From Natrarchaeobaculum aegyptiacum (GTDB lineage: Archaea > Halobacteriota > Halobacteria > Halobacteriales > Natrialbaceae), in NCBI RefSeq assembly GCF_002156705.1, contig NZ_CP019893.1, forward strand, positions 1,178,001-1,242,000: a stretch of 64,000 bases of DNA, read 5' to 3'. Positions 1 through 64,000 of the stretch are shown here, one piece after another; the first letter of the stretch is position 1; each line of letters begins with the position of its first letter. Made by a program: the position numbers and the translations under genes. Under the pieces are notes generated by a model. That model made no database searches, had not been told where the DNA came from, and saw nothing but the letters and a program-made list of their open reading frames with translations.

Positions 1-541
1 TGGGTAGCTGGCTCCGTTCATGGGTGCTCGCGTCGGTCGTCCGAAATCGCGTTGGAAGTCCCGTTGAGAGCGATTCGGTGAGATGGAGTTTCGCCCCGGC
101 TCGGTCATCATCGAGTGCGTAGACATCTTTGGCGTCTTGGTAGAGCGAGATGATCGTCGCGTCGACGATGAGGACGTCTCGAAATCGTTCGAGACGTCCG
201 CTCAGCTCGGTTTGGCCGGTGTCGAGATTCTCGATGGCCTCATCGAGAATCTCTCGAAGGAGTGCGACGAACCCTGGTTTGAACCAGCCGTGAAACGTCG
301 CATACGAGAGTTCGTCGCAGTCAGCCATCTCGACGTAGCGTTCGAGAAACGCCTGAATGGATCGATCAGAACCAGCGGCAAAGCCGAGGGAGAGCGTGTA
401 AAACAACGCGACGACGTCGAGTTTCCGCTCTCGCTGGATAAGATTCGTTGCGCGAGCACGCTCGCGCAACTCATCGGATGGAAACGCTCTTTGAATTCGG
501 TTCACAACTACTGAATCCGGTGGTTTGTACACACTTCCCAC
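1..541 (-). CDS. IS4-family (ISH8-type) transposase, N-terminal 180 residues, cut by window edge
   Basis: This is the beginning of a DDE transposase identical in sequence to the first 180 residues of the complete gene at 7659-8987, with the same GTG start (complement of 539-541). It includes the first catalytic Asp (about residue 127, in the context IVDATI) but the second Asp and the Glu lie off the window. Whether this copy is intact cannot be judged from here. Confidence 0.9.
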   Translation of the reverse strand, partial: MGSVYKPPDSVVVNRIQRAFPSDELRERARATNLIQRERKLDVVALFYTLSLGFAAGSDRSIQAFLERYVEMADCDELSYATFHGWFKPGFVALLREILDEAIENLDTGQTELSGRLERFRDVLIVDATIISLYQDAKDVYALDDDRAGAKLHLTESLSTGLPTRFRTTDASTHERSQLP

Positions 542-604
542 CGGATTCTCACATTCCTAGTTACTGACGATTCTAGCTTGGCGTCTCTGGATACCCCGAC
601 CTGT

Positions 605-620
605 TAAACTAGAACGGATG
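605..620. repeat. IS terminal inverted repeat (right end, copy 1)
   Basis: TAAACTAGAACGGATG, identical to the right terminal repeat of the second IS copy at 9051-9066. Confidence 0.85.
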
Positions 621-810
621 ACATGACTTGAATGGGATCATAGTAGACATCATTGAGGACGACGCTGGTCAGGAGACCAATGATCCAAGAGATTCCTACA
701 TTTTCTGCGTGGAAACTACGGATGGCAATGTCGCTCACCTACGCTGGCGGGATCTTCGTCCTGCCCCTGAATAATAGTTCGACCGGCTGTCGTTCGACGG
801 ACTCTCCGCA

Positions 811-846
811 CCACTTAAGAATACTCAATGAACACATCTCTCGTAG
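811..846 (+). promoter_or_regulatory. Likely hsdM promoter, leaderless start
   Basis: A TATA-like CTTAAGAATA lies at 814-823, about 25-30 bases before the hsdM ATG at 847, and no Shine-Dalgarno sequence precedes the ATG. This spacing suits the leaderless transcripts common in haloarchaea. The stretch 621-810 between the IS end and this promoter shows no convincing gene. Confidence 0.35.
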
Positions 847-2838
847 ATGGTCGAGAACTTTAGAGAGAAGGCTGATTTCATTTGGTCTATCGCAGACCTT
901 CTCCGTGGGGATTACAAGCAGTCCGAGTATCAAAAAGTCATTCTGCCGCTGACGGTACTTCGTCGCCTCGACTGCGTGACGCAGCGCAACAAGGAAGACG
1001 TTTTAGAGCGCTACGAACAGCTCCAAGAGCAGGGCATCGAGAACGTCGCACCCGCACTAAAGAAGGCGTCTGGTGAGAAGGTGTACAACATCAGCGAGTA
1101 CACTTTCAAGTCGCTGTGTAACGACCCCGACCAGATTGCGAGCAACCTCCAGTACTATATCAACTCGTACGACGAGGAGACGAAGGAAATCTTCGATAAG
1201 TTCGATTTCAACCACCAAATTCAGCGCCTCGATGAGGCGGACCTCCTGTACCAGGTCATGGAGGAGTTCAAGGAGATCGACCTGCATCCAAATGAGGTCC
1301 CCAACGAGGAGATGGGGTACATCTACGAAGAACTCATCCGGAAGTTCAATGAGCTCAGCAACGAGACCGCCGGGGAGCACTTCACGCCCCGAGAGGTCAT
1401 CGAGCTGATGGTGAACCTCATTTTCGACGAGGACGACGAGGTACTGACCGAAGAGGGCGCAGTCCGCACGGTCTACGACCCCGCCTGTGGGACTGGTGGG
1501 ATGCTCAGCGTGGCGGAAGACCACGTACGAAGCTTCAATGAGGAAGCAAACCTCCACGTCTTCGGCCAGGAGTTAAATCCGGAGAGTTACGCTGTCTGCA
1601 ACTCAGACATGCTGATCAAAGGTCAGGAGCCCGATAATATTGTCTACGGTAATTCTTTTACTGATGATGGCTTCTCTGGCAAAAAATTCGACTACATGCT
1701 GTCAAACCCGCCGTTCGGTGTTTCCTGGAAGAAAGTCAGAGATGAGGTTGAGCGAGAGCACGAAGAACAGGGGTTCGCTGGCCGGTTCGGTGCTGGTACG
1801 CCGCGCGTTAGCGACGGTGCTCTTCTGTTTCTCCAACATATGATCAGTAAGATGAAGCCGCCTGAAGAGGGTGGGTCGCGGACAGCAATTGTGTTTAATG
1901 GATCACCTCTGTTCACGGGTGGTCCGAACAGTGGTGAATCCGCTATTCGCCGATGGATCATCGAAAATGATTGGCTAGAATGTATTGTGGGGCTCCCTGA
2001 GAGTTTGTTTTATAACACGGGTATCTATACGTACATCTGGATTCTCAACAACACTAAGCCTGAGCATCGGGAAGGAAAGATTCAGCTTATCGATGCCCGG
2101 GACATGTATGAGAAGATGAACGAAAGTCTCGGTGATAAGCGACATAAACTCTCCGACGAGCAAATTGCAGAAATCACTAGCATTTTCGGTGACCTTGAGG
2201 CAAACGGTCGCTCAAAAATCTTCGACAATGAGGAATTTGGCTACCGCCGCATTGTAATTGATCGCCCACTCCGGATGAGTTTCCAAGCAAGCCAAGAACG
2301 TATTGAGAGCTTGGGGGACGAACGGGCATTCACGAACCGTGATGAAGATACTCAAAAAGCAATCAAAGATGCGTTATCAACGTTTGACTCTGAGAAGGAA
2401 TGGCTGGATCGAGACGAGTTCATCGACGAAGTAGAACTCTGCTTCAATATGCATGGTGTTGAGGTACGCAAGAGTGTATACAACGCCATCGAACGAGCGT
2501 TAGGGGAGCGTAATCCGCAAGCAGAGATTGTAACAGACAGTAATGGAGAGCCAGAGCATGATACCGATCTCCGAACGAGAGAGCGAGTACCATTAGGCGA
2601 GGATCCCCACGAATACTTTGAAAAAAATGTCGAACCATATATTGAGAATGCGTGGATCAATGAAAGTAATAAGTACTTTGACGATCAGGACGGCAAATTA
2701 GGAGTAGTTGGTTACGAGATTAATTTCAATCGTTATTTCTACAATTACGAGACCCCTCGTTCATTAGAGGAAATCGACGAAGAGCTTCAGAAATTAGAAG
2801 GTGAAATTAATGATCTACTCCAAGAGGTGATGGAATGA
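847..2838 (+). CDS. hsdM: Type I restriction-modification system, methyltransferase subunit HsdM
   Basis: HsdM is the adenine-N6 DNA methyltransferase subunit of a type I restriction enzyme; with HsdS it forms the modification complex. At 663 aa it is on the long side for the family. Visible: an HsdM N-terminal helical domain (about residues 8-130), the SAM-binding motif I DPACGTGG (about 210-218), the EHFTPREV segment just before it, and catalytic motif IV NPPF (about 287-290). The final 150 residues are acidic and charged. The gene overlaps hsdS by four bases (ATGA). The first 800 bp are GC-richer than the rest, which matches the AT-rich hsdS, so the 3' half and hsdS may have been exchanged together. 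Confidence 0.96.
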   Translation: MVENFREKADFIWSIADLLRGDYKQSEYQKVILPLTVLRRLDCVTQRNKEDVLERYEQLQEQGIENVAPALKKASGEKVYNISEYTFKSLCNDPDQIASNLQYYINSYDEETKEIFDKFDFNHQIQRLDEADLLYQVMEEFKEIDLHPNEVPNEEMGYIYEELIRKFNELSNETAGEHFTPREVIELMVNLIFDEDDEVLTEEGAVRTVYDPACGTGGMLSVAEDHVRSFNEEANLHVFGQELNPESYAVCNSDMLIKGQEPDNIVYGNSFTDDGFSGKKFDYMLSNPPFGVSWKKVRDEVEREHEEQGFAGRFGAGTPRVSDGALLFLQHMISKMKPPEEGGSRTAIVFNGSPLFTGGPNSGESAIRRWIIENDWLECIVGLPESLFYNTGIYTYIWILNNTKPEHREGKIQLIDARDMYEKMNESLGDKRHKLSDEQIAEITSIFGDLEANGRSKIFDNEEFGYRRIVIDRPLRMSFQASQERIESLGDERAFTNRDEDTQKAIKDALSTFDSEKEWLDRDEFIDEVELCFNMHGVEVRKSVYNAIERALGERNPQAEIVTDSNGEPEHDTDLRTRERVPLGEDPHEYFEKNVEPYIENAWINESNKYFDDQDGKLGVVGYEINFNRYFYNYETPRSLEEIDEELQKLEGEINDLLQEVME

Positions 2839-4151
2839 ACAAACAGTGGTTCGGCAGTGTACCCACCCATTGGGAGTCTATTCCGCTAAAGTACCTCTTC
2901 CAGTTTACTGGAGGAGGGACTCCATCCAGAAGCCAGTCAGCGTACTGGGATGGCGATATCCCATGGGTCTCTCCAAAAGACATGAAATCAAGTGAGATTA
3001 AGGACTCGGAGGAATATATCACGCAAAAGGGGTTAGAGGACAGTTCCTCCTCCCTCGTTCCGGAAGGCTCACTCTTGATTGTCGCTCGCTCCGGGATTTT
3101 GAAACGTACTATCCCTGTTGCTATAGCTTCCCAGCCAGTAGCTATCAATCAAGACCTTCGAGCACTCATTCCCACAAGAGATGATTTTGACGTACGATTT
3201 ATCCGACTGTTCATACGCGGGTACCGAGATACATTACTTAACCTGTGGCGATCAAAAGGTGCCACAGTAGAGAGTTTGGATTCTAATGAAATAGCGGCAA
3301 CACCGTTTCCTCTTCCACCATTAGAGACACAAAAAGAAATTATTGATTTTGTTGATCATCACGGATCTCATATTGATGTTTTAATTGAGAAGAAGGAACA
3401 CATGGTTGAGAAGTTGAAAGAGAAGCGGGAAGCAATGGTCACAAAGTCGGTTACTAAAGGAATCGACTCGAATACAGAGATGAAGGAGACAGAGGTAGAG
3501 TGGATCGGATCAGTTCCTTCTCACTGGGAGAGGTTACGAATAGGCAGCCTTATTGAAGAAGTGAAGCACCCAGTGGAGGTTAGTGACGATGAGGTATACC
3601 AAGAAATCGGCATCAGATCTCACGGGAAGGGGATATTCCATAAAGATCCCGTCACAGGCGAAGAAATCGGGAACAAAAATGTCTTTGAAGTTGTTGAAAA
3701 AGCATTGATATTTAATATTGTTTTTGCTTGGGAAGGTGCGGTCGCTGTAAGTACTGAGGCTGAGAATGAAATGATTGCTTCTCACCGTTTCCCAATGTAC
3801 GTTCCAAGAAATGAAGAGATAAGCCTAGAGTATTTGAAATACTTTTTCACGCATGGTTACGGACAAGGAGTTCTCGATTGGAATTCACCGGGAGCAGCTG
3901 GTCGCAATCGAACACTTAACCGAGAGGCAATGTTGAGCGAGGAGTTTTGGTTCCCTCCAGCAGACGAACAGCAAAGGATCGCACAACACATTTCGGACAA
4001 CTTGTCCAAGATTAATTCACTTATAAATACGATAGAACAAGGAATTCACTTACTCAAGGAGAAGCGCCAGACTTTCGTCAAGCGTGCTATCACTGGACGA
4101 ACTGATTTAAGTGACTGGGATGTGTCAGAAGAGATGGAAAGTCTCGTATGA
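2835..4151 (+). CDS. hsdS: Type I restriction-modification system, specificity subunit HsdS
   Basis: HsdS carries the two target-recognition domains that set the DNA sequence read by the HsdM2S and HsdR2M2S complexes. Both half-domains are recognisable in the 438 aa: each opens with a W(F/I)GSVP(T/S)HWE segment (about residues 5 and 220) and ends with a helical spacer rich in Lys and Glu (HIDVLIEKKE... near 175-205; INSLINTIEQ... near 395-420). The recognition sequence cannot be read from the gene. Start ATG overlaps the hsdM stop, and the stop overlaps the hsdR start, so the three genes are translationally coupled. The gene is clearly more AT-rich than hsdR. Confidence 0.95.
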   Translation: MNKQWFGSVPTHWESIPLKYLFQFTGGGTPSRSQSAYWDGDIPWVSPKDMKSSEIKDSEEYITQKGLEDSSSSLVPEGSLLIVARSGILKRTIPVAIASQPVAINQDLRALIPTRDDFDVRFIRLFIRGYRDTLLNLWRSKGATVESLDSNEIAATPFPLPPLETQKEIIDFVDHHGSHIDVLIEKKEHMVEKLKEKREAMVTKSVTKGIDSNTEMKETEVEWIGSVPSHWERLRIGSLIEEVKHPVEVSDDEVYQEIGIRSHGKGIFHKDPVTGEEIGNKNVFEVVEKALIFNIVFAWEGAVAVSTEAENEMIASHRFPMYVPRNEEISLEYLKYFFTHGYGQGVLDWNSPGAAGRNRTLNREAMLSEEFWFPPADEQQRIAQHISDNLSKINSLINTIEQGIHLLKEKRQTFVKRAITGRTDLSDWDVSEEMESLV

Positions 4152-7117
4152 CGTACGGCACTTACGATGAAGAAAGTTTTGAGGACTTAATCGCATCCAA
4201 TCTCGTAGAGCACAGTGATTACGGGTACTTGCCGTCCGAGGAGTTTGACCGGGAGAGGGGTATCTTTCCGGATGTCGTCGTATCCTTCGTCAAAGAGACA
4301 CAGCCGGAGAAGTGGGAGAAATTGGAAACCGCGTACAAGGGTAACGCTCGGAAACGATTCCTCCAGGACCTCACGAGTGCGATGGAGGGACGAGGGACGT
4401 TGGAACTACTTCGCCACGGTCTTCGGACCACCGGGACCACGATCGACCTCGCGGCTTTCAAGCCGAACACCGGACTGAACCCTGAGGTTCAGAAACGCTA
4501 CGAGGCGAACCGTCTGGGTGTCACCCAGCAGTTCTACTATTCGACGACCGACCCGAAGAAGAGTATCGACCTCGCGTTGACCGTCAACGGAATTCCGGTG
4601 GCCACCGCGGAGTTGAAGAACAAGTTCACTGATCAAAGTGTTATTGACGCAAAGGTTCAGTACAAGTCCGACCGCGACTCCGGTGAACCTGCACTAAAAT
4701 TCAAGCGAGGGGCGCTAGTGCACTTTGCCGTTGACCAAGACGAGGTCGAGTACACGACCGAGTTGGATGGTGACGATACCCACTTCCTCCCATTCAACAA
4801 GGGGCACAACGGTGGTGCCGGGAATCCCCCGCGAGAAGATAGTCACCGGACGGCCTACCTCTGGGAAGAGGTCTGGGAGAAGGACAGCTGGATGGAGATT
4901 CTCCAGCGGTTCATCCACATCGACACCGAGGAGATTCGGAAGGGCGGTGTGAAGGTAGACGAAGAGGAGACCATCATCTTCCCCCGGTACCACCAGTTAG
5001 AATGTGTCCGACAACTCGTGGACGCTGCACAGGAAAACGGTGCTGGTGAAGACTACCTTGTTCAGCACTCAACCGGCAGCGGGAAGAGCAAGTCTATCGC
5101 ATGGCTCGTCCATCGACTTGTCTCGCTCCATAACGATGCCGATGAGGCGGTCTTCGATGGCGTTGTTGTGGTCACGGATCGAACCGTACTCGACGAGCAG
5201 TTACGGAACACGATCTACGAACTGGACCACAAGACCGGCGTTGTCCACGCGGTCAAAGGCGAACAGGGATCGAAGTCCCAGGAACTCGCGGAAGCTATCG
5301 AAGCTGGCAAACCGGTTATCATCACTACGCTCCAGACGTTCCCTCACGTCATCGAACACGCGAAACGACTCCCCGAACGTGATTATGCCGTTGTAGTGGA
5401 CGAGGCACATAGTAGCCAGTCCGGCGAGATGGCCCATGAGATGAAGCAGATCCTCTCCGGCATCGATATCGATGAAGACGACGATGCTGAGGATCTTATT
5501 GTGAAGAGTGCAGAGACACGAGGCAATCAGGAGAACCTCAGCTTCTTTGCGTTCACGGCGACGCCAAAGGGGAAAACGCTGGAAGCGTTTGGAACCGTTC
5601 CTGAGGGAGGGGACAAGCCTGAACCGTTCCACCTGTATTCGATGCGCCAGGCCATCGAAGAAGGATTTATTTTGGACGTCCTTCAGCACTACACGACGTA
5701 TGATACGTTCTACAACGTAGCGAAAGTCATCAAGGAGGACCCGCAAGTTCCCCAGAAGAAGGCGGTCAAGGCAGTTTCGAAGTTCCTGAAACTGCATCCC
5801 CACAATATCTCTCAGAAGGTCGAGATCATCGTTGAGCACTTCCGCGAACACGCGCAGCACAAGATCGGTGGGAAGGCAAAGGCGATGGTCGTGACGTCGT
5901 CGCGCGTACACGCTGTGCGGTACAAGAAAGCGATCGACGAGTACATTGAAAAGAATGGATACAATCTGAGTGCCTTGGTTGCGTTCAGCGGGACTGTTGA
6001 GGATGACGGCTTCGAGTACACTGAACGGGAGATGAATAACGGAATCAAGGAGTCCGAACTCCCGAGCAAGTTCGATACCCCAGAATATCAGGTTCTCGTT
6101 GTTGCCGATAAATACCAGACAGGGTTCGACCAGCCGCTTCTACACACGATGTACGTGGATAAGAAACTCTCTGGTATTCAAGCCGTGCAAACGTTGTCCC
6201 GCCTGAACCGAACTCATCCTGGCAAAGAAGACACCTTCGTCCTTGATTTCGAAAACGACCGTGAGGACATCTATGAGGCTTTCGAGCCCTATTACGAGAA
6301 AACCACTCTCGAAGAAGCAACCGACCCACAGCACATCTACCAGCTGGAGTCGGATTTGAACGCGTCCCAGATCTACACCCAGCAGGAGGTTGATCAATTT
6401 GCGGAGGCATTCTTTAGTCCGGAGAATAAGGGAACTGAGCAAGCACACGCGAAGTTGAGCAGTCTCATTCAACCGGCACGTGACCGGTTCATGGTGTCCG
6501 ATGAGGAGACGCAAGATGAATTCCGTTCCCAGCTCCGTTCGTTCCTCAGGCTGTACAAGTTCCAGTCACAGGTGGTGAACTATTCAGATACCACTTTGGA
6601 AAAGCTCTATACGTTCGGTCGTTTCCTCTACAAGGAACTCCCTCGAGATTCACGCGAGTCGAGGGTAGAGTTTAACGACGAACTTGCGCTCCAATACTAC
6701 CGATTGGAGAAATCGGACGAAGGAAGTATTGAACTCGATTCCAGTGGCGGAGGTGTATCTTCACCGACGGAAACCGGTACGGGCAGTCAAGACGACGAAG
6801 AAGTCGAGCTTTCAACAATTGTTGAGAAAATCAATGAAAAGCTGGGTACGGACTTCACTGAGGCGGACCAGCTTTTCCTTGACCAAATCAAAGAGGACGC
6901 TCTCGAAGATGACCACATCCGACGATCGGCTCAGGTCAACACTAAAGAGAATTTCGCGCTTGAGTTCGATGACGTATTGACCGGGATGTTCATCGACCGG
7001 ATGGACCAAAATCAGGATCTCTTCGCTAAATTCATGGATAACGAAGAGGTTCAGGAAGCAATAACAAAACATCTCCGGCGTGAGGTTTACAAAGAAAGTC
7101 AACAGGCGAATGGCTGA
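4148..7117 (+). CDS. hsdR: Type I restriction-modification system, restriction/translocase subunit HsdR
   Basis: HsdR is the ATP-dependent translocating endonuclease of the type I complex; it cuts unmodified DNA away from the site. The 989 aa contain a PD-(D/E)xK nuclease core near the N terminus (Asp about 140, AELKNK about 155-160), then a superfamily 2 helicase: Walker A TGSGKSKS (about 307-315), DEAH (about 417-420), motif III FTATP (about 468) and motif VI QTLSRLNR (about 681-688). A C-terminal helical region follows. All catalytic motifs are intact, so with hsdM and hsdS this looks like a working system. It begins inside the hsdS stop (ATGA) and ends convergently with the recombinase remnant. 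Confidence 0.96.
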   Translation: MTYGTYDEESFEDLIASNLVEHSDYGYLPSEEFDRERGIFPDVVVSFVKETQPEKWEKLETAYKGNARKRFLQDLTSAMEGRGTLELLRHGLRTTGTTIDLAAFKPNTGLNPEVQKRYEANRLGVTQQFYYSTTDPKKSIDLALTVNGIPVATAELKNKFTDQSVIDAKVQYKSDRDSGEPALKFKRGALVHFAVDQDEVEYTTELDGDDTHFLPFNKGHNGGAGNPPREDSHRTAYLWEEVWEKDSWMEILQRFIHIDTEEIRKGGVKVDEEETIIFPRYHQLECVRQLVDAAQENGAGEDYLVQHSTGSGKSKSIAWLVHRLVSLHNDADEAVFDGVVVVTDRTVLDEQLRNTIYELDHKTGVVHAVKGEQGSKSQELAEAIEAGKPVIITTLQTFPHVIEHAKRLPERDYAVVVDEAHSSQSGEMAHEMKQILSGIDIDEDDDAEDLIVKSAETRGNQENLSFFAFTATPKGKTLEAFGTVPEGGDKPEPFHLYSMRQAIEEGFILDVLQHYTTYDTFYNVAKVIKEDPQVPQKKAVKAVSKFLKLHPHNISQKVEIIVEHFREHAQHKIGGKAKAMVVTSSRVHAVRYKKAIDEYIEKNGYNLSALVAFSGTVEDDGFEYTEREMNNGIKESELPSKFDTPEYQVLVVADKYQTGFDQPLLHTMYVDKKLSGIQAVQTLSRLNRTHPGKEDTFVLDFENDREDIYEAFEPYYEKTTLEEATDPQHIYQLESDLNASQIYTQQEVDQFAEAFFSPENKGTEQAHAKLSSLIQPARDRFMVSDEETQDEFRSQLRSFLRLYKFQSQVVNYSDTTLEKLYTFGRFLYKELPRDSRESRVEFNDELALQYYRLEKSDEGSIELDSSGGGVSSPTETGTGSQDDEEVELSTIVEKINEKLGTDFTEADQLFLDQIKEDALEDDHIRRSAQVNTKENFALEFDDVLTGMFIDRMDQNQDLFAKFMDNEEVQEAITKHLRREVYKESQQANG

Positions 7118-7427
7118 CTTCATTTGATAAAACACTATTGCTGTCTGGAACCCCGGTTAATTCGCACGTGTAATGAGCAGTATTTTCCGAGAGTTAAAGA
7201 AACGAGTTTCAACAAAGCCGTTCTGTGTAATTGGTATCGTAGCTTAATCCCACGACTGCTTGACTGCTTCACGTCGATCGTTGAGACGATCTTGTTCCGT
7301 GCGAGGATCGTAATGCTTCTTGATCACCTTCACAGAGACGTCAAATCGCTCACTTGCTCGTTCTCTCCGGAGGCCACCGCTGAGATGGCTGACAATCGAT
7401 CCTCGACGGATCGCATGTGGGTAATAA

Positions 7428-7437
7428 GACTCTGGGC
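7428..7437. repeat. IS target-site duplication, left copy
   Basis: GACTCTGGGC directly abuts the left end of the IS and recurs at 9067-9076 directly after its right end. Confidence 0.93.
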
Positions 7438-7453
7438 CATCCGTTCTAGCTTA
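7438..7453. repeat. IS terminal inverted repeat (left)
   Basis: CATCCGTTCTAGCTTA; matches the complement of 9051-9066 at 15 of 16 positions. Confidence 0.9.
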
Positions 7454-7567
7454 GCGACTAACTGAGACGGTGATCACGCCGAAAATGCGTCGAGTCTCAC
7501 CGCAATCATACCGAGATAGCTGCTGCTCAAGCAAACCAGCCGGTTCTTGGTCATGTCTCCCGTCGAA

Positions 7568-7599
7568 GGCGGCGCACTCGCAGTCGTGAGTGCGCCGCC
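7568..7599. terminator. Perfect 12-bp hairpin downstream of transposase
   Basis: Arms GGCGGCGCACTC and GAGTGCGCCGCC around an 8-base loop, about 60 bases past the transposase stop. No T-run follows on the minus strand, so a terminator role is inferred from position and stability only. Confidence 0.5.
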
Positions 7600-7644
7600 G
7601 TTCCAGAGCCGTCGCTGACCAGCCTGGGCGATCCAGCCCGTCTC

Positions 7645-7677
7645 GTCAGGCGAGTTCGTTACCAGAACTCGCCTGAC
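7645..7677. terminator. Perfect 13-bp hairpin spanning the transposase stop codon
   Basis: Arms GTCAGGCGAGTTC and GAACTCGCCTGAC around a 7-base loop; the transposase TAA (7659-7661) sits in the loop. It could slow ribosomes at the stop, end transcription, or block read-through into the element from outside. Confidence 0.5.
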
Positions 7678-8987
7678 TCCACCTGTTCACGTAACCTCGG
7701 ACGGTGTGGATTTGGATCTCGTGACGACCACAGCAACAACGAATCGAGATCCGGTAGCTCGTACCCCAGATCCAACATCAGGTACAACTGGATCAGATGA
7801 GCGTGGCGTTCGACAGCGTGTGAACATCGTCGTCGAGGAAGCCGCGTCGACGACGCCGCGGCGTCGTCGGCGCAGTCTCGCTGCTTTGCGTCCAGTTTCT
7901 GGAGTTCGTCGACGATAACCCGGCTCATCAGCAGCGAGAGTGCTGCCATGATGATCAGCGCCTCGATGATGTAGGCGTCGGTCGTGTTGATCTCGTCCAG
8001 ACCGAACCGTGATTTGAGTTCTTTGAACAGCAGTTCGATCTCCCAGCGCGCCCGATAGAGCTGTGCGATATCGGGCGCGCGGTAGTCGTCTCTCTCCAGA
8101 TTCGTCAGGTACAGATGATACTCGCCGCTGTCATCGTTGCGAACGCCGACTAATCGGAAGGTTCGGGTCGCGCTGGCGCCCGACCCTCGTTTGCGGTCGA
8201 ACGAGAGCGTGATCTGTACGTCAATTTCCTGTCGCTTCAGGTCGTCGAGGACGGCCTGCAGCGACTGGCCTTCTAGCGGAATGCTGTTCCCTCGCCACGT
8301 CCGGAGTTCTTCGACGATTTCGAAGTCTGCGTTTTCTTTGACGCGAGAGACGAACCAGCCATCATTGGCGTCAATGCGGTCGAACAGCCAGAAATCGTAG
8401 TAGCCGAGATCGAACAGAATGAGGGCGCCAGCTACCCACTCGCCGGTGGGTAGCTGGCTCCGTTCATGGGTGCTCGCGTCGGTCGTCCGAAATCGCGTTG
8501 GAAGTCCCGTTGAGAGCGATTCGGTGAGATGGAGTTTCGCCCCGGCTCGGTCATCATCGAGTGCGTAGACATCTTTGGCGTCTTGGTAGAGCGAGATGAT
8601 CGTCGCGTCGACGATGAGGACGTCTCGAAATCGTTCGAGACGTCCGCTCAGCTCGGTTTGGCCGGTGTCGAGATTCTCGATGGCCTCATCGAGAATCTCT
8701 CGAAGGAGTGCGACGAACCCTGGTTTGAACCAGCCGTGAAACGTCGCATACGAGAGTTCGTCGCAGTCAGCCATCTCGACGTAGCGTTCGAGAAACGCCT
8801 GAATGGATCGATCAGAACCAGCGGCAAAGCCGAGGGAGAGCGTGTAAAACAACGCGACGACGTCGAGTTTCCGCTCTCGCTGGATAAGATTCGTTGCGCG
8901 AGCACGCTCGCGCAACTCATCGGATGGAAACGCTCTTTGAATTCGGTTCACAACTACTGAATCCGGTGGTTTGTACACACTTCCCAC
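7659..8987 (-). CDS. IS4-family (ISH8-type) transposase
   Basis: DDE transposase of 442 aa that would excise and insert the surrounding 1629-bp element. The catalytic triad is visible: first Asp about residue 127 (IVDATI), second Asp in the LILFDLGYYDFW segment, and the IS4 signature Y-x2-R-x3-E-x6-K in LYRARWEIELLFKELK. The ORF starts with GTG (complement of 8985-8987), 79 bases inside the right end; an in-frame TGA lies just upstream, so no earlier start is possible. The gene looks intact and therefore potentially active, agreeing with the perfect target duplication and the identical neighbouring copy. Confidence 0.95.
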   Translation of the reverse strand: MGSVYKPPDSVVVNRIQRAFPSDELRERARATNLIQRERKLDVVALFYTLSLGFAAGSDRSIQAFLERYVEMADCDELSYATFHGWFKPGFVALLREILDEAIENLDTGQTELSGRLERFRDVLIVDATIISLYQDAKDVYALDDDRAGAKLHLTESLSTGLPTRFRTTDASTHERSQLPTGEWVAGALILFDLGYYDFWLFDRIDANDGWFVSRVKENADFEIVEELRTWRGNSIPLEGQSLQAVLDDLKRQEIDVQITLSFDRKRGSGASATRTFRLVGVRNDDSGEYHLYLTNLERDDYRAPDIAQLYRARWEIELLFKELKSRFGLDEINTTDAYIIEALIIMAALSLLMSRVIVDELQKLDAKQRDCADDAAASSTRLPRRRCSHAVERHAHLIQLYLMLDLGYELPDLDSLLLWSSRDPNPHRPRLREQVESGEFW

Positions 8988-9050
8988 CGGATTCTCACAT
9001 TCCTAGTTACTGACGATTCTAGCTTGGCGTCTCTGGATACCCCGACCTGT

Positions 9051-9066
9051 TAAACTAGAACGGATG
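9051..9066. repeat. IS terminal inverted repeat (right)
   Basis: TAAACTAGAACGGATG; inverted partner of 7438-7453. Confidence 0.9.
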
Positions 9067-9076
9067 GACTCTGGGC
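9067..9076. repeat. IS target-site duplication, right copy
   Basis: GACTCTGGGC, same as 7428-7437. Confidence 0.93.
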
Positions 9077-10009
9077 ATACGTTCGAATCAGGATTACAGC
9101 TACCATCACACGAGCAATTATCCACATCTTTTGGATTCCAGCGGCAGCTCGTAGCTTCGTACACCCATCGCCGAAGTGTCGACCGAGATGCCCGTCCGTA
9201 TTCTGTCGCAAATAGCGGCTCTCGACCGTACTCGTCAGTAACGTCAGGCCGTTCTGTCTCGATATACAATTGAATTGCGCTTATGACCTCGTCTTTAATC
9301 ACGATGTTTCGCTCACCATCACCAGCTGTGTTCGAATTTTTGTTTCCATTCTTTAGCCTCGTTCCTGTTTCCGGTCTGTGACGGAAGCGGAGTTCTTTCT
9401 TCTTGGGATCAAAATCAGGGACATCAAGAGAGTGTACGCCACCAATACGTGGTCCACCATTCCAGAGAAGCTCTGTGAGAGCATGCATACCAGAACCTCG
9501 TCGACGTTGCCGGAGTCGATGAAGGATACCTGTGGCTTCAGATTTCGGAATCGCCTCGTCACGAGCTCTTGGAGTCAGACCGAGTTCCTCCTTATCGAGG
9601 ATTCTGTAAATTGATTCGTCGCATAGTTCCCGTTGGCTGAGCCACCGAAGCCATGTGCGTGCGTTCTTCGTATACGTAAGGATCGTTGCGTCAGAGTCAT
9701 ATTCCGACTGTAAGTAGTCGACGTACGCATCAACCAACGGTGAAGAAATCTCTACTGGGTTCGTAATGTCATTGTCTGCTGCGAATTCAACGAATCGAGG
9801 AATTGTTCGCTTGTACTGGGCCCGCGTTGACGGGCTCCGATTCTGCCTGCGTGAAAGAAATCGCTTGTAGAGATCAGAGAGGGTGGCTTGAGCAAATCTA
9901 TTTCGAGGAGAACTCTCTTGGGACGTATCGTCCACATCCATTTGCTTCAGCACTTTCTCGATAGTCTCAGGGTCATCGATCTCCGACAGCAGATGGACAA
10001 TATTCTCGT

Positions 10010-10918
10010 TCATTGTCCCTCCAGGAACTGCAAAATTGAATACTGCCAAATTTCACTGGGCACGACGCAACTAGTTTGGTGTCGTGTGTGAGGTGACGCT
10101 ACACCAGGATATTCTTCCGCTCTCTCACTGGCTTGTTTCACTTCCCGTCGAAGCGTCGATTCACTCGCTCTCCCATGGGAAGTCGTCAATAATGGGTTAT
10201 CAGAGATTTCTGTAGGCTTTTTCCGTTCATAGGCTATGAACTCTTCAAGAGCTTCAGAAGTTTCTGGAGAAATATTTGCAACTCTCTGTGTTACGAGACC
10301 AGCCTTGCTTACAAGGTGCGTTTCTGGGATCGAGATTACGATAGTACCGTTATCCGAATTGGCGTTTTCAAGCTCGAGATTTCGTACACACCCTGCTTGG
10401 CTACATGTATCAAGTATGAGTTCTACATATACGTGGACCCGAGTACCAAACTGACGCTCACGGAGGTAGGTTACCAACGATGAAATCCGATCGGATAGAC
10501 TTTGGATGTCAGCACCTGTAGAGATACCGAGAATGTGTTCATCGATCTCACTATAATCTATCACATCTGATGATTTGATTTCCGAGAGCAATATTGCCTT
10601 GAGAATGTTTGGATCCTCTTGGTGAATGAATGACTGAAAGTTTATTAGAGAATTCATATGTCCACAGATAGTAGTAATATCCTGAGCAGTATTCTCTGCC
10701 AGGTACTCAACAAATCGGCACAGTTGATGACTTTCTAACCAAGCTTCAGAGGAACTGGGTTCTGGAATCCACTCTCTGAGTTTAGTGATTACAGTTTGAT
10801 GTGACCAAAAAGTTGAGTCGGGTGCACTACTTGACAATTCACTCAGGTAGGATTCAGCTGCACTGTCGAGAGACTCAAAAGAGTCACTCGTTCCCTCGAC
10901 CTGCTCAAAGCAGGTCAT
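10010..10918 (-). CDS. Degenerate tyrosine recombinase-like protein, probably catalytically inactive
   Basis: A 302-aa protein whose layout follows the recombinase downstream: helical core-binding region (about residues 15-115), then a catalytic-domain-like part ending in the segment HGRASESTLRREV, which closely matches YGRASRSTLRRWV in its neighbour. The position of the first catalytic Arg reads CVRNLEL without the usual G-x-R, there is no H-x-x-R box, and no C-terminal Tyr motif, so I infer it cannot catalyse strand exchange. It overlaps the active partner by ATGA, implying coupled synthesis, perhaps as a structural or regulatory subunit. Alternatively it is a decaying paralogue. Tandem palindromes precede it (10995-11068). 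Confidence 0.7.
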   Translation of the reverse strand: MTCFEQVEGTSDSFESLDSAAESYLSELSSSAPDSTFWSHQTVITKLREWIPEPSSSEAWLESHQLCRFVEYLAENTAQDITTICGHMNSLINFQSFIHQEDPNILKAILLSEIKSSDVIDYSEIDEHILGISTGADIQSLSDRISSLVTYLRERQFGTRVHVYVELILDTCSQAGCVRNLELENANSDNGTIVISIPETHLVSKAGLVTQRVANISPETSEALEEFIAYERKKPTEISDNPLLTTSHGRASESTLRREVKQASERAEEYPGVASPHTRHQTSCVVPSEIWQYSILQFLEGQ

Positions 10919-10994
10919 TGTATCACCTCCAGAATTATTCGACTAAGATAGAACCTCCAGCTGAAATTATGCCATTTCAGGGAGTTCTCTGATA

Positions 10995-11015
10995 AGTGGT
11001 CACTCAGTGACCACT
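10995..11015. promoter_or_regulatory. 21-bp perfect palindrome upstream of recombinase operon
   Basis: Arms AGTGGTCACT and AGTGACCACT around a single C, about 80 bases upstream of the 10918 start. A near copy lies 53 bp away at 11048-11068. Candidate operator, or a core binding site for the recombinase pair. Confidence 0.65.
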
Positions 11016-11047
11016 CCGGTTCCAAGAATTCGTGTTTGTAGAAGTGC

Positions 11048-11068
11048 AGTGGTCACTCAGTGGGTACT
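11048..11068. promoter_or_regulatory. Second, imperfect copy of the 21-bp palindrome
   Basis: AGTGGTCACT-C-AGTGGGTACT; the left arm is identical to the first palindrome and the right arm has three changes. Confidence 0.55.
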
Positions 11069-11396
11069 GTCAAAGTGTATCTTGAGAGTTGAGGTGCAGA
11101 TAGTGGTTAAGGTCGTTACCTGACAGAGATCTCTATGAAAAGAGTATAGAAGCAAACATCCGTCTTTAGTTAATACTCACAGTAATACCCAGCAGCATCA
11201 TTTTCTGTCCAGATTCAGCCTTTTCAAGTCGGCTGCGGGAAGAAAATAGCGTTTGCGAGGAGAACTTATCGATCGATATCGACAACACCAGAGTCCGAGC
11301 CATGACTCTTCTCGTCCCTGATACTGGTGCGCATAATCCATAGCCAAGTATTACTACTGGGCTTAACTAAAGACCAATGAGAAGCAAATGATGGGG

Positions 11397-12428
11397 TTAG
11401 TTGTCTTCGTTGTTCCGTTCCTTGTGCAGCAACTCTCTTATTAATTCTTTATACTCAGTACTATTGCTTGAATAATACTTCTCAGTGGTTTCTGTAGACT
11501 TATGGTTTAGAGCGTCACGTCGGGCTTCAGGCGAGAGCCCTGCTTCTTCCATTGAATGACTGAAAGTGTGGCGAAGTGCATGGACTGTTACTTTTTTCCA
11601 TTTTCGAACATCTGAATCAATACCGAGTACATCTTTTTCTCGCTCAGACACCTTCGACTCTCCAAGATTTTCCTGTATTCCTGCGTTCCGAGCTGCTTCT
11701 TTAACAATTGCCAATAGACGACTTTCAGAGAGGTGTCCGCCGTGTTTGGAGGGGAATACGTAATCGTGATCCTCTGAAGACGGATACGTTGGTCGATACA
11801 AAGTCAACCAGTGTTTGAGCTCCACTGATAACGCATCACTGATTGGGAGAGAGTACCTATCGCTTGTCTTTGTATCTGATAGGCAGATTGTTCTGTTCTC
11901 AAAGTCAACGTCTCCAACTCTAATTTTTCGGAGATCGATATTACGTGGGCCCAGTTCTGCTCCAACTGTGACCATCAACCGATCTCGAAAAGTATCCAGT
12001 TCATCATACAGAGCCTCTAATTCGCTTTTATTTAGGGGCTCTCGTTCGATCGCTGGGGGTGTACGGAACCGTTCGATATCTATGTTCTCAAGAAAAAGAT
12101 AATCAATTTGAGCCTCTTTTTCTGTTTCCAACCGGATCCATTTGTACAGCCCCTTGATTACCGTTAGATCTGATCTAAGTGTAGCTTTTCGCTTACCCTG
12201 TCGAGCTCTCTTCTTCAAGTAAGAGCGTACATTCTGAGATTTTGCCGTGAGAGCTTCTACCGAATTCTCATCTAAATGCTCAATATACCCTCTTAAATAC
12301 GACTGATAGGTTTTCGCAGTGCTTCTAGATATTGTTGCCCCGCATTCGGAATACAGATATTCATTTCCTAGTTTTGATCTTGTATTCAGCTCTAACTTAT
12401 CTTTAATTTCGCTGTTTCTCTCATTCAT
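11397..12428 (-). CDS. Tyrosine recombinase (XerC/D-like integrase), module 1
   Basis: A 343-aa site-specific recombinase with a full catalytic set: first Arg in ELGPRNIDL (about residue 170), a beta-hairpin Lys in DTKTSDRY, H-x-x-R in HALRHTF (about 287-291), and the nucleophile Tyr in ETTEKYYS near the C terminus. The N-terminal SAM-like core-binding domain covers about residues 35-125. Its start overlaps the stop of the RHH protein upstream by eight bases (ATGAATGA), a tight coupling. It is paralogous to the recombinase at 13515-14519, with the same partner order. The DNA is AT-rich compared with the core chromosome. Confidence 0.9.
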   Translation of the reverse strand: MNERNSEIKDKLELNTRSKLGNEYLYSECGATISRSTAKTYQSYLRGYIEHLDENSVEALTAKSQNVRSYLKKRARQGKRKATLRSDLTVIKGLYKWIRLETEKEAQIDYLFLENIDIERFRTPPAIEREPLNKSELEALYDELDTFRDRLMVTVGAELGPRNIDLRKIRVGDVDFENRTICLSDTKTSDRYSLPISDALSVELKHWLTLYRPTYPSSEDHDYVFPSKHGGHLSESRLLAIVKEAARNAGIQENLGESKVSEREKDVLGIDSDVRKWKKVTVHALRHTFSHSMEEAGLSPEARRDALNHKSTETTEKYYSSNSTEYKELIRELLHKERNNEDN

Positions 12429-12975
12429 CGTTTGACACCCCAGCCATATTAATTTCGTATTCTATTCGCCCTGATGACCTAGTTTTACTGACTAAACCTT
12501 GATCACACAAGGTCTGGAGTGTGCTCTTGAGCTCTACCAGTGATCCATCAACCTGCGATGCGATCTGATCAAGTGAGATTGATCCTTGGCTGCGAATGAG
12601 GTCATATATTCGGCTCTGCCTTCCCGAATCCTTGCTCTGATGTTGGGAAATTTTCCTAAGGTCCTCATCAGTTGATTTTTCTTCTAAATTTTCTTGTAAT
12701 GATTCCTGGAGGTCGCCTATTTTTCCCTCCAAATCTTGTACTGCTGTTACTAACTGTTTGACCTTGAATTCGTTCTCTCCTTCAAGTGATTTTGCATGAT
12801 CTTCTATGGCCGCTCGTAGACATGCACTTCGATTTCCGGCGTATCTCTCGGCTGCCATTTTGTCAAGCAATTGTATCTGCCGCTCCAGAATCGTCACACT
12901 CGGACGGACGACATCCGAAGGGTGATTCTCTGTCTGATCTCCAGAAGACCCGTCAACCGCATCTCTGGTCAACAC
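12421..12975 (-). CDS. RHH / coiled-coil / winged-helix DNA-binding protein, module 1
   Basis: A 184-aa protein with three visible parts: a ribbon-helix-helix-like segment (about residues 22-62, RPSVTILERQIQLLD...RSACLRAAIEDH), a heptad-rich coiled coil with repeated LQ-x2-L pattern (about 65-105), and a winged-helix-like C terminus (about 118-175, IYDLIRSQGSISLDQIAS...GLVSKTRS). Such a protein would bind DNA as a multimer and may direct or repress the recombinase translated from the overlapping downstream gene. Start is GTG (12975). The same domain order is found in 14519-15055. Confidence 0.72.
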   Translation of the reverse strand: MLTRDAVDGSSGDQTENHPSDVVRPSVTILERQIQLLDKMAAERYAGNRSACLRAAIEDHAKSLEGENEFKVKQLVTAVQDLEGKIGDLQESLQENLEEKSTDEDLRKISQHQSKDSGRQSRIYDLIRSQGSISLDQIASQVDGSLVELKSTLQTLCDQGLVSKTRSSGRIEYEINMAGVSNDE

Positions 12976-13121
12976 AGGCCACCCCCCTTTAGCGGTGCTT
13001 CGTAGAGATATTCGGTGACTCTTTGTGCAGCAATCTGGCGTTCTGAACAGCTAATTCTACGCGGCCCATAGGGCTTATCTCTGTACAACTGACAGTTCTT
13101 ATCGGGGTTTGCGATTATCAT
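12969..13121 (-). CDS. Possible small protein (50 aa) coupled to the RHH gene
   Basis: ATG at 13121 opens a 50-residue frame (MIIANPDKNC...) whose TGA overlaps the GTG start of the RHH gene, an arrangement typical of translational coupling. It has two Cys and a basic middle. The upstream continuation of the frame through the GC-rich hairpin region is probably not coding. No family recognised; it could equally be a leader peptide or chance. Confidence 0.3.
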   Translation of the reverse strand: MIIANPDKNCQLYRDKPYGPRRISCSERQIAAQRVTEYLYEAPLKGGGLC

Positions 13122-13131
13122 GTATCGTAGA

Positions 13132-13248
13132 CTCCGCCTCCGGGGCGTGGGGGCGCCCCGGCCCCTCCCAGCAAGAAGACCACACCTGTGGCTATTGGTA
13201 AGGGAGAGAGGCGGTCGGAGCATGTTCACACGGAGTTTCCTCCGTGTG
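13132..13248. ncRNA. Candidate structured RNA or folded DNA site, five hairpins
   Basis: A GC-rich block in an AT-rich gap folds as: outer stem 13132-13135/13217-13220 with 13136-13140/13208-13212; inner hairpin CGGGGC/GCCCCG (13141-13160); second inner stem CTCCC/GGGAG (13165-13169/13202-13206) around CCACA/TGTGG (13180-13191); then a separate perfect 9-bp hairpin CACACGGAG-TTTC-CTCCGTGTG (13227-13248). The strand is undetermined. It lies 5' of the module 1 genes on the minus strand, so it may be a leader, an independent RNA, or a hairpin recombination site. I do not recognise a known RNA family. Confidence 0.45.
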
Positions 13249-13514
13249 GACTACTGTTCTCTGCCCAGCCTCTTATTTTGTCGCATTTGTCAGATTGGAA
13301 TTTTCTACAATTCTCAGAATATGGGGAATAGTACGGAGTATACGGCTCGAAAACGGTTAAAAAGTAATATTCGAAAATCTAATGTGAAATAACATCGGTA
13401 GAGCGAGTGGAAAATTCTGGTTGAAACACCCTAAATGTGTTTCACGAAAATACAAAATCTAAAACCGAAAAAAGGAGTCGAATGTCCAATATGTTCTGTA
13501 TGGGGGAGACATTC
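13249..13514. other. AT-rich gap downstream of recombinase module 2
   Basis: 266 bp rich in A/T with no supportable gene; together with the structured block it makes about 390 bp without a protein gene. It contains the inverted repeat and T-tracts listed at 13422-13477. Confidence 0.55.
13422..13477 (-). terminator. Probable terminator of recombinase module 2
   Basis: Reading on the minus strand after the stop at 13515, several T-runs (complement of 13447-13477, including a run of six) are followed by an inverted repeat TGAAACAC/GTGTTTCA (13422-13444, 7-base loop). Oligo-T tracts are the usual archaeal termination signal. Confidence 0.45.
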
Positions 13515-14519
13515 CTACCTTGGTGGCACGAATCTGTCCCGAACCGTCGAAAAATGATCTTCAGTCAGATGAGTGTACTCGCGCGTCGTTTCTGCGCTCG
13601 CATGATTGGCAACTAGTTGCCTGTATGATATATCTATACCTGAATCCGCAAGAAGAGTGATAAACGAATGGCGGAGCGTATGGGGTGTCACTCGGTGCCA
13701 TTGTCGGACATCCCTTTCTAGCATTGACCCGTCATTCCGTTGAATCTGTGATTCACCAATTACCTCTTGCAATCCAGCCTGCTCAGCTGCGTCACGAACT
13801 ATCTGATTAAAACTACTGTTCGTTTCTAATTTCAGGCCACATTGGCTCGGAAACACATATGGACTCTCATCCGACCTCGCATAGCCGGTTCGATGATGTT
13901 GAAGCCAGAACTCTAACTCATACGCCAATTTGTCACTTATTGGGACATCATAGGGTTTCGATCCCTTCGGGTCAGATATATGAATCTGTAAATAGTCAAA
14001 ATCTAGATCTGCTATTTTGAGGTCCCGTAAATCTGAATTTCGAAGGCCAGTCTCAACTGCAACCACTGCCATGAGCCGATTTCGATAGGAATCGAAGGCA
14101 TCGAACAACCGGCGTAACTCCTCCCGAGAGAGAGCTTCTCGCTCGATTGGTTCTGGCGTCTGGTAGCGGCTTACATCGATATTTCCTACTCGTAAGGGTT
14201 CTAATTGTAGCTGGTCGCCTTCCTCCGTTCGGAGTCGAATGTACTTGTACAGTTCACTAATTGTCGTTACTTTCCCCTCAATTGTCGATCGGCGATTCCC
14301 GAGTCGGACACACTCCTCGACGAACTCTAGCACGTCTGTAAACGTCGCTTCGAGGACTGATGTGTTATCGTCGTGAAGAAATATAACGTACCCTCTGAGA
14401 TTGGATTCGTACGTCTTCGTGGAACTGGACGCCAGCTTTAGATCCGCTGCGTGCTGTAGATATTCTTTTGCGTACTTGTTCGGTACCGCAAAACAGCCTG
14501 TTTCGATGTCTTGTGTCAT
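13515..14519 (-). CDS. Tyrosine recombinase (XerC/D-like integrase), module 2
   Basis: 334-aa recombinase with an intact active site: first Arg in ETGLRNSDL, Lys in DPKGSKPYD, H-x-x-R in HTLRHSF, second His in VANHAS and the Tyr in TTREYTHL near the end. It shares layout and several segments with the module 1 recombinase (for example PEPIEREALSREEL against PPAIEREPLNKSEL). Its ATG overlaps the TAA of the upstream RHH gene by one base (TAATG). It appears to be the last gene of an operon that also contains a Cas4-like nuclease. Confidence 0.9.
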   Translation of the reverse strand: MTQDIETGCFAVPNKYAKEYLQHAADLKLASSSTKTYESNLRGYVIFLHDDNTSVLEATFTDVLEFVEECVRLGNRRSTIEGKVTTISELYKYIRLRTEEGDQLQLEPLRVGNIDVSRYQTPEPIEREALSREELRRLFDAFDSYRNRLMAVVAVETGLRNSDLRDLKIADLDFDYLQIHISDPKGSKPYDVPISDKLAYELEFWLQHHRTGYARSDESPYVFPSQCGLKLETNSSFNQIVRDAAEQAGLQEVIGESQIQRNDGSMLERDVRQWHRVTPHTLRHSFITLLADSGIDISYRQLVANHASAETTREYTHLTEDHFSTVRDRFVPPR

Positions 14520-15055
14520 TATTTTGTTCCTCGGTTTTGTGAGGAAATATTCTGACCAGCATGTCTGTATCGTTGTTTTCCATCAGTTGTCTCGACCACG
14601 AATCCCAGGTCAACTAGCCGGGCTATACTTTCCTGAAGCTGTGATGGATTCAGCTCGGTCTGCTCGAGGAAATCCTCCATCCGTAACGGCGACCCAGAAC
14701 TGTCTAGAGCATCAATTATAATCTGCATCCCCTCCGTCAACTCGACGCCCCATACAGCTGAGCGTAGCTCTGTTTCTTTCTGACCTTCGTCCCTCCCTAC
14801 GCTGGCATTATCGACATCTGCCTGGAGCTCCTGCATTCCTTGCTGGAGTGCATCTAACTGCCGCGCAACTTGGCGAGCTGCAAATTGGCCATCCCCTTCG
14901 AGAGTTTTTCGATGGCTTTCAATTGCTGCACGCAGACATAGACTCACATTTCCCTGATAGTGCCGAGTCGCCATTTTCTGTAACGTTTGATCGAGTCGCT
15001 CCGTGATTGTGAATTTCCGACGGACGAACGTTGGATCCGCTTCAGTCATAGCCAC
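14519..15055 (-). CDS. RHH / coiled-coil / winged-helix DNA-binding protein, module 2
   Basis: 178 aa, paralogous to 12421-12975: RHH-like start (RRKFTITERLDQTLQ...SLCLRAAIESH, about residues 10-50), a coiled coil (about 55-85) and a winged-helix-like C terminus (about 110-165, IIDALDSSGSPLRMEDFLEQ...LGFVVETTDG). The start is ATG at 15055, 51 bases after the stop of the gene upstream, and its end is coupled to the recombinase. I infer an accessory or regulatory role for recombination. Confidence 0.7.
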   Translation of the reverse strand: MAMTEADPTFVRRKFTITERLDQTLQKMATRHYQGNVSLCLRAAIESHRKTLEGDGQFAARQVARQLDALQQGMQELQADVDNASVGRDEGQKETELRSAVWGVELTEGMQIIIDALDSSGSPLRMEDFLEQTELNPSQLQESIARLVDLGFVVETTDGKQRYRHAGQNISSQNRGTK

Positions 15056-15106
15056 TCACGAGTGTTATCCTCAGAGAGATCGTGGTTGATTTGCTGTTGG
15101 GCATGG

Positions 15107-15673
15107 TCATAGCGGCGTCCCCTCAAGTACAGTGCTCGGGACTAAACGATACATACGTGTCCAGACTTCCCAGACACGCTCTGCTGTTCCGTTGCTTACG
15201 ACCTGTTGTTGCGCGTCATCCGTTACGCGGGGACGACTTCGACCTTCTTCAGCAAGTCCGTAGTCAGAGAGTGACTGTCCGAACTGGGTCTGCAGTTGTG
15301 ACTCAACGTCAACGTGTGTGAACCCCCGGAGAGACGGTTTCTCAATTTCTGATGTTATGAACCCCGCCCGAAGCCGCTGTAGCGTTACTTGATCTGGTGT
15401 AACGAGCAGTGTATCCTGATAGCGATATGCCTGCAGTTCGTTGTGGAGTTTGGTGAGAAGATCGTCTCGAGAGTAAATACGTTCTCCAGCCAAACTCGAT
15501 GCCGCCGTTTTGACTAATTTCACCGGGTTTCCGACACCAATCTCCCAGTACTCAATTTCTCCAACAGAATTCTGCAAATCCCCTGGATTATTGGATTGCT
15601 TAGTCCCTCCTGTAATGAGGAATAGCCAACTCTCCCGAAGATCGTCGAGATGCAGCCAGCTATTCCGTGACAC
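15107..15673 (-). CDS. Unknown protein partnered with the Cas4-like nuclease
   Basis: A 188-aa protein of unknown family. Its start lies inside the 3' end of the nuclease gene; GTG at 15673 is preferred over GTG 15682 because a GGGAGG Shine-Dalgarno-like sequence sits eight bases before it. The protein is mixed alpha/beta, with segments such as EIEYWEIG, LLVTPDQVTLQRLR and SLRGFTHVDV that have the look of a DnaQ/RNase H-type exonuclease, but I cannot identify its acidic residues with certainty, so that is only a guess. The overlap argues for a joint function with the nuclease. Confidence 0.6.
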   Translation of the reverse strand: MSRNSWLHLDDLRESWLFLITGGTKQSNNPGDLQNSVGEIEYWEIGVGNPVKLVKTAASSLAGERIYSRDDLLTKLHNELQAYRYQDTLLVTPDQVTLQRLRAGFITSEIEKPSLRGFTHVDVESQLQTQFGQSLSDYGLAEEGRSRPRVTDDAQQQVVSNGTAERVWEVWTRMYRLVPSTVLEGTPL

Positions 15674-16772
15674 GACTGTCACCTCCCGTTCCCTGGGTGG
15701 GAATCGAGTCCCCCCTCAGTGTAGCTGGGACCTCGTTATTACAACAAGACGGACAGAGAGGTGGTTCAGAGAGGTCACCGGTCCAATCGACCGAGTCGTA
15801 CGGATAGGACTTATCACAGCGCTCACATCGCCAATCGTGTACCTCAAACCTGTCCGCTAATTCTGGATATTGATCTGAGAGGGTCGGTGTGAGCTTTGCA
15901 TCCTCGTGACTCTCCAGATGACGTATAGCCTCTTCTCGGGGGTATTCATGCAGCGGCAGTAATCCTACAGAATCTACGCTCTCGTAGGTTGCATTTCCTT
16001 GACCACACCGATCTCTAAAAGAACAAACGCTACACTCCCAGCCGTACTCGGGATTTGCCGGTGGCAACTCCTCGTCAAGTCGGTACGACGTATGTGTCTC
16101 CGTCCAGGCTAGGACCGTATTGCGCCAGAACCACGGATCGAATTCGATGTGGAACGCTTTGACATTGAGAGTTTCTCGACTTCCGTACAGAACGACTGCT
16201 TCCGTCACTTTCCGGTTGTGTTTCTCACTCAATCCCTTCATGTAGGCATGCGCTTGTGCCCGATGATGTCTATTCGGCGATCGAACGTTGTCTACGGATT
16301 GTTTGGTTTTGATCTCTGTGAGAAGCAATGGCTCACCATCTGAATCTACGATCACAGGATCCGTTTCTCCCTTGATCTGGATCTTACCAGTGTCCGTTTG
16401 GACGGTGAAATCGACCCAGAGCGAGTTCGAGACGTATTCGTGGTTGTCAACTACAGCTTCCCTAAGAAAGGTCAACACGAGATCTTCCTCAAATTGTGAC
16501 CCGAACCAGAAGATCCCCGCTGGGTCCGGCTTTTCTGCTGGTGCGTTGTGTTGTCGATACGCGATTTTTCGGTGACACTGCAGTAGTTGGCCTGGACTGT
16601 GTTTTCTGGGGGATGGCACCGGCGAAGGACCGTTGAAATACGGTTTTCCGTCTTCGATGTTCCGCCTGAACTCCCTTTCTCGATACCAGTCTCGAAATCG
16701 TTCTCCAGAAATCTCGTTAACCAGGTTGCCCACGGGCATCTGGTGTTCCTCTTCACTATCTCCTTCGCCCAT
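15660..16772 (-). CDS. Cas4-like PD-(D/E)xK nuclease with Fe-S cluster cysteines
   Basis: 370 aa from ATG 16772 (GAGGAA lies seven to eight bases upstream; an earlier ATG at 16826 is possible). Like Cas4/AddB-type nucleases it has an early Cys (SPGQLLQCHRK), a nuclease core with Asp in GETDPVIVD and E-x-K in LTEIKTK, the QAHAYM helix, and a late C-x2-C-x5-C group (ECSVCSFRDRC) that with the first Cys would hold a 4Fe-4S cluster. A C-terminal extension contains another pair of C-x2-C knuckles (CERC, CPSC), a zinc-ribbon-like addition. No cas1 or cas2 or CRISPR array is present, so this is a solo Cas4-like protein, associated here with a recombinase. Confidence 0.8.
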   Translation of the reverse strand: MGEGDSEEEHQMPVGNLVNEISGERFRDWYREREFRRNIEDGKPYFNGPSPVPSPRKHSPGQLLQCHRKIAYRQHNAPAEKPDPAGIFWFGSQFEEDLVLTFLREAVVDNHEYVSNSLWVDFTVQTDTGKIQIKGETDPVIVDSDGEPLLLTEIKTKQSVDNVRSPNRHHRAQAHAYMKGLSEKHNRKVTEAVVLYGSRETLNVKAFHIEFDPWFWRNTVLAWTETHTSYRLDEELPPANPEYGWECSVCSFRDRCGQGNATYESVDSVGLLPLHEYPREEAIRHLESHEDAKLTPTLSDQYPELADRFEVHDWRCERCDKSYPYDSVDWTGDLSEPPLCPSCCNNEVPATLRGDSIPTQGTGGDSRVTE

Positions 16773-16858
16773 TGTGTTCCTCTTCTCTGGTGGCTTGATC
16801 GTTGGCCATGCAGGTGAGAAACACACGGAGAAGTCACTTGATCAATAGGCGATTGTGT

Positions 16859-17248
16859 TCACGAGTCTGATCCATCGGGATTCACGTCCTCGAGATTCTG
16901 TAATGTTCGGAATGCTGTTTGATTGAGATTGTTCAGCAGAAGGGTGATCGCGAGGTTCGGCCCAGCGGCAACAGTCTGGCGCTCGGAGTCATAGATGATG
17001 ACGTCGGCGTCCGATAGTGTTGATAGATGCGTCTGAGAAAGTGCATTGTACACGTTGCGATACGGTTCACCAGTCGCGCGTTCCAACGGGACATCTTGTT
17101 CTCGAGCAGCGATCTCTCGAGCGAGGGTTCGAACCGAGAGGTCTCTATCGCTCTCTGCAACCAACTCGATCACGTAGCGGCGTCGTGGCGCTCTGAGGGA
17201 GTGATACACCCTCGAGAGATAGTCGTCACCGCAGTTGTTACGGCCCAT
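16859..17248 (-). CDS. Winged-helix protein (DUF7344-like)
   Basis: 129-aa protein with the layout of a common haloarchaeal winged-helix family: YHSLRAPRRRYVIELV (helix 1), SVRTLAREIAARE (recognition helix region), VYNALSQTHLSTLSDADVIIYDSERQTVAAG (wing). Probably a transcription regulator. It is the first gene of a minus-strand run that continues with the Cas4-like nuclease 86 bases downstream. The operator palindromes at 17351-17388 lie about 100 bases upstream and also serve the divergent gene at 17434. Confidence 0.75.
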   Translation of the reverse strand: MGRNNCGDDYLSRVYHSLRAPRRRYVIELVAESDRDLSVRTLAREIAAREQDVPLERATGEPYRNVYNALSQTHLSTLSDADVIIYDSERQTVAAGPNLAITLLLNNLNQTAFRTLQNLEDVNPDGSDS

Positions 17249-17350
17249 AGTGAATTCGTTGGCCGGGCTCGAGAGAGTGGGACGGCTGTGCTCCGAGGGG
17301 GATTCTCCGGGTGATTCCCTGCATGGACGTTTGCAAACCCATCCAGCGGA

Positions 17351-17388
17351 TTAGTTCTTTTGAAAGAACTAATGACGGTTAGTTCTTT
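17351..17388. promoter_or_regulatory. Palindromic operator with a second half-site
   Basis: TTAGTTCTTT-TG-AAAGAACTAA (17351-17372) is a perfect palindrome. TTAGTTCTTT recurs at 17379-17388, 28 bp on (close to three helical turns), followed by a weak right arm. It lies between divergent genes and near the likely promoter of the winged-helix gene at 17434. Confidence 0.65.
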
Positions 17389-17433
17389 CAAGAGAATAAA
17401 TGGCTAACTACGATCTGACCAGGGGTTTTCATA

Positions 17434-17670
17434 ATGAGCGATGGACCTGGTCGGAAACCGACGGTCACTGACGACGACATCCTCGACATCTTTCGTTCGA
17501 GTTCTGATCCCGTTCTGACTACGTCAGAAGTGGCGTCTCATTTTGATATCACACATCGAGGTGTTCGAGATCGGTTGGAGAAACTCGAGCAAGAGGGAAT
17601 ACTTGAGTGTAAGAAAGTTGGAGCTCGAGGAATGGTCTGGTGGTATCCTGGAAACACATCGACCCGTTAA
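17434..17670 (+). CDS. Small winged-helix transcription regulator
   Basis: 78 aa, essentially a single winged-helix domain: DDILDIFRSSSDPVLTT, SEVASHFDITHRGVRDRLEKL as the helix-turn-helix, and GILECKKVGARGMVWWYP as the wing. It is the likely ligand of the palindromic operator directly upstream, giving autoregulation and control of the divergent operon beginning at 17248; that assignment is inference. The following 184 bases hold no gene. Confidence 0.8.
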   Translation: MSDGPGRKPTVTDDDILDIFRSSSDPVLTTSEVASHFDITHRGVRDRLEKLEQEGILECKKVGARGMVWWYPGNTSTR

Positions 17671-17854
17671 CATTTTAACTCATTCACTATAGGGTTGTAT
17701 ATAGGGGGTCGGGATTAAGTTAAATTGATCCGGGTGCCTCATCATCCATGAAGTTCTATAAAGCTATCCAACCTACTGCTAGCGAATTATCGGTTTCTCC
17801 AATGATGTTCTGACAGCCATCATTGCGTCAGCAAGTGAGATTATTGACGAACTT

Positions 17855-18415
17855 CTATCCAGTCCAAACAATACGTTGGTCGTCCCCACGTCCATGGCGC
17901 TCGATCTCTTCAGTAATGTTCTCAAGCACGACCAATGACATGCTGGTCCCGCCACCATCAGACGCATAGCCTAACTCCTCGTCAACCAAGCGGTCGAACT
18001 CTTCGCGATCCAGTTCTTGGTGCTCGTGGATTAGTTGTCGGATTTCGCCGGGCTGCGAATCGGGCGAGTTGCGCATTCGCTCGTAGAAGCTACGACGCCC
18101 TCCGACGTCTATTTCAGACACATCAACATCAGGGACAGGAGGGAGTTCGCCACCACTTTCGCTATTCTGGCGAATTGCTGTCTGTACCGACGGAAGTTCT
18201 TCGAACTCGAGAGTGAGCGATTCAATGTTTCCATCGTCCCCAAAATCAACATCTACGAGTGACTCTAGGGACACGAATCCGCCTGTATCAAGTTCTATCT
18301 CGAAGTCGCCGTGCTCAGAATATTCGATCGAGAGTTCTTCAGTTCGACGTTGTCCAAAGGCTTCGATCTCTTCTTGGAGGATGACACCTTCGCCGTTGAA
18401 TTTGATCTTGTTCAT
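17855..18415 (-). CDS. Hypothetical acidic protein
   Basis: 186 aa, no family recognised. The N-terminal half is beta-rich and acidic (KIKFNGEGVILQEEIEAFGQ...IELDTGGFVSLESLVDVDFG); the C-terminal half is helical, with RRSFYERMRNSPDS and HEHQELDREEFDRLVDEEL. No signal peptide or membrane segment. It is divergent from 18669-19082 across a 253-bp AT-rich gap that probably holds both promoters. Confidence 0.65.
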   Translation of the reverse strand: MNKIKFNGEGVILQEEIEAFGQRRTEELSIEYSEHGDFEIELDTGGFVSLESLVDVDFGDDGNIESLTLEFEELPSVQTAIRQNSESGGELPPVPDVDVSEIDVGGRRSFYERMRNSPDSQPGEIRQLIHEHQELDREEFDRLVDEELGYASDGGGTSMSLVVLENITEEIERHGRGDDQRIVWTG

Positions 18416-18668
18416 GGCTGTGGCCTGCTCTCAGTGGGATGGGCAGATTAATATATTCTGGGATTTTCAGTGAGTCTCTGAGATTCAGTGAGAAAGAGAG
18501 AGGCGATTATTATATGATTGGAATGCCATAGTGGGCCGTTGGTTGGATCAATCACTGACGCAACGAAGTGTGATGTGTCGTAATTCCCTGTTTTGCAGCA
18601 CCGGCGGTAATGTCGATGATGAGGAAATACTATACATGTTGGGTGTCACTAACCAATAGAAGATACCA

Positions 18669-19082
18669 ATGACTTCCGTGGCAAATATGAGAGACAAGAT
18701 CAAGCAGAGTGTGGCAAGTAACTGGGGGTTCATGGACACACCAGAAACTTGGGTCCTACGAGGGGAAGATCTAGTGATTGAAGAGGTTGGTACAGATGGA
18801 TTCGGTGAAACAAGAAGTATTTCTCAACCATCCTTTGCATCCTTACCTGATCCAAACCATGACGAGGAAACACAAATCAGAGTGAAGCATAAAGGGACTC
18901 CCTTTGACCAGTTACCTGTCCTGAGCCTAGATGGCCATAAGATCACGATGATCCAACCGAAGACTGATCACAATCAAGGAGTGAGGTACCTCTCCGACTA
19001 CGAGGCCAAACTTAGCCAGATAATGTCACAGGACGACTTTATGGCTAAACAGGGCAATACGATTGACGTCCAGATCCGATAG
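18669..19082 (+). CDS. Hypothetical protein
   Basis: 137 aa without a recognised domain, predicted soluble. It carries a Trp-rich start (SNWGFMDTPETWVLRGEDL) and an even mix of strands and helices. ATG 18669 is taken as start; ATG 18687 is also possible. AT-rich coding sequence and lack of relatives known to me suggest accessory-gene status. It has the same orientation as the pair at 19300-21533 but is separated by 217 bases. Confidence 0.5.
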   Translation: MTSVANMRDKIKQSVASNWGFMDTPETWVLRGEDLVIEEVGTDGFGETRSISQPSFASLPDPNHDEETQIRVKHKGTPFDQLPVLSLDGHKITMIQPKTDHNQGVRYLSDYEAKLSQIMSQDDFMAKQGNTIDVQIR

Positions 19083-19299
19083 ATCTGGATTTGGTTTTGA
19101 GGTGTCGTATAAGCTCGTATCTGCGACACTCAGTCAAGATTATACTGTTCTCCGGTCACTCCCTGAAGCTGGGTGCAATTTCACTTCCAACCCAAGGCAC
19201 ACCACTATGTGCCTGTTTCACAAACTATTAGACAGGCCACAATAAAAACCCTGGACGTAATAGGACCGAATCCAAAGAACCCGATACTGAACCACGACA

Positions 19300-20457
19300 A
19301 TGGATCTTGACCCCGACCGGTACCGGCAGATGAGTAAGAGAGAAATCCTTCGAGAGCTCATCGAACACGTCTCCACCTCTGAAGAGAATCAAGAGGAGAA
19401 GGAACACCGGAGCGGGAGTTCTACAGACCTCAATCTCTATCTCCTGGACAACCGTGGGTACGAGATTGGCTCACTCGACGATTACATCAACCACATCACG
19501 AAAAGCGGGCGAGTGAGTGGGCACGCCAAGAATTTCGTATCGAATCACACCTTCTCAGAAGAGAATTTGGGTCCTGAAACTGCGCTTGTCAGCATCACAA
19601 CACCGGAAAAATCGAGAACTGACGACTCTATTTGGATTCAACAGGGCGAGTACATTTGGGTTCTCACAACCGAACGCCAAGATTGGCGAAAGAAGACAAT
19701 TGAGAACCTCATCAAGTACCTACCACAAGTCGAACGGTTATACCTCTCGTCAGAGTACCTTGACGCCCTTACACAGGAAGATATCATCCGAGACTCCTAC
19801 ATCTCAGGGTTCACTTCCCAATATCACGCCCCCTACGCGGATCGACATGCGACACTCCGCTTCCACGGAGGTCGCAGGGAGGATCTCGAGAAGGCAGAGA
19901 GGTATTTCAATGCCAAACCAACCCGGATCGAGTTCGACCAAACAAACAGTCCCGAAGCCGCGATTCAGGGAGCGAGTACGAACGACGGTCGCCTAACACT
20001 CCAATCAGTTGTTGATGGATCACAGGACAAGGCTGTTGAAACGCTGCTAAGCGTTTCTGAGGAATACCAGGAGCTGGACAAGGCGAACTTCGAGGTTGAT
20101 CACGAGCCGACACACAACAGCTTCGAGAACGGATTTTCGGTAGACGGATTTACGGCTATCGAACTTACTGACCCAGATCGGTCCACTGAGACGGGTGAAG
20201 CGCTGGTTGAAGAGTTGAAGGAGAACGTCCTCAATGGTCCGCAGTACAAGTTCGGCCAGCGGGATCGGAATACCCTACGAGTGTTCGACACTCAGCATGA
20301 CGAGATTTTTGATCTTGCTGTTGAGGGCCCGAACATCATCGTCTACCCGCGTGAGCCAGCAACTGCGATGAGTCTCAGAGATATCGTGCAGGAAATTTAC
20401 GAGTACGACTCGACGTACTCGCAAAAGAAGGTCGAGAATCCTGTTGCGCGGCCCTGA
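19300..20457 (+). CDS. Unknown protein, first gene of a two-gene nuclease module
   Basis: 385-aa soluble protein with no recognised family. The N-terminal 45 residues are helical and charged (MSKREILRELIEHVS). The middle contains LYLSSEYLDAL and ISGFTSQYHAPYADRHATLRFHGG, and a later segment VDGSQDKAVETLLSVSEEY; the layout suggests two alpha/beta domains. The stop is five bases before the start of the PD-(D/E)xK protein, so the two are cotranscribed. Position beside a tRNA in a mobile island together with a restriction system is what is expected for a defence module, but function is not shown by the sequence. Confidence 0.7.
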   Translation: MDLDPDRYRQMSKREILRELIEHVSTSEENQEEKEHRSGSSTDLNLYLLDNRGYEIGSLDDYINHITKSGRVSGHAKNFVSNHTFSEENLGPETALVSITTPEKSRTDDSIWIQQGEYIWVLTTERQDWRKKTIENLIKYLPQVERLYLSSEYLDALTQEDIIRDSYISGFTSQYHAPYADRHATLRFHGGRREDLEKAERYFNAKPTRIEFDQTNSPEAAIQGASTNDGRLTLQSVVDGSQDKAVETLLSVSEEYQELDKANFEVDHEPTHNSFENGFSVDGFTAIELTDPDRSTETGEALVEELKENVLNGPQYKFGQRDRNTLRVFDTQHDEIFDLAVEGPNIIVYPREPATAMSLRDIVQEIYEYDSTYSQKKVENPVARP

Positions 20458-20462
20458 TAGAA

Positions 20463-21533
20463 ATGTCGGAGTCACCAAACGTAGATCGGCAGCTTAGGGA
20501 GAAACAGACCTATAATCTGTTCTATAGCGCGATGACAGCTCGCGCGACCCCCTGCCTTGCTGATCACGGTTGGCGAATGCCGATCAAGTTTGGCGAAATC
20601 CATGATACATACGCTGGTGTTATTTCAGAGCCGGATTTCGTGCTGTATGATGGGGACACCTGCCTGCTCGTCGAAGTCAAGTCGGGAAACAATATCGAGG
20701 AGAGACACATCAGGCAGATGCGACGGTGTAACGAACTCACTATCGACGGTGTAGAGGACGAACTTGAAGCGGCAGATGTGCAGGAGAAGACACCGTACGA
20801 TGGATCAGTTCGGACGATTGACCGTTGCATTGTATACCAGGACATCGATAAAGAGTGGGTTGGGAACTGTCGTAACGAGTGGGAGAATTGCCGAGAGCGT
20901 CTCGAGGAACTCGAGGAAGAAGCTGCGGTTCTCACACAGGACTTCGGTGGGAAGTTACGACGGGTAGCTGGTGAATTCAAGTCAGGTCGTCTCCAGAACC
21001 GGTTCGATGAAGGGGTTGAGTTGCCCGAGAACCCGAAAGAGGAGTTCGTGTTGACCGAGAATATGGATAAAGAGATTCTCGCGATTGCCATCTGCGGGAT
21101 CTGGGGCGAGCAATCGATTGGGCATGAGATCCCTGTGATGGTGAACGTGAACCAGATCCGTGATTACTTCTCACCGACGTTCAATGTGCCTCCTGACAGG
21201 GTTAATCGGGTTCTCTATTATTTGCAGGAGATCGGTGCTTGTGATCACGTAGAGGACTTGACTTACGAGTTCTCGCGTGACCATATTTCGGAGATGCTGC
21301 AAATCATGCAGACGGTTCGTAGGGAACCGGTTGAGGATGTGCTTGAGGACGTGGATGAGGACCACATTCCGGATGAGCATCAAGCGACACTCGATATGGT
21401 TTCTGAAGAGGGAATCGCCGATGGTGGTGACAAGGACGATACTGACGAAGATGACAACGACGACGAGGAAGGCAGCCATGAGGAAGATAGCGACGGGGAA
21501 GAAGGCAATCCTGACGAGTCAAATCAGGGATAA
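20463..21533 (+). CDS. PD-(D/E)xK nuclease-like protein with acidic tail
   Basis: 356 aa. Residues about 55-85 form a restriction-endonuclease-like core: PDFVLYDGDTCLLVEVKSG gives Asp, then E-x-K at the expected distance, followed by the helix RHIRQMRRC. A charged coiled segment (about 140-165) and a winged-helix-like part (about 215-270, NVNQIRDYFSPTFNVPPDRVNRVLYYLQEIGAC, shortened here in meaning to the helix pair) follow; the last 45 residues are almost pure Asp/Glu/Gly/Ser. The nuclease may cut DNA or RNA, with the upstream protein as sensor or partner. A 10-bp terminator-like hairpin begins seven bases after the stop. Confidence 0.7.
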   Translation: MSESPNVDRQLREKQTYNLFYSAMTARATPCLADHGWRMPIKFGEIHDTYAGVISEPDFVLYDGDTCLLVEVKSGNNIEERHIRQMRRCNELTIDGVEDELEAADVQEKTPYDGSVRTIDRCIVYQDIDKEWVGNCRNEWENCRERLEELEEEAAVLTQDFGGKLRRVAGEFKSGRLQNRFDEGVELPENPKEEFVLTENMDKEILAIAICGIWGEQSIGHEIPVMVNVNQIRDYFSPTFNVPPDRVNRVLYYLQEIGACDHVEDLTYEFSRDHISEMLQIMQTVRREPVEDVLEDVDEDHIPDEHQATLDMVSEEGIADGGDKDDTDEDDNDDEEGSHEEDSDGEEGNPDESNQG

Positions 21534-21539
21534 AGTGGT

Positions 21540-21577
21540 CAAAACACGATCTTGACTGCGCTATGTGTCGTGTTTTG
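21540..21577 (+). terminator. Terminator hairpin after the nuclease module
   Basis: CAAAACACGA (21540-21549) pairs with TCGTGTTTTG (21568-21577) across an 18-base loop; the right arm carries a T-run, seven bases after the 21533 stop. Confidence 0.5.
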
Positions 21578-21599
21578 CGGTGATGAGGTGAAAACGACG

Positions 21600-21615
21600 C
21601 TAGCCGGCCGGCTAG
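21600..21615. repeat. 16-bp perfect palindrome
   Basis: CTAGCCGGCCGGCTAG, followed by ACCGG. Role unknown; near the island edge. Confidence 0.5.
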
Positions 21616-21889
21616 ACCGGAACCGTATCTGCATCAGTTTCAATATCGCAATTGTTGAAGTCACCAAAATGTATACACAATTTCGTAAGAGAGTGCGTCA
21701 ATTGTTTATTGATTAAATGGCTTCTCGACGTCGACTATCAAAGAAGGCACGACAACAGCGACCCGCGTCTAACAGCTAGATGAACTCCAAACACGACCCG
21801 AGGGTCAATCACCACCCAAAATCAGAAAATAAGGGATACAAACGCTGTACCCTGCAGGTGCGTTGGCTCAGAACCGTGCAGTTTCTGGA

Positions 21890-21995
21890 TGGGCCCTGAC
21901 GGATTCGAACCATCGACCACTCGGTATCCCACGAAACCCGACTGATCGAGTTCCGATATGAGCCGAGCGCTCTAACCAGACTGAGCTAAGGGCCC
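21890..21995 (-). tRNA. tRNA-Met (anticodon CAT) with intron
   Basis: On the minus strand: acceptor GGGCCCT/AGGGCCC, D-arm GCTC...GAGC, anticodon stem CTCGG/CCGAG, T-arm GATGG-TTCGAAT-CCGTC, discriminator A; CCA is not encoded. The anticodon loop reads CTCATA, then about 31 extra bases, then A, so an intron lies after position 37, the usual archaeal place. CAT with an intron points to elongator tRNA-Met, as in other haloarchaea, rather than tRNA-Ile2. Its 3' end faces the mobile island. Confidence 0.92.
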
Positions 21996-22240
21996 GTACT
22001 CGGATGAAATCGTGGTTCCAAGTTAACCCTTACTCTCCGCCGGCACTCGAGTCGCCCCATCCACCGCCTGCCTGATCAACTCGAGTCGCCAGTCCTCGAG
22101 TGGACCCGTATCGGCAGGTCGCCCAGACCACGCAGGTAGGACAGAAAGAGGTCGGTGCGTTCGTTGGATCTCGACTGGCAGCGAGAACGCGAGTACAGAC
22201 GGCGACGGGACTATGGTGCTGGCGGTCGAATCCAGAGCCG

Positions 22241-22549
22241 ATGTCGGATCGCCGCCTCGAGCGAGTCTTGCGGTCGACGCTCCGCGAAGCGGGTGAGAAT
22301 TTCGAGCGGCTTCGGGAGTCGACCGACGAGCAGTTGACAGAGGCCAGGGAGGCCTATCGAGTGGCCAAGAACGCCCGGCAGTTACCCGAAGACGAGGAGG
22401 GGCGTGCCAGGATCGTCTGTCGGCGCTTTGCCGAGCGACGAGCGGCGACACTCGACGATCGGTATCGGCCGGCGTGTTTCGAGGCAGGCCACCCCGATTG
22501 TGAGGGGTGTGCCGAGGACGTCCGCGAGGGGCGGATCGAAACCTGGTGA
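22241..22549 (+). CDS. Conserved small haloarchaeal protein (DUF7091-like)
   Basis: 102 aa starting at ATG 22241; the longer frame from 22100 is probably untranslated. Highly charged and helical (LREAGENFERLRESTDEQLTEAREAYRVAKNARQ is one long helix region), ending with a Cys motif, C-x8-C-x2-C (CFEAGHPDCEGC), that could bind a metal. Function unknown. First core gene after the tRNA. Confidence 0.65.
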   Translation: MSDRRLERVLRSTLREAGENFERLRESTDEQLTEAREAYRVAKNARQLPEDEEGRARIVCRRFAERRAATLDDRYRPACFEAGHPDCEGCAEDVREGRIETW

Positions 22550-22641
22550 GTCGTCGACTCGTCAGCCACCAGACGAGGCACAACCGTCGGAAAACCGGCG
22601 TTTCGAGAAATCGGGCGAAAAACGGTCGAGCGCCGCGAGCG

Positions 22642-22848
22642 TCAGCTCGAGCTCGAGGCGTCGGGGCTGTCGTCGGCTTCCGGCCAGAACGCGTAGACCA
22701 GGAGCGCGGCGATCAGCGCCAGTCCGAGGACGAGGCCCTCGAAGACGGAGATTTGCACGCCGAACCACGCGAGGATGGTCCGGAGTTCGACCACGATCGG
22801 GACGGTGAAGGCGATCGCCACGAGCAGTGCACCGCCGGAGATGCGCAT
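22642..22848 (-). CDS. cbaC: Small membrane subunit of ba3-type oxidase operon (CbaC-like)
   Basis: 68 aa with two transmembrane helices (about residues 5-25 and 35-57) and an acidic serine-rich tail. Its start overlaps the stop of cbaA. Position and size match the small accessory subunit that ends the haloarchaeal cba operon; the sequence alone would not identify it. Confidence 0.65.
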   Translation of the reverse strand: MRISGGALLVAIAFTVPIVVELRTILAWFGVQISVFEGLVLGLALIAALLVYAFWPEADDSPDASSSS

Positions 22849-24698
22849 CAGCGAATCACCCCCGTGAGGGTAGCGATGGTGGTGTCGGCGAACTGTGCCA
22901 GACTCGAGACGGGATCGATCGTCGCGAGCGAGTCACCGACCACACTGACGGCCATCGACGCGACGAACTGGATGTGCTGTGGGAACGCAGTGACGTCGGG
23001 GCCGAAGAGGCCGCCGCGTTCGACGATGCTGAGCAGCGGGAGCGAGTAGGCGAAGACGACGAGGACGAGCGCGATCGCCGTCCAGAGTTTGAGGTTGTCG
23101 AGGACGAGTGGAGAGTCCTCGGGGCCCGAGAGCGTGTCGGCGTAGCTGTTGTCGGGCAGGTCACTGCGTTTTCCGGCGACCGCCGTGAGGACGACGTTCG
23201 TGAGGAACAGCACGATCGAGATGGCAAGCAGCGCACCCCCGATTGCGATCTGGGCGTCGAGTTCGGCGACGCTGCCGACGCCGGCCTGGAATTCGAATCC
23301 TTCGTACTGCGGTTCGGCCGTACGTCGGGGCATCCCGAGAAGCCCGGCGCGGTGCATCGCGTTGGTCATGAACGTCATGCCGACGAACCAGAGGACGACC
23401 TGGACGAGGGCTACCGAGCGGTTCCAGAGGTCACGGCCGGTCAGCTGTGGCATGAACCAGTAGGTAGCGGCCATTAACGTCAGCGCCACGGCGGTGCCGA
23501 CGGTGAGGTGGAAGTGGCCGGGGACCCAGAGAGTGTTGTGGACGAGGTAGTTGATGTTCATCCCGGCGTTGATCATTCCGGAGAAGCCGCCGGCGGCGAA
23601 CATGATGCCGGCCAGCGCCATCCCCGCGAAGACGGGGTCACGCCACGGCAGGGCCTTCAGCCACGCGAGTCGGCCGCTGCCACCGCGCTGGCGCGCACCG
23701 TGTTCCATGCTGGCGACGACGGTGAAGGCGGTCAGCAGGCTCGGCAGCAGGAGGAACATCGTGTTCGTCATCGCGATGAACTTGAATCCCTCGGAGATGC
23801 CGGGGTCGAGATACTGGTGGTGGATCCCGACCGGCGTCGAGAGCAACAAGAAGAGGACGAACACGACGCGAGCGAGCGGGTCGCTGAACAGTTTCCCGCC
23901 GGAGACCTTTGGCAGCAGGACGTACCACATCATGTACGCCGGCATCAGCCAGAAGTAGACGACGGGGTGGCCGAAGAACCAGAACAGCGTTCGGGTCAGC
24001 GTCGGGTTCACGGAGTCGATCAGTCCGAGCGACCACGGCAGCAGGAAGACGAGGATCGCCGTCGCGACGCCGAGGGTCGCGATGTACCACATGATCATCG
24101 TCGTCAGGACCATGAACGTCGGCAGCGGGATCCGCTCGCCGGGGTTCTCCTGTTTCCAGTTCCACCACGAGCGGAACCAGTCGGCGCCGGCGAGCCACGT
24201 GCCGACGACGAAGATAACGAGCCCGGCGTAGAACAGCGGGTGGGCCTGCATCGGCGCGTAGAACGTGAACAGCACGTCCGCGCTGATGTCGGTTGCATCG
24301 GTGAAGCCAGCCAGGATCGCCCCGCCGGCCATCACGGTGCCGAGACTCATCAGGCCGTACCAGAGCCAGGTAAAGCGGATGTCTTCGACCGGGCGATCGA
24401 GACTCGTGGTCACCGCCCAGGTGAACACGCCCACGAGGAAGAAGATCGTGAACGTAATCACGAGGAAGACGCCGTGTGCGGTCAGGACCGTATAGTAGGT
24501 CTCCGAATCGATGAAGCGGTAGATGTCCGTCCGGTGGAGCGTCTGGATGATCCCGAACAGGCCCCCGAGCGCGAGCGCGAGGAACGAACTGTACAGGGCA
24601 GAGCGAATCACCTTCGCCTCTGCGGGGAACTGATCGAGGTAGATACCGCCCTCGTCCTCGGTAGTCGCGTCTGTCGATTTCACGGCCGCTTCACTCAT
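22848..24698 (-). CDS. cbaA: ba3-type terminal oxidase subunit I (CbaA)
   Basis: 616-aa haem-copper oxidase core subunit, reducing O2 in the membrane and pumping protons. Family features: low-spin haem His in TAHGVFLV, the active-site GHPVVYFWLMPAY segment (His and cross-linked Tyr four residues on, typical of type B oxidases), the HH pair in GIHHQYLDPG, and GHFHLTVG for haem binding. About 13-14 transmembrane helices. Start ATG overlaps the end of cbaB, and its end overlaps cbaC, so the operon cbaD-B-A-C is fully coupled. Confidence 0.95.
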   Translation of the reverse strand: MSEAAVKSTDATTEDEGGIYLDQFPAEAKVIRSALYSSFLALALGGLFGIIQTLHRTDIYRFIDSETYYTVLTAHGVFLVITFTIFFLVGVFTWAVTTSLDRPVEDIRFTWLWYGLMSLGTVMAGGAILAGFTDATDISADVLFTFYAPMQAHPLFYAGLVIFVVGTWLAGADWFRSWWNWKQENPGERIPLPTFMVLTTMIMWYIATLGVATAILVFLLPWSLGLIDSVNPTLTRTLFWFFGHPVVYFWLMPAYMMWYVLLPKVSGGKLFSDPLARVVFVLFLLLSTPVGIHHQYLDPGISEGFKFIAMTNTMFLLLPSLLTAFTVVASMEHGARQRGGSGRLAWLKALPWRDPVFAGMALAGIMFAAGGFSGMINAGMNINYLVHNTLWVPGHFHLTVGTAVALTLMAATYWFMPQLTGRDLWNRSVALVQVVLWFVGMTFMTNAMHRAGLLGMPRRTAEPQYEGFEFQAGVGSVAELDAQIAIGGALLAISIVLFLTNVVLTAVAGKRSDLPDNSYADTLSGPEDSPLVLDNLKLWTAIALVLVVFAYSLPLLSIVERGGLFGPDVTAFPQHIQFVASMAVSVVGDSLATIDPVSSLAQFADTTIATLTGVIR

Positions 24699-25582
24699 TC
24701 GTCGTCACCTCCGTCGGTGTCGGCGTCGTCGGTTGCTTCATCGTCATCAGTTTCCGTGTCGTCGCCGTCGTCAGCATCCTGGTCGTCGGATTCCTCGTCT
24801 TCGTCGTCCTCGAGTCCGTCGACGACGCTGACGGTGCCGGATTCCTCGTAGTCGTCGACCGTGACGGTCCAGTCGTGGTCGCCCTCGCCGAGGTCGGCGG
24901 CGGGGACGGTGAACGTCCGTTCGATGGTCTCCTGGCCGTCGATCGTGACGGTCTCGGTCTGGCTTTCCTCGCCGAGTTCGAACTCGATCGTCGCGTCGAT
25001 GGCCTCGAGCTGTCGGTTCTCGACGGTTGCCTCGATCTCGACGTCGTCTTCGAGGTCGACCTCGTCGGCGGCAGCGTCGGCCTCGAGTTCGGTCAGGTCG
25101 AACTCGTCTTCGGAGACGACGTACAGCTTCCCTTCCATGTCGTGATGGCCGGAGCCACAGTACTCGTTACAGACGATGCCGTACTCGCCGGGGTCGTCGA
25201 ACTCGACGGTCATCGTGGAGATCTCCCCGGGGATGACCATCGTGTTGATGTTGGTACCGACGACGCTGAAGCTGTGAATCACGTCGGGGCTGGTGACGTA
25301 GAACGTCACTTCGCTGTTTTCGGGGACGACGATCTCGTTCGGGTTGTACGTGAACGTCTGGGCCCGCACGTAGACCTCGTATTCGTCCTCACCGACCTGT
25401 TCGACGCGTGGTTCGCCGAACCGGTCGTCGTCGAAGACGTCGCCGGGTGAGATCGTCTCTTCGGCGTCGTCGATCATCGCGACCCCGAGGCCGACGGCGC
25501 CGTAGGTGATCGTCGCGATGAACACGACGATCAACAGCATGGCGGCACCGAGCCAGAGTTTTTCGTAGCTGTGAATGTTCAC
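24695..25582 (-). CDS. cbaB: ba3-type terminal oxidase subunit II (CbaB) with C-terminal extension
   Basis: Subunit II takes electrons from a soluble donor through its CuA centre. One N-terminal membrane helix (about residues 10-38) anchors an outside cupredoxin domain with all CuA ligands: His in DVIHSF and C-x3-C-x3-H-x3-M in CNEYCGSGHHDM (about 140-151). Family members of this type end soon after; here about 130 residues follow: a beta-rich Ig/CARDB-like segment (about 175-255) and a 40-residue Asp/Glu tail. GTG start overlaps the cbaD stop. Confidence 0.93.
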   Translation of the reverse strand: MNIHSYEKLWLGAAMLLIVVFIATITYGAVGLGVAMIDDAEETISPGDVFDDDRFGEPRVEQVGEDEYEVYVRAQTFTYNPNEIVVPENSEVTFYVTSPDVIHSFSVVGTNINTMVIPGEISTMTVEFDDPGEYGIVCNEYCGSGHHDMEGKLYVVSEDEFDLTELEADAAADEVDLEDDVEIEATVENRQLEAIDATIEFELGEESQTETVTIDGQETIERTFTVPAADLGEGDHDWTVTVDDYEESGTVSVVDGLEDDEDEESDDQDADDGDDTETDDDEATDDADTDGGDDE

Positions 25583-25800
25583 GCCAGCCCCACCCCGGTT
25601 GCGAGCGTCCCGATGACAGTCGGATCGTTCCCGAGGAACTCAACGAAGTACATGAATATCCACAGCAGGAGCAAGAGGACGAAGTACCCGAGGATCAGAG
25701 TTAGCGTCCCGATCGGGTCGTACTCGTCGTGACCGATCTCTCGCACCGGCTGGTCGGTCCTTCCCCCACCAGCGTCACGTTGTTCAGTCGCCGAACTCAT
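25579..25800 (-). CDS. cbaD: Small single-helix subunit of ba3 oxidase (subunit IIa-like, CbaD)
   Basis: 73 aa with one transmembrane helix (about residues 31-53, GTLTLILGYFVLLLLLWIF) after a hydrophilic N terminus. First gene of the oxidase operon, overlapping cbaB by four bases. The role as subunit IIa equivalent comes from place, size and topology. Its promoter must be in the 100 bp shared with the divergent gene at 25901. Confidence 0.7.
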   Translation of the reverse strand: MSSATEQRDAGGGRTDQPVREIGHDEYDPIGTLTLILGYFVLLLLLWIFMYFVEFLGNDPTVIGTLATGVGLA

Positions 25801-25900
25801 AGGGTCCCGTTGGGAGCAACGACTACTTACTCCTGAATCCGGTTCCTACCCACTGAGAACGGCTAGGTGGTTTAAGTAACTCCTGTCCCGAGGGTCCGGT

Positions 25901-26110
25901 ATGGCGTTCGACTCGCTTACCCCTCGACACACGCTTCCGATCGGTGCCGTCGCCCTCCTGCCGCTGATCTGGTACGCACTCGGGAGTTCGCTCACCGCTG
26001 GCGTGGTCTCGACGGTCAACGTTGTCATTATCCTCGCCTGTATGTACGTCGCATTCTCGCCGGTAGAGAACGGACACGGCGATCACGACTCGGGCGGCAC
26101 GCCGTCGTAA
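25901..26110 (+). CDS. Small membrane protein, probable ba3 oxidase-associated subunit
   Basis: 69 aa with two hydrophobic helices (about 12-30 and 34-54) and a His/Asp-rich tail. It starts 100 bp from cbaD in the opposite direction. Similar small proteins accompany ba3 oxidase operons in haloarchaea and are named as oxidase subunits; I rely on this context. Confidence 0.65.
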   Translation: MAFDSLTPRHTLPIGAVALLPLIWYALGSSLTAGVVSTVNVVIILACMYVAFSPVENGHGDHDSGGTPS

Positions 26111-26361
26111 GCACCGCGCGCACCGTTCGACGAGCGAGGCCGGTCAACTGACACTCGCCACTCAGGCCGGTCTGGATCGACGCGGTACGGTCTTCATCGC
26201 ACTCGAGTGCGGGAACGGCGAGAACCTACCCGGCGGCCACCAGTTCGGCTCGTCGTCGCATCCGTGCGTGCACCACCTATTCACGACTGGCCATCGTGGC
26301 CTTCCGTAGCTGAAGCGGTTCGACGCGACCCTCGAACGGACGACCTCCCTCCGACGAACGA

Positions 26362-28896
26362 ATGTCCGACGCACAACCCCCGGCGACCGACGACGCCTCG
26401 AGTCTCGAGGCGTCCGTGACCGACGACCCTGACCAGTGTACGCTCTGTGGCTTGCCGACGCCGGCAGAGCCGATCACCGACGACGCAGCCGACGGCGACG
26501 ACGGCGCCGTGCCGGGGACGTTCTGCTGTCAGGGCTGCCTCCAGGTCTCCCGGGCTCTCGAATCGGTCGAGGGCGGATCCGACGGCGCAGGCGGCGACCT
26601 CGGGGTCGACGCTGCGGCGATCAGAGAACGGATCGCAGACGAGGGGACCGGCGTCGATCTGCTCGAGGAGGGCGACAGGGACGGGGACGACGATCTCGAG
26701 GACGGTGAGGAGACGTTCCTCCGGGTCGACGGGATGCACTGTTCGACCTGTGAGGCGTTCCTCGAGAGTCGTGTGGCCGCACTCGATGGAGTCGCCGGCG
26801 CGCAAGCCAGTTACGCGACCGAGACGATGCGCGTGGTCTACGACCCCGACCGGGTCGACGGGCAGGAGTTGCCCGACCTCGTCTCGGGATACGGCTACCG
26901 TGCGTCGGACCGCGCCGACGACGACGACGGCGCAGACGAGGGGCAGGCACTCGTGAAGTTCCTGATCGGCGGCGGGCTGTTCGGCATGATGGTGATGGTG
27001 TGGTACGCCGTCTTCCTCTACCCGAGTTACTTCGGCTACGACCCGTTCGTCGAGTTCGGGAGCTACGACGGCTACTACGTCGCGGTCAACATCTGGCTGA
27101 TGACCTCGTTCGTCCTCTTCTATACGGGCTATCCGATCCTCCGTGGTGCGTACGTGAGCGTACGGGCCGGCGTCCCGAACATGGACCTGCTCGTCAGCAC
27201 CGCCGCTCTCGGCGCCTACGCCTACAGCACGCTCGCGATGGCGCTCGGACGAACGGACCTCTACTTCGACGTGAGCGTCGCGGTGATTCTGGTGGTCACC
27301 GCCGGGACCTACTACGAGGGCCGGATCAAGCGCCGCGCGGTCTCGCTGCTCTCTGACCTCACCGAGCAGCAGGTCGACGAGGCGCGACTCGAGAGCGGTG
27401 AGACGGTGACACTCGAGGAGGTCGCACCCGGCCAGCGACTGCTCGTCAAACCCGGAGAACGGATCCCGCTGGACGGTCGGCTGGTCGAGGGGGCAGCCGC
27501 AGTCGACGAGTCGCTCGTCACCGGCGAGTCCCTGCCCGTCCAGAAGGAGGCAGGCGACCCCGTCCGCGGAGGCACCGTCGTCACCGACGCGCCGGTCGTC
27601 CTCGAGGTCGGCCCGGAGGCCGAGAGCACGCTCGATCGGCTGGTCTCGTTGCTGTGGTCGATCCAGAGCGCTCGCCCCGGCGTTCAGCGACTCGCAGATA
27701 AGCTGGCGACGATCTTCGTTCCGCTCGTATTGACGCTCGCAGCCGCGGCGACGGTGCTGTTCTACGCGACCGGTTCCGGGCTCTCTTCTGCCCTGCTGAT
27801 CGGACTCACCGTCGTGATCGTCTCCTGTCCCTGCGCGCTCGGGCTGGCGACCCCGCTGGCGATCGCCTCTGGAGTCCAGTCGGCCGCCAGCCGCGGGATC
27901 GTCGTTGCCGCCGAGACGCTCTTCGAGGACGCCCCCGAGGTCGACGTCGTCGTCCTCGACAAGACTGGCACGCTCACGACGGGCACGATGGACGTCGTCG
28001 ACGTCCACGCACCCGACGACGCGCCGGAAACTGTCCTCCGGCGGGCCGGTGCCGTCGAGTCCCTCTCGGAACACCCGATCGCAGACGCGATCGTCGAGGC
28101 CGCGCGCGAAGACGAGGACGGAGACCCGGGTGAGGACGGGGGGACTGGCCCCACAGCCGACATCGGGGTCGACGTCGACAGCTTCGAACGTGACCGTCGC
28201 GGCGTCGCCGGCGTCGTCGACGGAGAGTGCGTCGTCGTTGGCCACCCCGACTACTGTCGCGAACGAGGACTCGCGGTTCCCGAGGGGCTCGAGTCGACGG
28301 TCGACGCGGCCCGCGCGGCGGGCGACGTCCCGGTCGCCGTCGGCTGGGACGACCGCGTTCACGGCGTGATCGTCGTCGGCGACGCGCCACGGGCGCGCTG
28401 GCGCGAGGCAGTGTCGACGCTCGCCGACGGTCGTGAGGTCGTCGTGCTCACCGGCGACGAAGGTGCCGCAGCGGAGCGCTTCCGCGAGGTCGACGGCGTC
28501 GACGAGGTGTTCGCGGGCGTCCCGCCGGAGGCGAAAGCCGAGACTGTCAGGCGACTCCGCGCCCGTGGCACCGTCGCCATGGTCGGTGACGGCTCGAACG
28601 ACGCGCCCGCACTCGCGGCCGCCGACGTCGGTATCGCGATGGGCAGCGGGACGAAACTCGCGACCGACGCCGCCGACGCCGTCGTCGTCGGGGACGACCT
28701 CGAGTCGGTCGCGGAGACGTTCGACGTCGCCGCGGGGACGAACGCACGGATTCGTCAGAACCTCGGCTGGGCGTTCTTCTACAACGCCGTCGCCATCCCG
28801 CTCGCGATCACGGGCCTGCTCAATCCGCTCTTTGCGGCCCTCGCGATGGCGACGAGCAGCGTCCTCGTCGTGATCAACTCCTCGCGGTCGATCTGA
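26362..28896 (+). CDS. Copper-type heavy-metal P1B ATPase
   Basis: 844-aa ATP-driven metal transporter. N-terminal zinc-ribbon-like part (CTLCGLPTP and FCCQGC, residues about 25-60), an HMA metal-binding domain with M-x-C-x2-C (GMHCSTC, about 128-134), eight membrane helices, the intramembrane CPC of class 1B-1 pumps ([13 protein letters not shown]), phosphorylation site DKTGTLTTG and hinge [13 protein letters not shown]. The N-terminal Cys region resembles CcoI/FixI-type pumps that supply copper to oxidases, and the ba3 oxidase genes lie next to it; export to the oxidase CuA/CuB sites is therefore a reasonable inference. Confidence 0.92.
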
Positions 28897-29124
28897 TCAG
28901 GACTCCCGCGTCGAGACGTCTTCGAGTATCCGGCGCTCGTCGTCGTCGTAAACGTAGGTCGTCTCCGGGTCTTCGTCTCTGGTCTGGCGATGGTTCCCGT
29001 CACAGAACGGGAACGAGTCGGACAGACCACACTGACAGACCGCGACGTTTCCCTTCTCGTCGTCGAGGTCAGAGGGGTCGAGTTTTCGCGGGCCGGTCGC
29101 GTCGAGTTCGACGAGTCGTGCCAT
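28897..29124 (-). CDS. CDGSH-type iron-sulfur protein
   Basis: 75 aa with one CDGSH motif: C-x-C (CQCGLS) then C-D-G-x-H (FCDGNH), which holds a 2Fe-2S cluster with three Cys and one His. Soluble, so redox or cluster-transfer work in the cytoplasm is expected. It is tail-to-tail with the P-type ATPase, which ends at the base before its stop. Confidence 0.9.
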   Translation of the reverse strand: MARLVELDATGPRKLDPSDLDDEKGNVAVCQCGLSDSFPFCDGNHRQTRDEDPETTYVYDDDERRILEDVSTRES

Positions 29125-29306
29125 CGTCGGCCCTTGGACCCGTGCCGACGAAAGGGCATCGCGGACGACGGCGCGGCACCGTCAGATAGAATGCTGTGTG
29201 CTATCGACACCCTCGAGATTGGCCTCGAGAACGCTCGAGCGGTGGGTCACCGTCGCCCAAACGGCAAACTACTTGGTCGTCCTCCTGAATTTCTTCGGTA
29301 GCAGCT

Positions 29307-29600
29307 ATGAGCCCGGAGGCCGGCGGCACGGAGGCCGCCATCGCACTCGCGATCGTAAAGACCCTCAGTCTGGTCGTCGGCGGCCTCATCACCTTTCTCG
29401 CGTTCCGGGCCTATCGTCGCACCCACCAGCGGGCACTCGGCCTGCTGACGGTCGGCTTTGGACTCGTCACCCTCGGGCTGGTGCTCGCGGGAACGCTCTA
29501 CGAGATTCTGGGCGTGTCACTGTATGTGGGTATCCTGCTCGAGAGCCTGCTGATGCTCGCGGGCTTTCTGGTGATCGCGTACTCACTGTACGTTACTTGA
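29307..29600 (+). CDS. Small membrane protein (DUF7521-like)
   Basis: 97 aa almost filled by three transmembrane helices (about 10-32, 42-64, 72-95). Small three-helix proteins with the FRAYRRT loop are common in haloarchaea and often sit beside winged-helix regulators. No function known. Confidence 0.75.
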   Translation: MSPEAGGTEAAIALAIVKTLSLVVGGLITFLAFRAYRRTHQRALGLLTVGFGLVTLGLVLAGTLYEILGVSLYVGILLESLLMLAGFLVIAYSLYVT

Positions 29601-29778
29601 TCGCTGGATAGCAGCGGTCAGGCGGTGTGTCTCGGTAACCGAAGCGAGCGAGGATCCGCCGGTGAGACGGCACCCGTGAGACACACGGGTGAAACGACGA
29701 CAGCCGTCGCGACCACGAGTTGCCCGTCGCGCTGGGTCGGTCGTGAACTACATCCTTCTTGGACCCTATCTCGACAGC

Positions 29779-30324
29779 ATGACCCGGCGTGTCACGGCCT
29801 CGCTCGACGACGATGCAGAGACAGCACTCGAGACCCTGTTATCGGAGACGGGGGCAGGCCAAAGCGAGGTCGTCCGTCGTGCGCTGACCTTTTACGCGGC
29901 GAACCTCGAGGCGGCAAGCGGGAGACCGAGTGAAAATCTGGAGCAGTACTACAGGATGCTCTCGTCGGGCGAACACGTCCTGCTCGACGTCGATTTCCTG
30001 CACGCGTTCCTCGAGTTCTGCTACGAAGACGGCGAACCGGATCCCGAATTCGTCGAGGCGGCAGACCGCGTCTCGGACTACCACGTCCGGGAGTACGCAG
30101 AGCGGTTCGAATCGGTCGGTGACGTGCTCGAGTGGCTCTCGTTCTGTGGCTTTCTCGCTGTCCGGGAGGAGGGTGACGGCGTCTATCACGTGGTCTTTCC
30201 CTCGGAGCCCATCCGGTGGTTTATGACGCGATTCGTGGAGCGTGCCACGGCAGATCTGCCCACAGAGATCGAGATCGACCGCGGCGTCTCGAAGGTGATC
30301 GTTACCGAACGGGCAACCGACTGA
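29779..30324 (+). CDS. Ribbon-helix-helix regulator next to Nramp gene
   Basis: 181 aa from ATG 29779; the longer frame upstream is not needed. Residues 1-40 are a CopG/Arc-like ribbon-helix-helix (RRVTASLDDDAETALETLL...SEVVRRALTFYAANLE). The remaining 140 residues form an alpha/beta domain without clear metal motif that might sense a ligand. The next gene in the same direction, 139 bases on, is a metal transporter, and three direct repeats in that gap (30340-30369) are a plausible binding site. Confidence 0.72.
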   Translation: MTRRVTASLDDDAETALETLLSETGAGQSEVVRRALTFYAANLEAASGRPSENLEQYYRMLSSGEHVLLDVDFLHAFLEFCYEDGEPDPEFVEAADRVSDYHVREYAERFESVGDVLEWLSFCGFLAVREEGDGVYHVVFPSEPIRWFMTRFVERATADLPTEIEIDRGVSKVIVTERATD

Positions 30325-30339
30325 GTCGACCCGCACAAA

Positions 30340-30369
30340 ACATTCACACACATTCATACAGATTCATAA
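30340..30369 (+). promoter_or_regulatory. Three 10-bp direct repeats ahead of the Nramp gene
   Basis: ACATTCACAC, ACATTCATAC, AGATTCATAA in immediate succession, one helical turn apart, as suits a ribbon-helix-helix protein. A TATA-like TATTTTTAATA follows at about 30424-30434, 30 bases before the ATG. Confidence 0.45.
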
Positions 30370-30462
30370 CCCATATGTTCAGTGTAGTTCCGATCTAATA
30401 GGCATATGACTGCCGCTTAACGGTATTTTTAATACGGAATCGGAGAAGTGTGATGCCGTAAC

Positions 30463-31668
30463 ATGGGAATAGCAGACAGAATCAAAGCGATCGGTCCGGG
30501 AGCGCTCGTCGCAGCGGCGTTCGTTGGACCGGGAACCGTGACGACAGCGAGCGTCATCGGTGCGGAGTACGCGTACCTGCTCGTGTGGACGATCGCGTTC
30601 TCGATCGTGGCGACGATCGTCCTGCAGGAGATGAGCGCACGACTCGGCCTGATCTCACAGGAAGGACTGGGAGAGGCGCTTCGGAACGAGTTTTCGAACC
30701 CGTTCGTAAAGTGGGGAGCGGTTATCCTCGTCGTGTGGGCGATCGGGATCGGGACCGCAGCGTTCCAGACGGGCAACATCGTCGGTGGGGCCGCTGGTCT
30801 CTCGACGATTACCGGCGTCAGCGAGAACGTCTGGGGACCGGTCATCGGCCTCGTCGCCGGTGCCCTGCTATGGTCGGGTAACTACAAACTGATCGAGCGA
30901 GTCTTCATCGGACTCGTCGCGATCATGGGACTCGCGTTCGTGATCAACGCCATCGTGGTCGGACCGGACCTCGTTTCGCTGTCGGTCGGGCTCGTCCCTA
31001 CAGTTCCCGACGGATCGGCCTACCTGATCGCCGGCCTGATCGGCACGACCGTCGTCGGCTACAACCTGTTCTTACACGCCAGTACGGTCCAGGAACGCTG
31101 GGACGGCGCCGAGGACCTCGCGGAGTGTCGGACCGACACCGTGGGAATGATCATCGTCGGCGGGATCATCACGACGGCCATCGTCGTCACTGCCGCGGCC
31201 GTCTTCCCCGAGGGAACCGAGATCGGCGACGTCGGCGCGATGGCCGACCAGCTCGAGCCGGTCTTCGGTGGCTACGCACTCACGTTCTTCGCGATCGGGC
31301 TGTTCGCCGCCGGATTCACGAGCGCGATGAGTGCGCCGCTGGCCGGTGCGTACGCGACCGCTGGTGCGCTCGGCTGGGACCGTGACCTCACCTCGACGAA
31401 GTTCCGCGCGATCTGGATGACGATCCTGGGCGTCGGGATCGTCTTCTCGGGACTCGGACTGAACCCGGTCGAAGTAATTATCTTCGCACAGGTCGCCAAC
31501 GGGCTCCTGTTGCCGATTCTGGCCGTCTTCCTCATCTACGCGATGAACAACGACGAACTGCTCGGCGAACACACGAACAGCACGCTCCAGAACGCACTCG
31601 GTGCAGTCGTCACGCTCGTGGCGATTGGCATCGGGCTACAGACGCTGTACGACGTTCTCGTGCTCTAA
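30463..31668 (+). CDS. Nramp-family divalent cation transporter with altered metal site
   Basis: 401-aa membrane protein with about eleven helices. Nramp features: first helix VGPGTVTTASVIGAEYAY, second EMSARLGLISQEGLGEAL, sixth helix TTVVGYNLFLHASTVQERW. Canonical Mn/Fe carriers have DPGN in helix 1 and M-P-H in helix 6; here these read GPGT and YNLFLH, so the Asp, Asn and Met that hold the ion are absent. It therefore belongs to a divergent branch with other selectivity (Mg, Al-complex or an organic substrate cannot be told apart here). The hydantoinase genes follow 75 bases later. Confidence 0.85.
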   Translation: MGIADRIKAIGPGALVAAAFVGPGTVTTASVIGAEYAYLLVWTIAFSIVATIVLQEMSARLGLISQEGLGEALRNEFSNPFVKWGAVILVVWAIGIGTAAFQTGNIVGGAAGLSTITGVSENVWGPVIGLVAGALLWSGNYKLIERVFIGLVAIMGLAFVINAIVVGPDLVSLSVGLVPTVPDGSAYLIAGLIGTTVVGYNLFLHASTVQERWDGAEDLAECRTDTVGMIIVGGIITTAIVVTAAAVFPEGTEIGDVGAMADQLEPVFGGYALTFFAIGLFAAGFTSAMSAPLAGAYATAGALGWDRDLTSTKFRAIWMTILGVGIVFSGLGLNPVEVIIFAQVANGLLLPILAVFLIYAMNNDELLGEHTNSTLQNALGAVVTLVAIGIGLQTLYDVLVL

Positions 31669-31743
31669 CGACAGTTCCTGATTTCGATCTACATGAACGA
31701 CGTAAACGACAACGATTCCCCGCAAGCGGTTTCGACTACGAGT

Positions 31744-33759
31744 ATGAACACCGACGACACCCGAATCGGCGTCGACGTCGGCGGCACCTTCACCGACGTC
31801 GCCCTCTCGGTCGACGACCGGCTCGTCACCGCGAAGGTGCCGACCACCGACGACCAGAGCGTCGGGGTCCTCGAGGGTATCCACAAGGCCTGCGAGCGCG
31901 CCGGGATCGACCCCGGCGAGATCGACGACTTCGCCCACGCGATGACCGTCTCGGTCAACGCCCTCCTGGAACGTGGCGGCGCGAAAACCGCGCTCGTGAC
32001 GACCGAGGGGTTCCGGGACGTCCTCGAGATCGGCCGCCAGAATCGGCCGGATCTGTACGATCTCGAGGCCGAAAAGCCAGATCCGCTCGTCCCGCGCGAA
32101 CTGCGGTTCGAGGTGGCCGAACGGACGACCGACGATGGAATCGAGTCGGAAGTCGCTCCGGAGGACGTCCGCGAGCTGGCAGAAACGATCGACGAGCGCG
32201 ACGTCGAGGCCGTCGCCGTCTGCCTGCTGCACGCCTACGCCGACACCGAGAACGAACGGGTCGCCGCATCGATCCTGCGGGAGGAACTCGACGTCCCGGT
32301 GTCGGCCTCCCACGAGGTGCTCGCGGAGTTTCGCGAGTTCGAACGAACCTCGACGACGGCCGTCGACGCCTACGTCCGGCCGGCGATCGACAGCTACGTC
32401 GGCCGGCTGGTCGACGAATCCGAAAGCGAGGGCATTCCAGCGCCACGGATCATGCAGGCAAACGGCGGCATCGCCGACCCCGAGACGGTGCGTGAACACG
32501 CCGTCACGACGACGATGTCCGGTCCCGCTGCGGGCGTCGTCGGCGCGGCCGCGACCGTCCCCGACGACGACGTCGCCGGGCTCGTCACCTTCGACATGGG
32601 TGGCACCTCGAGCGACGTGAGCCTCGTCCGTGACGGACAGGCCGAACGAACGACCGACGCCGAGATCGCCGGCCTGCCGATCCGGACGCCGATGGTCGAC
32701 GTCAACACCGTCGGTGCGGGCGGTGGCTCGATCGCCTGGGTCGACGCCGGCGGCGCACTCCGGGTCGGCCCCCAGTCCTCGGGTGCCGACCCCGGCCCCG
32801 CCTGTTACGGGAACGGCGGAACGGACCCCACCGTCACCGACGCCAACGTCGTGCTGGGCTACATCGGCCCCGAAACCGCACTCGGCGGCGAGATGACCCT
32901 GGACGTCGAGGCGGCTCACGACGTCCTCGATGGACTGGCCGCGGAGGCCGGTCTCGAGGACGCACTCGAGGCGGCCCAGGGCGTCTACCGGGTCGCGAAC
33001 GCGACGATGACCCGGACGATCCGTGCGGTGACCGTCGAACGCGGCCACGACCCACGGGAGTTCGCACTCGTCGCGTTCGGCGGTGCCGGCCCGATGCACG
33101 CCGGGGCGCTCGCGGACGCGCTCGAGGTCGACCGTGTCGTCGTCCCACGTCCGGGCGGCGTCCTCTCGGCGTTCGGTCTGCTGGCAGCCGACGAGAGCTA
33201 CGACGCCGTCCGAACCGTCGGCGTCGGTCTCGAGGAGGCCACACCCGCGACGCTCGAGGACGTGTACGGCGACCTCGTCGCCGACGTGCTCGCCGACGCC
33301 TCCGATCCAGACGCCGCACGGGTCGAACGCGCCGCAGATTGCCGGTACGCCGGCCAGAGCTTCGAACTGACCGTCCCCGTCGGTGACTCGTTCAGCGCCG
33401 CCGCGGTCGAAGAGCGGTTCCACGAGTCACACGAACGGGCCTACGGCTACGCGATGGACGAGGCGATCGAGGTCGTCAACCTGCGGACGACGGCGACGAT
33501 CCCGGGCACCGAACCGACCGTCCGCCACCACGGCGAGGGCGACGCACTCCTCGGCACGCGCGAGGCGTACTTCCCCGGTGCAGGTCCACGAGAGACCACA
33601 GTCTACGAGCGCGATCGACTCGCACCCGGCGTGACGATTTCTGGACCCGCAATCCTCGAACAGGCAGAGAGTACGACCGTCGTTCCCCCGACGTGGGCGG
33701 GCGACATTCTGGCAGATGGAAGCCTCGTGATGACCCGTGAGGGGGTGGACGACCGATGA
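31744..33759 (+). CDS. hyuA: Hydantoinase/5-oxoprolinase family protein, subunit A (HyuA)
   Basis: 671 aa from ATG 31744, just before the conserved IGVDVGGTFTDV phosphate-binding segment; ATG 31693 would add 17 residues. Actin-like ATPase fold with the second glycine-rich block FDMGGTSSDVSLV and FGGAGPMHAG. With HyuB it performs ATP-dependent hydrolysis of hydantoin, N-methylhydantoin or oxoproline-like rings; the substrate is not clear from sequence. The stop overlaps the hyuB start by four bases. Confidence 0.92.
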   Translation: MNTDDTRIGVDVGGTFTDVALSVDDRLVTAKVPTTDDQSVGVLEGIHKACERAGIDPGEIDDFAHAMTVSVNALLERGGAKTALVTTEGFRDVLEIGRQNRPDLYDLEAEKPDPLVPRELRFEVAERTTDDGIESEVAPEDVRELAETIDERDVEAVAVCLLHAYADTENERVAASILREELDVPVSASHEVLAEFREFERTSTTAVDAYVRPAIDSYVGRLVDESESEGIPAPRIMQANGGIADPETVREHAVTTTMSGPAAGVVGAAATVPDDDVAGLVTFDMGGTSSDVSLVRDGQAERTTDAEIAGLPIRTPMVDVNTVGAGGGSIAWVDAGGALRVGPQSSGADPGPACYGNGGTDPTVTDANVVLGYIGPETALGGEMTLDVEAAHDVLDGLAAEAGLEDALEAAQGVYRVANATMTRTIRAVTVERGHDPREFALVAFGGAGPMHAGALADALEVDRVVVPRPGGVLSAFGLLAADESYDAVRTVGVGLEEATPATLEDVYGDLVADVLADASDPDAARVERAADCRYAGQSFELTVPVGDSFSAAAVEERFHESHERAYGYAMDEAIEVVNLRTTATIPGTEPTVRHHGEGDALLGTREAYFPGAGPRETTVYERDRLAPGVTISGPAILEQAESTTVVPPTWAGDILADGSLVMTREGVDDR

Positions 33760-35372
33760 CTGATACGACCGACACCGACGCAGGTATCGACCCGGTAACG
33801 CTGGAAGTGCTTCGCAACCAGCTCGAGAGCATCGCCGAGGAGATGGGCCAGACCCTGATCCGCGGTGCCTACTCGCCGAACATCAAGGAACGGCGGGACT
33901 GCTCGACGGCGCTGTTCGACGCGGAGGGACGGATGATCGCCCAGGCCGAACACATCCCGGTCCATCTCGGGGCGATGCCGGCGGCCGTCGAGGCCGTCCG
34001 CGACCTCGAGCCCCAGCCGGGCGACGTCTTCGTGCTCAACGATCCGTTTACCGGCGGGACGCACCTGCCGGACGTGACGATGGTGTCGACGCTGTCGGCC
34101 GACGACGAGATCGTCGGCTACGCCGTCTCCCGGGCCCACCACGCCGACGTCGGTGGGATGACTCCGGGCAGTATGCCCGCGGGCGCACGGGAGATCTATC
34201 AGGAGGGGCTGCGGCTCCCGCCGACCCGCCTCGTCGAAGGCGGCGATCGCCGTGAGGACGTCCACTCGCTCGTCCTCGCGAATGTCCGTAACTCCCGCGA
34301 ACGGCGCGCCGATCTGCGAGCGCAACTCGCCGCGAACGAACGCGCCGCGGAACGACTCGAGGCACTGTTCGTCGAACACGGCCGCGAGACCGTCCTCGAA
34401 GGCTTCGACGCCGTCATCGACTACTCCCACGAGCGGATGGTCGACGAGATCGCCGACCTGCCCGACGGCAGTTACGAGGCGACCGACCACCTCGAGGGCG
34501 ACGGCGTCACGAACGACGACATCGAGATCAGCGTGACCGTTACCGTCGACGGCGAGGAGATCGACGTCGACTTCTCGGGAACCGACGACCAGCTCGCGGG
34601 CAACCTCAACGCACCGCTCGCGGTCGCCAAGAGCGCGGTCTACTTCGTGGTTCGCTGCGTCACCGACCCCGAGATTCCGCCGAACCACGGCTGTTACGAG
34701 CCGGTTAGCGTCGACGCCCCCGAGGGATCGATGCTCAACCCCGAGCCCCCGGCAGCGGTCGTCGGCGGCAACGTCGAGACCAGTCAGCGCGTCACCGACG
34801 TCGTCTTCACCGCGCTCGCAAAGGCCGCTCCGGATCGCGTCCCCGCCCAGGGGCAGGGGACGATGAACAACCTGACCATCGGTGCGCGCGACGGTTCGTT
34901 TACCTACTACGAGACGATCGGCGGCGGCTTCGGCGCTCGAGCGGACCGCGATGGGATGGACGGCGTCCAGGTCGGGATGACCAACACGCTGAATACGCCC
35001 GTCGAGTCGATCGAGACCGAGTACCCGCTCCGGATCGAGCGCTACGCGCTCCGCGAGGACAGCGGCGGTGACGGCCAGTTCCGGGGTGGCCTCGGCCTCG
35101 AGCGGACCGTCACCGTCGAGAAAGACGCCACGGTCTCGCTGCTGACCGAACGACGTCGGCACGCGCCAGCAGGGGTTGCCGGCGGCGAGGACGGCGCGAC
35201 CGGCGAGAACCTGATCGACGGCGAGTCCGTCCCCGCGAAGAGGACCGTCGACGTCGAGGCCGGGACGACCGTCACGGTCCGGACGCCCGGTGGCGGTGGA
35301 CACGGCGACCCTGACGAGCGTGACGAGGCGGCACTCGAGGCAGACCGACGCGCCGGAAAACGGAGCGACTAG
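33756..35372 (+). CDS. hyuB: Hydantoinase/5-oxoprolinase family protein, subunit B (HyuB)
   Basis: 538-aa partner of HyuA. Recognisable by [20 protein letters not shown] at the start, [34 protein letters not shown] and the late GGGGHGDP (written [13 protein letters not shown] here). Cytoplasmic. Coupled to hyuA by ATGA; the next gene starts with GTG four bases after its stop, which makes a three-gene unit. Confidence 0.93.
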
Positions 35373-35376
35373 GACC

Positions 35377-36096
35377 GTGCCAGCCAACGTTACCGCGCCC
35401 GGACGGTTTGGACTGATCGTCCCCTCCTCGAACACGACTGCCGAACCCGAGTTCCGGGCGGCGCTTCCCGACTCGGTGACCGTCCACGGCGCTCGGATGT
35501 CCCTCGAGTCGGTCACCGTCGACGCACTCGACGCGATGAGCGACGACGTGCGTCGGGCGGCCGACCTGCTCGGCCACGCCGACGTCGACGCCGTCGCCTA
35601 CGCCTGCACCACCGGGAGCCTGCTTCACGGTCCCGGGTTCGACGCCGAACTCGAAGACGAGATCGAGTCGGTCACCGACGCGCCCGCCGTGGCGACCGCA
35701 CGGTCGGTCGTCCGCGCACTCGAGGCCCTCGAGGTCGAACGCCTCGCCGTCCAGACGCCGTACACGGCCGATCTCGACGAGAAGGAACGCGACTTTCTCG
35801 AGGAATCGGGCATCGAGGTCGCGAGCATCGACGGCCGCGGCATCGAGGCGAACGTAGAAATTGGTGCGCTGACGCCCGACGACGCCGCCATACAGGTTCG
35901 CGAGGGAGTCGACGCTGCAGACGTCGACGCCGTCTTCGTCTCCTGCACGAACTACCGGTCGCTCGCGGCGGTCGAGGAACTCGAGGACGACCTCGGCGTA
36001 CCGGTGGTGACGAGCAACGGCGCGACGCTGTGGGACCTCGGGCGGGCGGCAGGATTCGCGGTCGACGGGCCCGGCATGCTGTTCGACCTCGAGTAG
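35377..36096 (+). CDS. Maleate isomerase / arylmalonate decarboxylase family protein
   Basis: 239 aa from GTG 35377, which immediately follows hyuB; an ORF start at 35290 inside hyuB is unlikely. Asp/Glu-racemase superfamily: IVPSSNTTAEPEF at the N terminus, first catalytic Cys in AYACTTGSLL and second in FVSCTNYRS. Members isomerise maleate to fumarate or racemise/decarboxylate related acids. Association with HyuA/HyuB suggests a pathway for ring-opened hydantoin or N-carbamoyl products; substrate undetermined. Confidence 0.85.
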   Translation: MPANVTAPGRFGLIVPSSNTTAEPEFRAALPDSVTVHGARMSLESVTVDALDAMSDDVRRAADLLGHADVDAVAYACTTGSLLHGPGFDAELEDEIESVTDAPAVATARSVVRALEALEVERLAVQTPYTADLDEKERDFLEESGIEVASIDGRGIEANVEIGALTPDDAAIQVREGVDAADVDAVFVSCTNYRSLAAVEELEDDLGVPVVTSNGATLWDLGRAAGFAVDGPGMLFDLE

Positions 36097-36225
36097 GGTG
36101 CCACCGACACCGTTTCGCGGAAGCGAGCCCGAGACCGCGGTCGACCTCCAGAAGCGGATCCTAGCCGGTCCAGATTCGAAGTGACGAGTCCGATCTGCAG
36201 AACGGAGATTCCAGTTCGGGGCCGC

Positions 36226-37239
36226 TCAGAGCCCGACGCCCATCGTCTCGTTGGTCGTTTCGATGCTCTCTGCAGCGTCGGCCTCGCCGAGGACTGCCCG
36301 GATCGCGTCGACGTTCTCGGGGACGACGTCGGACTCCTGGTGGATCCCCTGGAAGAGATACAGGTCGCGGTCGACGGTCGAGATCGACTCCTCCCAGATG
36401 CAGTTCTCCCAGATGTCAGCCCGCGGCCGACCGGCGTCCATCGCGAACTCCTTGAGCTTACCGCTGCCGTCGATCGCGAGGCGCTCGGGGATCAGGAACA
36501 GGCGCGACTCGTCGGAAAGCAGGTCACGGACGTCCGCGGCGTCGACCTCCGCCTCGAGGGTGACGTTCAGGCTGTGCATGTGCATCAGCGTGGCGGGCAC
36601 TTTCATCCCGAGGGTGTCGATGTCCAGATCGTCGAAGATCGTCTCGACGTCGGGGCCGTGGTGGGAGGGGATCGTCACCGGGTTCGGGAGGATATCGTTG
36701 ATCGGGCCGCGGCCGGTCTGGCCGGGGTCGCCGCCGCGGCGGACGAGGGTCGCCCGGACCTTCTCGACGCCGTACTCCTCGCGGAGGGGGGCGATGACCC
36801 GCGAGAGACCGGTCGTGTTACAGGAGACGACGCGGACGTGGTCGGCACCCGTCGCCTCGGCGTAGTTCGATCGGGCGTTGAAGCTCACGTCGGCGACGTC
36901 GGCGTCCTCGCCACCCTGATAGAGCGCCGGCGTGTCGTGGTCCTCGTAGAGAGACCTGTTCTCGGCACCGATCCCGGAGGGCGTGGCGTCGACGACGACG
37001 TCCGCCTCGGCGACGAGTTCGTCGACGAGGCCCGCGATCTCGAGGCCGGCCTCCTCGAACTGGTCGGCGCGTTCCTCGATCGCGGCGTACAGCGGGAAGC
37101 CCTTCTCGATGGCCGTCTCGGCCTCGAAGTTCGGCCGGGTCTTGGCGACGCCGAGGACCTCCATGTCTGGCTGGAGGGCAACGGCATCCGCGACGCGCTT
37201 GCCGATCGTACCGTAGCCGTTGATCGCGACCTGTATCAT
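36226..37239 (-). CDS. gap: Type II glyceraldehyde-3-phosphate dehydrogenase
   Basis: 337-aa archaeal GAPDH that oxidises glyceraldehyde 3-phosphate with NAD(P) in glycolysis or runs the reverse in gluconeogenesis. Rossmann start [17 protein letters not shown], the catalytic Cys in SCNTTGL (about residue 139-144), and HHGPDV later. Length and motifs are those of the archaeal-type enzyme. Cytoplasmic; single-gene unit, with 277 bases of upstream DNA shared with the divergent aminopeptidase gene. Confidence 0.94.
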
Positions 37240-37516
37240 GTACCCGGGTGTCCAAGACGGAAGCGGATAACCGTTTCGAGGCGTCTCGACGCGGATTTAC
37301 TCGCCAGAGAGTACTACCGGAATCCGGCGCGGGTCGACCACCACCAGCACGTCACGAGACGAGCGGAGAGGCCGTCTCGGGCCGACTCGTCACCTATCAG
37401 GTCGTCGCAAGCCGAACCATCATCGACCGTGACCGACACGTGTGATCGACACTCACTGCTTCGATATCGAAGGGCGGAGGGGAAGAGCTATCGGTCCGCT
37501 TGCGTGACTAGTAGCC

Positions 37517-38467
37517 ATGTCCGAACTCGACGCGGCTGCCAGCACCGCCGTCAGGCAGTGTCTGGCGCTCGAGGCCGGCGAGTCCTGCGTGATCGTCACC
37601 GACGACGAACGCGAACCGATCGGTGAGGCCCTCTACGAGGTAGCGAGGGAGATCACCGACGACGCGACTGTCGTCCGCTTCCCGCCGGGTGAACAACACG
37701 GTGCCGAGCCCCCCGAACCGGTGGCTGCCGCGTTCAGCGGTGCAGACGCCTTCCTCGCACCGACGACGAAGAGCCTGAGCCACACCCGCGCCCGCTCGGA
37801 TGCCACCGACGCAGGTGCTCGCGGCGCGACCCTGCCGGGAATCACCGAGGAGGTGTTCGTCACCGGCCTCGACGCCGACTACGACCGCATTCTCACAGAG
37901 TGCGAACGGATGCTCGAGCGCGTCGCTGACGCCGACGAGATTCGCGTGACGACCGACCGCGGGACCGACCTCACGGTCATCCTCGGCGACCGCGAGTGGC
38001 ACGACGACACCGGCGACGTGGGCGACCCCGGCTCGTTCTCGAACCTCCCCGCTGGCGAGGTGTTCATCAGCCCCGTCTCCGCGGAGGGGACCTACGTCGT
38101 CGACGGCACGATGCGCCCCCACGGCCTGCTCGAGGGCGAGGAACTCGAGTTCGTCGTCGAAGACGGCCTCGTCACCGAAATCTCGGACGACGAGATCCGC
38201 CGGCAGGTCGAGGAGGCCGAGGAAGAAGCCGGCGACGCGGCTCGCAATCTCGCCGAACTCGGCATCGGGACGAACGTCGGCGTCACCGACCTCATCGGGT
38301 CGGTCCTGCTGGACGAGAAGGCCGCCGGGACGGTCCACGTCGCTATCGGTGACAACGCCGGCATCGGCGGCGAGACCGACGCGCCGCTGCATCTGGACGG
38401 CATCATCCGGAAGCCCACCGTGTTCGTCGACGGCGAGGAGATCGAGTTGCCGACGACTGACGAGTAG
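37517..38467 (+). CDS. Aminopeptidase, M29 (AmpS/PepS) family
   Basis: 316-aa metallo-aminopeptidase-like protein. The M29 features are visible in the C-terminal half: LPAGEVFISP (metal-binding Glu), GTYVVDG, ELGIGTN and VHVAIGDNAGIGG...LHLDG with His and His-x-Asp ligands. It is shorter than bacterial aminopeptidase T (about 400 aa), as other archaeal members are. Function: release of N-terminal residues from peptides in the cytoplasm. Confidence 0.88.
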   Translation: MSELDAAASTAVRQCLALEAGESCVIVTDDEREPIGEALYEVAREITDDATVVRFPPGEQHGAEPPEPVAAAFSGADAFLAPTTKSLSHTRARSDATDAGARGATLPGITEEVFVTGLDADYDRILTECERMLERVADADEIRVTTDRGTDLTVILGDREWHDDTGDVGDPGSFSNLPAGEVFISPVSAEGTYVVDGTMRPHGLLEGEELEFVVEDGLVTEISDDEIRRQVEEAEEEAGDAARNLAELGIGTNVGVTDLIGSVLLDEKAAGTVHVAIGDNAGIGGETDAPLHLDGIIRKPTVFVDGEEIELPTTDE

Positions 38468-38550
38468 TTCGGCGACCGAGAGGGCTGACCGGCACGTATC
38501 AGCCGGACCGCGTACCAAGAATTATCACCCGGACTCGAGTGGAACCTCCC

Positions 38551-39084
38551 ATGAACGGTGAGGACGACTCGAGCGACGACGAGGTGACTCGACTGGAAAT
38601 TCTGGTGACAGTCACCGTCACGTCCGTCACGCTCGCGGTCGGCCTCGGCTTGCTGGCCGTCGGGGTTGCCCCGTTCTGGATCGTGTTCGTCGTGGGGTTC
38701 GCCGGCGTGCTTCCGATGGCACTCGCCGCCGCGAGTCTGTACGAAGAGCGTCAGGACGGGCCATCCGGCGGCTCGAGCGACAGCGAGCGTGAGGCCGAGG
38801 ACGCCCTGGCAGAGCTTCGCCAGCGGTACGCCCGCGGCGAACTCAGCGAACTGGAGTTCGAACGCCGGGTCGAACGGTTGCTCGAGACGGAGACGATCGA
38901 CGACGCACGGCGGTACGTTGGCACGAACGACGAACGCGTCACGACGGGCCGTAGACGTGCCAGCGATCGAAACCGGACTCGAGATCAACGGCGAGGACGG
39001 GATCGAAGTCGGGATCTGGGGCAGGATCACGACGGGACCCGAGATCGGAATCGGGATCGAGAGCCAGCGGACGAGCAACGCTGA
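38551..39084 (+). CDS. Membrane protein with SHOCT domain
   Basis: 177 aa: two transmembrane helices (about 14-36 and 40-60), then a SHOCT motif (AELRQRYARGELSELEFERRVERLL, about 88-112 in two parts), then a strongly charged Arg/Asp tail. SHOCT segments are short oligomerisation or tethering units. A protein of the same build is at 54213-54659. ATG 38551 chosen as it follows a TATA-like region by about 30 bases. Confidence 0.8.
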   Translation: MNGEDDSSDDEVTRLEILVTVTVTSVTLAVGLGLLAVGVAPFWIVFVVGFAGVLPMALAAASLYEERQDGPSGGSSDSEREAEDALAELRQRYARGELSELEFERRVERLLETETIDDARRYVGTNDERVTTGRRRASDRNRTRDQRRGRDRSRDLGQDHDGTRDRNRDREPADEQR

Positions 39085-39213
39085 TCGGCGGCGCTTCCCA
39101 CGACCAGCAACCGGTCGGGCGGTACTGGGTGACGTCGTCGTGGGCCGCAGCCGGGACTGTACGTGCATCCGCGGTCCAATCGCCTTTTACGGGTGTGGCG
39201 TCTACGGCGTGCT

Positions 39214-39882
39214 ATGACCGATGTTCAGGACACCCCCGACAGGGTGCCCACGCCGTGTCCGTCGTGTTCGCCGGACCTCGAGACGGTCCACGAGATACTG
39301 ACCGTCACCGAGGGCGGCGGCACGTTCACCGTCCGCTGTACCGAGTGTGGCCACGTCCACAAGGTGACTCCCGACCACACGCGCGAGGTCACCCTCGATG
39401 TGATCGTTTCGCAGGAAGGCGAGTCGTTCCCTGCGAACGTCACCACGCCCGAAGACGAGACCATCGAGGTCGGCGACGAGTTCATCCTCGAAACCGAGGA
39501 AGTGCTCTCGACGGTCCGGGTGACGAGCCTCGAACTCGAGGGGCACAAACGGGTCGAGGTTGCTCCGGCGGAGGAAATCGAGACGGTCTGGAGCCGCGAG
39601 GTAGACAACGTGGCGGTCAACGTCACCGTCCACCCACAGGACGGCCGCCGAGAGGACAGTCGTTCGATCACGGTCTACGTTCCCGGCGATTACGAGTTCG
39701 AAGTCGGCACCGTCGAGGAGTTCGGCGACGACGAGTTCGAGATCGACGCCTTCGTCGTTCGCAGCGACGCGACCGGGTACGACCGCGACCGCTACGAAGA
39801 ACGCGGCGACGCAATCGTCGCGAAGGACGCAAAGCGCATTTACGCCTACGACGAGACGAGCACCGCCTGGTCCGCCTGGTAG
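39214..39882 (+). CDS. HVO_0476-family zinc-finger protein
   Basis: 222 aa from ATG 39214. N-terminal zinc ribbon with C-x2-C (PCPSC) and C-x2-C (CTECGH), then a beta-rich domain with repeated EVG/EVE strands. The family is conserved in haloarchaea and often adjacent to the isoaspartyl methyltransferase gene as here. Molecular function unknown. Confidence 0.85.
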   Translation: MTDVQDTPDRVPTPCPSCSPDLETVHEILTVTEGGGTFTVRCTECGHVHKVTPDHTREVTLDVIVSQEGESFPANVTTPEDETIEVGDEFILETEEVLSTVRVTSLELEGHKRVEVAPAEEIETVWSREVDNVAVNVTVHPQDGRREDSRSITVYVPGDYEFEVGTVEEFGDDEFEIDAFVVRSDATGYDRDRYEERGDAIVAKDAKRIYAYDETSTAWSAW

Positions 39883-40016
39883 TCGTTTCGAGAACCGGCG
39901 TCAGGCCTCGAACAGGTTCCGTGACGAACACCTTGACGACTGGAACGGTCACGCGAAAGACGCCAGCACCGACGAGCGCCCCATAGCCTATTGCTCGAGC
40001 CGTGGTATACCAGCCC

Positions 40017-40694
40017 ATGATCGACCGGTTCGGTTCCGACGATGCGGGTACCGCGTCCGATCCGACCGACGACGACCTCGCGGCCGCACGAGAGCGGATG
40101 ATCGATCGGTTGTCGTCACGAATCGACGACGAGGGGGTGCTCGAGGCGCTCGCTGCGGTTCCGCGGCACGCGTTCGTCCCCGAGGGCCGCCGGGAAAGCG
40201 CCTACGTCGACCGACCGTTGCCGATCGGTGACGGGCAGACGATCAGCGCACCGCACATGGTGGCGATCATGGCCGACGTGCTGGACCTCGAGGCCGGCGA
40301 GGACGTCCTCGAGATCGGCACCGGCTGTGGCTATCACGCCGCGGTGACGGCAGAGATCGTGGGTGCCAAGCACGTCTATAGCGTCGAGTACAGCACGGAA
40401 CTTGCCGAACGGGCCCGCGGGACGCTGGCGGAGATCGGATACGGCAAGGTCTCGGTCCGCGTCGGCGACGGACGTGAGGGGTGGTCCGAGCACGCACCGT
40501 ACGATGCGGCCTACCTGACCTGCGCCGCTTCCGAGTTCCCGGCGGCAGTTCGCAAGCAGGTCCGACCCGGCGGCCGACTGCTGGCCCCGATCGGGACCGC
40601 GTTCCAGACGCTCATCGAGGCGCGAAAGCGCGAGGACGGCAGTCTCGAGCGCGAGGACCACGGCGGGGTGCAGTTCGTGCGGATGCGAGGCTGA
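40017..40694 (+). CDS. pcm: Protein-L-isoaspartate O-methyltransferase
   Basis: 225 aa (ATG 40017; ATG 40002 is an alternative). SAM-dependent repair enzyme that methylates isoaspartate in aged proteins. Motifs: ALAAVPRHAFVP, the substrate loop GDGQTISAPHMVA, SAM-binding LEIGTGCGYHAAV and the closing PVG-like RLLAPIGT. Same direction as the zinc-finger gene and probably cotranscribed. Confidence 0.93.
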   Translation: MIDRFGSDDAGTASDPTDDDLAAARERMIDRLSSRIDDEGVLEALAAVPRHAFVPEGRRESAYVDRPLPIGDGQTISAPHMVAIMADVLDLEAGEDVLEIGTGCGYHAAVTAEIVGAKHVYSVEYSTELAERARGTLAEIGYGKVSVRVGDGREGWSEHAPYDAAYLTCAASEFPAAVRKQVRPGGRLLAPIGTAFQTLIEARKREDGSLEREDHGGVQFVRMRG

Positions 40695-40725
40695 TCGATC
40701 GCGGTTGCCGGCCGACACAGTTCGA

Positions 40726-42105
40726 TCAGTCGTCTGCGAACATCGTTCGCCGGTCCCGTTCGTCGGGTGCGAGCAGCGGCGTACCGTCGGCTTTCGGGCC
40801 GAGTTCGGGACCGAACGGCGGGTCCTCGGGGTCGATCACGCGTCGTTCGGAATAGTCGGTCGAGCGTTCGACCGGCACGCGGCCGATCGAGGTGATCATC
40901 TCGACGTAGTCGGCGAACGAGCGGAACTCGCCGTGTTGGCCGCCAGCGCGGGTCGTGATTTCCTCGGAGAGGATCGTCCCCATGTAGTCGTCGGCACCAC
41001 AGGAGAGCATCTTCAGCCCACCTTCGTCGCCGTACTTGACCCACGAGGACTGGACGTGATCGATATTGTCGAGGAAGAGCCGCGCGACGGCGATCATCAG
41101 TTCGTCCTCGTCGCGGGAGGCCCCGCCGGAGACGACGTCGTGTTCGAAAAGCGGCGTGTTCTGGTGGATGAACGACAGCGGCACGAACTCCGTCACGTTG
41201 CCCGTTCGGTCCTGCAGGTCGCGGATGCGCTCCAGATGGAGCGCCCGGTGGGCCTCGTTCTCGACGTGGCCGTACATGATCGTCGCGGTCGTCCCCAGTC
41301 CCACGTTGGCCGCCGCTTCCATCGCGTCCATCCAGCCGGCGGTGTCGATCTTGCCGGGGCAGATCACGTCACGGACTTCGTCGACCAGAATCTCGGCTGC
41401 GGTGCCGGGAACCGTATCGAGTCCGGCGTCTCGGAGTCGGCGGTAGACCTCCTCGTAAGACCAGTCGGTCCCCCGTCGGGCGTGGTAGGCCTCTTCGGGC
41501 GTCATCGAGTGGACGTGGACGCCGTCGACGCTCATCGCCGAAATCTGTTCCGTGTAGGTACCCGGACTCGTCTCGTACTGCGCTGGCGGCCTGTAGTTGA
41601 CCGCCTTCGGGGCCGGGTGGGCCTCGAGGATCTCGCGGTGTTCCGCGTCCAGTGCGAACGCGGGATGCAGTCCCGAGACCGAGGTGACCTCGTAGATGCC
41701 ACGGTCGACCGCGTCGGCGACGATTTCACGGGACTCGGCGGGCGTCTTCGTAAAGCCAGCCGTCTCGACGTCCGAATCGACCTCGAAGGTGTGTGCGGCG
41801 TCCTTGAAATTGCAGAAGAGACAGCCCACGTTACAGGCCGTCGTGACGTTGTTGTTGAGGTTCGCGACGAAGGTGACCTCCTCGCCGACCACGTCCGCAC
41901 GCCGGTGGTCGGCCGCCTCGAGAACCCGCTCTTTCCGCTGGCGGTCGATCCCCTCGACGTCCGTGCCGGTGGTGAGTAACTCGATCGCGTCGTCGACCGT
42001 CAGCCGGTCGCCGTCGCGGGCCTTCTCGAGGGCGTTCTCGAACGACTGGTCGGTCTCCGGAACGTGCTCGAACTCGAGGTCGGCCTCGGTCACCGGTCGC
42101 GCCAT
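40726..42105 (-). CDS. cofH: FO synthase subunit CofH
   Basis: 459-aa radical SAM enzyme that, with CofG, makes the deazaflavin FO of coenzyme F420. The cluster motif C-x3-C-x2-C is CNVGCLFC. ATG 42105 fits the family start; the ORF reaches 42153. Tail-to-tail with pcm. The NADPH:F420 reductase at 59372-60040 uses the cofactor that this enzyme helps to make; cofG is not in the window. Confidence 0.93.
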   Translation of the reverse strand: MARPVTEADLEFEHVPETDQSFENALEKARDGDRLTVDDAIELLTTGTDVEGIDRQRKERVLEAADHRRADVVGEEVTFVANLNNNVTTACNVGCLFCNFKDAAHTFEVDSDVETAGFTKTPAESREIVADAVDRGIYEVTSVSGLHPAFALDAEHREILEAHPAPKAVNYRPPAQYETSPGTYTEQISAMSVDGVHVHSMTPEEAYHARRGTDWSYEEVYRRLRDAGLDTVPGTAAEILVDEVRDVICPGKIDTAGWMDAMEAAANVGLGTTATIMYGHVENEAHRALHLERIRDLQDRTGNVTEFVPLSFIHQNTPLFEHDVVSGGASRDEDELMIAVARLFLDNIDHVQSSWVKYGDEGGLKMLSCGADDYMGTILSEEITTRAGGQHGEFRSFADYVEMITSIGRVPVERSTDYSERRVIDPEDPPFGPELGPKADGTPLLAPDERDRRTMFADD

Positions 42106-42225
42106 CGTGGTGACGATACCGATACAGCGAGAAAAGGGTGCTGGTCCGTTCACGTCGGGGATACCGGCTCTGCTTGCCGGTGAAGCGGTCGAGAGCGATC
42201 GAGTCGACTCCGGGAGCAGTCCGGG

Positions 42226-45195
42226 TTACTCGTCGGTGCCGTCGTCACCGACGATCTCGGACTCGTCGTAGTCGAACGTCTCGATGTCGGTCGGCTGGTT
42301 CTCGTCTTCGTACGGTTCGATGTCGGTCGGCTGATCCTCGTCTTCGTACGGTTCGATGTCGGTCGGCTGATCCTCGTCTTCGTACGGTTCGACGTTGGTC
42401 GGCTGGTCCTCGTCTTCGTACGGTTCGATGTCGGTCGGCTGATCCTCGGCGTCGTAGGGCTCGAGGTCGGTCGGCTGGTCCTCGTCTTCGTACGGTTCGA
42501 CGTTGGTCGGCTGGTCCTCGGCGTCGTAGGGCTCGAGGTCGGCCGCTGTTTCCGCGGCGTCGTCTTCGACGGTATCCGGAGCCGTCTCCTCGGCGTCGTC
42601 ACCCGCGAGCGTATCCAGCGCAGAAGCGTCTGGGTCGTCGACGGCGAGCGTGTCGAGTGCGGACGAATCCGTGCCGGGGTCGCTGGCAAGGTCCTCGGTT
42701 CGGGACGTCGACTCGAGGCCGGCGTCGGTTCCCCCGTCGAAGCCGCTGTCGACTCCCGATCCCGAGCCGGCGGTATCGACGGCGTCGGCGTCGACCTCGA
42801 AGGCGTCGAGCGCCGAGCGGAGTTCGTCGGCCATCTCGGTCAGCGAGTGGGCACCCGAGGCGACTTCGGAGATCGAGGCCGTCTGCTCTTCGACGGCAGC
42901 AGCGACGGTCTCGGTCTCGGCGTTGGTCTCCTCGCTGATCTCGGTCGCCTCGTCGACCATCGTCACGACCCGCTCGCTCGCCCGGGCCTGTTCGTCGGTC
43001 GCCTCGTTGATCGACTGGACGCCGTCGTTGGCCCGGTCGACCTGCTCGGTAATCTCGTCGATGGCCTCGATCCCCTCCTCGACGACCGTCACGCCGTCGT
43101 CGACCTGATCGCGCATGCGGTCGATCTCTGCGACGGTTTCGTCGACCGACTGCTGGACGTCGGCGATCAGGGTGTCGACCTCCTTGGTGGCCTCGCCGGT
43201 TTCCTCGGCGAGGGATTTGACCTCGTCTGCCACGACGGCGAACCCGTCACCGCTGTCGCCCGCACTCGCCGCCTCGATCGAGGCGTTCAGCGCGAGCAGA
43301 TTCGTCTGCTCTGCGATGTCGTCGATCAGGTCGACGACGTCGCTGATCTCGCTCATCTCCTCGTCGAGTTCGGCGACTTGCTCGGTGATCGCTTCCGCGC
43401 GATCCTCGAGGCGGTCCATTTCGGTCCGGATCTCGCCGGTCGCTTCGCTCGCACGATCGGCCTCCTCGGCTGCGCCCTCGGACACCTCGGCGACGTCGTT
43501 CGCCGTCGCGGCGATCTCCTCGACGGTCGCCGAGAGGTCGTTCATCTCCGCGTTGACCTCCTGGAACCGGTCGCTCTGGTCGGCCGTCGCCGACGCGATT
43601 TCCTCCGTCGAGCGACTGACGTCGTCGCTCGCCCGTTCGATCTGGCCGACGCGCTCGGTCACGTCCGCACTCGTCCGATCGACGTCCTCGGCCAGTTCCT
43701 GTACGTTCACGACCGTTCGCTCCAGGTCCTCGAGCATGCCGTTGAACGAACTGGCGATCTCCGCGAGTGCGTCGTTGTCGACGTCCTCGTCGAGGCGCTG
43801 GGTGAAGTCGCCTGCCGCCGCACGACCCATGACCGTGCCGAACTCGGTCGCTTTCTGCTCGAGTCGCTGTGCGAGTTCCTCCGCATCGCGGCGGGCTTCG
43901 GCGGCCTCTTCCTGGGCGACTTCGGCCTCGGCCTTCGAGGACTCGAGGTCATCGATCGAGGACTCGAGGTCGGCCCGCATGGTCTCGAGGGAGTCGCCGA
44001 GTTTGCCGGGGACCTCCTCCTCGAGGATCGGCGCGTCGAACTCCTGACGGGCGATGGCATCGGCCTGATCGGCTGCCGTCTCGAGGTACGCCCGGATGTC
44101 GGCGAAGGAGTGTCTGACCTGTCCGACCTCGTCGATCCGGTCGTCCGCTTCGAGGTCGAGGTCGAGTTCTCCGTTCGAAAGGGCGTGTGCGTTGCCCGCG
44201 AGTTCGTCCATCGATCGTGCCGTCGATCGACCGATGGTGGCGCCGATGATGAGGAATCCGGCGAGGGCGATGGCGATGAGTCCAGCCAGCGAGGTCGCGA
44301 CGTCCTGGGTGATCGCGTACGCCTGACTCTGTGGGACGTGGTAGATGAGTACCCAGTCGGTGCCATCGACCTGCGCGTACCCGATGAGTTCGTCGGTTTC
44401 GTCGTCCTCGGTAACTCCCGTGATGCCCGATCCCGAGCGGGTCGCGCTGACGATCAGGTTCGTCGATCCCTCACGGTACGTCGAAAGGATGTCGTCGTGA
44501 TACTGGGCGATCATCACGTCACCGTCGCTGGTGTCGACGACTTTGACGCCGCCGTCTTCGTGGGGCGTGTGGAACAGGTTACCCATCTGGGTCACGTCCG
44601 CTTCGATCATCACCGCCCGTTCCTCACCCTCGTCGTTCTCGTAGGGTGCAATGAAGGCGACGAGGTAGGCGCCGTCACGCTCGTAGGTGTCGGAGAACGA
44701 CGGTTCGTCGGGCATCGAACCGGTGTAACCGAACTCCGAAACGCCGCCGCCAGCCGTCTGTCTGAGGTGTAAGTCGAGATCGAGATCGACCAGATTGACC
44801 CCGATGGAGTCGTAGTCCGTACTATAGCGTATTTCGTCGGTTTCGGCGTTGACGTAGTGGACGGCGACGATCTCGTCCGGTAAGTTCTCTTCTTCCTCGT
44901 CGAGGGCGTTCTCTATCTCGAGTCCCGACCCGGAGACGAACTCCTCTCGAGCGGCGATCGACTCTGCGTTACGTTCGTTCGTCTCCACCCAGGTTGCAAG
45001 CTCGTCGGCGTCGTCGCTGGTCGTCATTTCCGTTTCGTACTGGACGTTCTCCGTGAGTTCGCCCGTAATGTCGAGGTAGAAAAATCCAGCCGCAGCCACG
45101 GTGACGACGAGCACAGCGACGATGACGAGCGCGAATTTGGCGACGTAGCTTCTGCGTATCCGATCCGGGAGGAGTCGGCCGAGTAACGACGACAT
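42226..45195 (-). CDS. Methyl-accepting chemotaxis transducer (Htr) with C-terminal 12-residue repeats
   Basis: 989 aa from ATG 45195 (the frame is open far upstream but this Met precedes the first helix). Order: membrane helix 1 (about 16-40), extracellular Cache-like sensor (about 45-295), helix 2 (about 302-325), HAMP domains (about 326-380 and 450-520), methyl-accepting coiled coil with the signalling tip [15 protein letters not shown] (about 628), then a disordered acidic tail. The tail includes seven 12-residue repeats of the form (V/I/L)[10 protein letters not shown](D/N), residues about 886-969. It should signal to CheA/CheW; the stimulus is unknown. Confidence 0.93.
42289..42540. repeat. 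Seven tandem 36-bp repeats inside the transducer gene
   Basis: Each unit begins GGTCGGCTGGT on the plus strand and keeps the reading frame (12 codons). Units alternate between an [10 protein letters not shown] and an [10 protein letters not shown] version. The array ends at the GGCCGCTGTT divergence at 42541. Confidence 0.93.
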
Positions 45196-45402
45196 TAGCG
45201 AAACGATGCCGCTAACGCAGGATATTAGTTGTGGCCAGTAAATTCTCCGGGAATGACGTAATCGGTCGAAACGGGCTGGAACCCGGCGGTTTCGAGAAAA
45301 CGCGTCGGTACAATCGTCGGGCGATACTGAAACCTTCTTGGCGCGCCGCATCAGGACTACGAGTATGAACGACGGCAACCGGACCGAAGCGAGGTGCCTG
45401 CC

Positions 45403-46422
45403 GTGACGAGCGTCAAGGAGTTCCGCGTCGACGAACCGCCAACCGAGGGCGACCTCGGCCGCGGTGCGTTCGTCTTTACCGACGACTACTCGGTGTTCGA
45501 CTGGGGCCCGATGCCCGACCCTATCCCTCAGAAAGGCGCGAGCCTCTGTACGATGGGGGCGTTCAACTTCGAACTGCTCGAGCGCGAAGGCGTTTCGACC
45601 CACTACCGGGGCGTCGTCGCAGACGGCGAAGTCGTCCCGCTGGCCGAGGTCGACGAGCCGCCACGCGAGATGGCGATCGACCTCACGCAGGTGCCAGACC
45701 TCCCTCACGAAGGCCGAGAGTACGACTACGAACACTACCACGAGGCGGCCGGCGAGAACTACCTCGTCCCCCTCGAAATCGTCTTCCGCAACCGCGTCCC
45801 CGTCGGCTCGAGCCTCCGGCGACGAACCGACCCCGAAGACCACGGCCTCGACCTCGAGGAGTGGCCCGACGAGGCCGTCGACCTCGCGGAACCGATCGTC
45901 GAGTTCTCCACGAAGTACGAAGAGAGCGACCGGTACCTCTCACGGGCGGACGCCGACGAGATCGCGGGCCTGGCCGCCGTCGAGGACCTCGAGTCGATCG
46001 CGCTCGAGGTCAACCGGGTCGTCACCGAGCAGGCCGACGACGCCGGCCTCGTCCACGAAGACGGCAAGATCGAGTGTCTCTACGTCGGCGGCGAGATCCG
46101 CGTGGCCGACGTCGTCGGGACCTTCGACGAGAATCGTTTTAGCTACGAAGACGTCCAGCTCTCGAAGGAAGTGCTCCGCCAGTACCACAAGCGCACCCAG
46201 CCGTCGTGGGTCGAGGCCGTCGACGACGCCAAGGCGGAGGCCAAGCGTCGGGACGTCGCCGACTGGCGCAAACTTTGCGACGACGACCCCGAGCCGCTCG
46301 CAGAGTCGGTTCTCGAGACTGCTCGCGACCTCTACTGTGCCGGGACCAATGCCTACACCGGCGAAGAGTGGTTCGACGCACCGCCACTGTCGACGGCGAT
46401 CGGGTCCGTCAAGCGACTCTAG
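45403..46422 (+). CDS. purC: Phosphoribosylaminoimidazole-succinocarboxamide synthase (PurC)
   Basis: 339 aa from GTG 45403 (GTG 45394 also possible). SAICAR synthetase of purine synthesis: joins CAIR and aspartate with ATP. Haloarchaeal features [51 protein letters not shown] and KIECLYVG are present. Divergent from the transducer across 207 bp. Other purine genes in the window: purU, purS and purQ. Confidence 0.95.
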
Positions 46423-46518
46423 ACGGCCGCCCACAGTTTGTGCCGTGATATCGAGACCCACCCACGGCGCAAAAAGTAACCCTCATATTATGGGCCTGTA
46501 GATATCCGGACGACTCCA

Positions 46519-46731
46519 ATGACCCTCGCCAGTATCGTCGCCTCGAGTCTCGTCCCGTTCGACCTCACGATCGCGATCGCGGGCGTCGCAAGCGTCGCTC
46601 TGACGATTTTCGTCGCGTTCATCGCCTTCCTCGCGCTGGCACCCGTCGTCTCCGACACCTGGACCGAACGTCTCCACGCCGTGCCCGCAGGTGGGGCGGC
46701 GCTCGAAGCCGAAGCCAACGAAGCGGACTAA
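46519..46731 (+). CDS. Small membrane protein
   Basis: 70 aa with one long or two short hydrophobic helices (about 17-45) and an acidic alanine-rich tail. A TATA-like CATATTATG about 30 bases before ATG 46519 and the codon usage support a real gene. No function known. Confidence 0.6.
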   Translation: MTLASIVASSLVPFDLTIAIAGVASVALTIFVAFIAFLALAPVVSDTWTERLHAVPAGGAALEAEANEAD

Positions 46732-46935
46732 CCGCGACGTTCGCCGCCGACGTTTTTCCGTTCTTCCAACCCAAACTTGGCGATCGCACAGCGGCTAGAC
46801 TATATGCTCGACGTTCGTCACGAAATTCGGCGTCGAGGATACTTCCAGTGACCGTTCCGTCGCTCTCGACGCCGTCGGTGGCCGATACCGCCGCAACGGG
46901 ACCGTTCAAGTCGTTCTCGACCGACCTCACGATCG

Positions 46936-47100
46936 ATGACCGAGACGATGGACGAGGCGTCGAACGGACCACGCTGTCGAGAGTGTGACGACGACCTGGC
47001 CGACGCGACGCTTCCGCGTACCCTCACCTGGATCGAGGACGGAACCGTCGTCTCTCGACGATTCTGCAGTGACGAGTGTCTCGAGGCGTGGCGCTCCTGA
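46936..47100 (+). CDS. Small zinc-finger protein (DUF7576-like), 54 aa
   Basis: A short frame from ATG 46936 to TGA 47098-47100 encodes MTETMDEASNGPRCRECDD... with C-x2-C (CREC) and, 30 residues later, C-x3-C (CSDEC). Such two-knuckle proteins of 50-60 aa are a haloarchaeal speciality; typical ending with ...CLEAWRS. Probably binds zinc; role unknown. Confidence 0.75.
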   Translation: MTETMDEASNGPRCRECDDDLADATLPRTLTWIEDGTVVSRRFCSDECLEAWRS

Positions 47101-47147
47101 GTACCGGGTCTCGCAAAAACTGAACTGAACGGTACCGTCCTCGGTCG

Positions 47148-47321
47148 TTATCGGCACTCCTCGAGTGATGCGGCGTCTGTCGCGCACATCGAGAGCCAGG
47201 CGCCGTCTCGCGCGAGATCGGCGATGACGAGCTGTCGCATGCCGTCGACCTCGTCGATGGCTGCGACTACCTCACGGTCGTCAGACGATCGCTCGCCGAC
47301 CGATCCCACGTTGGGTGTCAT
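47148..47321 (-). CDS. Small conserved haloarchaeal protein (DUF7556-like), 57 aa
   Basis: ATG at 47321 (complement of 47319-47321) opens a frame of 57 residues ending in TAA at 47148, with the middle segment AAIDEVDGMRQLVIADLARDGAWLSM typical, as I recall, of a small haloarchaeal family. Convergent with the zinc-finger gene. The region 47322-47546 upstream has no gene. Confidence 0.6.
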   Translation of the reverse strand: MTPNVGSVGERSSDDREVVAAIDEVDGMRQLVIADLARDGAWLSMCATDAASLEECR

Positions 47322-47546
47322 ACCCACTGGTTACCCACCGGCAGGTAAGAACGTTCCGAAATGAACTCGAGCGTCTGACGATCGCTCAGTAATCGGCGAT
47401 TACCCGAAAATACTGCCACCAAATATGACGCGAGCGTTCGTAATGTGAAATTGCATTAGGGACCCTCAGTGATAGTTATTCACATAGCGCCGGCGAACGG
47501 CGGATAGCGGTCGAGACGGGACAACAAGGAACCGAGAAGTGGCGCG

Positions 47547-48497
47547 TCAGGATTCGTCGGAGATGGCGCTGGCGAGGCCGTCGACCGGTCGATCCGGGGT
47601 GAACTCCTCGAGTTCGTCGGGGAGGCCGAGCTGGTAGGCCGTGCCGTTCTCTCGAACCGTCGTCCGGCCGCGGTGGACGGAGACGTCGCCGTTCAGGTGC
47701 AGTTTGACGGCCTCGAGCAGGGCGTCGGCCTCGAGTGGCTGCCCCCGACGTTTCACGGCCGCGACGTCGGCGTCGTCCGGGACGTCGAACGCGCGCTGGG
47801 TGATGATCGGGCCCTGATCGAGGTCCGTGGTCACGTAGTGGGCGGTGACGCCGGCAATCCGGACGCCCTCCTCGACGGCTTGACGGTAGGCTTCTGCGCC
47901 GGGGAACGCGGGCAGCAACGAGGGGTGGATGTTGATGATCCGGTCCTCGTAGCGGAAGACGACGTTCGGACTGAGAATGCGCATGTAGCGGGCGAGGACG
48001 ATGAGGTCGGCGTCGTACTCCGCCAGCAGGTCGAGCAGCCGGTCTTCGTTCTGCTGGCCGCCCTCGTCGCCGATGTCGTGGAACGGGATGCCGTACTGGT
48101 CGGCCAGTGGTTCCAGGTCGTCGTGGTTACCGATGACGACGCCGATGTCCGCCCCCAGTTCGTCGTTGGCCCACGCCTCGAACAGCGCCTCGAGACAGTG
48201 GCTCTCCTTCGTAACGAGGACGGCGATCTGCTGGGTCTCTCGGTCAGCGGGGAACCGGACCTGCACGTCCAGTCCGAGGTCGTCGCCCAGTTCGTGGAGG
48301 GCTTCCCGGAGCTTCTCTTCGGTACAGACCATCTCCGAGGTGTCGACGGCGAGGTACATCCGGAAGACGCCGTCGCGAACCGCCTGATCCAGGTCCTCGA
48401 TGTTGATTCCGCGCTCGAACAGGAGGCTGGTCACGCGAGCGACCAGTCCGGTGTCGTCCTCTCCGATCACCGTAATTTCGGTCACGTCGGTCGTCAT
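47547..48497 (-). CDS. purU: Formyltetrahydrofolate deformylase (PurU)
   Basis: 316 aa (ATG 48497; ATG 48506 gives three more). N-terminal ACT domain (about 5-85, ITVIGEDDTGLVARVTSLLF) and a formyltransferase domain with the catalytic block Asn-x-His (NIHPSLLPAFPG) and the later Asp in TTDLDQGPI. It releases formate from 10-formyl-THF, feeding PurT-type formate use or balancing one-carbon pools. An extra C-terminal part of about 60 residues follows. Confidence 0.9.
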   Translation of the reverse strand: MTTDVTEITVIGEDDTGLVARVTSLLFERGINIEDLDQAVRDGVFRMYLAVDTSEMVCTEEKLREALHELGDDLGLDVQVRFPADRETQQIAVLVTKESHCLEALFEAWANDELGADIGVVIGNHDDLEPLADQYGIPFHDIGDEGGQQNEDRLLDLLAEYDADLIVLARYMRILSPNVVFRYEDRIINIHPSLLPAFPGAEAYRQAVEEGVRIAGVTAHYVTTDLDQGPIITQRAFDVPDDADVAAVKRRGQPLEADALLEAVKLHLNGDVSVHRGRTTVRENGTAYQLGLPDELEEFTPDRPVDGLASAISDES

Positions 48498-48634
48498 CGG
48501 GGCCACCTCCGCTCGAGCGTACGTCGATGCATCAGTACGACCCTCAGTCTACGCGCCGTGAAAAGTCCTGCTTTCCGCGATTCCCGTCGAGGATCGTCGC
48601 CTATTAATACCATCTCCCGACCCATAGCACAAAT

Positions 48635-48643
48635 ATTGTTAAC
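48635..48643. promoter_or_regulatory. ATTRTTAAC motif upstream of the FAD protein at 48689
   Basis: ATTGTTAAC, with a related GTTGTTAAG at 48656-48664, 25-55 bases before the ATG. The same nonamer form is seen before cobW (52381-52389) and before 54932 (54877-54885). Confidence 0.45.
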
Positions 48644-48688
48644 CCCATACTCAAAGTTGTTAAGTGCGCAGGGCGAGAGGTCACGACT

Positions 48689-50041
48689 ATGACGACCACG
48701 ACCGCACACACGTGCGACCACGACGTCGCGATCGTCGGCGCCGGTCCCGCCGGGATCGGAACCGCGGTCGCCCTCGAGCACCTCGACGTCGACTATGGTG
48801 TCCTCGAGCGCGACTGCGTCGGTTCCTCCTTTCGTCGATGGCCAGACGAGATGCGGCTGTTGACCCCGTCGTTCCCGGGGAACGCGTTCGGCGTCCGGGA
48901 CCTGAACGCGATCACGCCCGACACCTCGCCAGCGCTCGCCCTCGACAGCGAACACCCGACCGGACAGGAGTACGCCGGCTACCTCGAGGCCGTCGCGGAG
49001 TTTCACGACCTCCCGATTCGAACCGGGACGGACGTCGAACGCGTCTACCCTCGAGACGACGCCGAGGGGTTCGTCCTCGAGACGGCGGACGGCGCGATCG
49101 CGGCCCGGTACGTGGTGTGGGCCGCCGGCGAGTTCCAGTATCCGGCCGACGGCGCGATTCCGGGATCGGCCAACGCCGTCCACGTGGCGTCGATCGACTC
49201 GTGGGCCCGACACGCGCGACTCGTCTCACCTGCAACCGGGGAGAGTGACGAGACCAGCGGTCGGTCGCCGACCGAGCGTCCCGCACCAGATGGTGGAGAG
49301 ACGGCCTCCGGGATGGGCGAGTCGATCGCTTGCCCGGACGACGACACGGACAGGGTGGACGACGTGGTGGTCGTCGGCGGCGGGGAAAGCGGGATCGACG
49401 CCGCACTCGGACTGTCCGACGAAGGGCTCTCCGTAACGGTGGTCGACCCCGACGGCCCATGGCGGTACCGCAGTCCCGACCCGAGCGAGGTCCTCTCCCC
49501 GCGGACGACCGATCGACTCGAGTGCGCACGCGAGGCCGGCCGACCGATCGACCTCGTCGCCGAGACGCGCGTCGAGCGAATCGAACGCCGCGACGGAGAC
49601 CGCTATCGCGTCGTCACCGACCGGGACGACGTCGTCTCACGAACGCCGCCGGTCCTCGCCACCGGGTTCGAGGGGAGTGTCGGACTCGTCGACGACCTGT
49701 TCGCGTTCGAGCGCGTTGACGGGGGTAAGAGGGGGAACGGGGACGTCGACGCCGCCACTGATGAAGACGAAAACGGAGGCAACGCCACGGCCGGGACACC
49801 GGTGCTCACCGACCGTGACGAGTCGACCGAGACGCCGGGACTCTTCCTCGCCGGCCCACAGGTCGCCCACGACGGCCAGCCGTTCTGTTTCATCTACAAG
49901 TTCCGCCAGCGGTTCGCCGTCGTCGCCGAGACGATCGGCGACAGACTGGGCGTCGACACCGGACCGCTCGCAGCCTACCGAGAGAAATCGATGTTCCTCG
50001 AAGACCTCTCGTGCTGTGAGCCTGACTACTGTGACTGCTGA
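48689..50041 (+). CDS. FAD/NAD(P)-dependent oxidoreductase with Cys-rich C terminus
   Basis: 450 aa with two dinucleotide-binding sites, VAIVGAGPAGIGTAVALE (about 14-31) and DVVVVGGGESGIDAALGL (about 226-243), as in flavin monooxygenase/thioredoxin-reductase-like enzymes. Two acidic low-complexity inserts. The protein ends SCCEPDYCDC, a likely metal-binding tail (four Cys in nine residues). With a CobW GTPase gene 2.3 kb on and a shared promoter motif, a part in metal handling is plausible. Substrate unknown. Confidence 0.8.
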   Translation: MTTTTAHTCDHDVAIVGAGPAGIGTAVALEHLDVDYGVLERDCVGSSFRRWPDEMRLLTPSFPGNAFGVRDLNAITPDTSPALALDSEHPTGQEYAGYLEAVAEFHDLPIRTGTDVERVYPRDDAEGFVLETADGAIAARYVVWAAGEFQYPADGAIPGSANAVHVASIDSWARHARLVSPATGESDETSGRSPTERPAPDGGETASGMGESIACPDDDTDRVDDVVVVGGGESGIDAALGLSDEGLSVTVVDPDGPWRYRSPDPSEVLSPRTTDRLECAREAGRPIDLVAETRVERIERRDGDRYRVVTDRDDVVSRTPPVLATGFEGSVGLVDDLFAFERVDGGKRGNGDVDAATDEDENGGNATAGTPVLTDRDESTETPGLFLAGPQVAHDGQPFCFIYKFRQRFAVVAETIGDRLGVDTGPLAAYREKSMFLEDLSCCEPDYCDC

Positions 50042-50302
50042 CGACGGTGGCTCGACGCGCCCGGAGGCGACGGCGACGCAGTACCGCGATTTCCGAAACA
50101 GACCGTCGAGGAACCAGGAGCAGAATCGACAGACGGGACGGCGTATGACGGACGTCACCGTCAGGACCCGGTACCAGTCGTGGCCCTCAGCTTATTTCGT
50201 CTTACATAGTTTCGTAAATTGTCTGACAGGGATTTATACTGGAGATCGTGGTAGCCCGTTTCGTCATCGGAGCTGACAGTCAGGCCCCGATAGGTGAACA
50301 CG

Positions 50303-50617
50303 ATGACGGTAACACCGGAAACCAACTGCGCCAGCCAGATCGATCCCGAGGACCAGACCGCGATCGCCTCCCACGACTGGGAGACCGACGAGTCACTGTC
50401 GGAAACGATCGTCTCGACGGTCGCGACGCTCTCCGGGACCGAACCGGACGAACTCGATCGTCTCTACGACCGCGTCGATCCGGACAGCCTCGAGACCCTG
50501 TTCGCCCCAACCGGAGGCACGGCCCGACGGAACGCCGGTCGCGTCTCGTTCCGGCTCGCCGAGTACACGGTGACGGTCCACGCCTCGGGCACGATCGTGG
50601 TGACGGCTGCAGACTGA
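50303..50617 (+). CDS. HalOD1 output-domain protein
   Basis: 104 aa, mostly one HalOD1 domain: SLSETIVSTVATLSGTEPDELDRLYDRVDPDSLETLF and then the closing strands VSFRLAEYTVTVHASGTIVV. HalOD1 occurs at the end of haloarchaeal signalling proteins and as stand-alone proteins. ATG 50303 preferred to GTG 50294. A TATA-like TTTATA (about 50232) lies in the 261-bp gap upstream. Confidence 0.8.
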   Translation: MTVTPETNCASQIDPEDQTAIASHDWETDESLSETIVSTVATLSGTEPDELDRLYDRVDPDSLETLFAPTGGTARRNAGRVSFRLAEYTVTVHASGTIVVTAAD

Positions 50618-50755
50618 CGACCGGGAACACCGCTGTGACGTCGGCTCGAGACGACCCACCCTGCCGATCGTCCGTCGGCCTCGTCGATCCCCGGTTTTCG
50701 ACGTAGAATAGCGCGGTGATCGAACCCCCTGCGGTGGTGGCCCCGATCGAGGCGG

Positions 50756-51010
50756 TCACCGCATCTGTTCTCGCGAGACGAACGCGTCGCCCCAGGCCCT
50801 GATCCATTGCTCGCGGGCCGTCCGCGCCGTCACCGACGAGTAGATCGTACACGTATCCGGACGATAGTCTCGCCGTTCGACGTAGGCCTCGTCACAGGGC
50901 GAGGGTCCCGGTGACGAGGAGTCCATCCCGGTGTCCGCCGTCCGAGCCGCTGCGTCATCCCGATCGTCGGCGTCGCGGTGCCGACCATCCCCGCCGTCGT
51001 GGTCGCTCAC
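50756..51010 (-). CDS. Small protein (DUF7511-like) downstream of cobW
   Basis: 84 aa from GTG 51010, 13 bases after the CobW stop. The C-terminal part (YRPDTCTIYSSVTARTAREQWIRAWGDAFVSREQMR in outline: Asp-x-Cys-Thr-Ile-Tyr, a Trp helix, and the end Met-Arg) follows the pattern of a widespread small haloarchaeal domain. The N-terminal 40 residues are Asp/His-rich, which could bind metal. Probably in the cobW operon. Confidence 0.6.
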   Translation of the reverse strand: MSDHDGGDGRHRDADDRDDAAARTADTGMDSSSPGPSPCDEAYVERRDYRPDTCTIYSSVTARTAREQWIRAWGDAFVSREQMR

Positions 51011-51023
51011 GTCGTGTGTCACC

Positions 51024-52325
51024 TCAGTCTGCCAGCCCGATTTCGGCCTGTTCGTCTCGAGCGTCGGCCTCCGTCTCGGCCGCTGCACCACCTCGCTCGG
51101 CGTCTCCGTCCGGGTCGTCGGCTACGGCCTCGAACGTCGGGAACCGATCCTCCCAGTCGGAACGATCGGCCTCGAGTTCGTCGTCACGGAGCAGGCAGTC
51201 CGCGAGGGCCTCGCGAAGCGCATCGTGGTCCATCTCGACGCCGATGACGACCAGCCGGACGTTGCGGTCACCCCAGCGATCGTGCCAGCCCTCCTCGAGA
51301 GCCGGGTTCTCGGAGACGTGCTGCTCGCGTTCTGCGGGTGGCAGGGACGCGACCCACTGACCGCCGGGTCCGACCCGGATCGACTGTCCGGCGACGTTGA
51401 ACGTGAGCGCCGCGTCCGGGCGAGTTGCAAGCCAGAAGTGCCCCTTCGCACGGACCACCGCATCCGGGAACTCGTCGAGCAGGTCGGCGAACCGTTCGGG
51501 GTGGAACGGCCGCCGGGCCTCGAAGACGAACGAGGTGACGCCGTGTTCGTCCTCGGCGCTCTCGTGGGGCTGCTCGAGTTCCCGGATCCAGCCTGCAGAC
51601 CGGCTGGCGTCCTCGAAGTCGAACCGCTCGGTCTCGAGAATCGCGTCTGGATCGATCCGGCCGTGTTCGGCCCGGAGCAGTGTCGCGCGGGGCTGGAGGA
51701 CCTCGAGCGTGGACTCGATCGCCTCGAGTCGGTCGGCAGCGACCAGATCACACTTGTTGAGCACGAGGACGTCGCAGAACTCGACCTGTTCGACCAGCAG
51801 GTCTCCGAGGTGTTTTTTCGTGCCGTCGTCGTCCAGAATCTCGTCGGACTCCATCGCTGCGTCGAACTGGTGGGCGTCGACGACGGTGACGGTCGTATCG
51901 AGGTGACAGCCGGAGAGCGGTTCGATGCCGGTCTCCTCGTAGAATTCGGTCGGCTCGAGGTCGGTCTGGTCGAATCCGAGGGTGAGCGTCTGGGCGACGG
52001 GCAGCGGTTCCGCGACCCCGGTCGATTCGACGACGATGGCGTCGAACTCGCGGTCTGCAGCGACGAGTTCACCGATGGCGTCGAGCAGGTCGCCGCGGAG
52101 TTCACAGCAGATACAGCCGTTCGAGAGTTCGATCACCTCCTCGTCCTCGTCGGCGATGTTCGAGGACTCGGCGACGCGGTCGGCGTCGACGTTCACCTCA
52201 CCCATGTCGTTGACGAGGACGGCGAGGTCGCGGTCGGTTTCACGCAGAACGTGGTTCAGCGTGGTCGTCTTGCCAGCGCCGAGTGTTCCGGACAGGACGG
52301 TGACGGGAATCGAGTCGTCGGTCAT
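51024..52325 (-). CDS. CobW/ZNG1-family metallochaperone GTPase
   Basis: 433 aa from ATG 52325, which precedes PVTVLSG by a few residues; the upstream ATG 52379 lies within the operator palindrome. G3E GTPase: Walker A GTLGAGKT (13-20), the metal-binding C-x-C-C (CICC, 71-74), VVESTGVAEP, NKCD (about 175). A CobW C-terminal domain with GHFWLATR follows. The family moves zinc or cobalt to client proteins with GTP. A 19-bp palindrome upstream suggests metal-responsive repression. Confidence 0.92.
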   Translation of the reverse strand: MTDDSIPVTVLSGTLGAGKTTTLNHVLRETDRDLAVLVNDMGEVNVDADRVAESSNIADEDEEVIELSNGCICCELRGDLLDAIGELVAADREFDAIVVESTGVAEPLPVAQTLTLGFDQTDLEPTEFYEETGIEPLSGCHLDTTVTVVDAHQFDAAMESDEILDDDGTKKHLGDLLVEQVEFCDVLVLNKCDLVAADRLEAIESTLEVLQPRATLLRAEHGRIDPDAILETERFDFEDASRSAGWIRELEQPHESAEDEHGVTSFVFEARRPFHPERFADLLDEFPDAVVRAKGHFWLATRPDAALTFNVAGQSIRVGPGGQWVASLPPAEREQHVSENPALEEGWHDRWGDRNVRLVVIGVEMDHDALREALADCLLRDDELEADRSDWEDRFPTFEAVADDPDGDAERGGAAAETEADARDEQAEIGLAD

Positions 52326-52351
52326 CTGGTTGTCAACAACATCTTGCACAG

Positions 52352-52366
52352 TAATAGTAGTTATTA
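52352..52366. promoter_or_regulatory. Inverted repeat in cobW upstream region
   Basis: TAATA-GTAGT-TATTA, ten bases from the larger palindrome at 52376-52394 and within the likely cobW leader. Confidence 0.35.
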
Positions 52367-52375
52367 TCTGGTTCG

Positions 52376-52394
52376 CCATTATTATTAACAATGG
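52376..52394. promoter_or_regulatory. 19-bp near-palindrome, probable metal-responsive operator of cobW
   Basis: CCATTATTATTAACAATGG; all but two pairs match around the centre. It lies 51 bases before ATG 52325 on the minus side and 115 bases before the FeoB-like gene on the plus side. Looks like the AT-rich palindromes bound by Fur/Zur or DtxR-type regulators; the regulator itself is not in the window. Confidence 0.55.
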
Positions 52395-52508
52395 CCGAGA
52401 CGTCCCAGCGATGACGTACAGATCGTTCGCCGACTGCATCGAGAGGCAACAGCGTCGACCGGCCCGGACGAGAGACCGCCACGACCCGTCCCGTAGGGTG
52501 ACCGATCG

Positions 52509-54208
52509 ATGACCGGTCGGGACCGGAACACGACCGGAGCGGAACCGGAGCGAGACCGCGTCGTCCTGATCGGTAAAGAGAGCGTCGGGAAATCGGCCCT
52601 CGCGGCCGGTCTCACCGGTGCGGCCGCGACCGACCGGAACGTCCAGGGAACGACCGTCTCGAGCGAGGTCTACCGTACCGACGACCTCGAGGTCGTCGAC
52701 ACCCCCGGAATCACCCTCGAGGCCGACACGGAGACGACCCGGCGGGCCCTCGCCGCGCTCGAGCCGACCGACGAGGTCGTCCTCGTCGTCCCCGCGACGG
52801 ACCTCGATCGGGACCTCGCGACCTCCTGGCGCTGGTCGCGGGGCGAACGGGATCGATCGTCGTTACCTTCTGGGACAAGGTCGCGAGCCCGGAGGCCCGC
52901 GAGACGATCGCCGCACTCGAGTCTGACCTCGGGCTTCCGGTCGTTCCGGTCGACGCCCGGTCCCTTCGGCCGGTTGCGGCCGACGGCGGCGCAGGGATCG
53001 ACGTCGACGAAGTCACGCCAGCCGATGCCGCAGGCGTCCGCACGGCGATTCGCTACGGTGGGACGATTCCCGACGGGACCGACGTGACCGCGGGATGGGA
53101 ACTCGAGGCCACGGAAACGATCCTCGAGCGGCCGTACCTCGGTCCGGTGGCGGGAGCGCTCCTCCTGCTCGTCCCCGCGGCCATCGCCGTCTGGTTCGCG
53201 AACACGATCGCCGGGCGACTCGATCCGCTCGTCGGCGCGGCGCTCGAGCCCGCGGTCGGGTGGGCAGCAGGTCTGCCCGGACCGCTCGCGGCCATCCTCG
53301 GCGGCGAGTACGGCCTCCTCGCGATGGGACCGTTCCTGTTCGTCTGGGCGCTGCCGACGATGCTGATCTTCGCACTCGTGATCGGTGCCTACACCGCGAG
53401 CGGACTCGTGACCCGCATCACGGTCGCACTCCACCCGGTAATGGCCCGGATCGGCCTCACCGGCCGGGACCTCGTCCGTATCGTAATGGGCTTTGGCTGT
53501 AACGTCCCCGCCGTGACGAGCACCCGGAGCTGTTCGGACTGTACCCGCTGTACGACCATCTCGGCGATCTCCTTCGGGTCGGCCTGTTCCTACCAGTTCC
53601 CCGCGACGCTGGCCGTCTTCGCTGCCGTCGGCATGCCGTGGCTCGTCGGCCCGTACCTCGCGATCCTCGCCGCGACGACGCTGGTGTACGTCCGCCTGAT
53701 CGCTCCACCGACGGCCCGAACGACCGGCCTCGCAGTGGACCGCCGGACCTACCTCGAGTGGCCCCGTCCGCGAGCGATCTGGCGGGAGGCCCGCACCTCG
53801 CTCGCCAGTTTCGTGACCACGGCCCTGCCGGTCTTCGCGGGCATCTGCGTCGTCGCCGCGGTGCTCGAGTACGTCGGCGCGCTCTCCCGGCTCGGCGTCG
53901 TGCTTGCGCCGGCCATGGGTGCGTTCGCGCTGCCGGCAGAGGCCACACTTCCGATCGTCCTCGCGGCGATCCGCAAGGACGGGATCGCGCTCCTGACGGC
54001 CGAGACCGCGGGCGTCGCTACCCTCTCACCAGTCCAGGTGCTGGTAGCAGTCTACCTCGCCGGCGTCGTCCTCCCCTGTCTGGTGACCGCGGTTACGGTG
54101 GCTCGAGAAGTCTCCTGGCGGTTCGTCGCGTCGATGCTCGGCCGGCAGGCTCTGGCGGCAGTGGGGTTCGCACTGGCTATCGCCTGGACCGGGACGCTGC
54201 TGTTCTGA
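52509..54208 (+). pseudogene. feoB: FeoB-like GTP-dependent metal transporter, frameshifted
   Basis: The gene starts at ATG 52509 with a small G domain: GKESVGKS (G1) and DTPG (G3). At about 52822-52832 the frame is lost; the first frame ends at 53087 in unrelated residues, while the original protein continues in frame +2 (LLALVAGRTGSIVVTFWDKV...) without a stop to TGA at 54206-54208. The membrane part has the FeoB Gate pattern MGFGCNVPAV followed by a Cys-rich stretch (SCSDCTRC) and about eight helices. An internal ATG at 53084 could yield only the membrane part. Either a true inactivating shift, a programmed one, or a sequencing error. Confidence 0.8.
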
Positions 54209-54212
54209 GCTC

Positions 54213-54659
54213 CTAGCGCCGGTCGAGCTCCGGATCCCGGCTGGCCTCGCGTTCGACGGGCTCTCCCCTCCGATCACGGATCTCGCCGACGTACCGTTCG
54301 ACGTCCTCGACCCGCTCGGTCGCAACCAGCGTCTCGAGTTTGCGCTCGAACTCGAGATCGGTCAGTTCGCCGGCGGCGTAGCGCTGGCGGAGAATCTCGA
54401 GGGCCTCGGTTCGGCCGTCGGCTCTCCCTCCCGGGGGATCGGCCGTGACGTACTCGGCGACGTCGCTGGCCTCGAGGTCGGTCGTCACGCGCTCAGCGAA
54501 CTCGGTTCCGAAGATGAGCAGGAAGATCGCCAGCATGATCGCGATGCCGGTGTTGATCCAGGCCAGCGCGACCGTCGCCACGAGGGCCGCGAGGACGATC
54601 ACCACGATCGCGGTCGTCGAGACGTGGATAACCGGTCTGACCCCCTCCTCATCGGTCAT
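54213..54659 (-). CDS. Membrane protein with SHOCT domain
   Basis: 148 aa: two membrane helices (about 15-50), then a SHOCT segment (EILRQRYAAGELTDLEFERKLETLV, in two halves about 85-110) and a charged tail. Same architecture as 38551-39084 though the membrane parts differ. Convergent with the FeoB-like gene with four bases between stops. Confidence 0.8.
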   Translation of the reverse strand: MTDEEGVRPVIHVSTTAIVVIVLAALVATVALAWINTGIAIMLAIFLLIFGTEFAERVTTDLEASDVAEYVTADPPGGRADGRTEALEILRQRYAAGELTDLEFERKLETLVATERVEDVERYVGEIRDRRGEPVEREASRDPELDRR

Positions 54660-54876
54660 ACGTCGACAGTCACCTCACACGCACAAAAAGTCACTGCGAT
54701 AACACTTCGTTCCGATAGCTTTGCCTCCGTACGCTTATCAGTTGTTCACACGGCGACCGCCAGTGAGCTGCCTCAGTGAGCCCAGAGTACCAGTCTGGTC
54801 GGGTCACACGCAGGTGCGCGTGCGGACCGAGGGCGGCGGCCGTACCATAATATCCAGCCAATACAAGCTAGCCACG

Positions 54877-54885
54877 ATTATTAAC
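54877..54885. promoter_or_regulatory. ATTRTTAAC motif upstream of the FAD protein at 54932
   Basis: ATTATTAAC, 47-55 bases before the ATG, in the context GCCACGATTATTAACTAG; matches the cobW palindrome core and the 48635 site. Confidence 0.45.
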
Positions 54886-54931
54886 TAGAAGGGGTAAAGT
54901 AATAGCACCGTCTATCGTCGGACAACGATCC

Positions 54932-56236
54932 ATGCTCGAGTGCGCACTCGTCGGCGGTGGCATCCACGGAACGGTTCTCGCACAGCGGCTCCTCCAGGAG
55001 ACCCGGTTCGACCGATCCGATATCCGGATCCTCGACCCGAACGAGCGACTGCTCGCGTCCTTCCGGCGAAAGGCAGCGGCCTGTGAGATGGAGGCGATGC
55101 GCTCGACGTTCGTCCACCACGTCGGCACCGAACCGTTCGGTCTCGAGGACTTCGCCGAGGCCCGTGGACGGGAAGACGAGCTCCTGCCGACCCGGGAATA
55201 CCCACCGCGACCGTCGCTCGCACTCTTTCTCGACTACGCCGACGACGTGATCGAGCGCCGCGATCTCGCCGCCCTCCACCGGCAGGCTGCCGTCACGGGT
55301 ATCCAGCCCCGGGGCGACGGGCAGACGGGGTTCGTCCTCGAGACAGACGCCGGCGAATCGCTCGCAACACGCCGGGTCGTCCTCGCCATCGGCCACGGCG
55401 GCCGGTATCGTCGACCGTCGTGGGCCGAGGGCGTCGAGGGAGTCACGCACGTCTGGGACGACGAGTTCGATTCCCGTACGGACGGAGAGAGTGAAGACGA
55501 CAACAGGAACGGAGACGGGGACGACGACTGGAGCGAGGGCGAAGACGTGAACGAGGCCCAGGGCAGGACCGAGGACGACCGCGAGACCGTCGTCGTCGGC
55601 GGCGGCATCACCGCCGTCCAGCTCGCGACCTGCCTGGCCGAGCACGAATCCGTCACGTTGCTCTCGAGAGACGACCCCGCAGTCGCGACCGCCGAGGCCG
55701 ACCCGCGGTGGATCAACTGGGGCCACGTCAGTCGCCACCTCCACCGGCATCCACCGGGGTCGAAGCGGCGATTCGAGGTCGTCGAGGACGCCCACAACGC
55801 CGGGACGATTCCCCCACGGCTGTCCGAGCGCCTCGAGTCGCTCGTCGACGACGGCACGATGACCCACCGGATCGGCGACGTCCGGTCCGCCCGACGCGTC
55901 GACGGTCGCGTACGACTCCTGCTCGCAGACGGTGGCTGTCTCACCGCCGACCGCGTGGCGCTGGCGACCGGATTCGAGCCCGTCACCGAACACCCGTTCG
56001 TCGAACGAGTGGCAGCAGCCTGTGACCTCGAGCGAGGCTATCGCGGGATGCCGGTGCTCGAGGACGAGACCCTCGCGTGGCTGGGGACCGACGGCGACGC
56101 GCGGGAGCTGTACGTCTCCGGTGGGCTGGCCCGCGGCACCGCCGGGCCGCTCGCCGGGACCGTCGTCGGTGCGCGCCGTGCCGGTGATCGAATCGTTCGT
56201 GCGATCGATACTCGCACCCTCGTGACCGCCGACTGA
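54932..56236 (+). CDS. FAD/NAD(P)-binding oxidoreductase
   Basis: 434 aa. N-terminal FAD site CALVGGGIHGTVLAQRLL (about 4-21), a second dinucleotide site ETVVVGGGITAVQLATCLA (about 212-230) and the late ATGFEP typical of two-domain flavoproteins such as lysine/ornithine N-monooxygenase relatives. An Asp/Asn-rich insert (about 185-208) separates the domains. Substrate unknown. The shared upstream motif groups it with cobW and the FAD protein at 48689. Confidence 0.82.
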   Translation: MLECALVGGGIHGTVLAQRLLQETRFDRSDIRILDPNERLLASFRRKAAACEMEAMRSTFVHHVGTEPFGLEDFAEARGREDELLPTREYPPRPSLALFLDYADDVIERRDLAALHRQAAVTGIQPRGDGQTGFVLETDAGESLATRRVVLAIGHGGRYRRPSWAEGVEGVTHVWDDEFDSRTDGESEDDNRNGDGDDDWSEGEDVNEAQGRTEDDRETVVVGGGITAVQLATCLAEHESVTLLSRDDPAVATAEADPRWINWGHVSRHLHRHPPGSKRRFEVVEDAHNAGTIPPRLSERLESLVDDGTMTHRIGDVRSARRVDGRVRLLLADGGCLTADRVALATGFEPVTEHPFVERVAAACDLERGYRGMPVLEDETLAWLGTDGDARELYVSGGLARGTAGPLAGTVVGARRAGDRIVRAIDTRTLVTAD

Positions 56237-56397
56237 GACGGGCCATATCCGTCAGTTCCGGTGGGACCGCCACCCGGGGCACACTCCCGGTACATCGGTC
56301 CAGCAGTCCGTCCGAGCGGTGACCTGGACCGCGGGCGGAACGGGCAAAACCGTACGGAACCTGCACGGTTATCGACGAACGGCAGAAACATCGCGGT

Positions 56398-57669
56398 GTG
56401 CCACCGGACCCCAACCGCGTTCAGGCCCGCCTGCTCGAGGCCGACCGATACTACGGGTGGTTCGTCGTCGTCGGCTGTTTCGCGCTGTCGCTGATGACCG
56501 CCGGCACGATGTTCTCGTTCAGCGTCTTCCTCGGACCGGTGCTCGAGACGTTCGACCAGTCGTACGCGAACGCATCGCTCGTCTTCAGCGTCCAGTCGTT
56601 CGTCACTTTCAGCGGTGCCGCCGTCCTCGGGTTCGCGGTCGACCGCTACGGGTTAGGGCGGTTGCTCGTCGTCGCCGCCGTCTTGATTACCGTCGGACTC
56701 GTCGGGGCGAGCCAGTCGCCGTCGTTCGCGTGGGTGCTCCTCTCCTACAGCGTCGTCGCCGCGGCGGGCATGGGTATCACGTTCGTGGTCGCGTACACGA
56801 CGACGCCACGGTGGTTCGAGCGTCGCCGTGCCCTCGCGACCGGGGTCGCCGTCTCGGGCTGGGGTGTCGGTATCGTCGCCATGCCGCCGTTCGTCGAGGT
56901 CCTCATCGCTCGACTCGGCTGGCAACCGACCTACCTCGTCCTCGCCGGCCTGTTCCTCGTCGCCATCGCCGTCGCGATGGCCCTGCTCGCGAACCGACCG
57001 CAGGAACTCGGCGTCGACACCGGCGACGAGTTCGAAACGGCACCGAGCGTACTCGACGGCGGCCACCCCGCCTCCGTTCGAAGACAGCTCCAGAAGGCAC
57101 TCGAGGCCGTCTGGACGCCGCTGTTCGCGCTCGTGTTCGCCGCGCTCTTGCTGGCGTTCGTCCCGGCGAACGCGATCCTCGTCTACCTCGTCGACTTCAC
57201 CGAAGCCGCGGGCGTGAGCCGACAGATCGGCGTCATCGCCGTCAGTATCGTCGGCGGAATGAACGTCGTCGCGAAGTTCACCGCTGGCTGGGCCGCCGAC
57301 CGGATCGGCACCGACTGGATGATGGCCACCTGCGTCGTGTTGATGTGCGTCCCGACGCTGTTGCTCGTCGCAGTGCCAACCCCGACGACCGTCCTCGTCC
57401 TCTCGGCCGTCTTCGGCTTCGGCTACGGTGGGATCGCCGCGCTCATGTCGCCGCTCGTCGCGAACCTCTTCGGGACGGGCGACCTGAGCACCCTCTTCGG
57501 GATCACCTGCATCGGGTTCGCAGTCGCCGGCGTCTCCGTCCCCTACGCGGTCGGCCAGGGTCTCGACACGTTCGGGAACTACGAGATCCCGTTCGTGGTC
57601 ACCGCCGCCGTCGGCCTGCTGTCTGCCGTCCTCTTCGTCGGCGTCAGGCGTGCTCGAGCGGACGTCTGA
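56398..57669 (+). CDS. MFS transporter (OFA/monocarboxylate-like)
   Basis: 423 aa with twelve predicted helices, GTG start at 56398. The N-terminal segment YYGWFVVVGCFALSLMTAGTMFSFSVFLGP and DRYGLGRLL (loop 2-3) and the central loop of about 45 residues fit the oxalate/formate or monocarboxylate branch of the major facilitator superfamily. Substrate not predictable. Same direction as the flavoprotein gene, 161 bases after it. Confidence 0.88.
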   Translation: MPPDPNRVQARLLEADRYYGWFVVVGCFALSLMTAGTMFSFSVFLGPVLETFDQSYANASLVFSVQSFVTFSGAAVLGFAVDRYGLGRLLVVAAVLITVGLVGASQSPSFAWVLLSYSVVAAAGMGITFVVAYTTTPRWFERRRALATGVAVSGWGVGIVAMPPFVEVLIARLGWQPTYLVLAGLFLVAIAVAMALLANRPQELGVDTGDEFETAPSVLDGGHPASVRRQLQKALEAVWTPLFALVFAALLLAFVPANAILVYLVDFTEAAGVSRQIGVIAVSIVGGMNVVAKFTAGWAADRIGTDWMMATCVVLMCVPTLLLVAVPTPTTVLVLSAVFGFGYGGIAALMSPLVANLFGTGDLSTLFGITCIGFAVAGVSVPYAVGQGLDTFGNYEIPFVVTAAVGLLSAVLFVGVRRARADV

Positions 57670-57757
57670 TCCCCTGAGCTCCGCCATCAACCCATCGCCG
57701 GTGTCGCAGTCGACCGATTCCGCCCACGTTTTGTACTCGTGTAGAGTAGTGGACCAT

Positions 57758-58129
57758 ATGAGCAAGATCAGTCCCCCCGAACTCGAGGCCCGACTCGAGG
57801 GTGAGGACCCGCCGTACGTCCTCGACATCCGTCCGCGTGCGGGCTACCAGCGCGAGCACGTCCCCGGCAGTCACAACGTTCCGGTGTACGGTGACCTCCG
57901 GTCCGGTGACGACGCCGACCTCCGCGCGGCGATCGAGGACGTGCCGAACGGGAAGGAGGTCGTCACGGTCTGCAAGGCGGGGATCGTCGCCCGGAAGGCG
58001 ACCGCCGTGCTCGAGGAGGAAGGCTACGAGGCCACGACGCTCGCCGGTGGAATGCGCCGCTGGCGGGGCTACCAGAACGGGTCGCTCGGGTACCGCATTC
58101 GATCGGCGCTAACCGGACTGTTGCCGTAG
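57758..58129 (+). CDS. Rhodanese-like sulfurtransferase
   Basis: 123 aa, one rhodanese domain: YVLDIRPRAGYQREHVPGSHNVP and the active-site loop VCKAGIVARKA with the catalytic Cys. Sulfur transfer or redox signalling in the cytoplasm. The ATG follows a TATA-like region; the stop codon is overlapped by the start of a dispersed repeat (58128). Confidence 0.88.
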   Translation: MSKISPPELEARLEGEDPPYVLDIRPRAGYQREHVPGSHNVPVYGDLRSGDDADLRAAIEDVPNGKEVVTVCKAGIVARKATAVLEEEGYEATTLAGGMRRWRGYQNGSLGYRIRSALTGLLP

Positions 58130-58216
58130 TACCGTTCCAGGCGTTGACTGCAGGTCGAACCGGCCCGTGGCGACGGGTTCGACCCAGCAGTTCAGGCGTG
58201 GACCGCCACCAGTACC
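58128..58216. repeat. Short hairpin-bearing dispersed repeat, copy A
   Basis: Starts AGTACCGTTCCAGGCGTTGA and ends GCAGTTCAGGCGTGGACCGCCAC, given here by its outer parts; same ends as the copy at 61960-62124. Internal stem GGTCGAACC/GGTTCGACC (58153-58184). AGTACC occurs at both borders (58128-58133 and 58211-58216), possibly a target duplication. Confidence 0.6.
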
Positions 58217-58340
58217 AACGGGCGACGCCTGCGAGCCACGCTGGCGGACGAGCACGTGATCGACGGGTCGAGTATCCACGAACGTGTACTACGCGGACAA
58301 GGCGAAAGCGTTTTTGAGCACGGATACGGGGTTTCAGGTG

Positions 58341-58592
58341 ATGACCGCCTACACCGCGACGGTGACGGTTCGACTCAAACACGGCGTCCTCGACCCCGAG
58401 GCCGAGACGACCAAGCAGGCGCTCGAGCGGCTTGGCTTCGAACTCGAGGACCTGCGCTCGGCCGATCGGTTCGAGGTCGACCTCGAGGCCGACGACGCCG
58501 ACGACGCCCGCGAGCGTGCAGACGAGATGGCAGAACGGCTGCTGGCGAACCCGACCATCCACGACTACGACGTGGAGGTCGACGAACGGTAG
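58341..58592 (+). CDS. purS: Phosphoribosylformylglycinamidine synthase subunit PurS
   Basis: 83 aa from ATG 58341, the family start (TAYTATVTVRLKHGVLDPEAET); the ORF upstream to 58284 is not needed. PurS bridges PurL and PurQ in FGAM synthase. Followed after 59 bases by purQ. Confidence 0.93.
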   Translation: MTAYTATVTVRLKHGVLDPEAETTKQALERLGFELEDLRSADRFEVDLEADDADDARERADEMAERLLANPTIHDYDVEVDER

Positions 58593-58651
58593 ATGACCGT
58601 CTCTCACACACCGATCGAAACCGTCGGCCGAAACACCACGGGGTGGCGACT

Positions 58652-59338
58652 GTGACGGTTTCGATCATACGCTTCGGCGGTTCGAACTGCGACCGCGACG
58701 CCGAACGCGCACTCGGCCACCTCGGGATCGACGCCGAAATCGTCTGGCACGAAGACGGCCTCCCGGCAGCGACGACCGGAATCGTCCTCCCCGGCGGCTT
58801 CTCCTACGGGGACTACCTCCGTGCGGGCGCGATGGCCGCTCGCTCGCCCATCATGGACGAGGTCCGCGAGGCCGCCGCCGACGGCGTTCCCGTCCTCGGC
58901 ATCTGCAACGGCGCACAGATCGGCTGTGAATCCGGCCTCACCGAGGGCGCGTTCACCACCAACGAGAGCGCCCGCTTCCAGTGTGAACACGTCTACCTGC
59001 GGGTCGAACGCGACGACACCCCGTGGACCGAGGCCTACGAGGAAGGCGAGGTCATTCAGGTTCCTATCGCCCACGGTGAAGGCCGCTACGAGGTCGACGA
59101 CGAGCGCCTCGGGGAACTCGAGGACGAGGATCGAATCCTGTTCCGGTACTGCGACGCCGAGGGCGAGACGAGCCCCGACGTCAATCCGAACGGTTCGAAG
59201 CACAACGTCGCGGGCGTCGTCGGCGAGCGCGACACCGTCGCCGTCCTGATGCCCCACCCCGAACGCGTCACGCTCCCCGACGTCGGCCCCACCGACGGAC
59301 AGGGCGTCCTCCGTGGATTCGAGACCGCAAACGACTGA
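58652..59338 (+). CDS. purQ: Phosphoribosylformylglycinamidine synthase subunit PurQ
   Basis: 228 aa from GTG 58652 (VTVSIIRFGGSNCDRD matches the family N terminus). Class I glutamine amidotransferase: catalytic Cys in GICNGAQIG, His and Glu in MPHPERV. Supplies ammonia to PurL. Forms an operon with purS; purL is not in the window. Confidence 0.94.
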   Translation: MTVSIIRFGGSNCDRDAERALGHLGIDAEIVWHEDGLPAATTGIVLPGGFSYGDYLRAGAMAARSPIMDEVREAAADGVPVLGICNGAQIGCESGLTEGAFTTNESARFQCEHVYLRVERDDTPWTEAYEEGEVIQVPIAHGEGRYEVDDERLGELEDEDRILFRYCDAEGETSPDVNPNGSKHNVAGVVGERDTVAVLMPHPERVTLPDVGPTDGQGVLRGFETAND

Positions 59339-59371
59339 CTCGAGAAGAGCGGTTCGCTCGCGTCGCCGCCG

Positions 59372-60040
59372 TCAGATCCACTTGACGCCGACGTCGTGCA
59401 TGTCGTCGTTGTACTTCGCGATGTTGATCACCAGCGGCGTGACGCTCTCGGCCTCGGCGGCGTTCGCGAGCGGGCCGGCGTCGAGCGCGCGCAGGCCCTC
59501 GATCTCGTTCGAGAGGTCGAGGATCCGCTTTTTGGCATCCCCGTCGTCACCGACCACGAGCGTGTCGAGGTCGAACTCGAGATCGAGGTCGGCGAGTTTG
59601 CCGGCCGCGAGGTTGTGGTATGCACCGACGACGGGCACCTCGTCGGGAGCCTGCTCGGCGACGAGTTCGCTCACGCTGCCGACGCCCGGCGGGTGATAGT
59701 GCATCCCGTCTTCGTCGCCTTTCATTCCGACGGCGGGGGTGACGAGGATCGTCTCCTCGTCGAGTTCGTCTTCGACGGCCTCCACGGTATCGGCGACGTG
59801 ATACGGCGGGACCGAGAGGATCACGACATCGGCCCGGTCTGCGGCCATCTCGTTCGCGAAGCCCTTGACGTCGGCCTCGAGACCGCGGGCTTCGAGGTCG
59901 TCCTCGTAGTCGGCGACGGCGTCGCGGGCTTTCTCAGGGTCGCGCGAACCGATCAGGATCTCGTGGTCCGTATCGCGTGCAAATCGGAGCGCCAGTCCTT
60001 CGCCGATGTCGCCAGTGCCGCCAAGTAGTGCGAGTCGCAT
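59372..60040 (-). CDS. npdG: NADPH:coenzyme F420 oxidoreductase
   Basis: 222 aa with the short N-terminal Rossmann site LALLGGTGDIGEGLALR and IGSRDPEKA, which recognises NADPH phosphate; the middle VPPYHVADTV and PVVGAYHNLAAG are family features. It moves hydride between NADPH and F420 in the cytoplasm. Convergent with purQ. Confidence 0.92.
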   Translation of the reverse strand: MRLALLGGTGDIGEGLALRFARDTDHEILIGSRDPEKARDAVADYEDDLEARGLEADVKGFANEMAADRADVVILSVPPYHVADTVEAVEDELDEETILVTPAVGMKGDEDGMHYHPPGVGSVSELVAEQAPDEVPVVGAYHNLAAGKLADLDLEFDLDTLVVGDDGDAKKRILDLSNEIEGLRALDAGPLANAAEAESVTPLVINIAKYNDDMHDVGVKWI

Positions 60041-60139
60041 ACGCGAGGTCAGGACGGGAAGTGAATAAAAGGGAGGGAGCGCGGCCGATCTAGCCGGTAC
60101 TGGAGTCGTCCACTGCTCGACCAGCCACCGACTCGCCGG

Positions 60140-60550
60140 TCAGGGCCAGTCGTCACGGACGTCGCCGGCGTCGTCGTCCTCCTCGTCCATGGTGGCCGCG
60201 AGGATCCAGTCTGCGGCCTCGGCGGCGTCTTCGACGTCCAGATACTCCCAGCCGACTTCCTCGGCGAGTTCCTCGTCTTCGTCGTCGGCGCCGATGTAGA
60301 CGTAGCGGCCGGTCTGGAACTGGTCTTTGACGCCCTCGAGACTCTCTGCTTTCCCGCGTGGGCCGGAGAAGAAGTCCTGACGAATGCGGTTCTTGCGGGT
60401 GAAGTTCGTCACGACGTAGGTGGGTTTCTCCGAGACGACGCCGATGTACTCGGTCCAGCCTCTCGCGTCCTCGAACACGCGCTCGGGCGAGGCGAGCCGT
60501 TTCAGCGCCTCGAGTTCGAACGCGAGGGTCATGTCAGAGTCGCCGTTCAT
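60140..60550 (-). CDS. Conserved haloarchaeal protein (DUF7124-like)
   Basis: 136 aa, acidic, soluble: LAFELEALKRLASPERVFEDARGW, then VTNFTRKNRIRQDFFSGPRGKAES and a closing helix with DEEDDD. The pattern is conserved among haloarchaea as I recall; no known activity. ATG 60532 is a possible later start. Confidence 0.75.
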   Translation of the reverse strand: MNGDSDMTLAFELEALKRLASPERVFEDARGWTEYIGVVSEKPTYVVTNFTRKNRIRQDFFSGPRGKAESLEGVKDQFQTGRYVYIGADDEDEELAEEVGWEYLDVEDAAEAADWILAATMDEEDDDAGDVRDDWP

Positions 60551-60640
60551 ACGGGATCGAACGGCAGCACCGGGGAAAACGGCTTCGATACGGGCGACAG
60601 CGGGTCCTCGACCGCTCCCGTGGGAACCGGTCGCGAAGCC

Positions 60641-61837
60641 TCAGTAGAACGTCTCGCCGGCCTTGGCCTTCTCGACCAGCAGATCACACGGGAGCGTCTC
60701 GGCGAGCTTGTTCGTGTCCTCGTGGCGACTGGCGACCTCGGTCAATTTCTCGAGGATGACGTCTGCACCGACCTCGTCTGCCTTCTCGAGGGGACCCATC
60801 GGCCAGTTGCCGCCGAGTTTCGCGCCGGTGTCGACGTCCTCGACGCTGGCGACGTCGTTTTCGACCATCTTCGCGGCCTCGTTGACGATCGGGGCCCAGA
60901 CGAGCAGCGTGTCGAAGCCCTGGCCGGCGTCGACGGAGATTGCCGGGGAGTCCTGCTCGCTGTAATCGTAGTAGCCTGCGCCGGCTTTCTGCCCGTAGCG
61001 ACCCTTCTCGTAGAGCTGTTTGAGGATCGGACAGACCTCGGTCTCGTAGGACATCGGCCGGGTGTCTTCGAGGTGGTCCTGTTCGCCCTCGACGCGCAGC
61101 TGGATAGCACCGGTGTAGTCGGCGAGTTCGAACGGGCCCATCGGGAAGCCCTCCCTGTATTTCATCGCGGAGTCGATCTCCTCGATCGAGTGTTCGCCGC
61201 GGTAGACCATCCATGCAGGGCCCTCGCCGTAGGGACGCATGAGCCGGTTGACGATGAACGAAGGGATGTCGATCTTGCAGCGGATCGGCGTCTTGTCGAA
61301 CGACTCGATGAGTTCCTCGGCGGTGTCGGCGACCTCGTCGGGGGTGTGTTCGGTCATGATGACCTCGACGAGGTCCATCAGCATCGGCGGGTTGAACCAG
61401 TGGGTGCCGAGCACCTGACTCGGCCGGCTGGTCGATTCCGCAAGCTGGGTGATGTTTAGCCCGGAGGTGTTCGTCGCGAGGATGGCGTCCTCGGGGGCGA
61501 TCTCGTCCAGATCCTGAAAGATGTCCTCTTTGACCGACTGCTGTTCGACCGCAGCCTCGGTGACGAACTGTGCGCCGGAGACGGCCTCCTCCTGATCGGT
61601 CGTGAACGTCAGCCGGTCGAGTGCGGCCTCGACGTCTTCCTCCGTGGCTCCGCCTTTCTCGGCGGTCTTCTCGTAGGACCACTCGATCTCGCCGCGAGCC
61701 TCCTCGAGTTGCTCGGCGTCGATGTCGTTGACGTAGGTCTCGTAGCCTGCGAGCGCGGCCACGGCGGCGATCCCACGGCCCATCTGTCCGGAGCCGATCA
61801 CTGCGATAGTCTCGATCTCCTCAGTCGTGACAACCAT
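60641..61837 (-). CDS. 3-hydroxyacyl-CoA dehydrogenase
   Basis: 398 aa from ATG 61837 (ORF open to 61873). NAD site IAVIGSGQMGRGIAAV, the ATNTSGLNI segment, catalytic His in GTHWFNPP and the C-terminal helical domain with NRLMRPY and YEKGRYGQKAGAGYYDY. Oxidises L-3-hydroxyacyl-CoA in beta-oxidation or acts in the reverse, synthetic direction. No crotonase domain is fused. Confidence 0.93.
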   Translation of the reverse strand: MVVTTEEIETIAVIGSGQMGRGIAAVAALAGYETYVNDIDAEQLEEARGEIEWSYEKTAEKGGATEEDVEAALDRLTFTTDQEEAVSGAQFVTEAAVEQQSVKEDIFQDLDEIAPEDAILATNTSGLNITQLAESTSRPSQVLGTHWFNPPMLMDLVEVIMTEHTPDEVADTAEELIESFDKTPIRCKIDIPSFIVNRLMRPYGEGPAWMVYRGEHSIEEIDSAMKYREGFPMGPFELADYTGAIQLRVEGEQDHLEDTRPMSYETEVCPILKQLYEKGRYGQKAGAGYYDYSEQDSPAISVDAGQGFDTLLVWAPIVNEAAKMVENDVASVEDVDTGAKLGGNWPMGPLEKADEVGADVILEKLTEVASRHEDTNKLAETLPCDLLVEKAKAGETFY

Positions 61838-62182
61838 GTCGGAGGGTTCTCGTGGGTCACCAAAAATAACCACGTTCTCGATCGGAGACAGCGTCGCGAT
61901 CGGCCGGCCACTCGAGGACGGCGCGACGGAGATCCATACGGGTTACTGTCCGTCAGTCTAGTACCGTTCCAGGCGTCGACTGATAGGTCGATCCGACTGA
62001 CGCCGATCGGTTCGACCGATAGTAGCCACTGCACGTCAGTGCACACCTGATCGTCAGACGGATCGGCGATCAGTGTGTGAATCGTTGCAGTTGTTACTAT
62101 AGCAGTTCAGGCGTGGACCGCCACTAGGCGCAACCGCGACCCGGGCCGCGGTCGCACCGGGACGTCGCGACAGGAATCCGTA
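61838..62182. other. Intergenic region holding a dispersed repeat
   Basis: 345 bp without a protein gene; about half is repeat copy B (61958-62127), the remainder the upstream region of the dehydrogenase gene. Confidence 0.6.
61958..62127. repeat. Short hairpin-bearing dispersed repeat, copy B
   Basis: Same ends as copy A (starts AGTACCGTTCCAGGCGTCGA at 61960; ends CAGTTCAGGCGTGGACCGCC at 62122) but a longer middle. Stem GGTCGATCCG/CGGTTCGACC (61986-62017), further stems inside. CTAG borders both sides (61958-61961, 62124-62127). Confidence 0.6.
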
Positions 62183-62557
62183 TCAGTCGGCTCGCTCGAG
62201 CCCGCCGTCGAGTCCGAGTCGGGTTGCCAGCCACTCGAGGAGCGCCGACGCGATGGCGTCTGCGAGCCGATCGGGAGCGTCGGTGAGATCCCAGACGTAC
62301 TCCCCGGACCGCGTGAGCGCCGTCCACTCGAGGTAGCCCCGTCGATCGGCCGCGAGCAGGAGCGACTCGAGGGTAGCCTCGTCGGTCGAGAGACCGACGT
62401 CCTCGAGGGCGCTCGTCAGTTGGCCAGTCGTCGCGAGGACGCGACCTGCCTGCGGGCCGGAAGGTGGCGGGGACGAGGGAGTCGACGATGCAGGCGAGGT
62501 CGCGTCGGGACCGATCGACGGCGTCGGCGGCGTCGGTGGTGGAGGGGGGTTCGACAT
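62183..62557 (-). CDS. Hypothetical protein with Pro-rich N terminus
   Basis: 124 aa from ATG 62557. The first 45 residues are proline/serine-rich and disordered; the rest is helical (ATTGQLTSALEDVGLSTDEATLESLLLAADRRGYLEWT), perhaps winged-helix-like. No family recognised. Divergent from 62668 across 110 bases. Confidence 0.55.
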   Translation of the reverse strand: MSNPPPPPTPPTPSIGPDATSPASSTPSSPPPSGPQAGRVLATTGQLTSALEDVGLSTDEATLESLLLAADRRGYLEWTALTRSGEYVWDLTDAPDRLADAIASALLEWLATRLGLDGGLERAD

Positions 62558-62667
62558 ATTCGAGACGAGTGAACGCGAGCCCAAAAGGGCAGCCACTAGT
62601 TCCGACAGGCTTGAAGCCGCCGTACGTCGGGAACATACCCAAGGGGGCAGCGCTCGAACGTCCGATT

Positions 62668-63012
62668 ATGGAAGAAGATACCACGGCCGACGATGCAGCT
62701 TCGATCGACGATCCGACCGACTCCCTCGATCTCGAGTGCACCGAGCGAGTCGAGATCGGCGTCACGCGCGGCGAGACGGACCTCGAGATGGGGCCGCCAC
62801 GCGACTATCCGGACCGGGCCGACGTGGCGGTCCGACCGGTGGCCGACGACGGCGATCGGATCGTGTTGAGCATCGACGCGATGGCGGGCGATCACGCGAC
62901 CGGGCACGCCGACGTGACGCTGACGCCAGCGGAAGCGCGTACCCTCCGGGATCACCTCGAGCGGACCGTCCGCTGGATGGCTGGTTCTGATGGAGAGGGA
63001 GCCGACGAGTAG
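62668..63012 (+). CDS. Hypothetical acidic protein
   Basis: 114 aa from ATG 62668. After an acidic 25-residue start comes a beta-rich part (VEIGVTRGETDLEMGPP, VAVRPVADDGDRIVLSIDAMAG) and a closing helix TPAEARTLRDHLERTVRWM of the kind that ends small haloarchaeal beta-sandwich proteins. No function known. Confidence 0.65.
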   Translation: MEEDTTADDAASIDDPTDSLDLECTERVEIGVTRGETDLEMGPPRDYPDRADVAVRPVADDGDRIVLSIDAMAGDHATGHADVTLTPAEARTLRDHLERTVRWMAGSDGEGADE

Positions 63013-63127
63013 CGCAACCCGTCGAAATCGACGATACCCGGCCGGCCTTCCGGTCGGGTAAACGACGGAAATCGAGTATAATATGCATATATGTTACCAC
63101 GCACGCAACAAAGGGCCTGTGAAAACC

Positions 63128-63268
63128 GTGTCAGGGTGCGATTTTAAACAAATCAACGAACAGGTGGGACCGTTTGCGGCAACCGCACTCCTGATCGGGA
63201 CGGCCGTGGGGATGAGCATCTTCTTCGTGCCGACCCAGATGGCCGCGAAAGCTGGTCCAAGCAGATGA
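63128..63268 (+). pseudogene. N-terminal remnant of an APC-type amino-acid permease
   Basis: The frame from GTG 63128 reads ...INEQVGPFAATALLIGTAVGMSIFFVPTQMAAKAGPS then stops at 63266-63268. The segment matches the first helix of amino-acid/polyamine permeases (G-x-x-V-G-x-x-I-F-x-x-P), after which a protein of about 400 more residues should follow. The rest has been deleted or replaced by the convergent MFS gene. Confidence 0.6.
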
Positions 63269-63282
63269 AGAGCCGACGATGA

Positions 63283-64000
63283 TCAGTCGCCGCCGTCTGC
63301 CGGTCGCGACCCAGTTTCGCAGCCGGACGCCGATTCGGCCGCTCGAGCGTCGGTCGACGTGTCGACGGTCGGCGTGAACTGCCCGGTTTCGTGGTGGAGA
63401 CCGGCGAGCAAGACGGCACCGGCGAGGATCGGGAGGACTGCACACGCGAGGTAGACCGGCCAGAACCCCATCACCTCGATCAGCGGCAGGGAGACGATCG
63501 GGCCGAGGCCACCGCCGACGTCGCCGAGAACGTTGTTCGTCCCCACGGCCCGACCCATCCGTTCCTCGGGCGTCAGATCCGCCAGCAGGGCCATCAGCGG
63601 GCCACTCGTCCCGCCCTGTCCTGCGCCGATGAACAGACAGGCGACGGTCAGCGTCGCGATCGAGTCGGCCATCGCCAGCAGGACGAACCCGACGAACGAT
63701 ATCGAGAGGAAGGTAACCAGCGTGGGAACCCTCGAGCCGGTGCGGTCGGTGACCCAGCCGCCGAGAAACATGAAGATCCCCGCGGCGACGACGGTGACGG
63801 CCATGAAGATCCCAGAGGAGCCCTGTGCGTCGAACCCGAAGACGCCCAGCTCGTTTGCGTCCAGAAAGAGCACGAGCGTCGCGAACAGCGCGCCGATGTA
63901 GGCAAACAGGACGGCGAAGTTCACCAGGCCGACGGTGAGCGAGGGAACGCTGACGTCGATGTCCCACGCGGCGACCGATCGGTGTTCGTCGCCTTCGACG
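63283..64000 (-). CDS. MFS transporter, C-terminal part, cut by window edge
   Basis: 239 residues visible, open to the right edge. Six helices of the second half of a major facilitator protein, with the loop GGWVTDRTGSRVPTLV between helices 8 and 9 and the GQGGTSGPLMALLADLTPEERMGRAVG segment typical of drug/sugar-efflux-type carriers. Hydrophilic 40-residue tail. Substrate unknown; first half lies off the window. Confidence 0.85.
   Translation of the reverse strand, partial: VEGDEHRSVAAWDIDVSVPSLTVGLVNFAVLFAYIGALFATLVLFLDANELGVFGFDAQGSSGIFMAVTVVAAGIFMFLGGWVTDRTGSRVPTLVTFLSISFVGFVLLAMADSIATLTVACLFIGAGQGGTSGPLMALLADLTPEERMGRAVGTNNVLGDVGGGLGPIVSLPLIEVMGFWPVYLACAVLPILAGAVLLAGLHHETGQFTPTVDTSTDARAAESASGCETGSRPADGGD

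Follow-up and report, generated by a model that had tools for sequence, protein, structure and literature searches.

The window, by which we mean the whole stretch of 64,000 nucleotides from Natrarchaeobaculum aegyptiacum (genome G000), contains an operon with a gene for a Cas4-like nuclease, located inside an integrative element at a tRNA-Met gene. The features are the following, with the strand in brackets.

1..21902 (no strand): in-window stretch of the integrative element, which has low G+C and a 14-nt direct repeat at each end
847..7117 (+): type I restriction-modification cargo (M, S, R), called by PADLOC
7241..10049 (-): TyrB2, recombinase of the SNJ2 family, interrupted by an insertion sequence (about 7437-9067), intact homologue in G181
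10010..10918 (-): TyrB1, relative of the SNJ2-family recombinases without catalytic residues
11397..12428 (-): TyrA2, paralogue of TyrA1, the two retained together since an old duplication
12421..12975 (-): RHH2, paralogue of RHH1 according to neighbour clustering and tree
13515..14519 (-): TyrA1, tyrosine recombinase with intact catalytic set (Pfam E 3.5e-29)
14519..15055 (-): RHH1, RHH and winged-helix DNA-binding protein, conserved in type-A loci
15107..15682 (-): P188, partner of 188-191 aa, DnaQ/DEDD exonuclease fold with the catalytic acids lost
15660..16826 (-): Cas4-like PD-(D/E)XK nuclease, Fe-S cysteines present, zinc-ribbon-like motif at the C terminus
16859..17248 (-): DUF7344 winged-helix protein (Pfam E 6e-20)
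17350..17402 (no strand): paired palindromes TTAGTTCTTT..AAAGAACTAA, inverted repeats between the divergent genes
17434..17670 (+): small protein with HTH matches, encoded divergently to the operon
21889..21902 (no strand): attL core ATGGGCCCTGACGG, an exact repeat with its second copy at G000:C1:1168526-1168539
21890..21995 (-): gene for elongator tRNA-Met(CAT), interrupted by a 31-nt intron, the integration target

The operon and its proteins

A previous sequence-only reading had described five minus-strand genes with short gaps or overlaps, and this layout was borne out: all five ORFs are present, with gaps of 32, -23, 51 and -1 nt. The order Cas4, 188-aa protein, RHH protein and tyrosine recombinase recurs exactly in 10 of the 12 loci of the architecture that we call type A, from several haloarchaeal families, which argues against a chance arrangement. 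The neighbourhoods of the Cas4-like gene in other genomes, proposed by the same reading as a test, are not random. The conserved block is in fact wider than five genes, since it also includes 11397-12975, 7241-10918 and 17434-17670. The DUF7344 gene is kept upstream of the Cas4-like gene in loci of both type A and type B (described below), most of which have a divergent h9/h10 gene upstream. By its HTH matches, the divergent protein of the window is a probable repressor and the paired palindromes are probably an operator; similar palindromes occupy the same position in G181.

The nuclease, which probably starts at an internal ATG, scores 39.4 bits with the NCBIfam cas4 model (E 5.5e-10; PADLOC Cas4 E 1e-11). 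Since this is below the curated cut-off of 65, the protein is named Cas4-like and not filed as cas4. Across 54 relatives, the catalytic residues D156, E171, K173 and Q191 as well as the Fe-S cysteines C84, C265, C268 and C274 are invariant throughout. The predicted model (pLDDT 70.7) has Cas4 SSO0001 as its best fold match (Z 15.3), and the Cas4 of a Cas4-Cas1-Cas2 complex is matched with Z 13.8. The protein occurs in 60 of 391 Halobacteria genomes. Searches with Pfam and NCBIfam found no cas1 or cas2 in the operon, and no cluster of this kind recurs in the neighbourhoods of 56 loci. The proposal of a solo Cas4-like nuclease thus holds, with a true Cas4 fold in an operon devoid of cas1 and cas2.

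For P188, no match was found in Pfam, NCBIfam or PHROGs, and sequence comparison gave only chance matches in the PDB; the assignment came instead from the fold of an AlphaFold model (pLDDT 80), which resembles DEDD exonucleases (VIA Z 12-13, RNase H-like DEDD fold). Among 12 homologues no D, E or H is invariant, and the D-E-D-D residues are not conserved. Twelve of the 14 genomic copies sit in these Cas4 loci; the other two (G297, G009) have no Cas4-like gene within the surrounding 20-kb stretches, and one of them is adjoined by an RHH-TyrA pair. The RHH assignment of RHH1 derives from homology to its paralogue at 12421-12975, which itself has a weak RHH_1 match, and its C-terminal winged helix gave weak matches only. 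In the TyrA family, R, K, H and R are present in 25 of 25 members and the Tyr in 22; the TyrA2 copies form one clade (support 95). The TyrB pair has 86% nucleotide identity to that of G181, and the insertion sequence in TyrB2 shows terminal inverted repeats and an 8-10 bp target duplication.

The tRNA island and its terminal integrase

The earlier suggestion of a self-contained machine, excised with bounds near 13.5 and 17.4 kb, was not upheld, as no flanking repeats were found for a unit of that extent. The operon is rather the inner core of a 31.4-kb element (G000:C1:1168526 to 1199902), of which 9.5 kb lies to the left of the window; its att copies are at 21889-21902 and at window position -9474. 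The element is inserted at the 3' end of the intron-containing tRNA-Met gene, which was called by ARAGORN with introns and by Rfam (RF00005, 57.7 bits), and the sequence of its 14-nt att core recurs exactly beside the integrase gene of virus SNJ2. The boundary is supported by relative G391, which shows a direct tRNA-flank junction: the sequence next to its tRNA matches that of G000 just beyond attR (80% over 323 bp). Far-end repeats are present in at least 13 elements, and each element is confined to one species. The element does not appear to be a known virus, with no match in a phage collection and a single weak one in IMG/VR. Taken together, the comparison shows that islands at tRNA genes with defence genes form what appears to be a haloarchaeal family, with att sites defined by that comparison.

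At 105 bp inside the far end of the G000 element lies the gene of an SNJ2-type integrase with 45% identity to the SNJ2 integrase over 99%. Such a terminal integrase is found beside attR in nearly every bounded element, starting some 70-110 bp from it. In the integrase tree, the tRNA-Arg and tRNA-Met elements fall in separate clades (support 98 and 100), and the integrase of G181, an element of type B, groups with the Met clade. As read from this tree, the choice of the tRNA is shown to track the separate far-end integrase, and not the operon recombinase or the type of module.

It could be argued that the operon is itself the integration machine, with TyrA1 and TyrA2 inserting and excising the island and the SNJ2-type integrases being leftovers of other elements. 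Purifying selection acts on the TyrA proteins, which are intact, and one SNJ2-family gene of G000 is broken by an insertion sequence. We nevertheless consider this explanation very unlikely: the tRNA target follows the terminal integrase, that integrase adjoins attR, the att core is the SNJ2 14-mer, and type-B elements are located in tRNA genes with no TyrA beside Cas4. According to a review, the accessory genes orf2 and orf3 are absent from many SNJ2-like operons. The SNJ2 integrase recombines alone, without cofactors (PMC8371274), so that the core would be dispensable for plain integration. It also seems portable, since L044 has a type-B core at tRNA-Glu, in an element whose att is 42 nt long and whose integrase belongs to another family.

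Exchange of recombinase modules

Three architectures can be distinguished downstream of the Cas4-like gene. In type A (12 loci), it is followed by the DnaQ-fold protein and two RHH/tyrosine-recombinase units. In type B (25 loci), a TFIIB-like protein (TFB) and two serine recombinases (SerR) with intact catalytic residues take their place, and a TFB or SerR gene comes immediately after Cas4 in 24 of these loci. The third, type C, has Orc/Cdc6, joined in most loci by a transposase, and is essentially one clade; no convincing terminal inverted repeats that would make it Tn7-like were found around type-C units.

Types A and B are interleaved on the Cas4 tree, with at least eight switches, and the congeneric G000 (A) and G181 (B) occupy the same tRNA with 87%-identical flanks. 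Between L034 and L035, Cas4 has a dS of 0.2 versus 1.7-2.9 for P188, RHH1 and TyrA1, whereas between G000 and L035 it is 1.45 for Cas4 and 0.28 for TyrA2. By these estimates synonymous divergence breaks at the Cas4/P188 junction. Phylogeny and divergence together show that the recombinase module downstream of the Cas4-like gene has been exchanged many times as a cassette. The link between nuclease and recombinase that had been proposed is therefore confirmed insofar as the nuclease is tied to recombinases, but it is not fixed to the tyrosine type, serine recombinases being the partners in most relatives. Because the recombinase pair was swapped repeatedly while the nuclease stayed, the sequences suggest a function of the nuclease in recombination and not in CRISPR. 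From its position beside two unrelated recombinase chemistries, one would expect it to process DNA generically, not in a step tied to a single recombinase.

Tandem element arrays occur at this tRNA and the elements are strongly mosaic, as would be expected if remnants of several elements were stacked in one hot spot and the Cas4 operon had no joint function. We give little credence to such accretion in view of the overlapping genes and the fixed order in type A, the TFB or SerR gene directly after Cas4 in type B, the near confinement of P188 to these loci, and the purifying selection on every core gene tested (dN/dS about 0.1-0.3). A cargo-insertion machine with a fixed slot was also considered and rejected: most loci, type-B loci included, have nothing in the slot that separates the paired recombinases, and comparison of the DUF7344-Cas4 junction gave no repeat signature. 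No repeats bounding core or cargo that could be the TyrA or SerR recombination site were found.

Role of the core and related systems

With a probability of roughly one half, we regard the operon as an auxiliary recombination core of tRNA-integrated, defence-carrying haloarchaeal mobile islands. The DUF7344 and HTH proteins would turn on expression of the operon. The two different recombinases would work as a pair, on sites either within the element or between elements, and DNA ends or intermediates would be resected or cut by the Cas4-like nuclease in a second recombination step, which may be excision, re-integration or cargo exchange. Against this reading weigh the absence of bounding repeats that could serve TyrA or SerR, the ability of the SNJ2 integrase to recombine on its own, and the restriction of each element to one species.

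A role of the core itself in defence, also raised earlier, is not supported: the defence genes, including the type I restriction-modification system (PADLOC: M E 8e-284, S E 6e-98, R E 2e-36), are cargo around it. This richness in defence genes does leave some room for a core that is itself cargo for defence or competition between elements, in which recombinases and DNA-binding proteins recognise rival att or junction DNA that the nuclease destroys. Tandem att copies at the tRNA in G392 and repeated terminal integrases in L035 show that elements contest one tRNA, and roles in defence and anti-defence are known for Cas4 homologues (PMC5704561). We consider this unlikely, since the core points away from the tRNA in every case and is common to elements with wholly different cargo, as a backbone would be, the recombinases retain full catalytic sets, and no PADLOC system matches the core except generic Cas4 models.

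It is conceivable, though rather doubtful, that the Cas4-like nuclease is a general plug-in partner of unrelated DNA-joining enzymes, with a role like that of TnsA in Tn7, and that this non-CRISPR use of Cas4 lies in cargo exchange between defence islands. Its partners would then be tyrosine or serine recombinases, in pairs in both cases, and in the third clade an ATPase of the Orc/Cdc6 type, mostly with a transposase after it. The loci place solo Cas4 nucleases outside CRISPR in a setting that is concrete and widespread, and they provide a natural experiment in which two congeneric species combine one nuclease with tyrosine or serine recombinase cassettes. They also reveal a family of tRNA islands by which genes for restriction and other defences would pass between haloarchaea, and the att sites and integrases of these islands are defined precisely enough for bench tests.

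The statement that no described system has this make-up stands as far as the open-access papers searched are concerned, in which no published description of a Cas4-recombinase core was found. The Gamma-mobile-trio defence islands resemble the present islands in being based on tyrosine recombinases and in carrying exchangeable defence cargo; they differ in gene content, and TyrA scores 29.2 bits against a GmtY cut-off of 340. Low-G+C islands with an integrase and restriction-modification genes, some at shared sites, occur in Halorubrum ezzemoulense, but the Cas4-recombinase core is not described there (PMC11078007). Solo-Cas4 and MGE-Cas4 genes are similar in that a Cas4 nuclease is found outside CRISPR loci, in a mobile element; the main text of that study makes no mention of Halobacteria, integrases or resolvases, and the recombinase-coupled arrangement is absent from it (PMC5704561). 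Casposons and CRISPR adaptation modules, with Cas4 plus an integrase and trimming by Cas4 or DnaQ-like enzymes, resemble the present loci, in which a Cas4 nuclease, joined in type A by a DnaQ-fold protein, is encoded beside a DNA-joining enzyme. Unlike these systems, the operon has neither Cas1 nor a family-B polymerase, joining would be by tyrosine or serine recombinases, and the DnaQ-fold protein, unlike DnaQ-like trimming enzymes of adaptation modules, lacks catalytic residues. The betapleolipovirus SNJ2, with the integrated elements of its type, shares the integrase family (45% identity), the 14-nt att core and insertion at a tRNA 3' end (PMC8371274), whereas the present island, at 31 kb, additionally carries defence genes and the Cas4-recombinase core.

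Element and boundaries

The sequence-only reading had described an operon joining a winged-helix protein, a Cas4-like nuclease, an unknown partner, an RHH protein and a tyrosine recombinase, and all five genes are indeed present. They belong to the conserved nuclease-recombinase core of an integrated element that has a tRNA-tracking integrase and is subject to cassette exchange. Its features in the window are:

7241-10918: two further SNJ2-family recombinases (TyrB1, TyrB2), same conserved block; one split by an insertion sequence
11397-12975: second RHH/tyrosine recombinase unit (RHH2-TyrA2), extending the conserved block beyond the five genes
13515-14519, minus: tyrosine recombinase TyrA1
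14519-15055, minus: RHH1
15107-15682, minus: partner protein P188
15660-16826, minus: Cas4-like nuclease
16859-17248, minus: DUF7344 protein
21890-21995, minus: tRNA-Met(CAT), by ARAGORN with introns; Rfam agrees

The last 13 nt of the tRNA gene plus one further nucleotide recur as an exact copy 31.4 kb away (G000:C1:1168526-1168539 on the chromosome), and a tRNA 3' end is likewise repeated at a distance of 22-64 kb in at least 11 other loci. The region has a G+C content of 44-54% versus about 65% for the chromosome. A tRNA was found upstream of the Cas4-like gene in 19 loci, and in 18 of these the nearest one shares its strand and is directed at it. In the relative G391, tRNA-Met is directly adjoined by sequence that matches the DNA just past attR, the far end, in G000 (80% over 323 bp), a junction that supports the proposed element boundary. 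This flank may itself be element DNA, since tandem elements occur at this site: runs of SNJ2-type terminal integrases and att copies are seen in L035 with L163-L164 and at the end of L103, and in genome G392 two copies of att are separated by 105 bp.

In 12 bounded elements, a recombinase of 336-353 aa starts about 70-110 bp from the far-end repeat. When SNJ2-family proteins are placed on a tree, the terminal integrases separate by tRNA, with one clade for tRNA-Arg elements (98) and a second for tRNA-Met elements (100). The integrase of the congener G181 falls in the Met clade despite a type-B core (see below), so the tRNA target follows the terminal integrase and not the core. A type-B core was also found in a tRNA-Glu element (L044) with a 42-nt repeat and without an SNJ2-type terminal gene, which indicates that the core can be combined with different integration systems.

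Three architectures and exchange of modules

The Cas4-like protein occurs in 60 of 391 Halobacteria genomes and in 34 of 86 genera. When genes within 19 kb around 56 copies were clustered, nearly all loci had one of three architectures. Type A (12 loci; carriers include Natrialba, Natronomonas, Halorubrum, Halolamina, Halobacterium, Haloferax) has the order Cas4, P188, RHH, TyrA. Another RHH-TyrA unit usually accompanies it, either in tandem or, at three of the loci, in inverted orientation at a distance of 0.3-3.6 kb. In type B (25 loci; carriers include Natrarchaeobius, Halorhabdus, Halococcus, Natrinema), Cas4 is followed by a TFIIB-like gene and a first serine recombinase in either order, with a second serine recombinase convergent and often an SNJ2-family recombinase next; the resolvase and TFIIB assignments are borne out by Pfam. 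Type C (13 loci, and the same order in two plasmid records) has a Cdc6-like ATPase 5' of Cas4 and, in most cases, an HxlR regulator and a transposase 3'. This partly plasmid-borne unit of Orc/Cdc6-like ATPase, nuclease, regulator and transposase (L061, L063, L066, L067, L071, L073, L074, L079, L199, L200) opens with a conserved CGGAAATTCGGAAAT repeat in several copies. The genes directly 3' of Cas4 are fixed, being P188-RHH-TyrA in 10 of 12 type-A loci and TFB or SerR in 24 of 25 type-B loci; on the 5' side, a scan of all ORFs found DUF7344 together with a short HTH gene in divergent orientation in most A and B loci.

The elements of G000, the source genome, and G181 occupy the same tRNA. At the nucleotide level they are 87% identical in HTH-DUF7344-Cas4, 86% in the TyrB pair and 84% in the terminal integrase. 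Between these segments they are unrelated, G000 being type A and G181 type B, with different cargo. On a quick tree of 54 Cas4 proteins, with SH-aLRT support only, 8 or more switches between A and B are required, 6-8 of them forced by well-supported branches, and 12 of 13 type-C proteins form one clade. Synonymous divergence breaks at this point within type A as well: between L034 and L035, Cas4 is recent (dS 0.2) and P188, RHH1 and TyrA1 are old (dS 1.7-2.9); the opposite pattern holds for G000 and L035 (Cas4 1.45, TyrA2 0.28). We read the identity, tree and dS patterns together as the result of cassettes being exchanged at the nuclease gene's 3' end.

The G000 cargo includes a type I restriction system. 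Among the matches listed for 77 larger proteins from eleven bounded elements (PADLOC, Pfam; the 25 commonest families) are type I/II methylases, specificity subunits, Pbe and Lamassu-like proteins, ResIII helicases and McrBC. A second cargo block between the window and attR (L096:11756-18695, G000:C1:1169756-1176695) encodes four proteins, of 229, 461, 1026 and 489 aa, the 1026-aa one being ATPase-like; together they resemble an unassigned defence system. Two neighbouring proteins without a family at 19300-21533, adjoining attL (385 aa, and 356 aa with an E-x-K motif), are probably cargo.

Proteins of the core

Pfam and NCBIfam identify DUF7344, a PD-(D/E)XK nuclease with a sub-threshold Cas4 score and a tyrosine recombinase; for the winged-helix protein, the RHH assignment came via its paralogue, and the 191-aa P188 matches no family in either database. 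All 54 Cas4-like sequences keep the catalytic residues and four Fe-S cysteines unchanged, and a C-terminal zinc-ribbon-like motif adds four more cysteines. The AlphaFold model (pLDDT 71) best matches Cas4 SSO0001 (Z 15.3), followed by Cas4 of a Cas4-Cas1-Cas2 complex. P188, found in 14 of 391 genomes and in 12 of these at Cas4-like loci, is modelled with a DEDD exonuclease fold (pLDDT 80, two of five models confident; Z 12-13 to many such enzymes). It is predicted to be inactive, since the 11 columns that are invariant include no acidic residue and no His.

TyrA proteins retain R, K, H and R in 25 of 25 sequences and the tyrosine in 22 of 25, the catalytic serine of SerR is present in 45 of 45, and TyrB1 is without catalytic residues. 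TyrA1 and TyrA2 form separate groups, and the pair is therefore an old duplication that was kept together. Every core gene tested is under purifying selection.

Three further features were observed. An IS4-type insertion sequence (7437-9067; terminal inverted repeats CCATCCGTTCTAG, 8-10 bp target duplication) splits TyrB2. Upstream of TyrB1, a palindrome and repeats of CACTGAGTGACCAC (11001-11062), also 5' of TyrB1 in L034, L035 and L051, are a candidate operator or recombination site. The TyrA1-RHH2 intergenic stretch (12980-13500), with a GC-rich hairpin GGGGCCGGGGCGCCCCCACGCCCCGG and no match in Rfam, could be left over from an IS or be a structured RNA.

Possible working and relation to known systems

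The HTH and DUF7344 proteins would control the operon at palindromes at 17350-17402, the two recombinases could act as a pair, and the nuclease might process DNA in a second recombination step. Recombination sites of the core's recombinases were not found, and for this reason the analysis does not distinguish between help in excision, re-integration, cargo exchange and competition among tandem elements.

This arrangement is not described in the searched passages of open-access papers on Cas4 families, archaeal recombinases, dark-matter islands of archaea and islands of Halorubrum; an earlier description elsewhere is possible. The SNJ2 integrase is described, in a review of archaeal recombinases (PMC8371274), as using an att of 14 nt that is free of stem-loops. 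The G000 terminal integrase is 45% identical to that of SNJ2, and the 14-mer of its att occurs, identical, beside the integrase gene in the SNJ2 genome; since one match at three or fewer mismatches is expected by chance, the weight of this match rests on its exactness and position.
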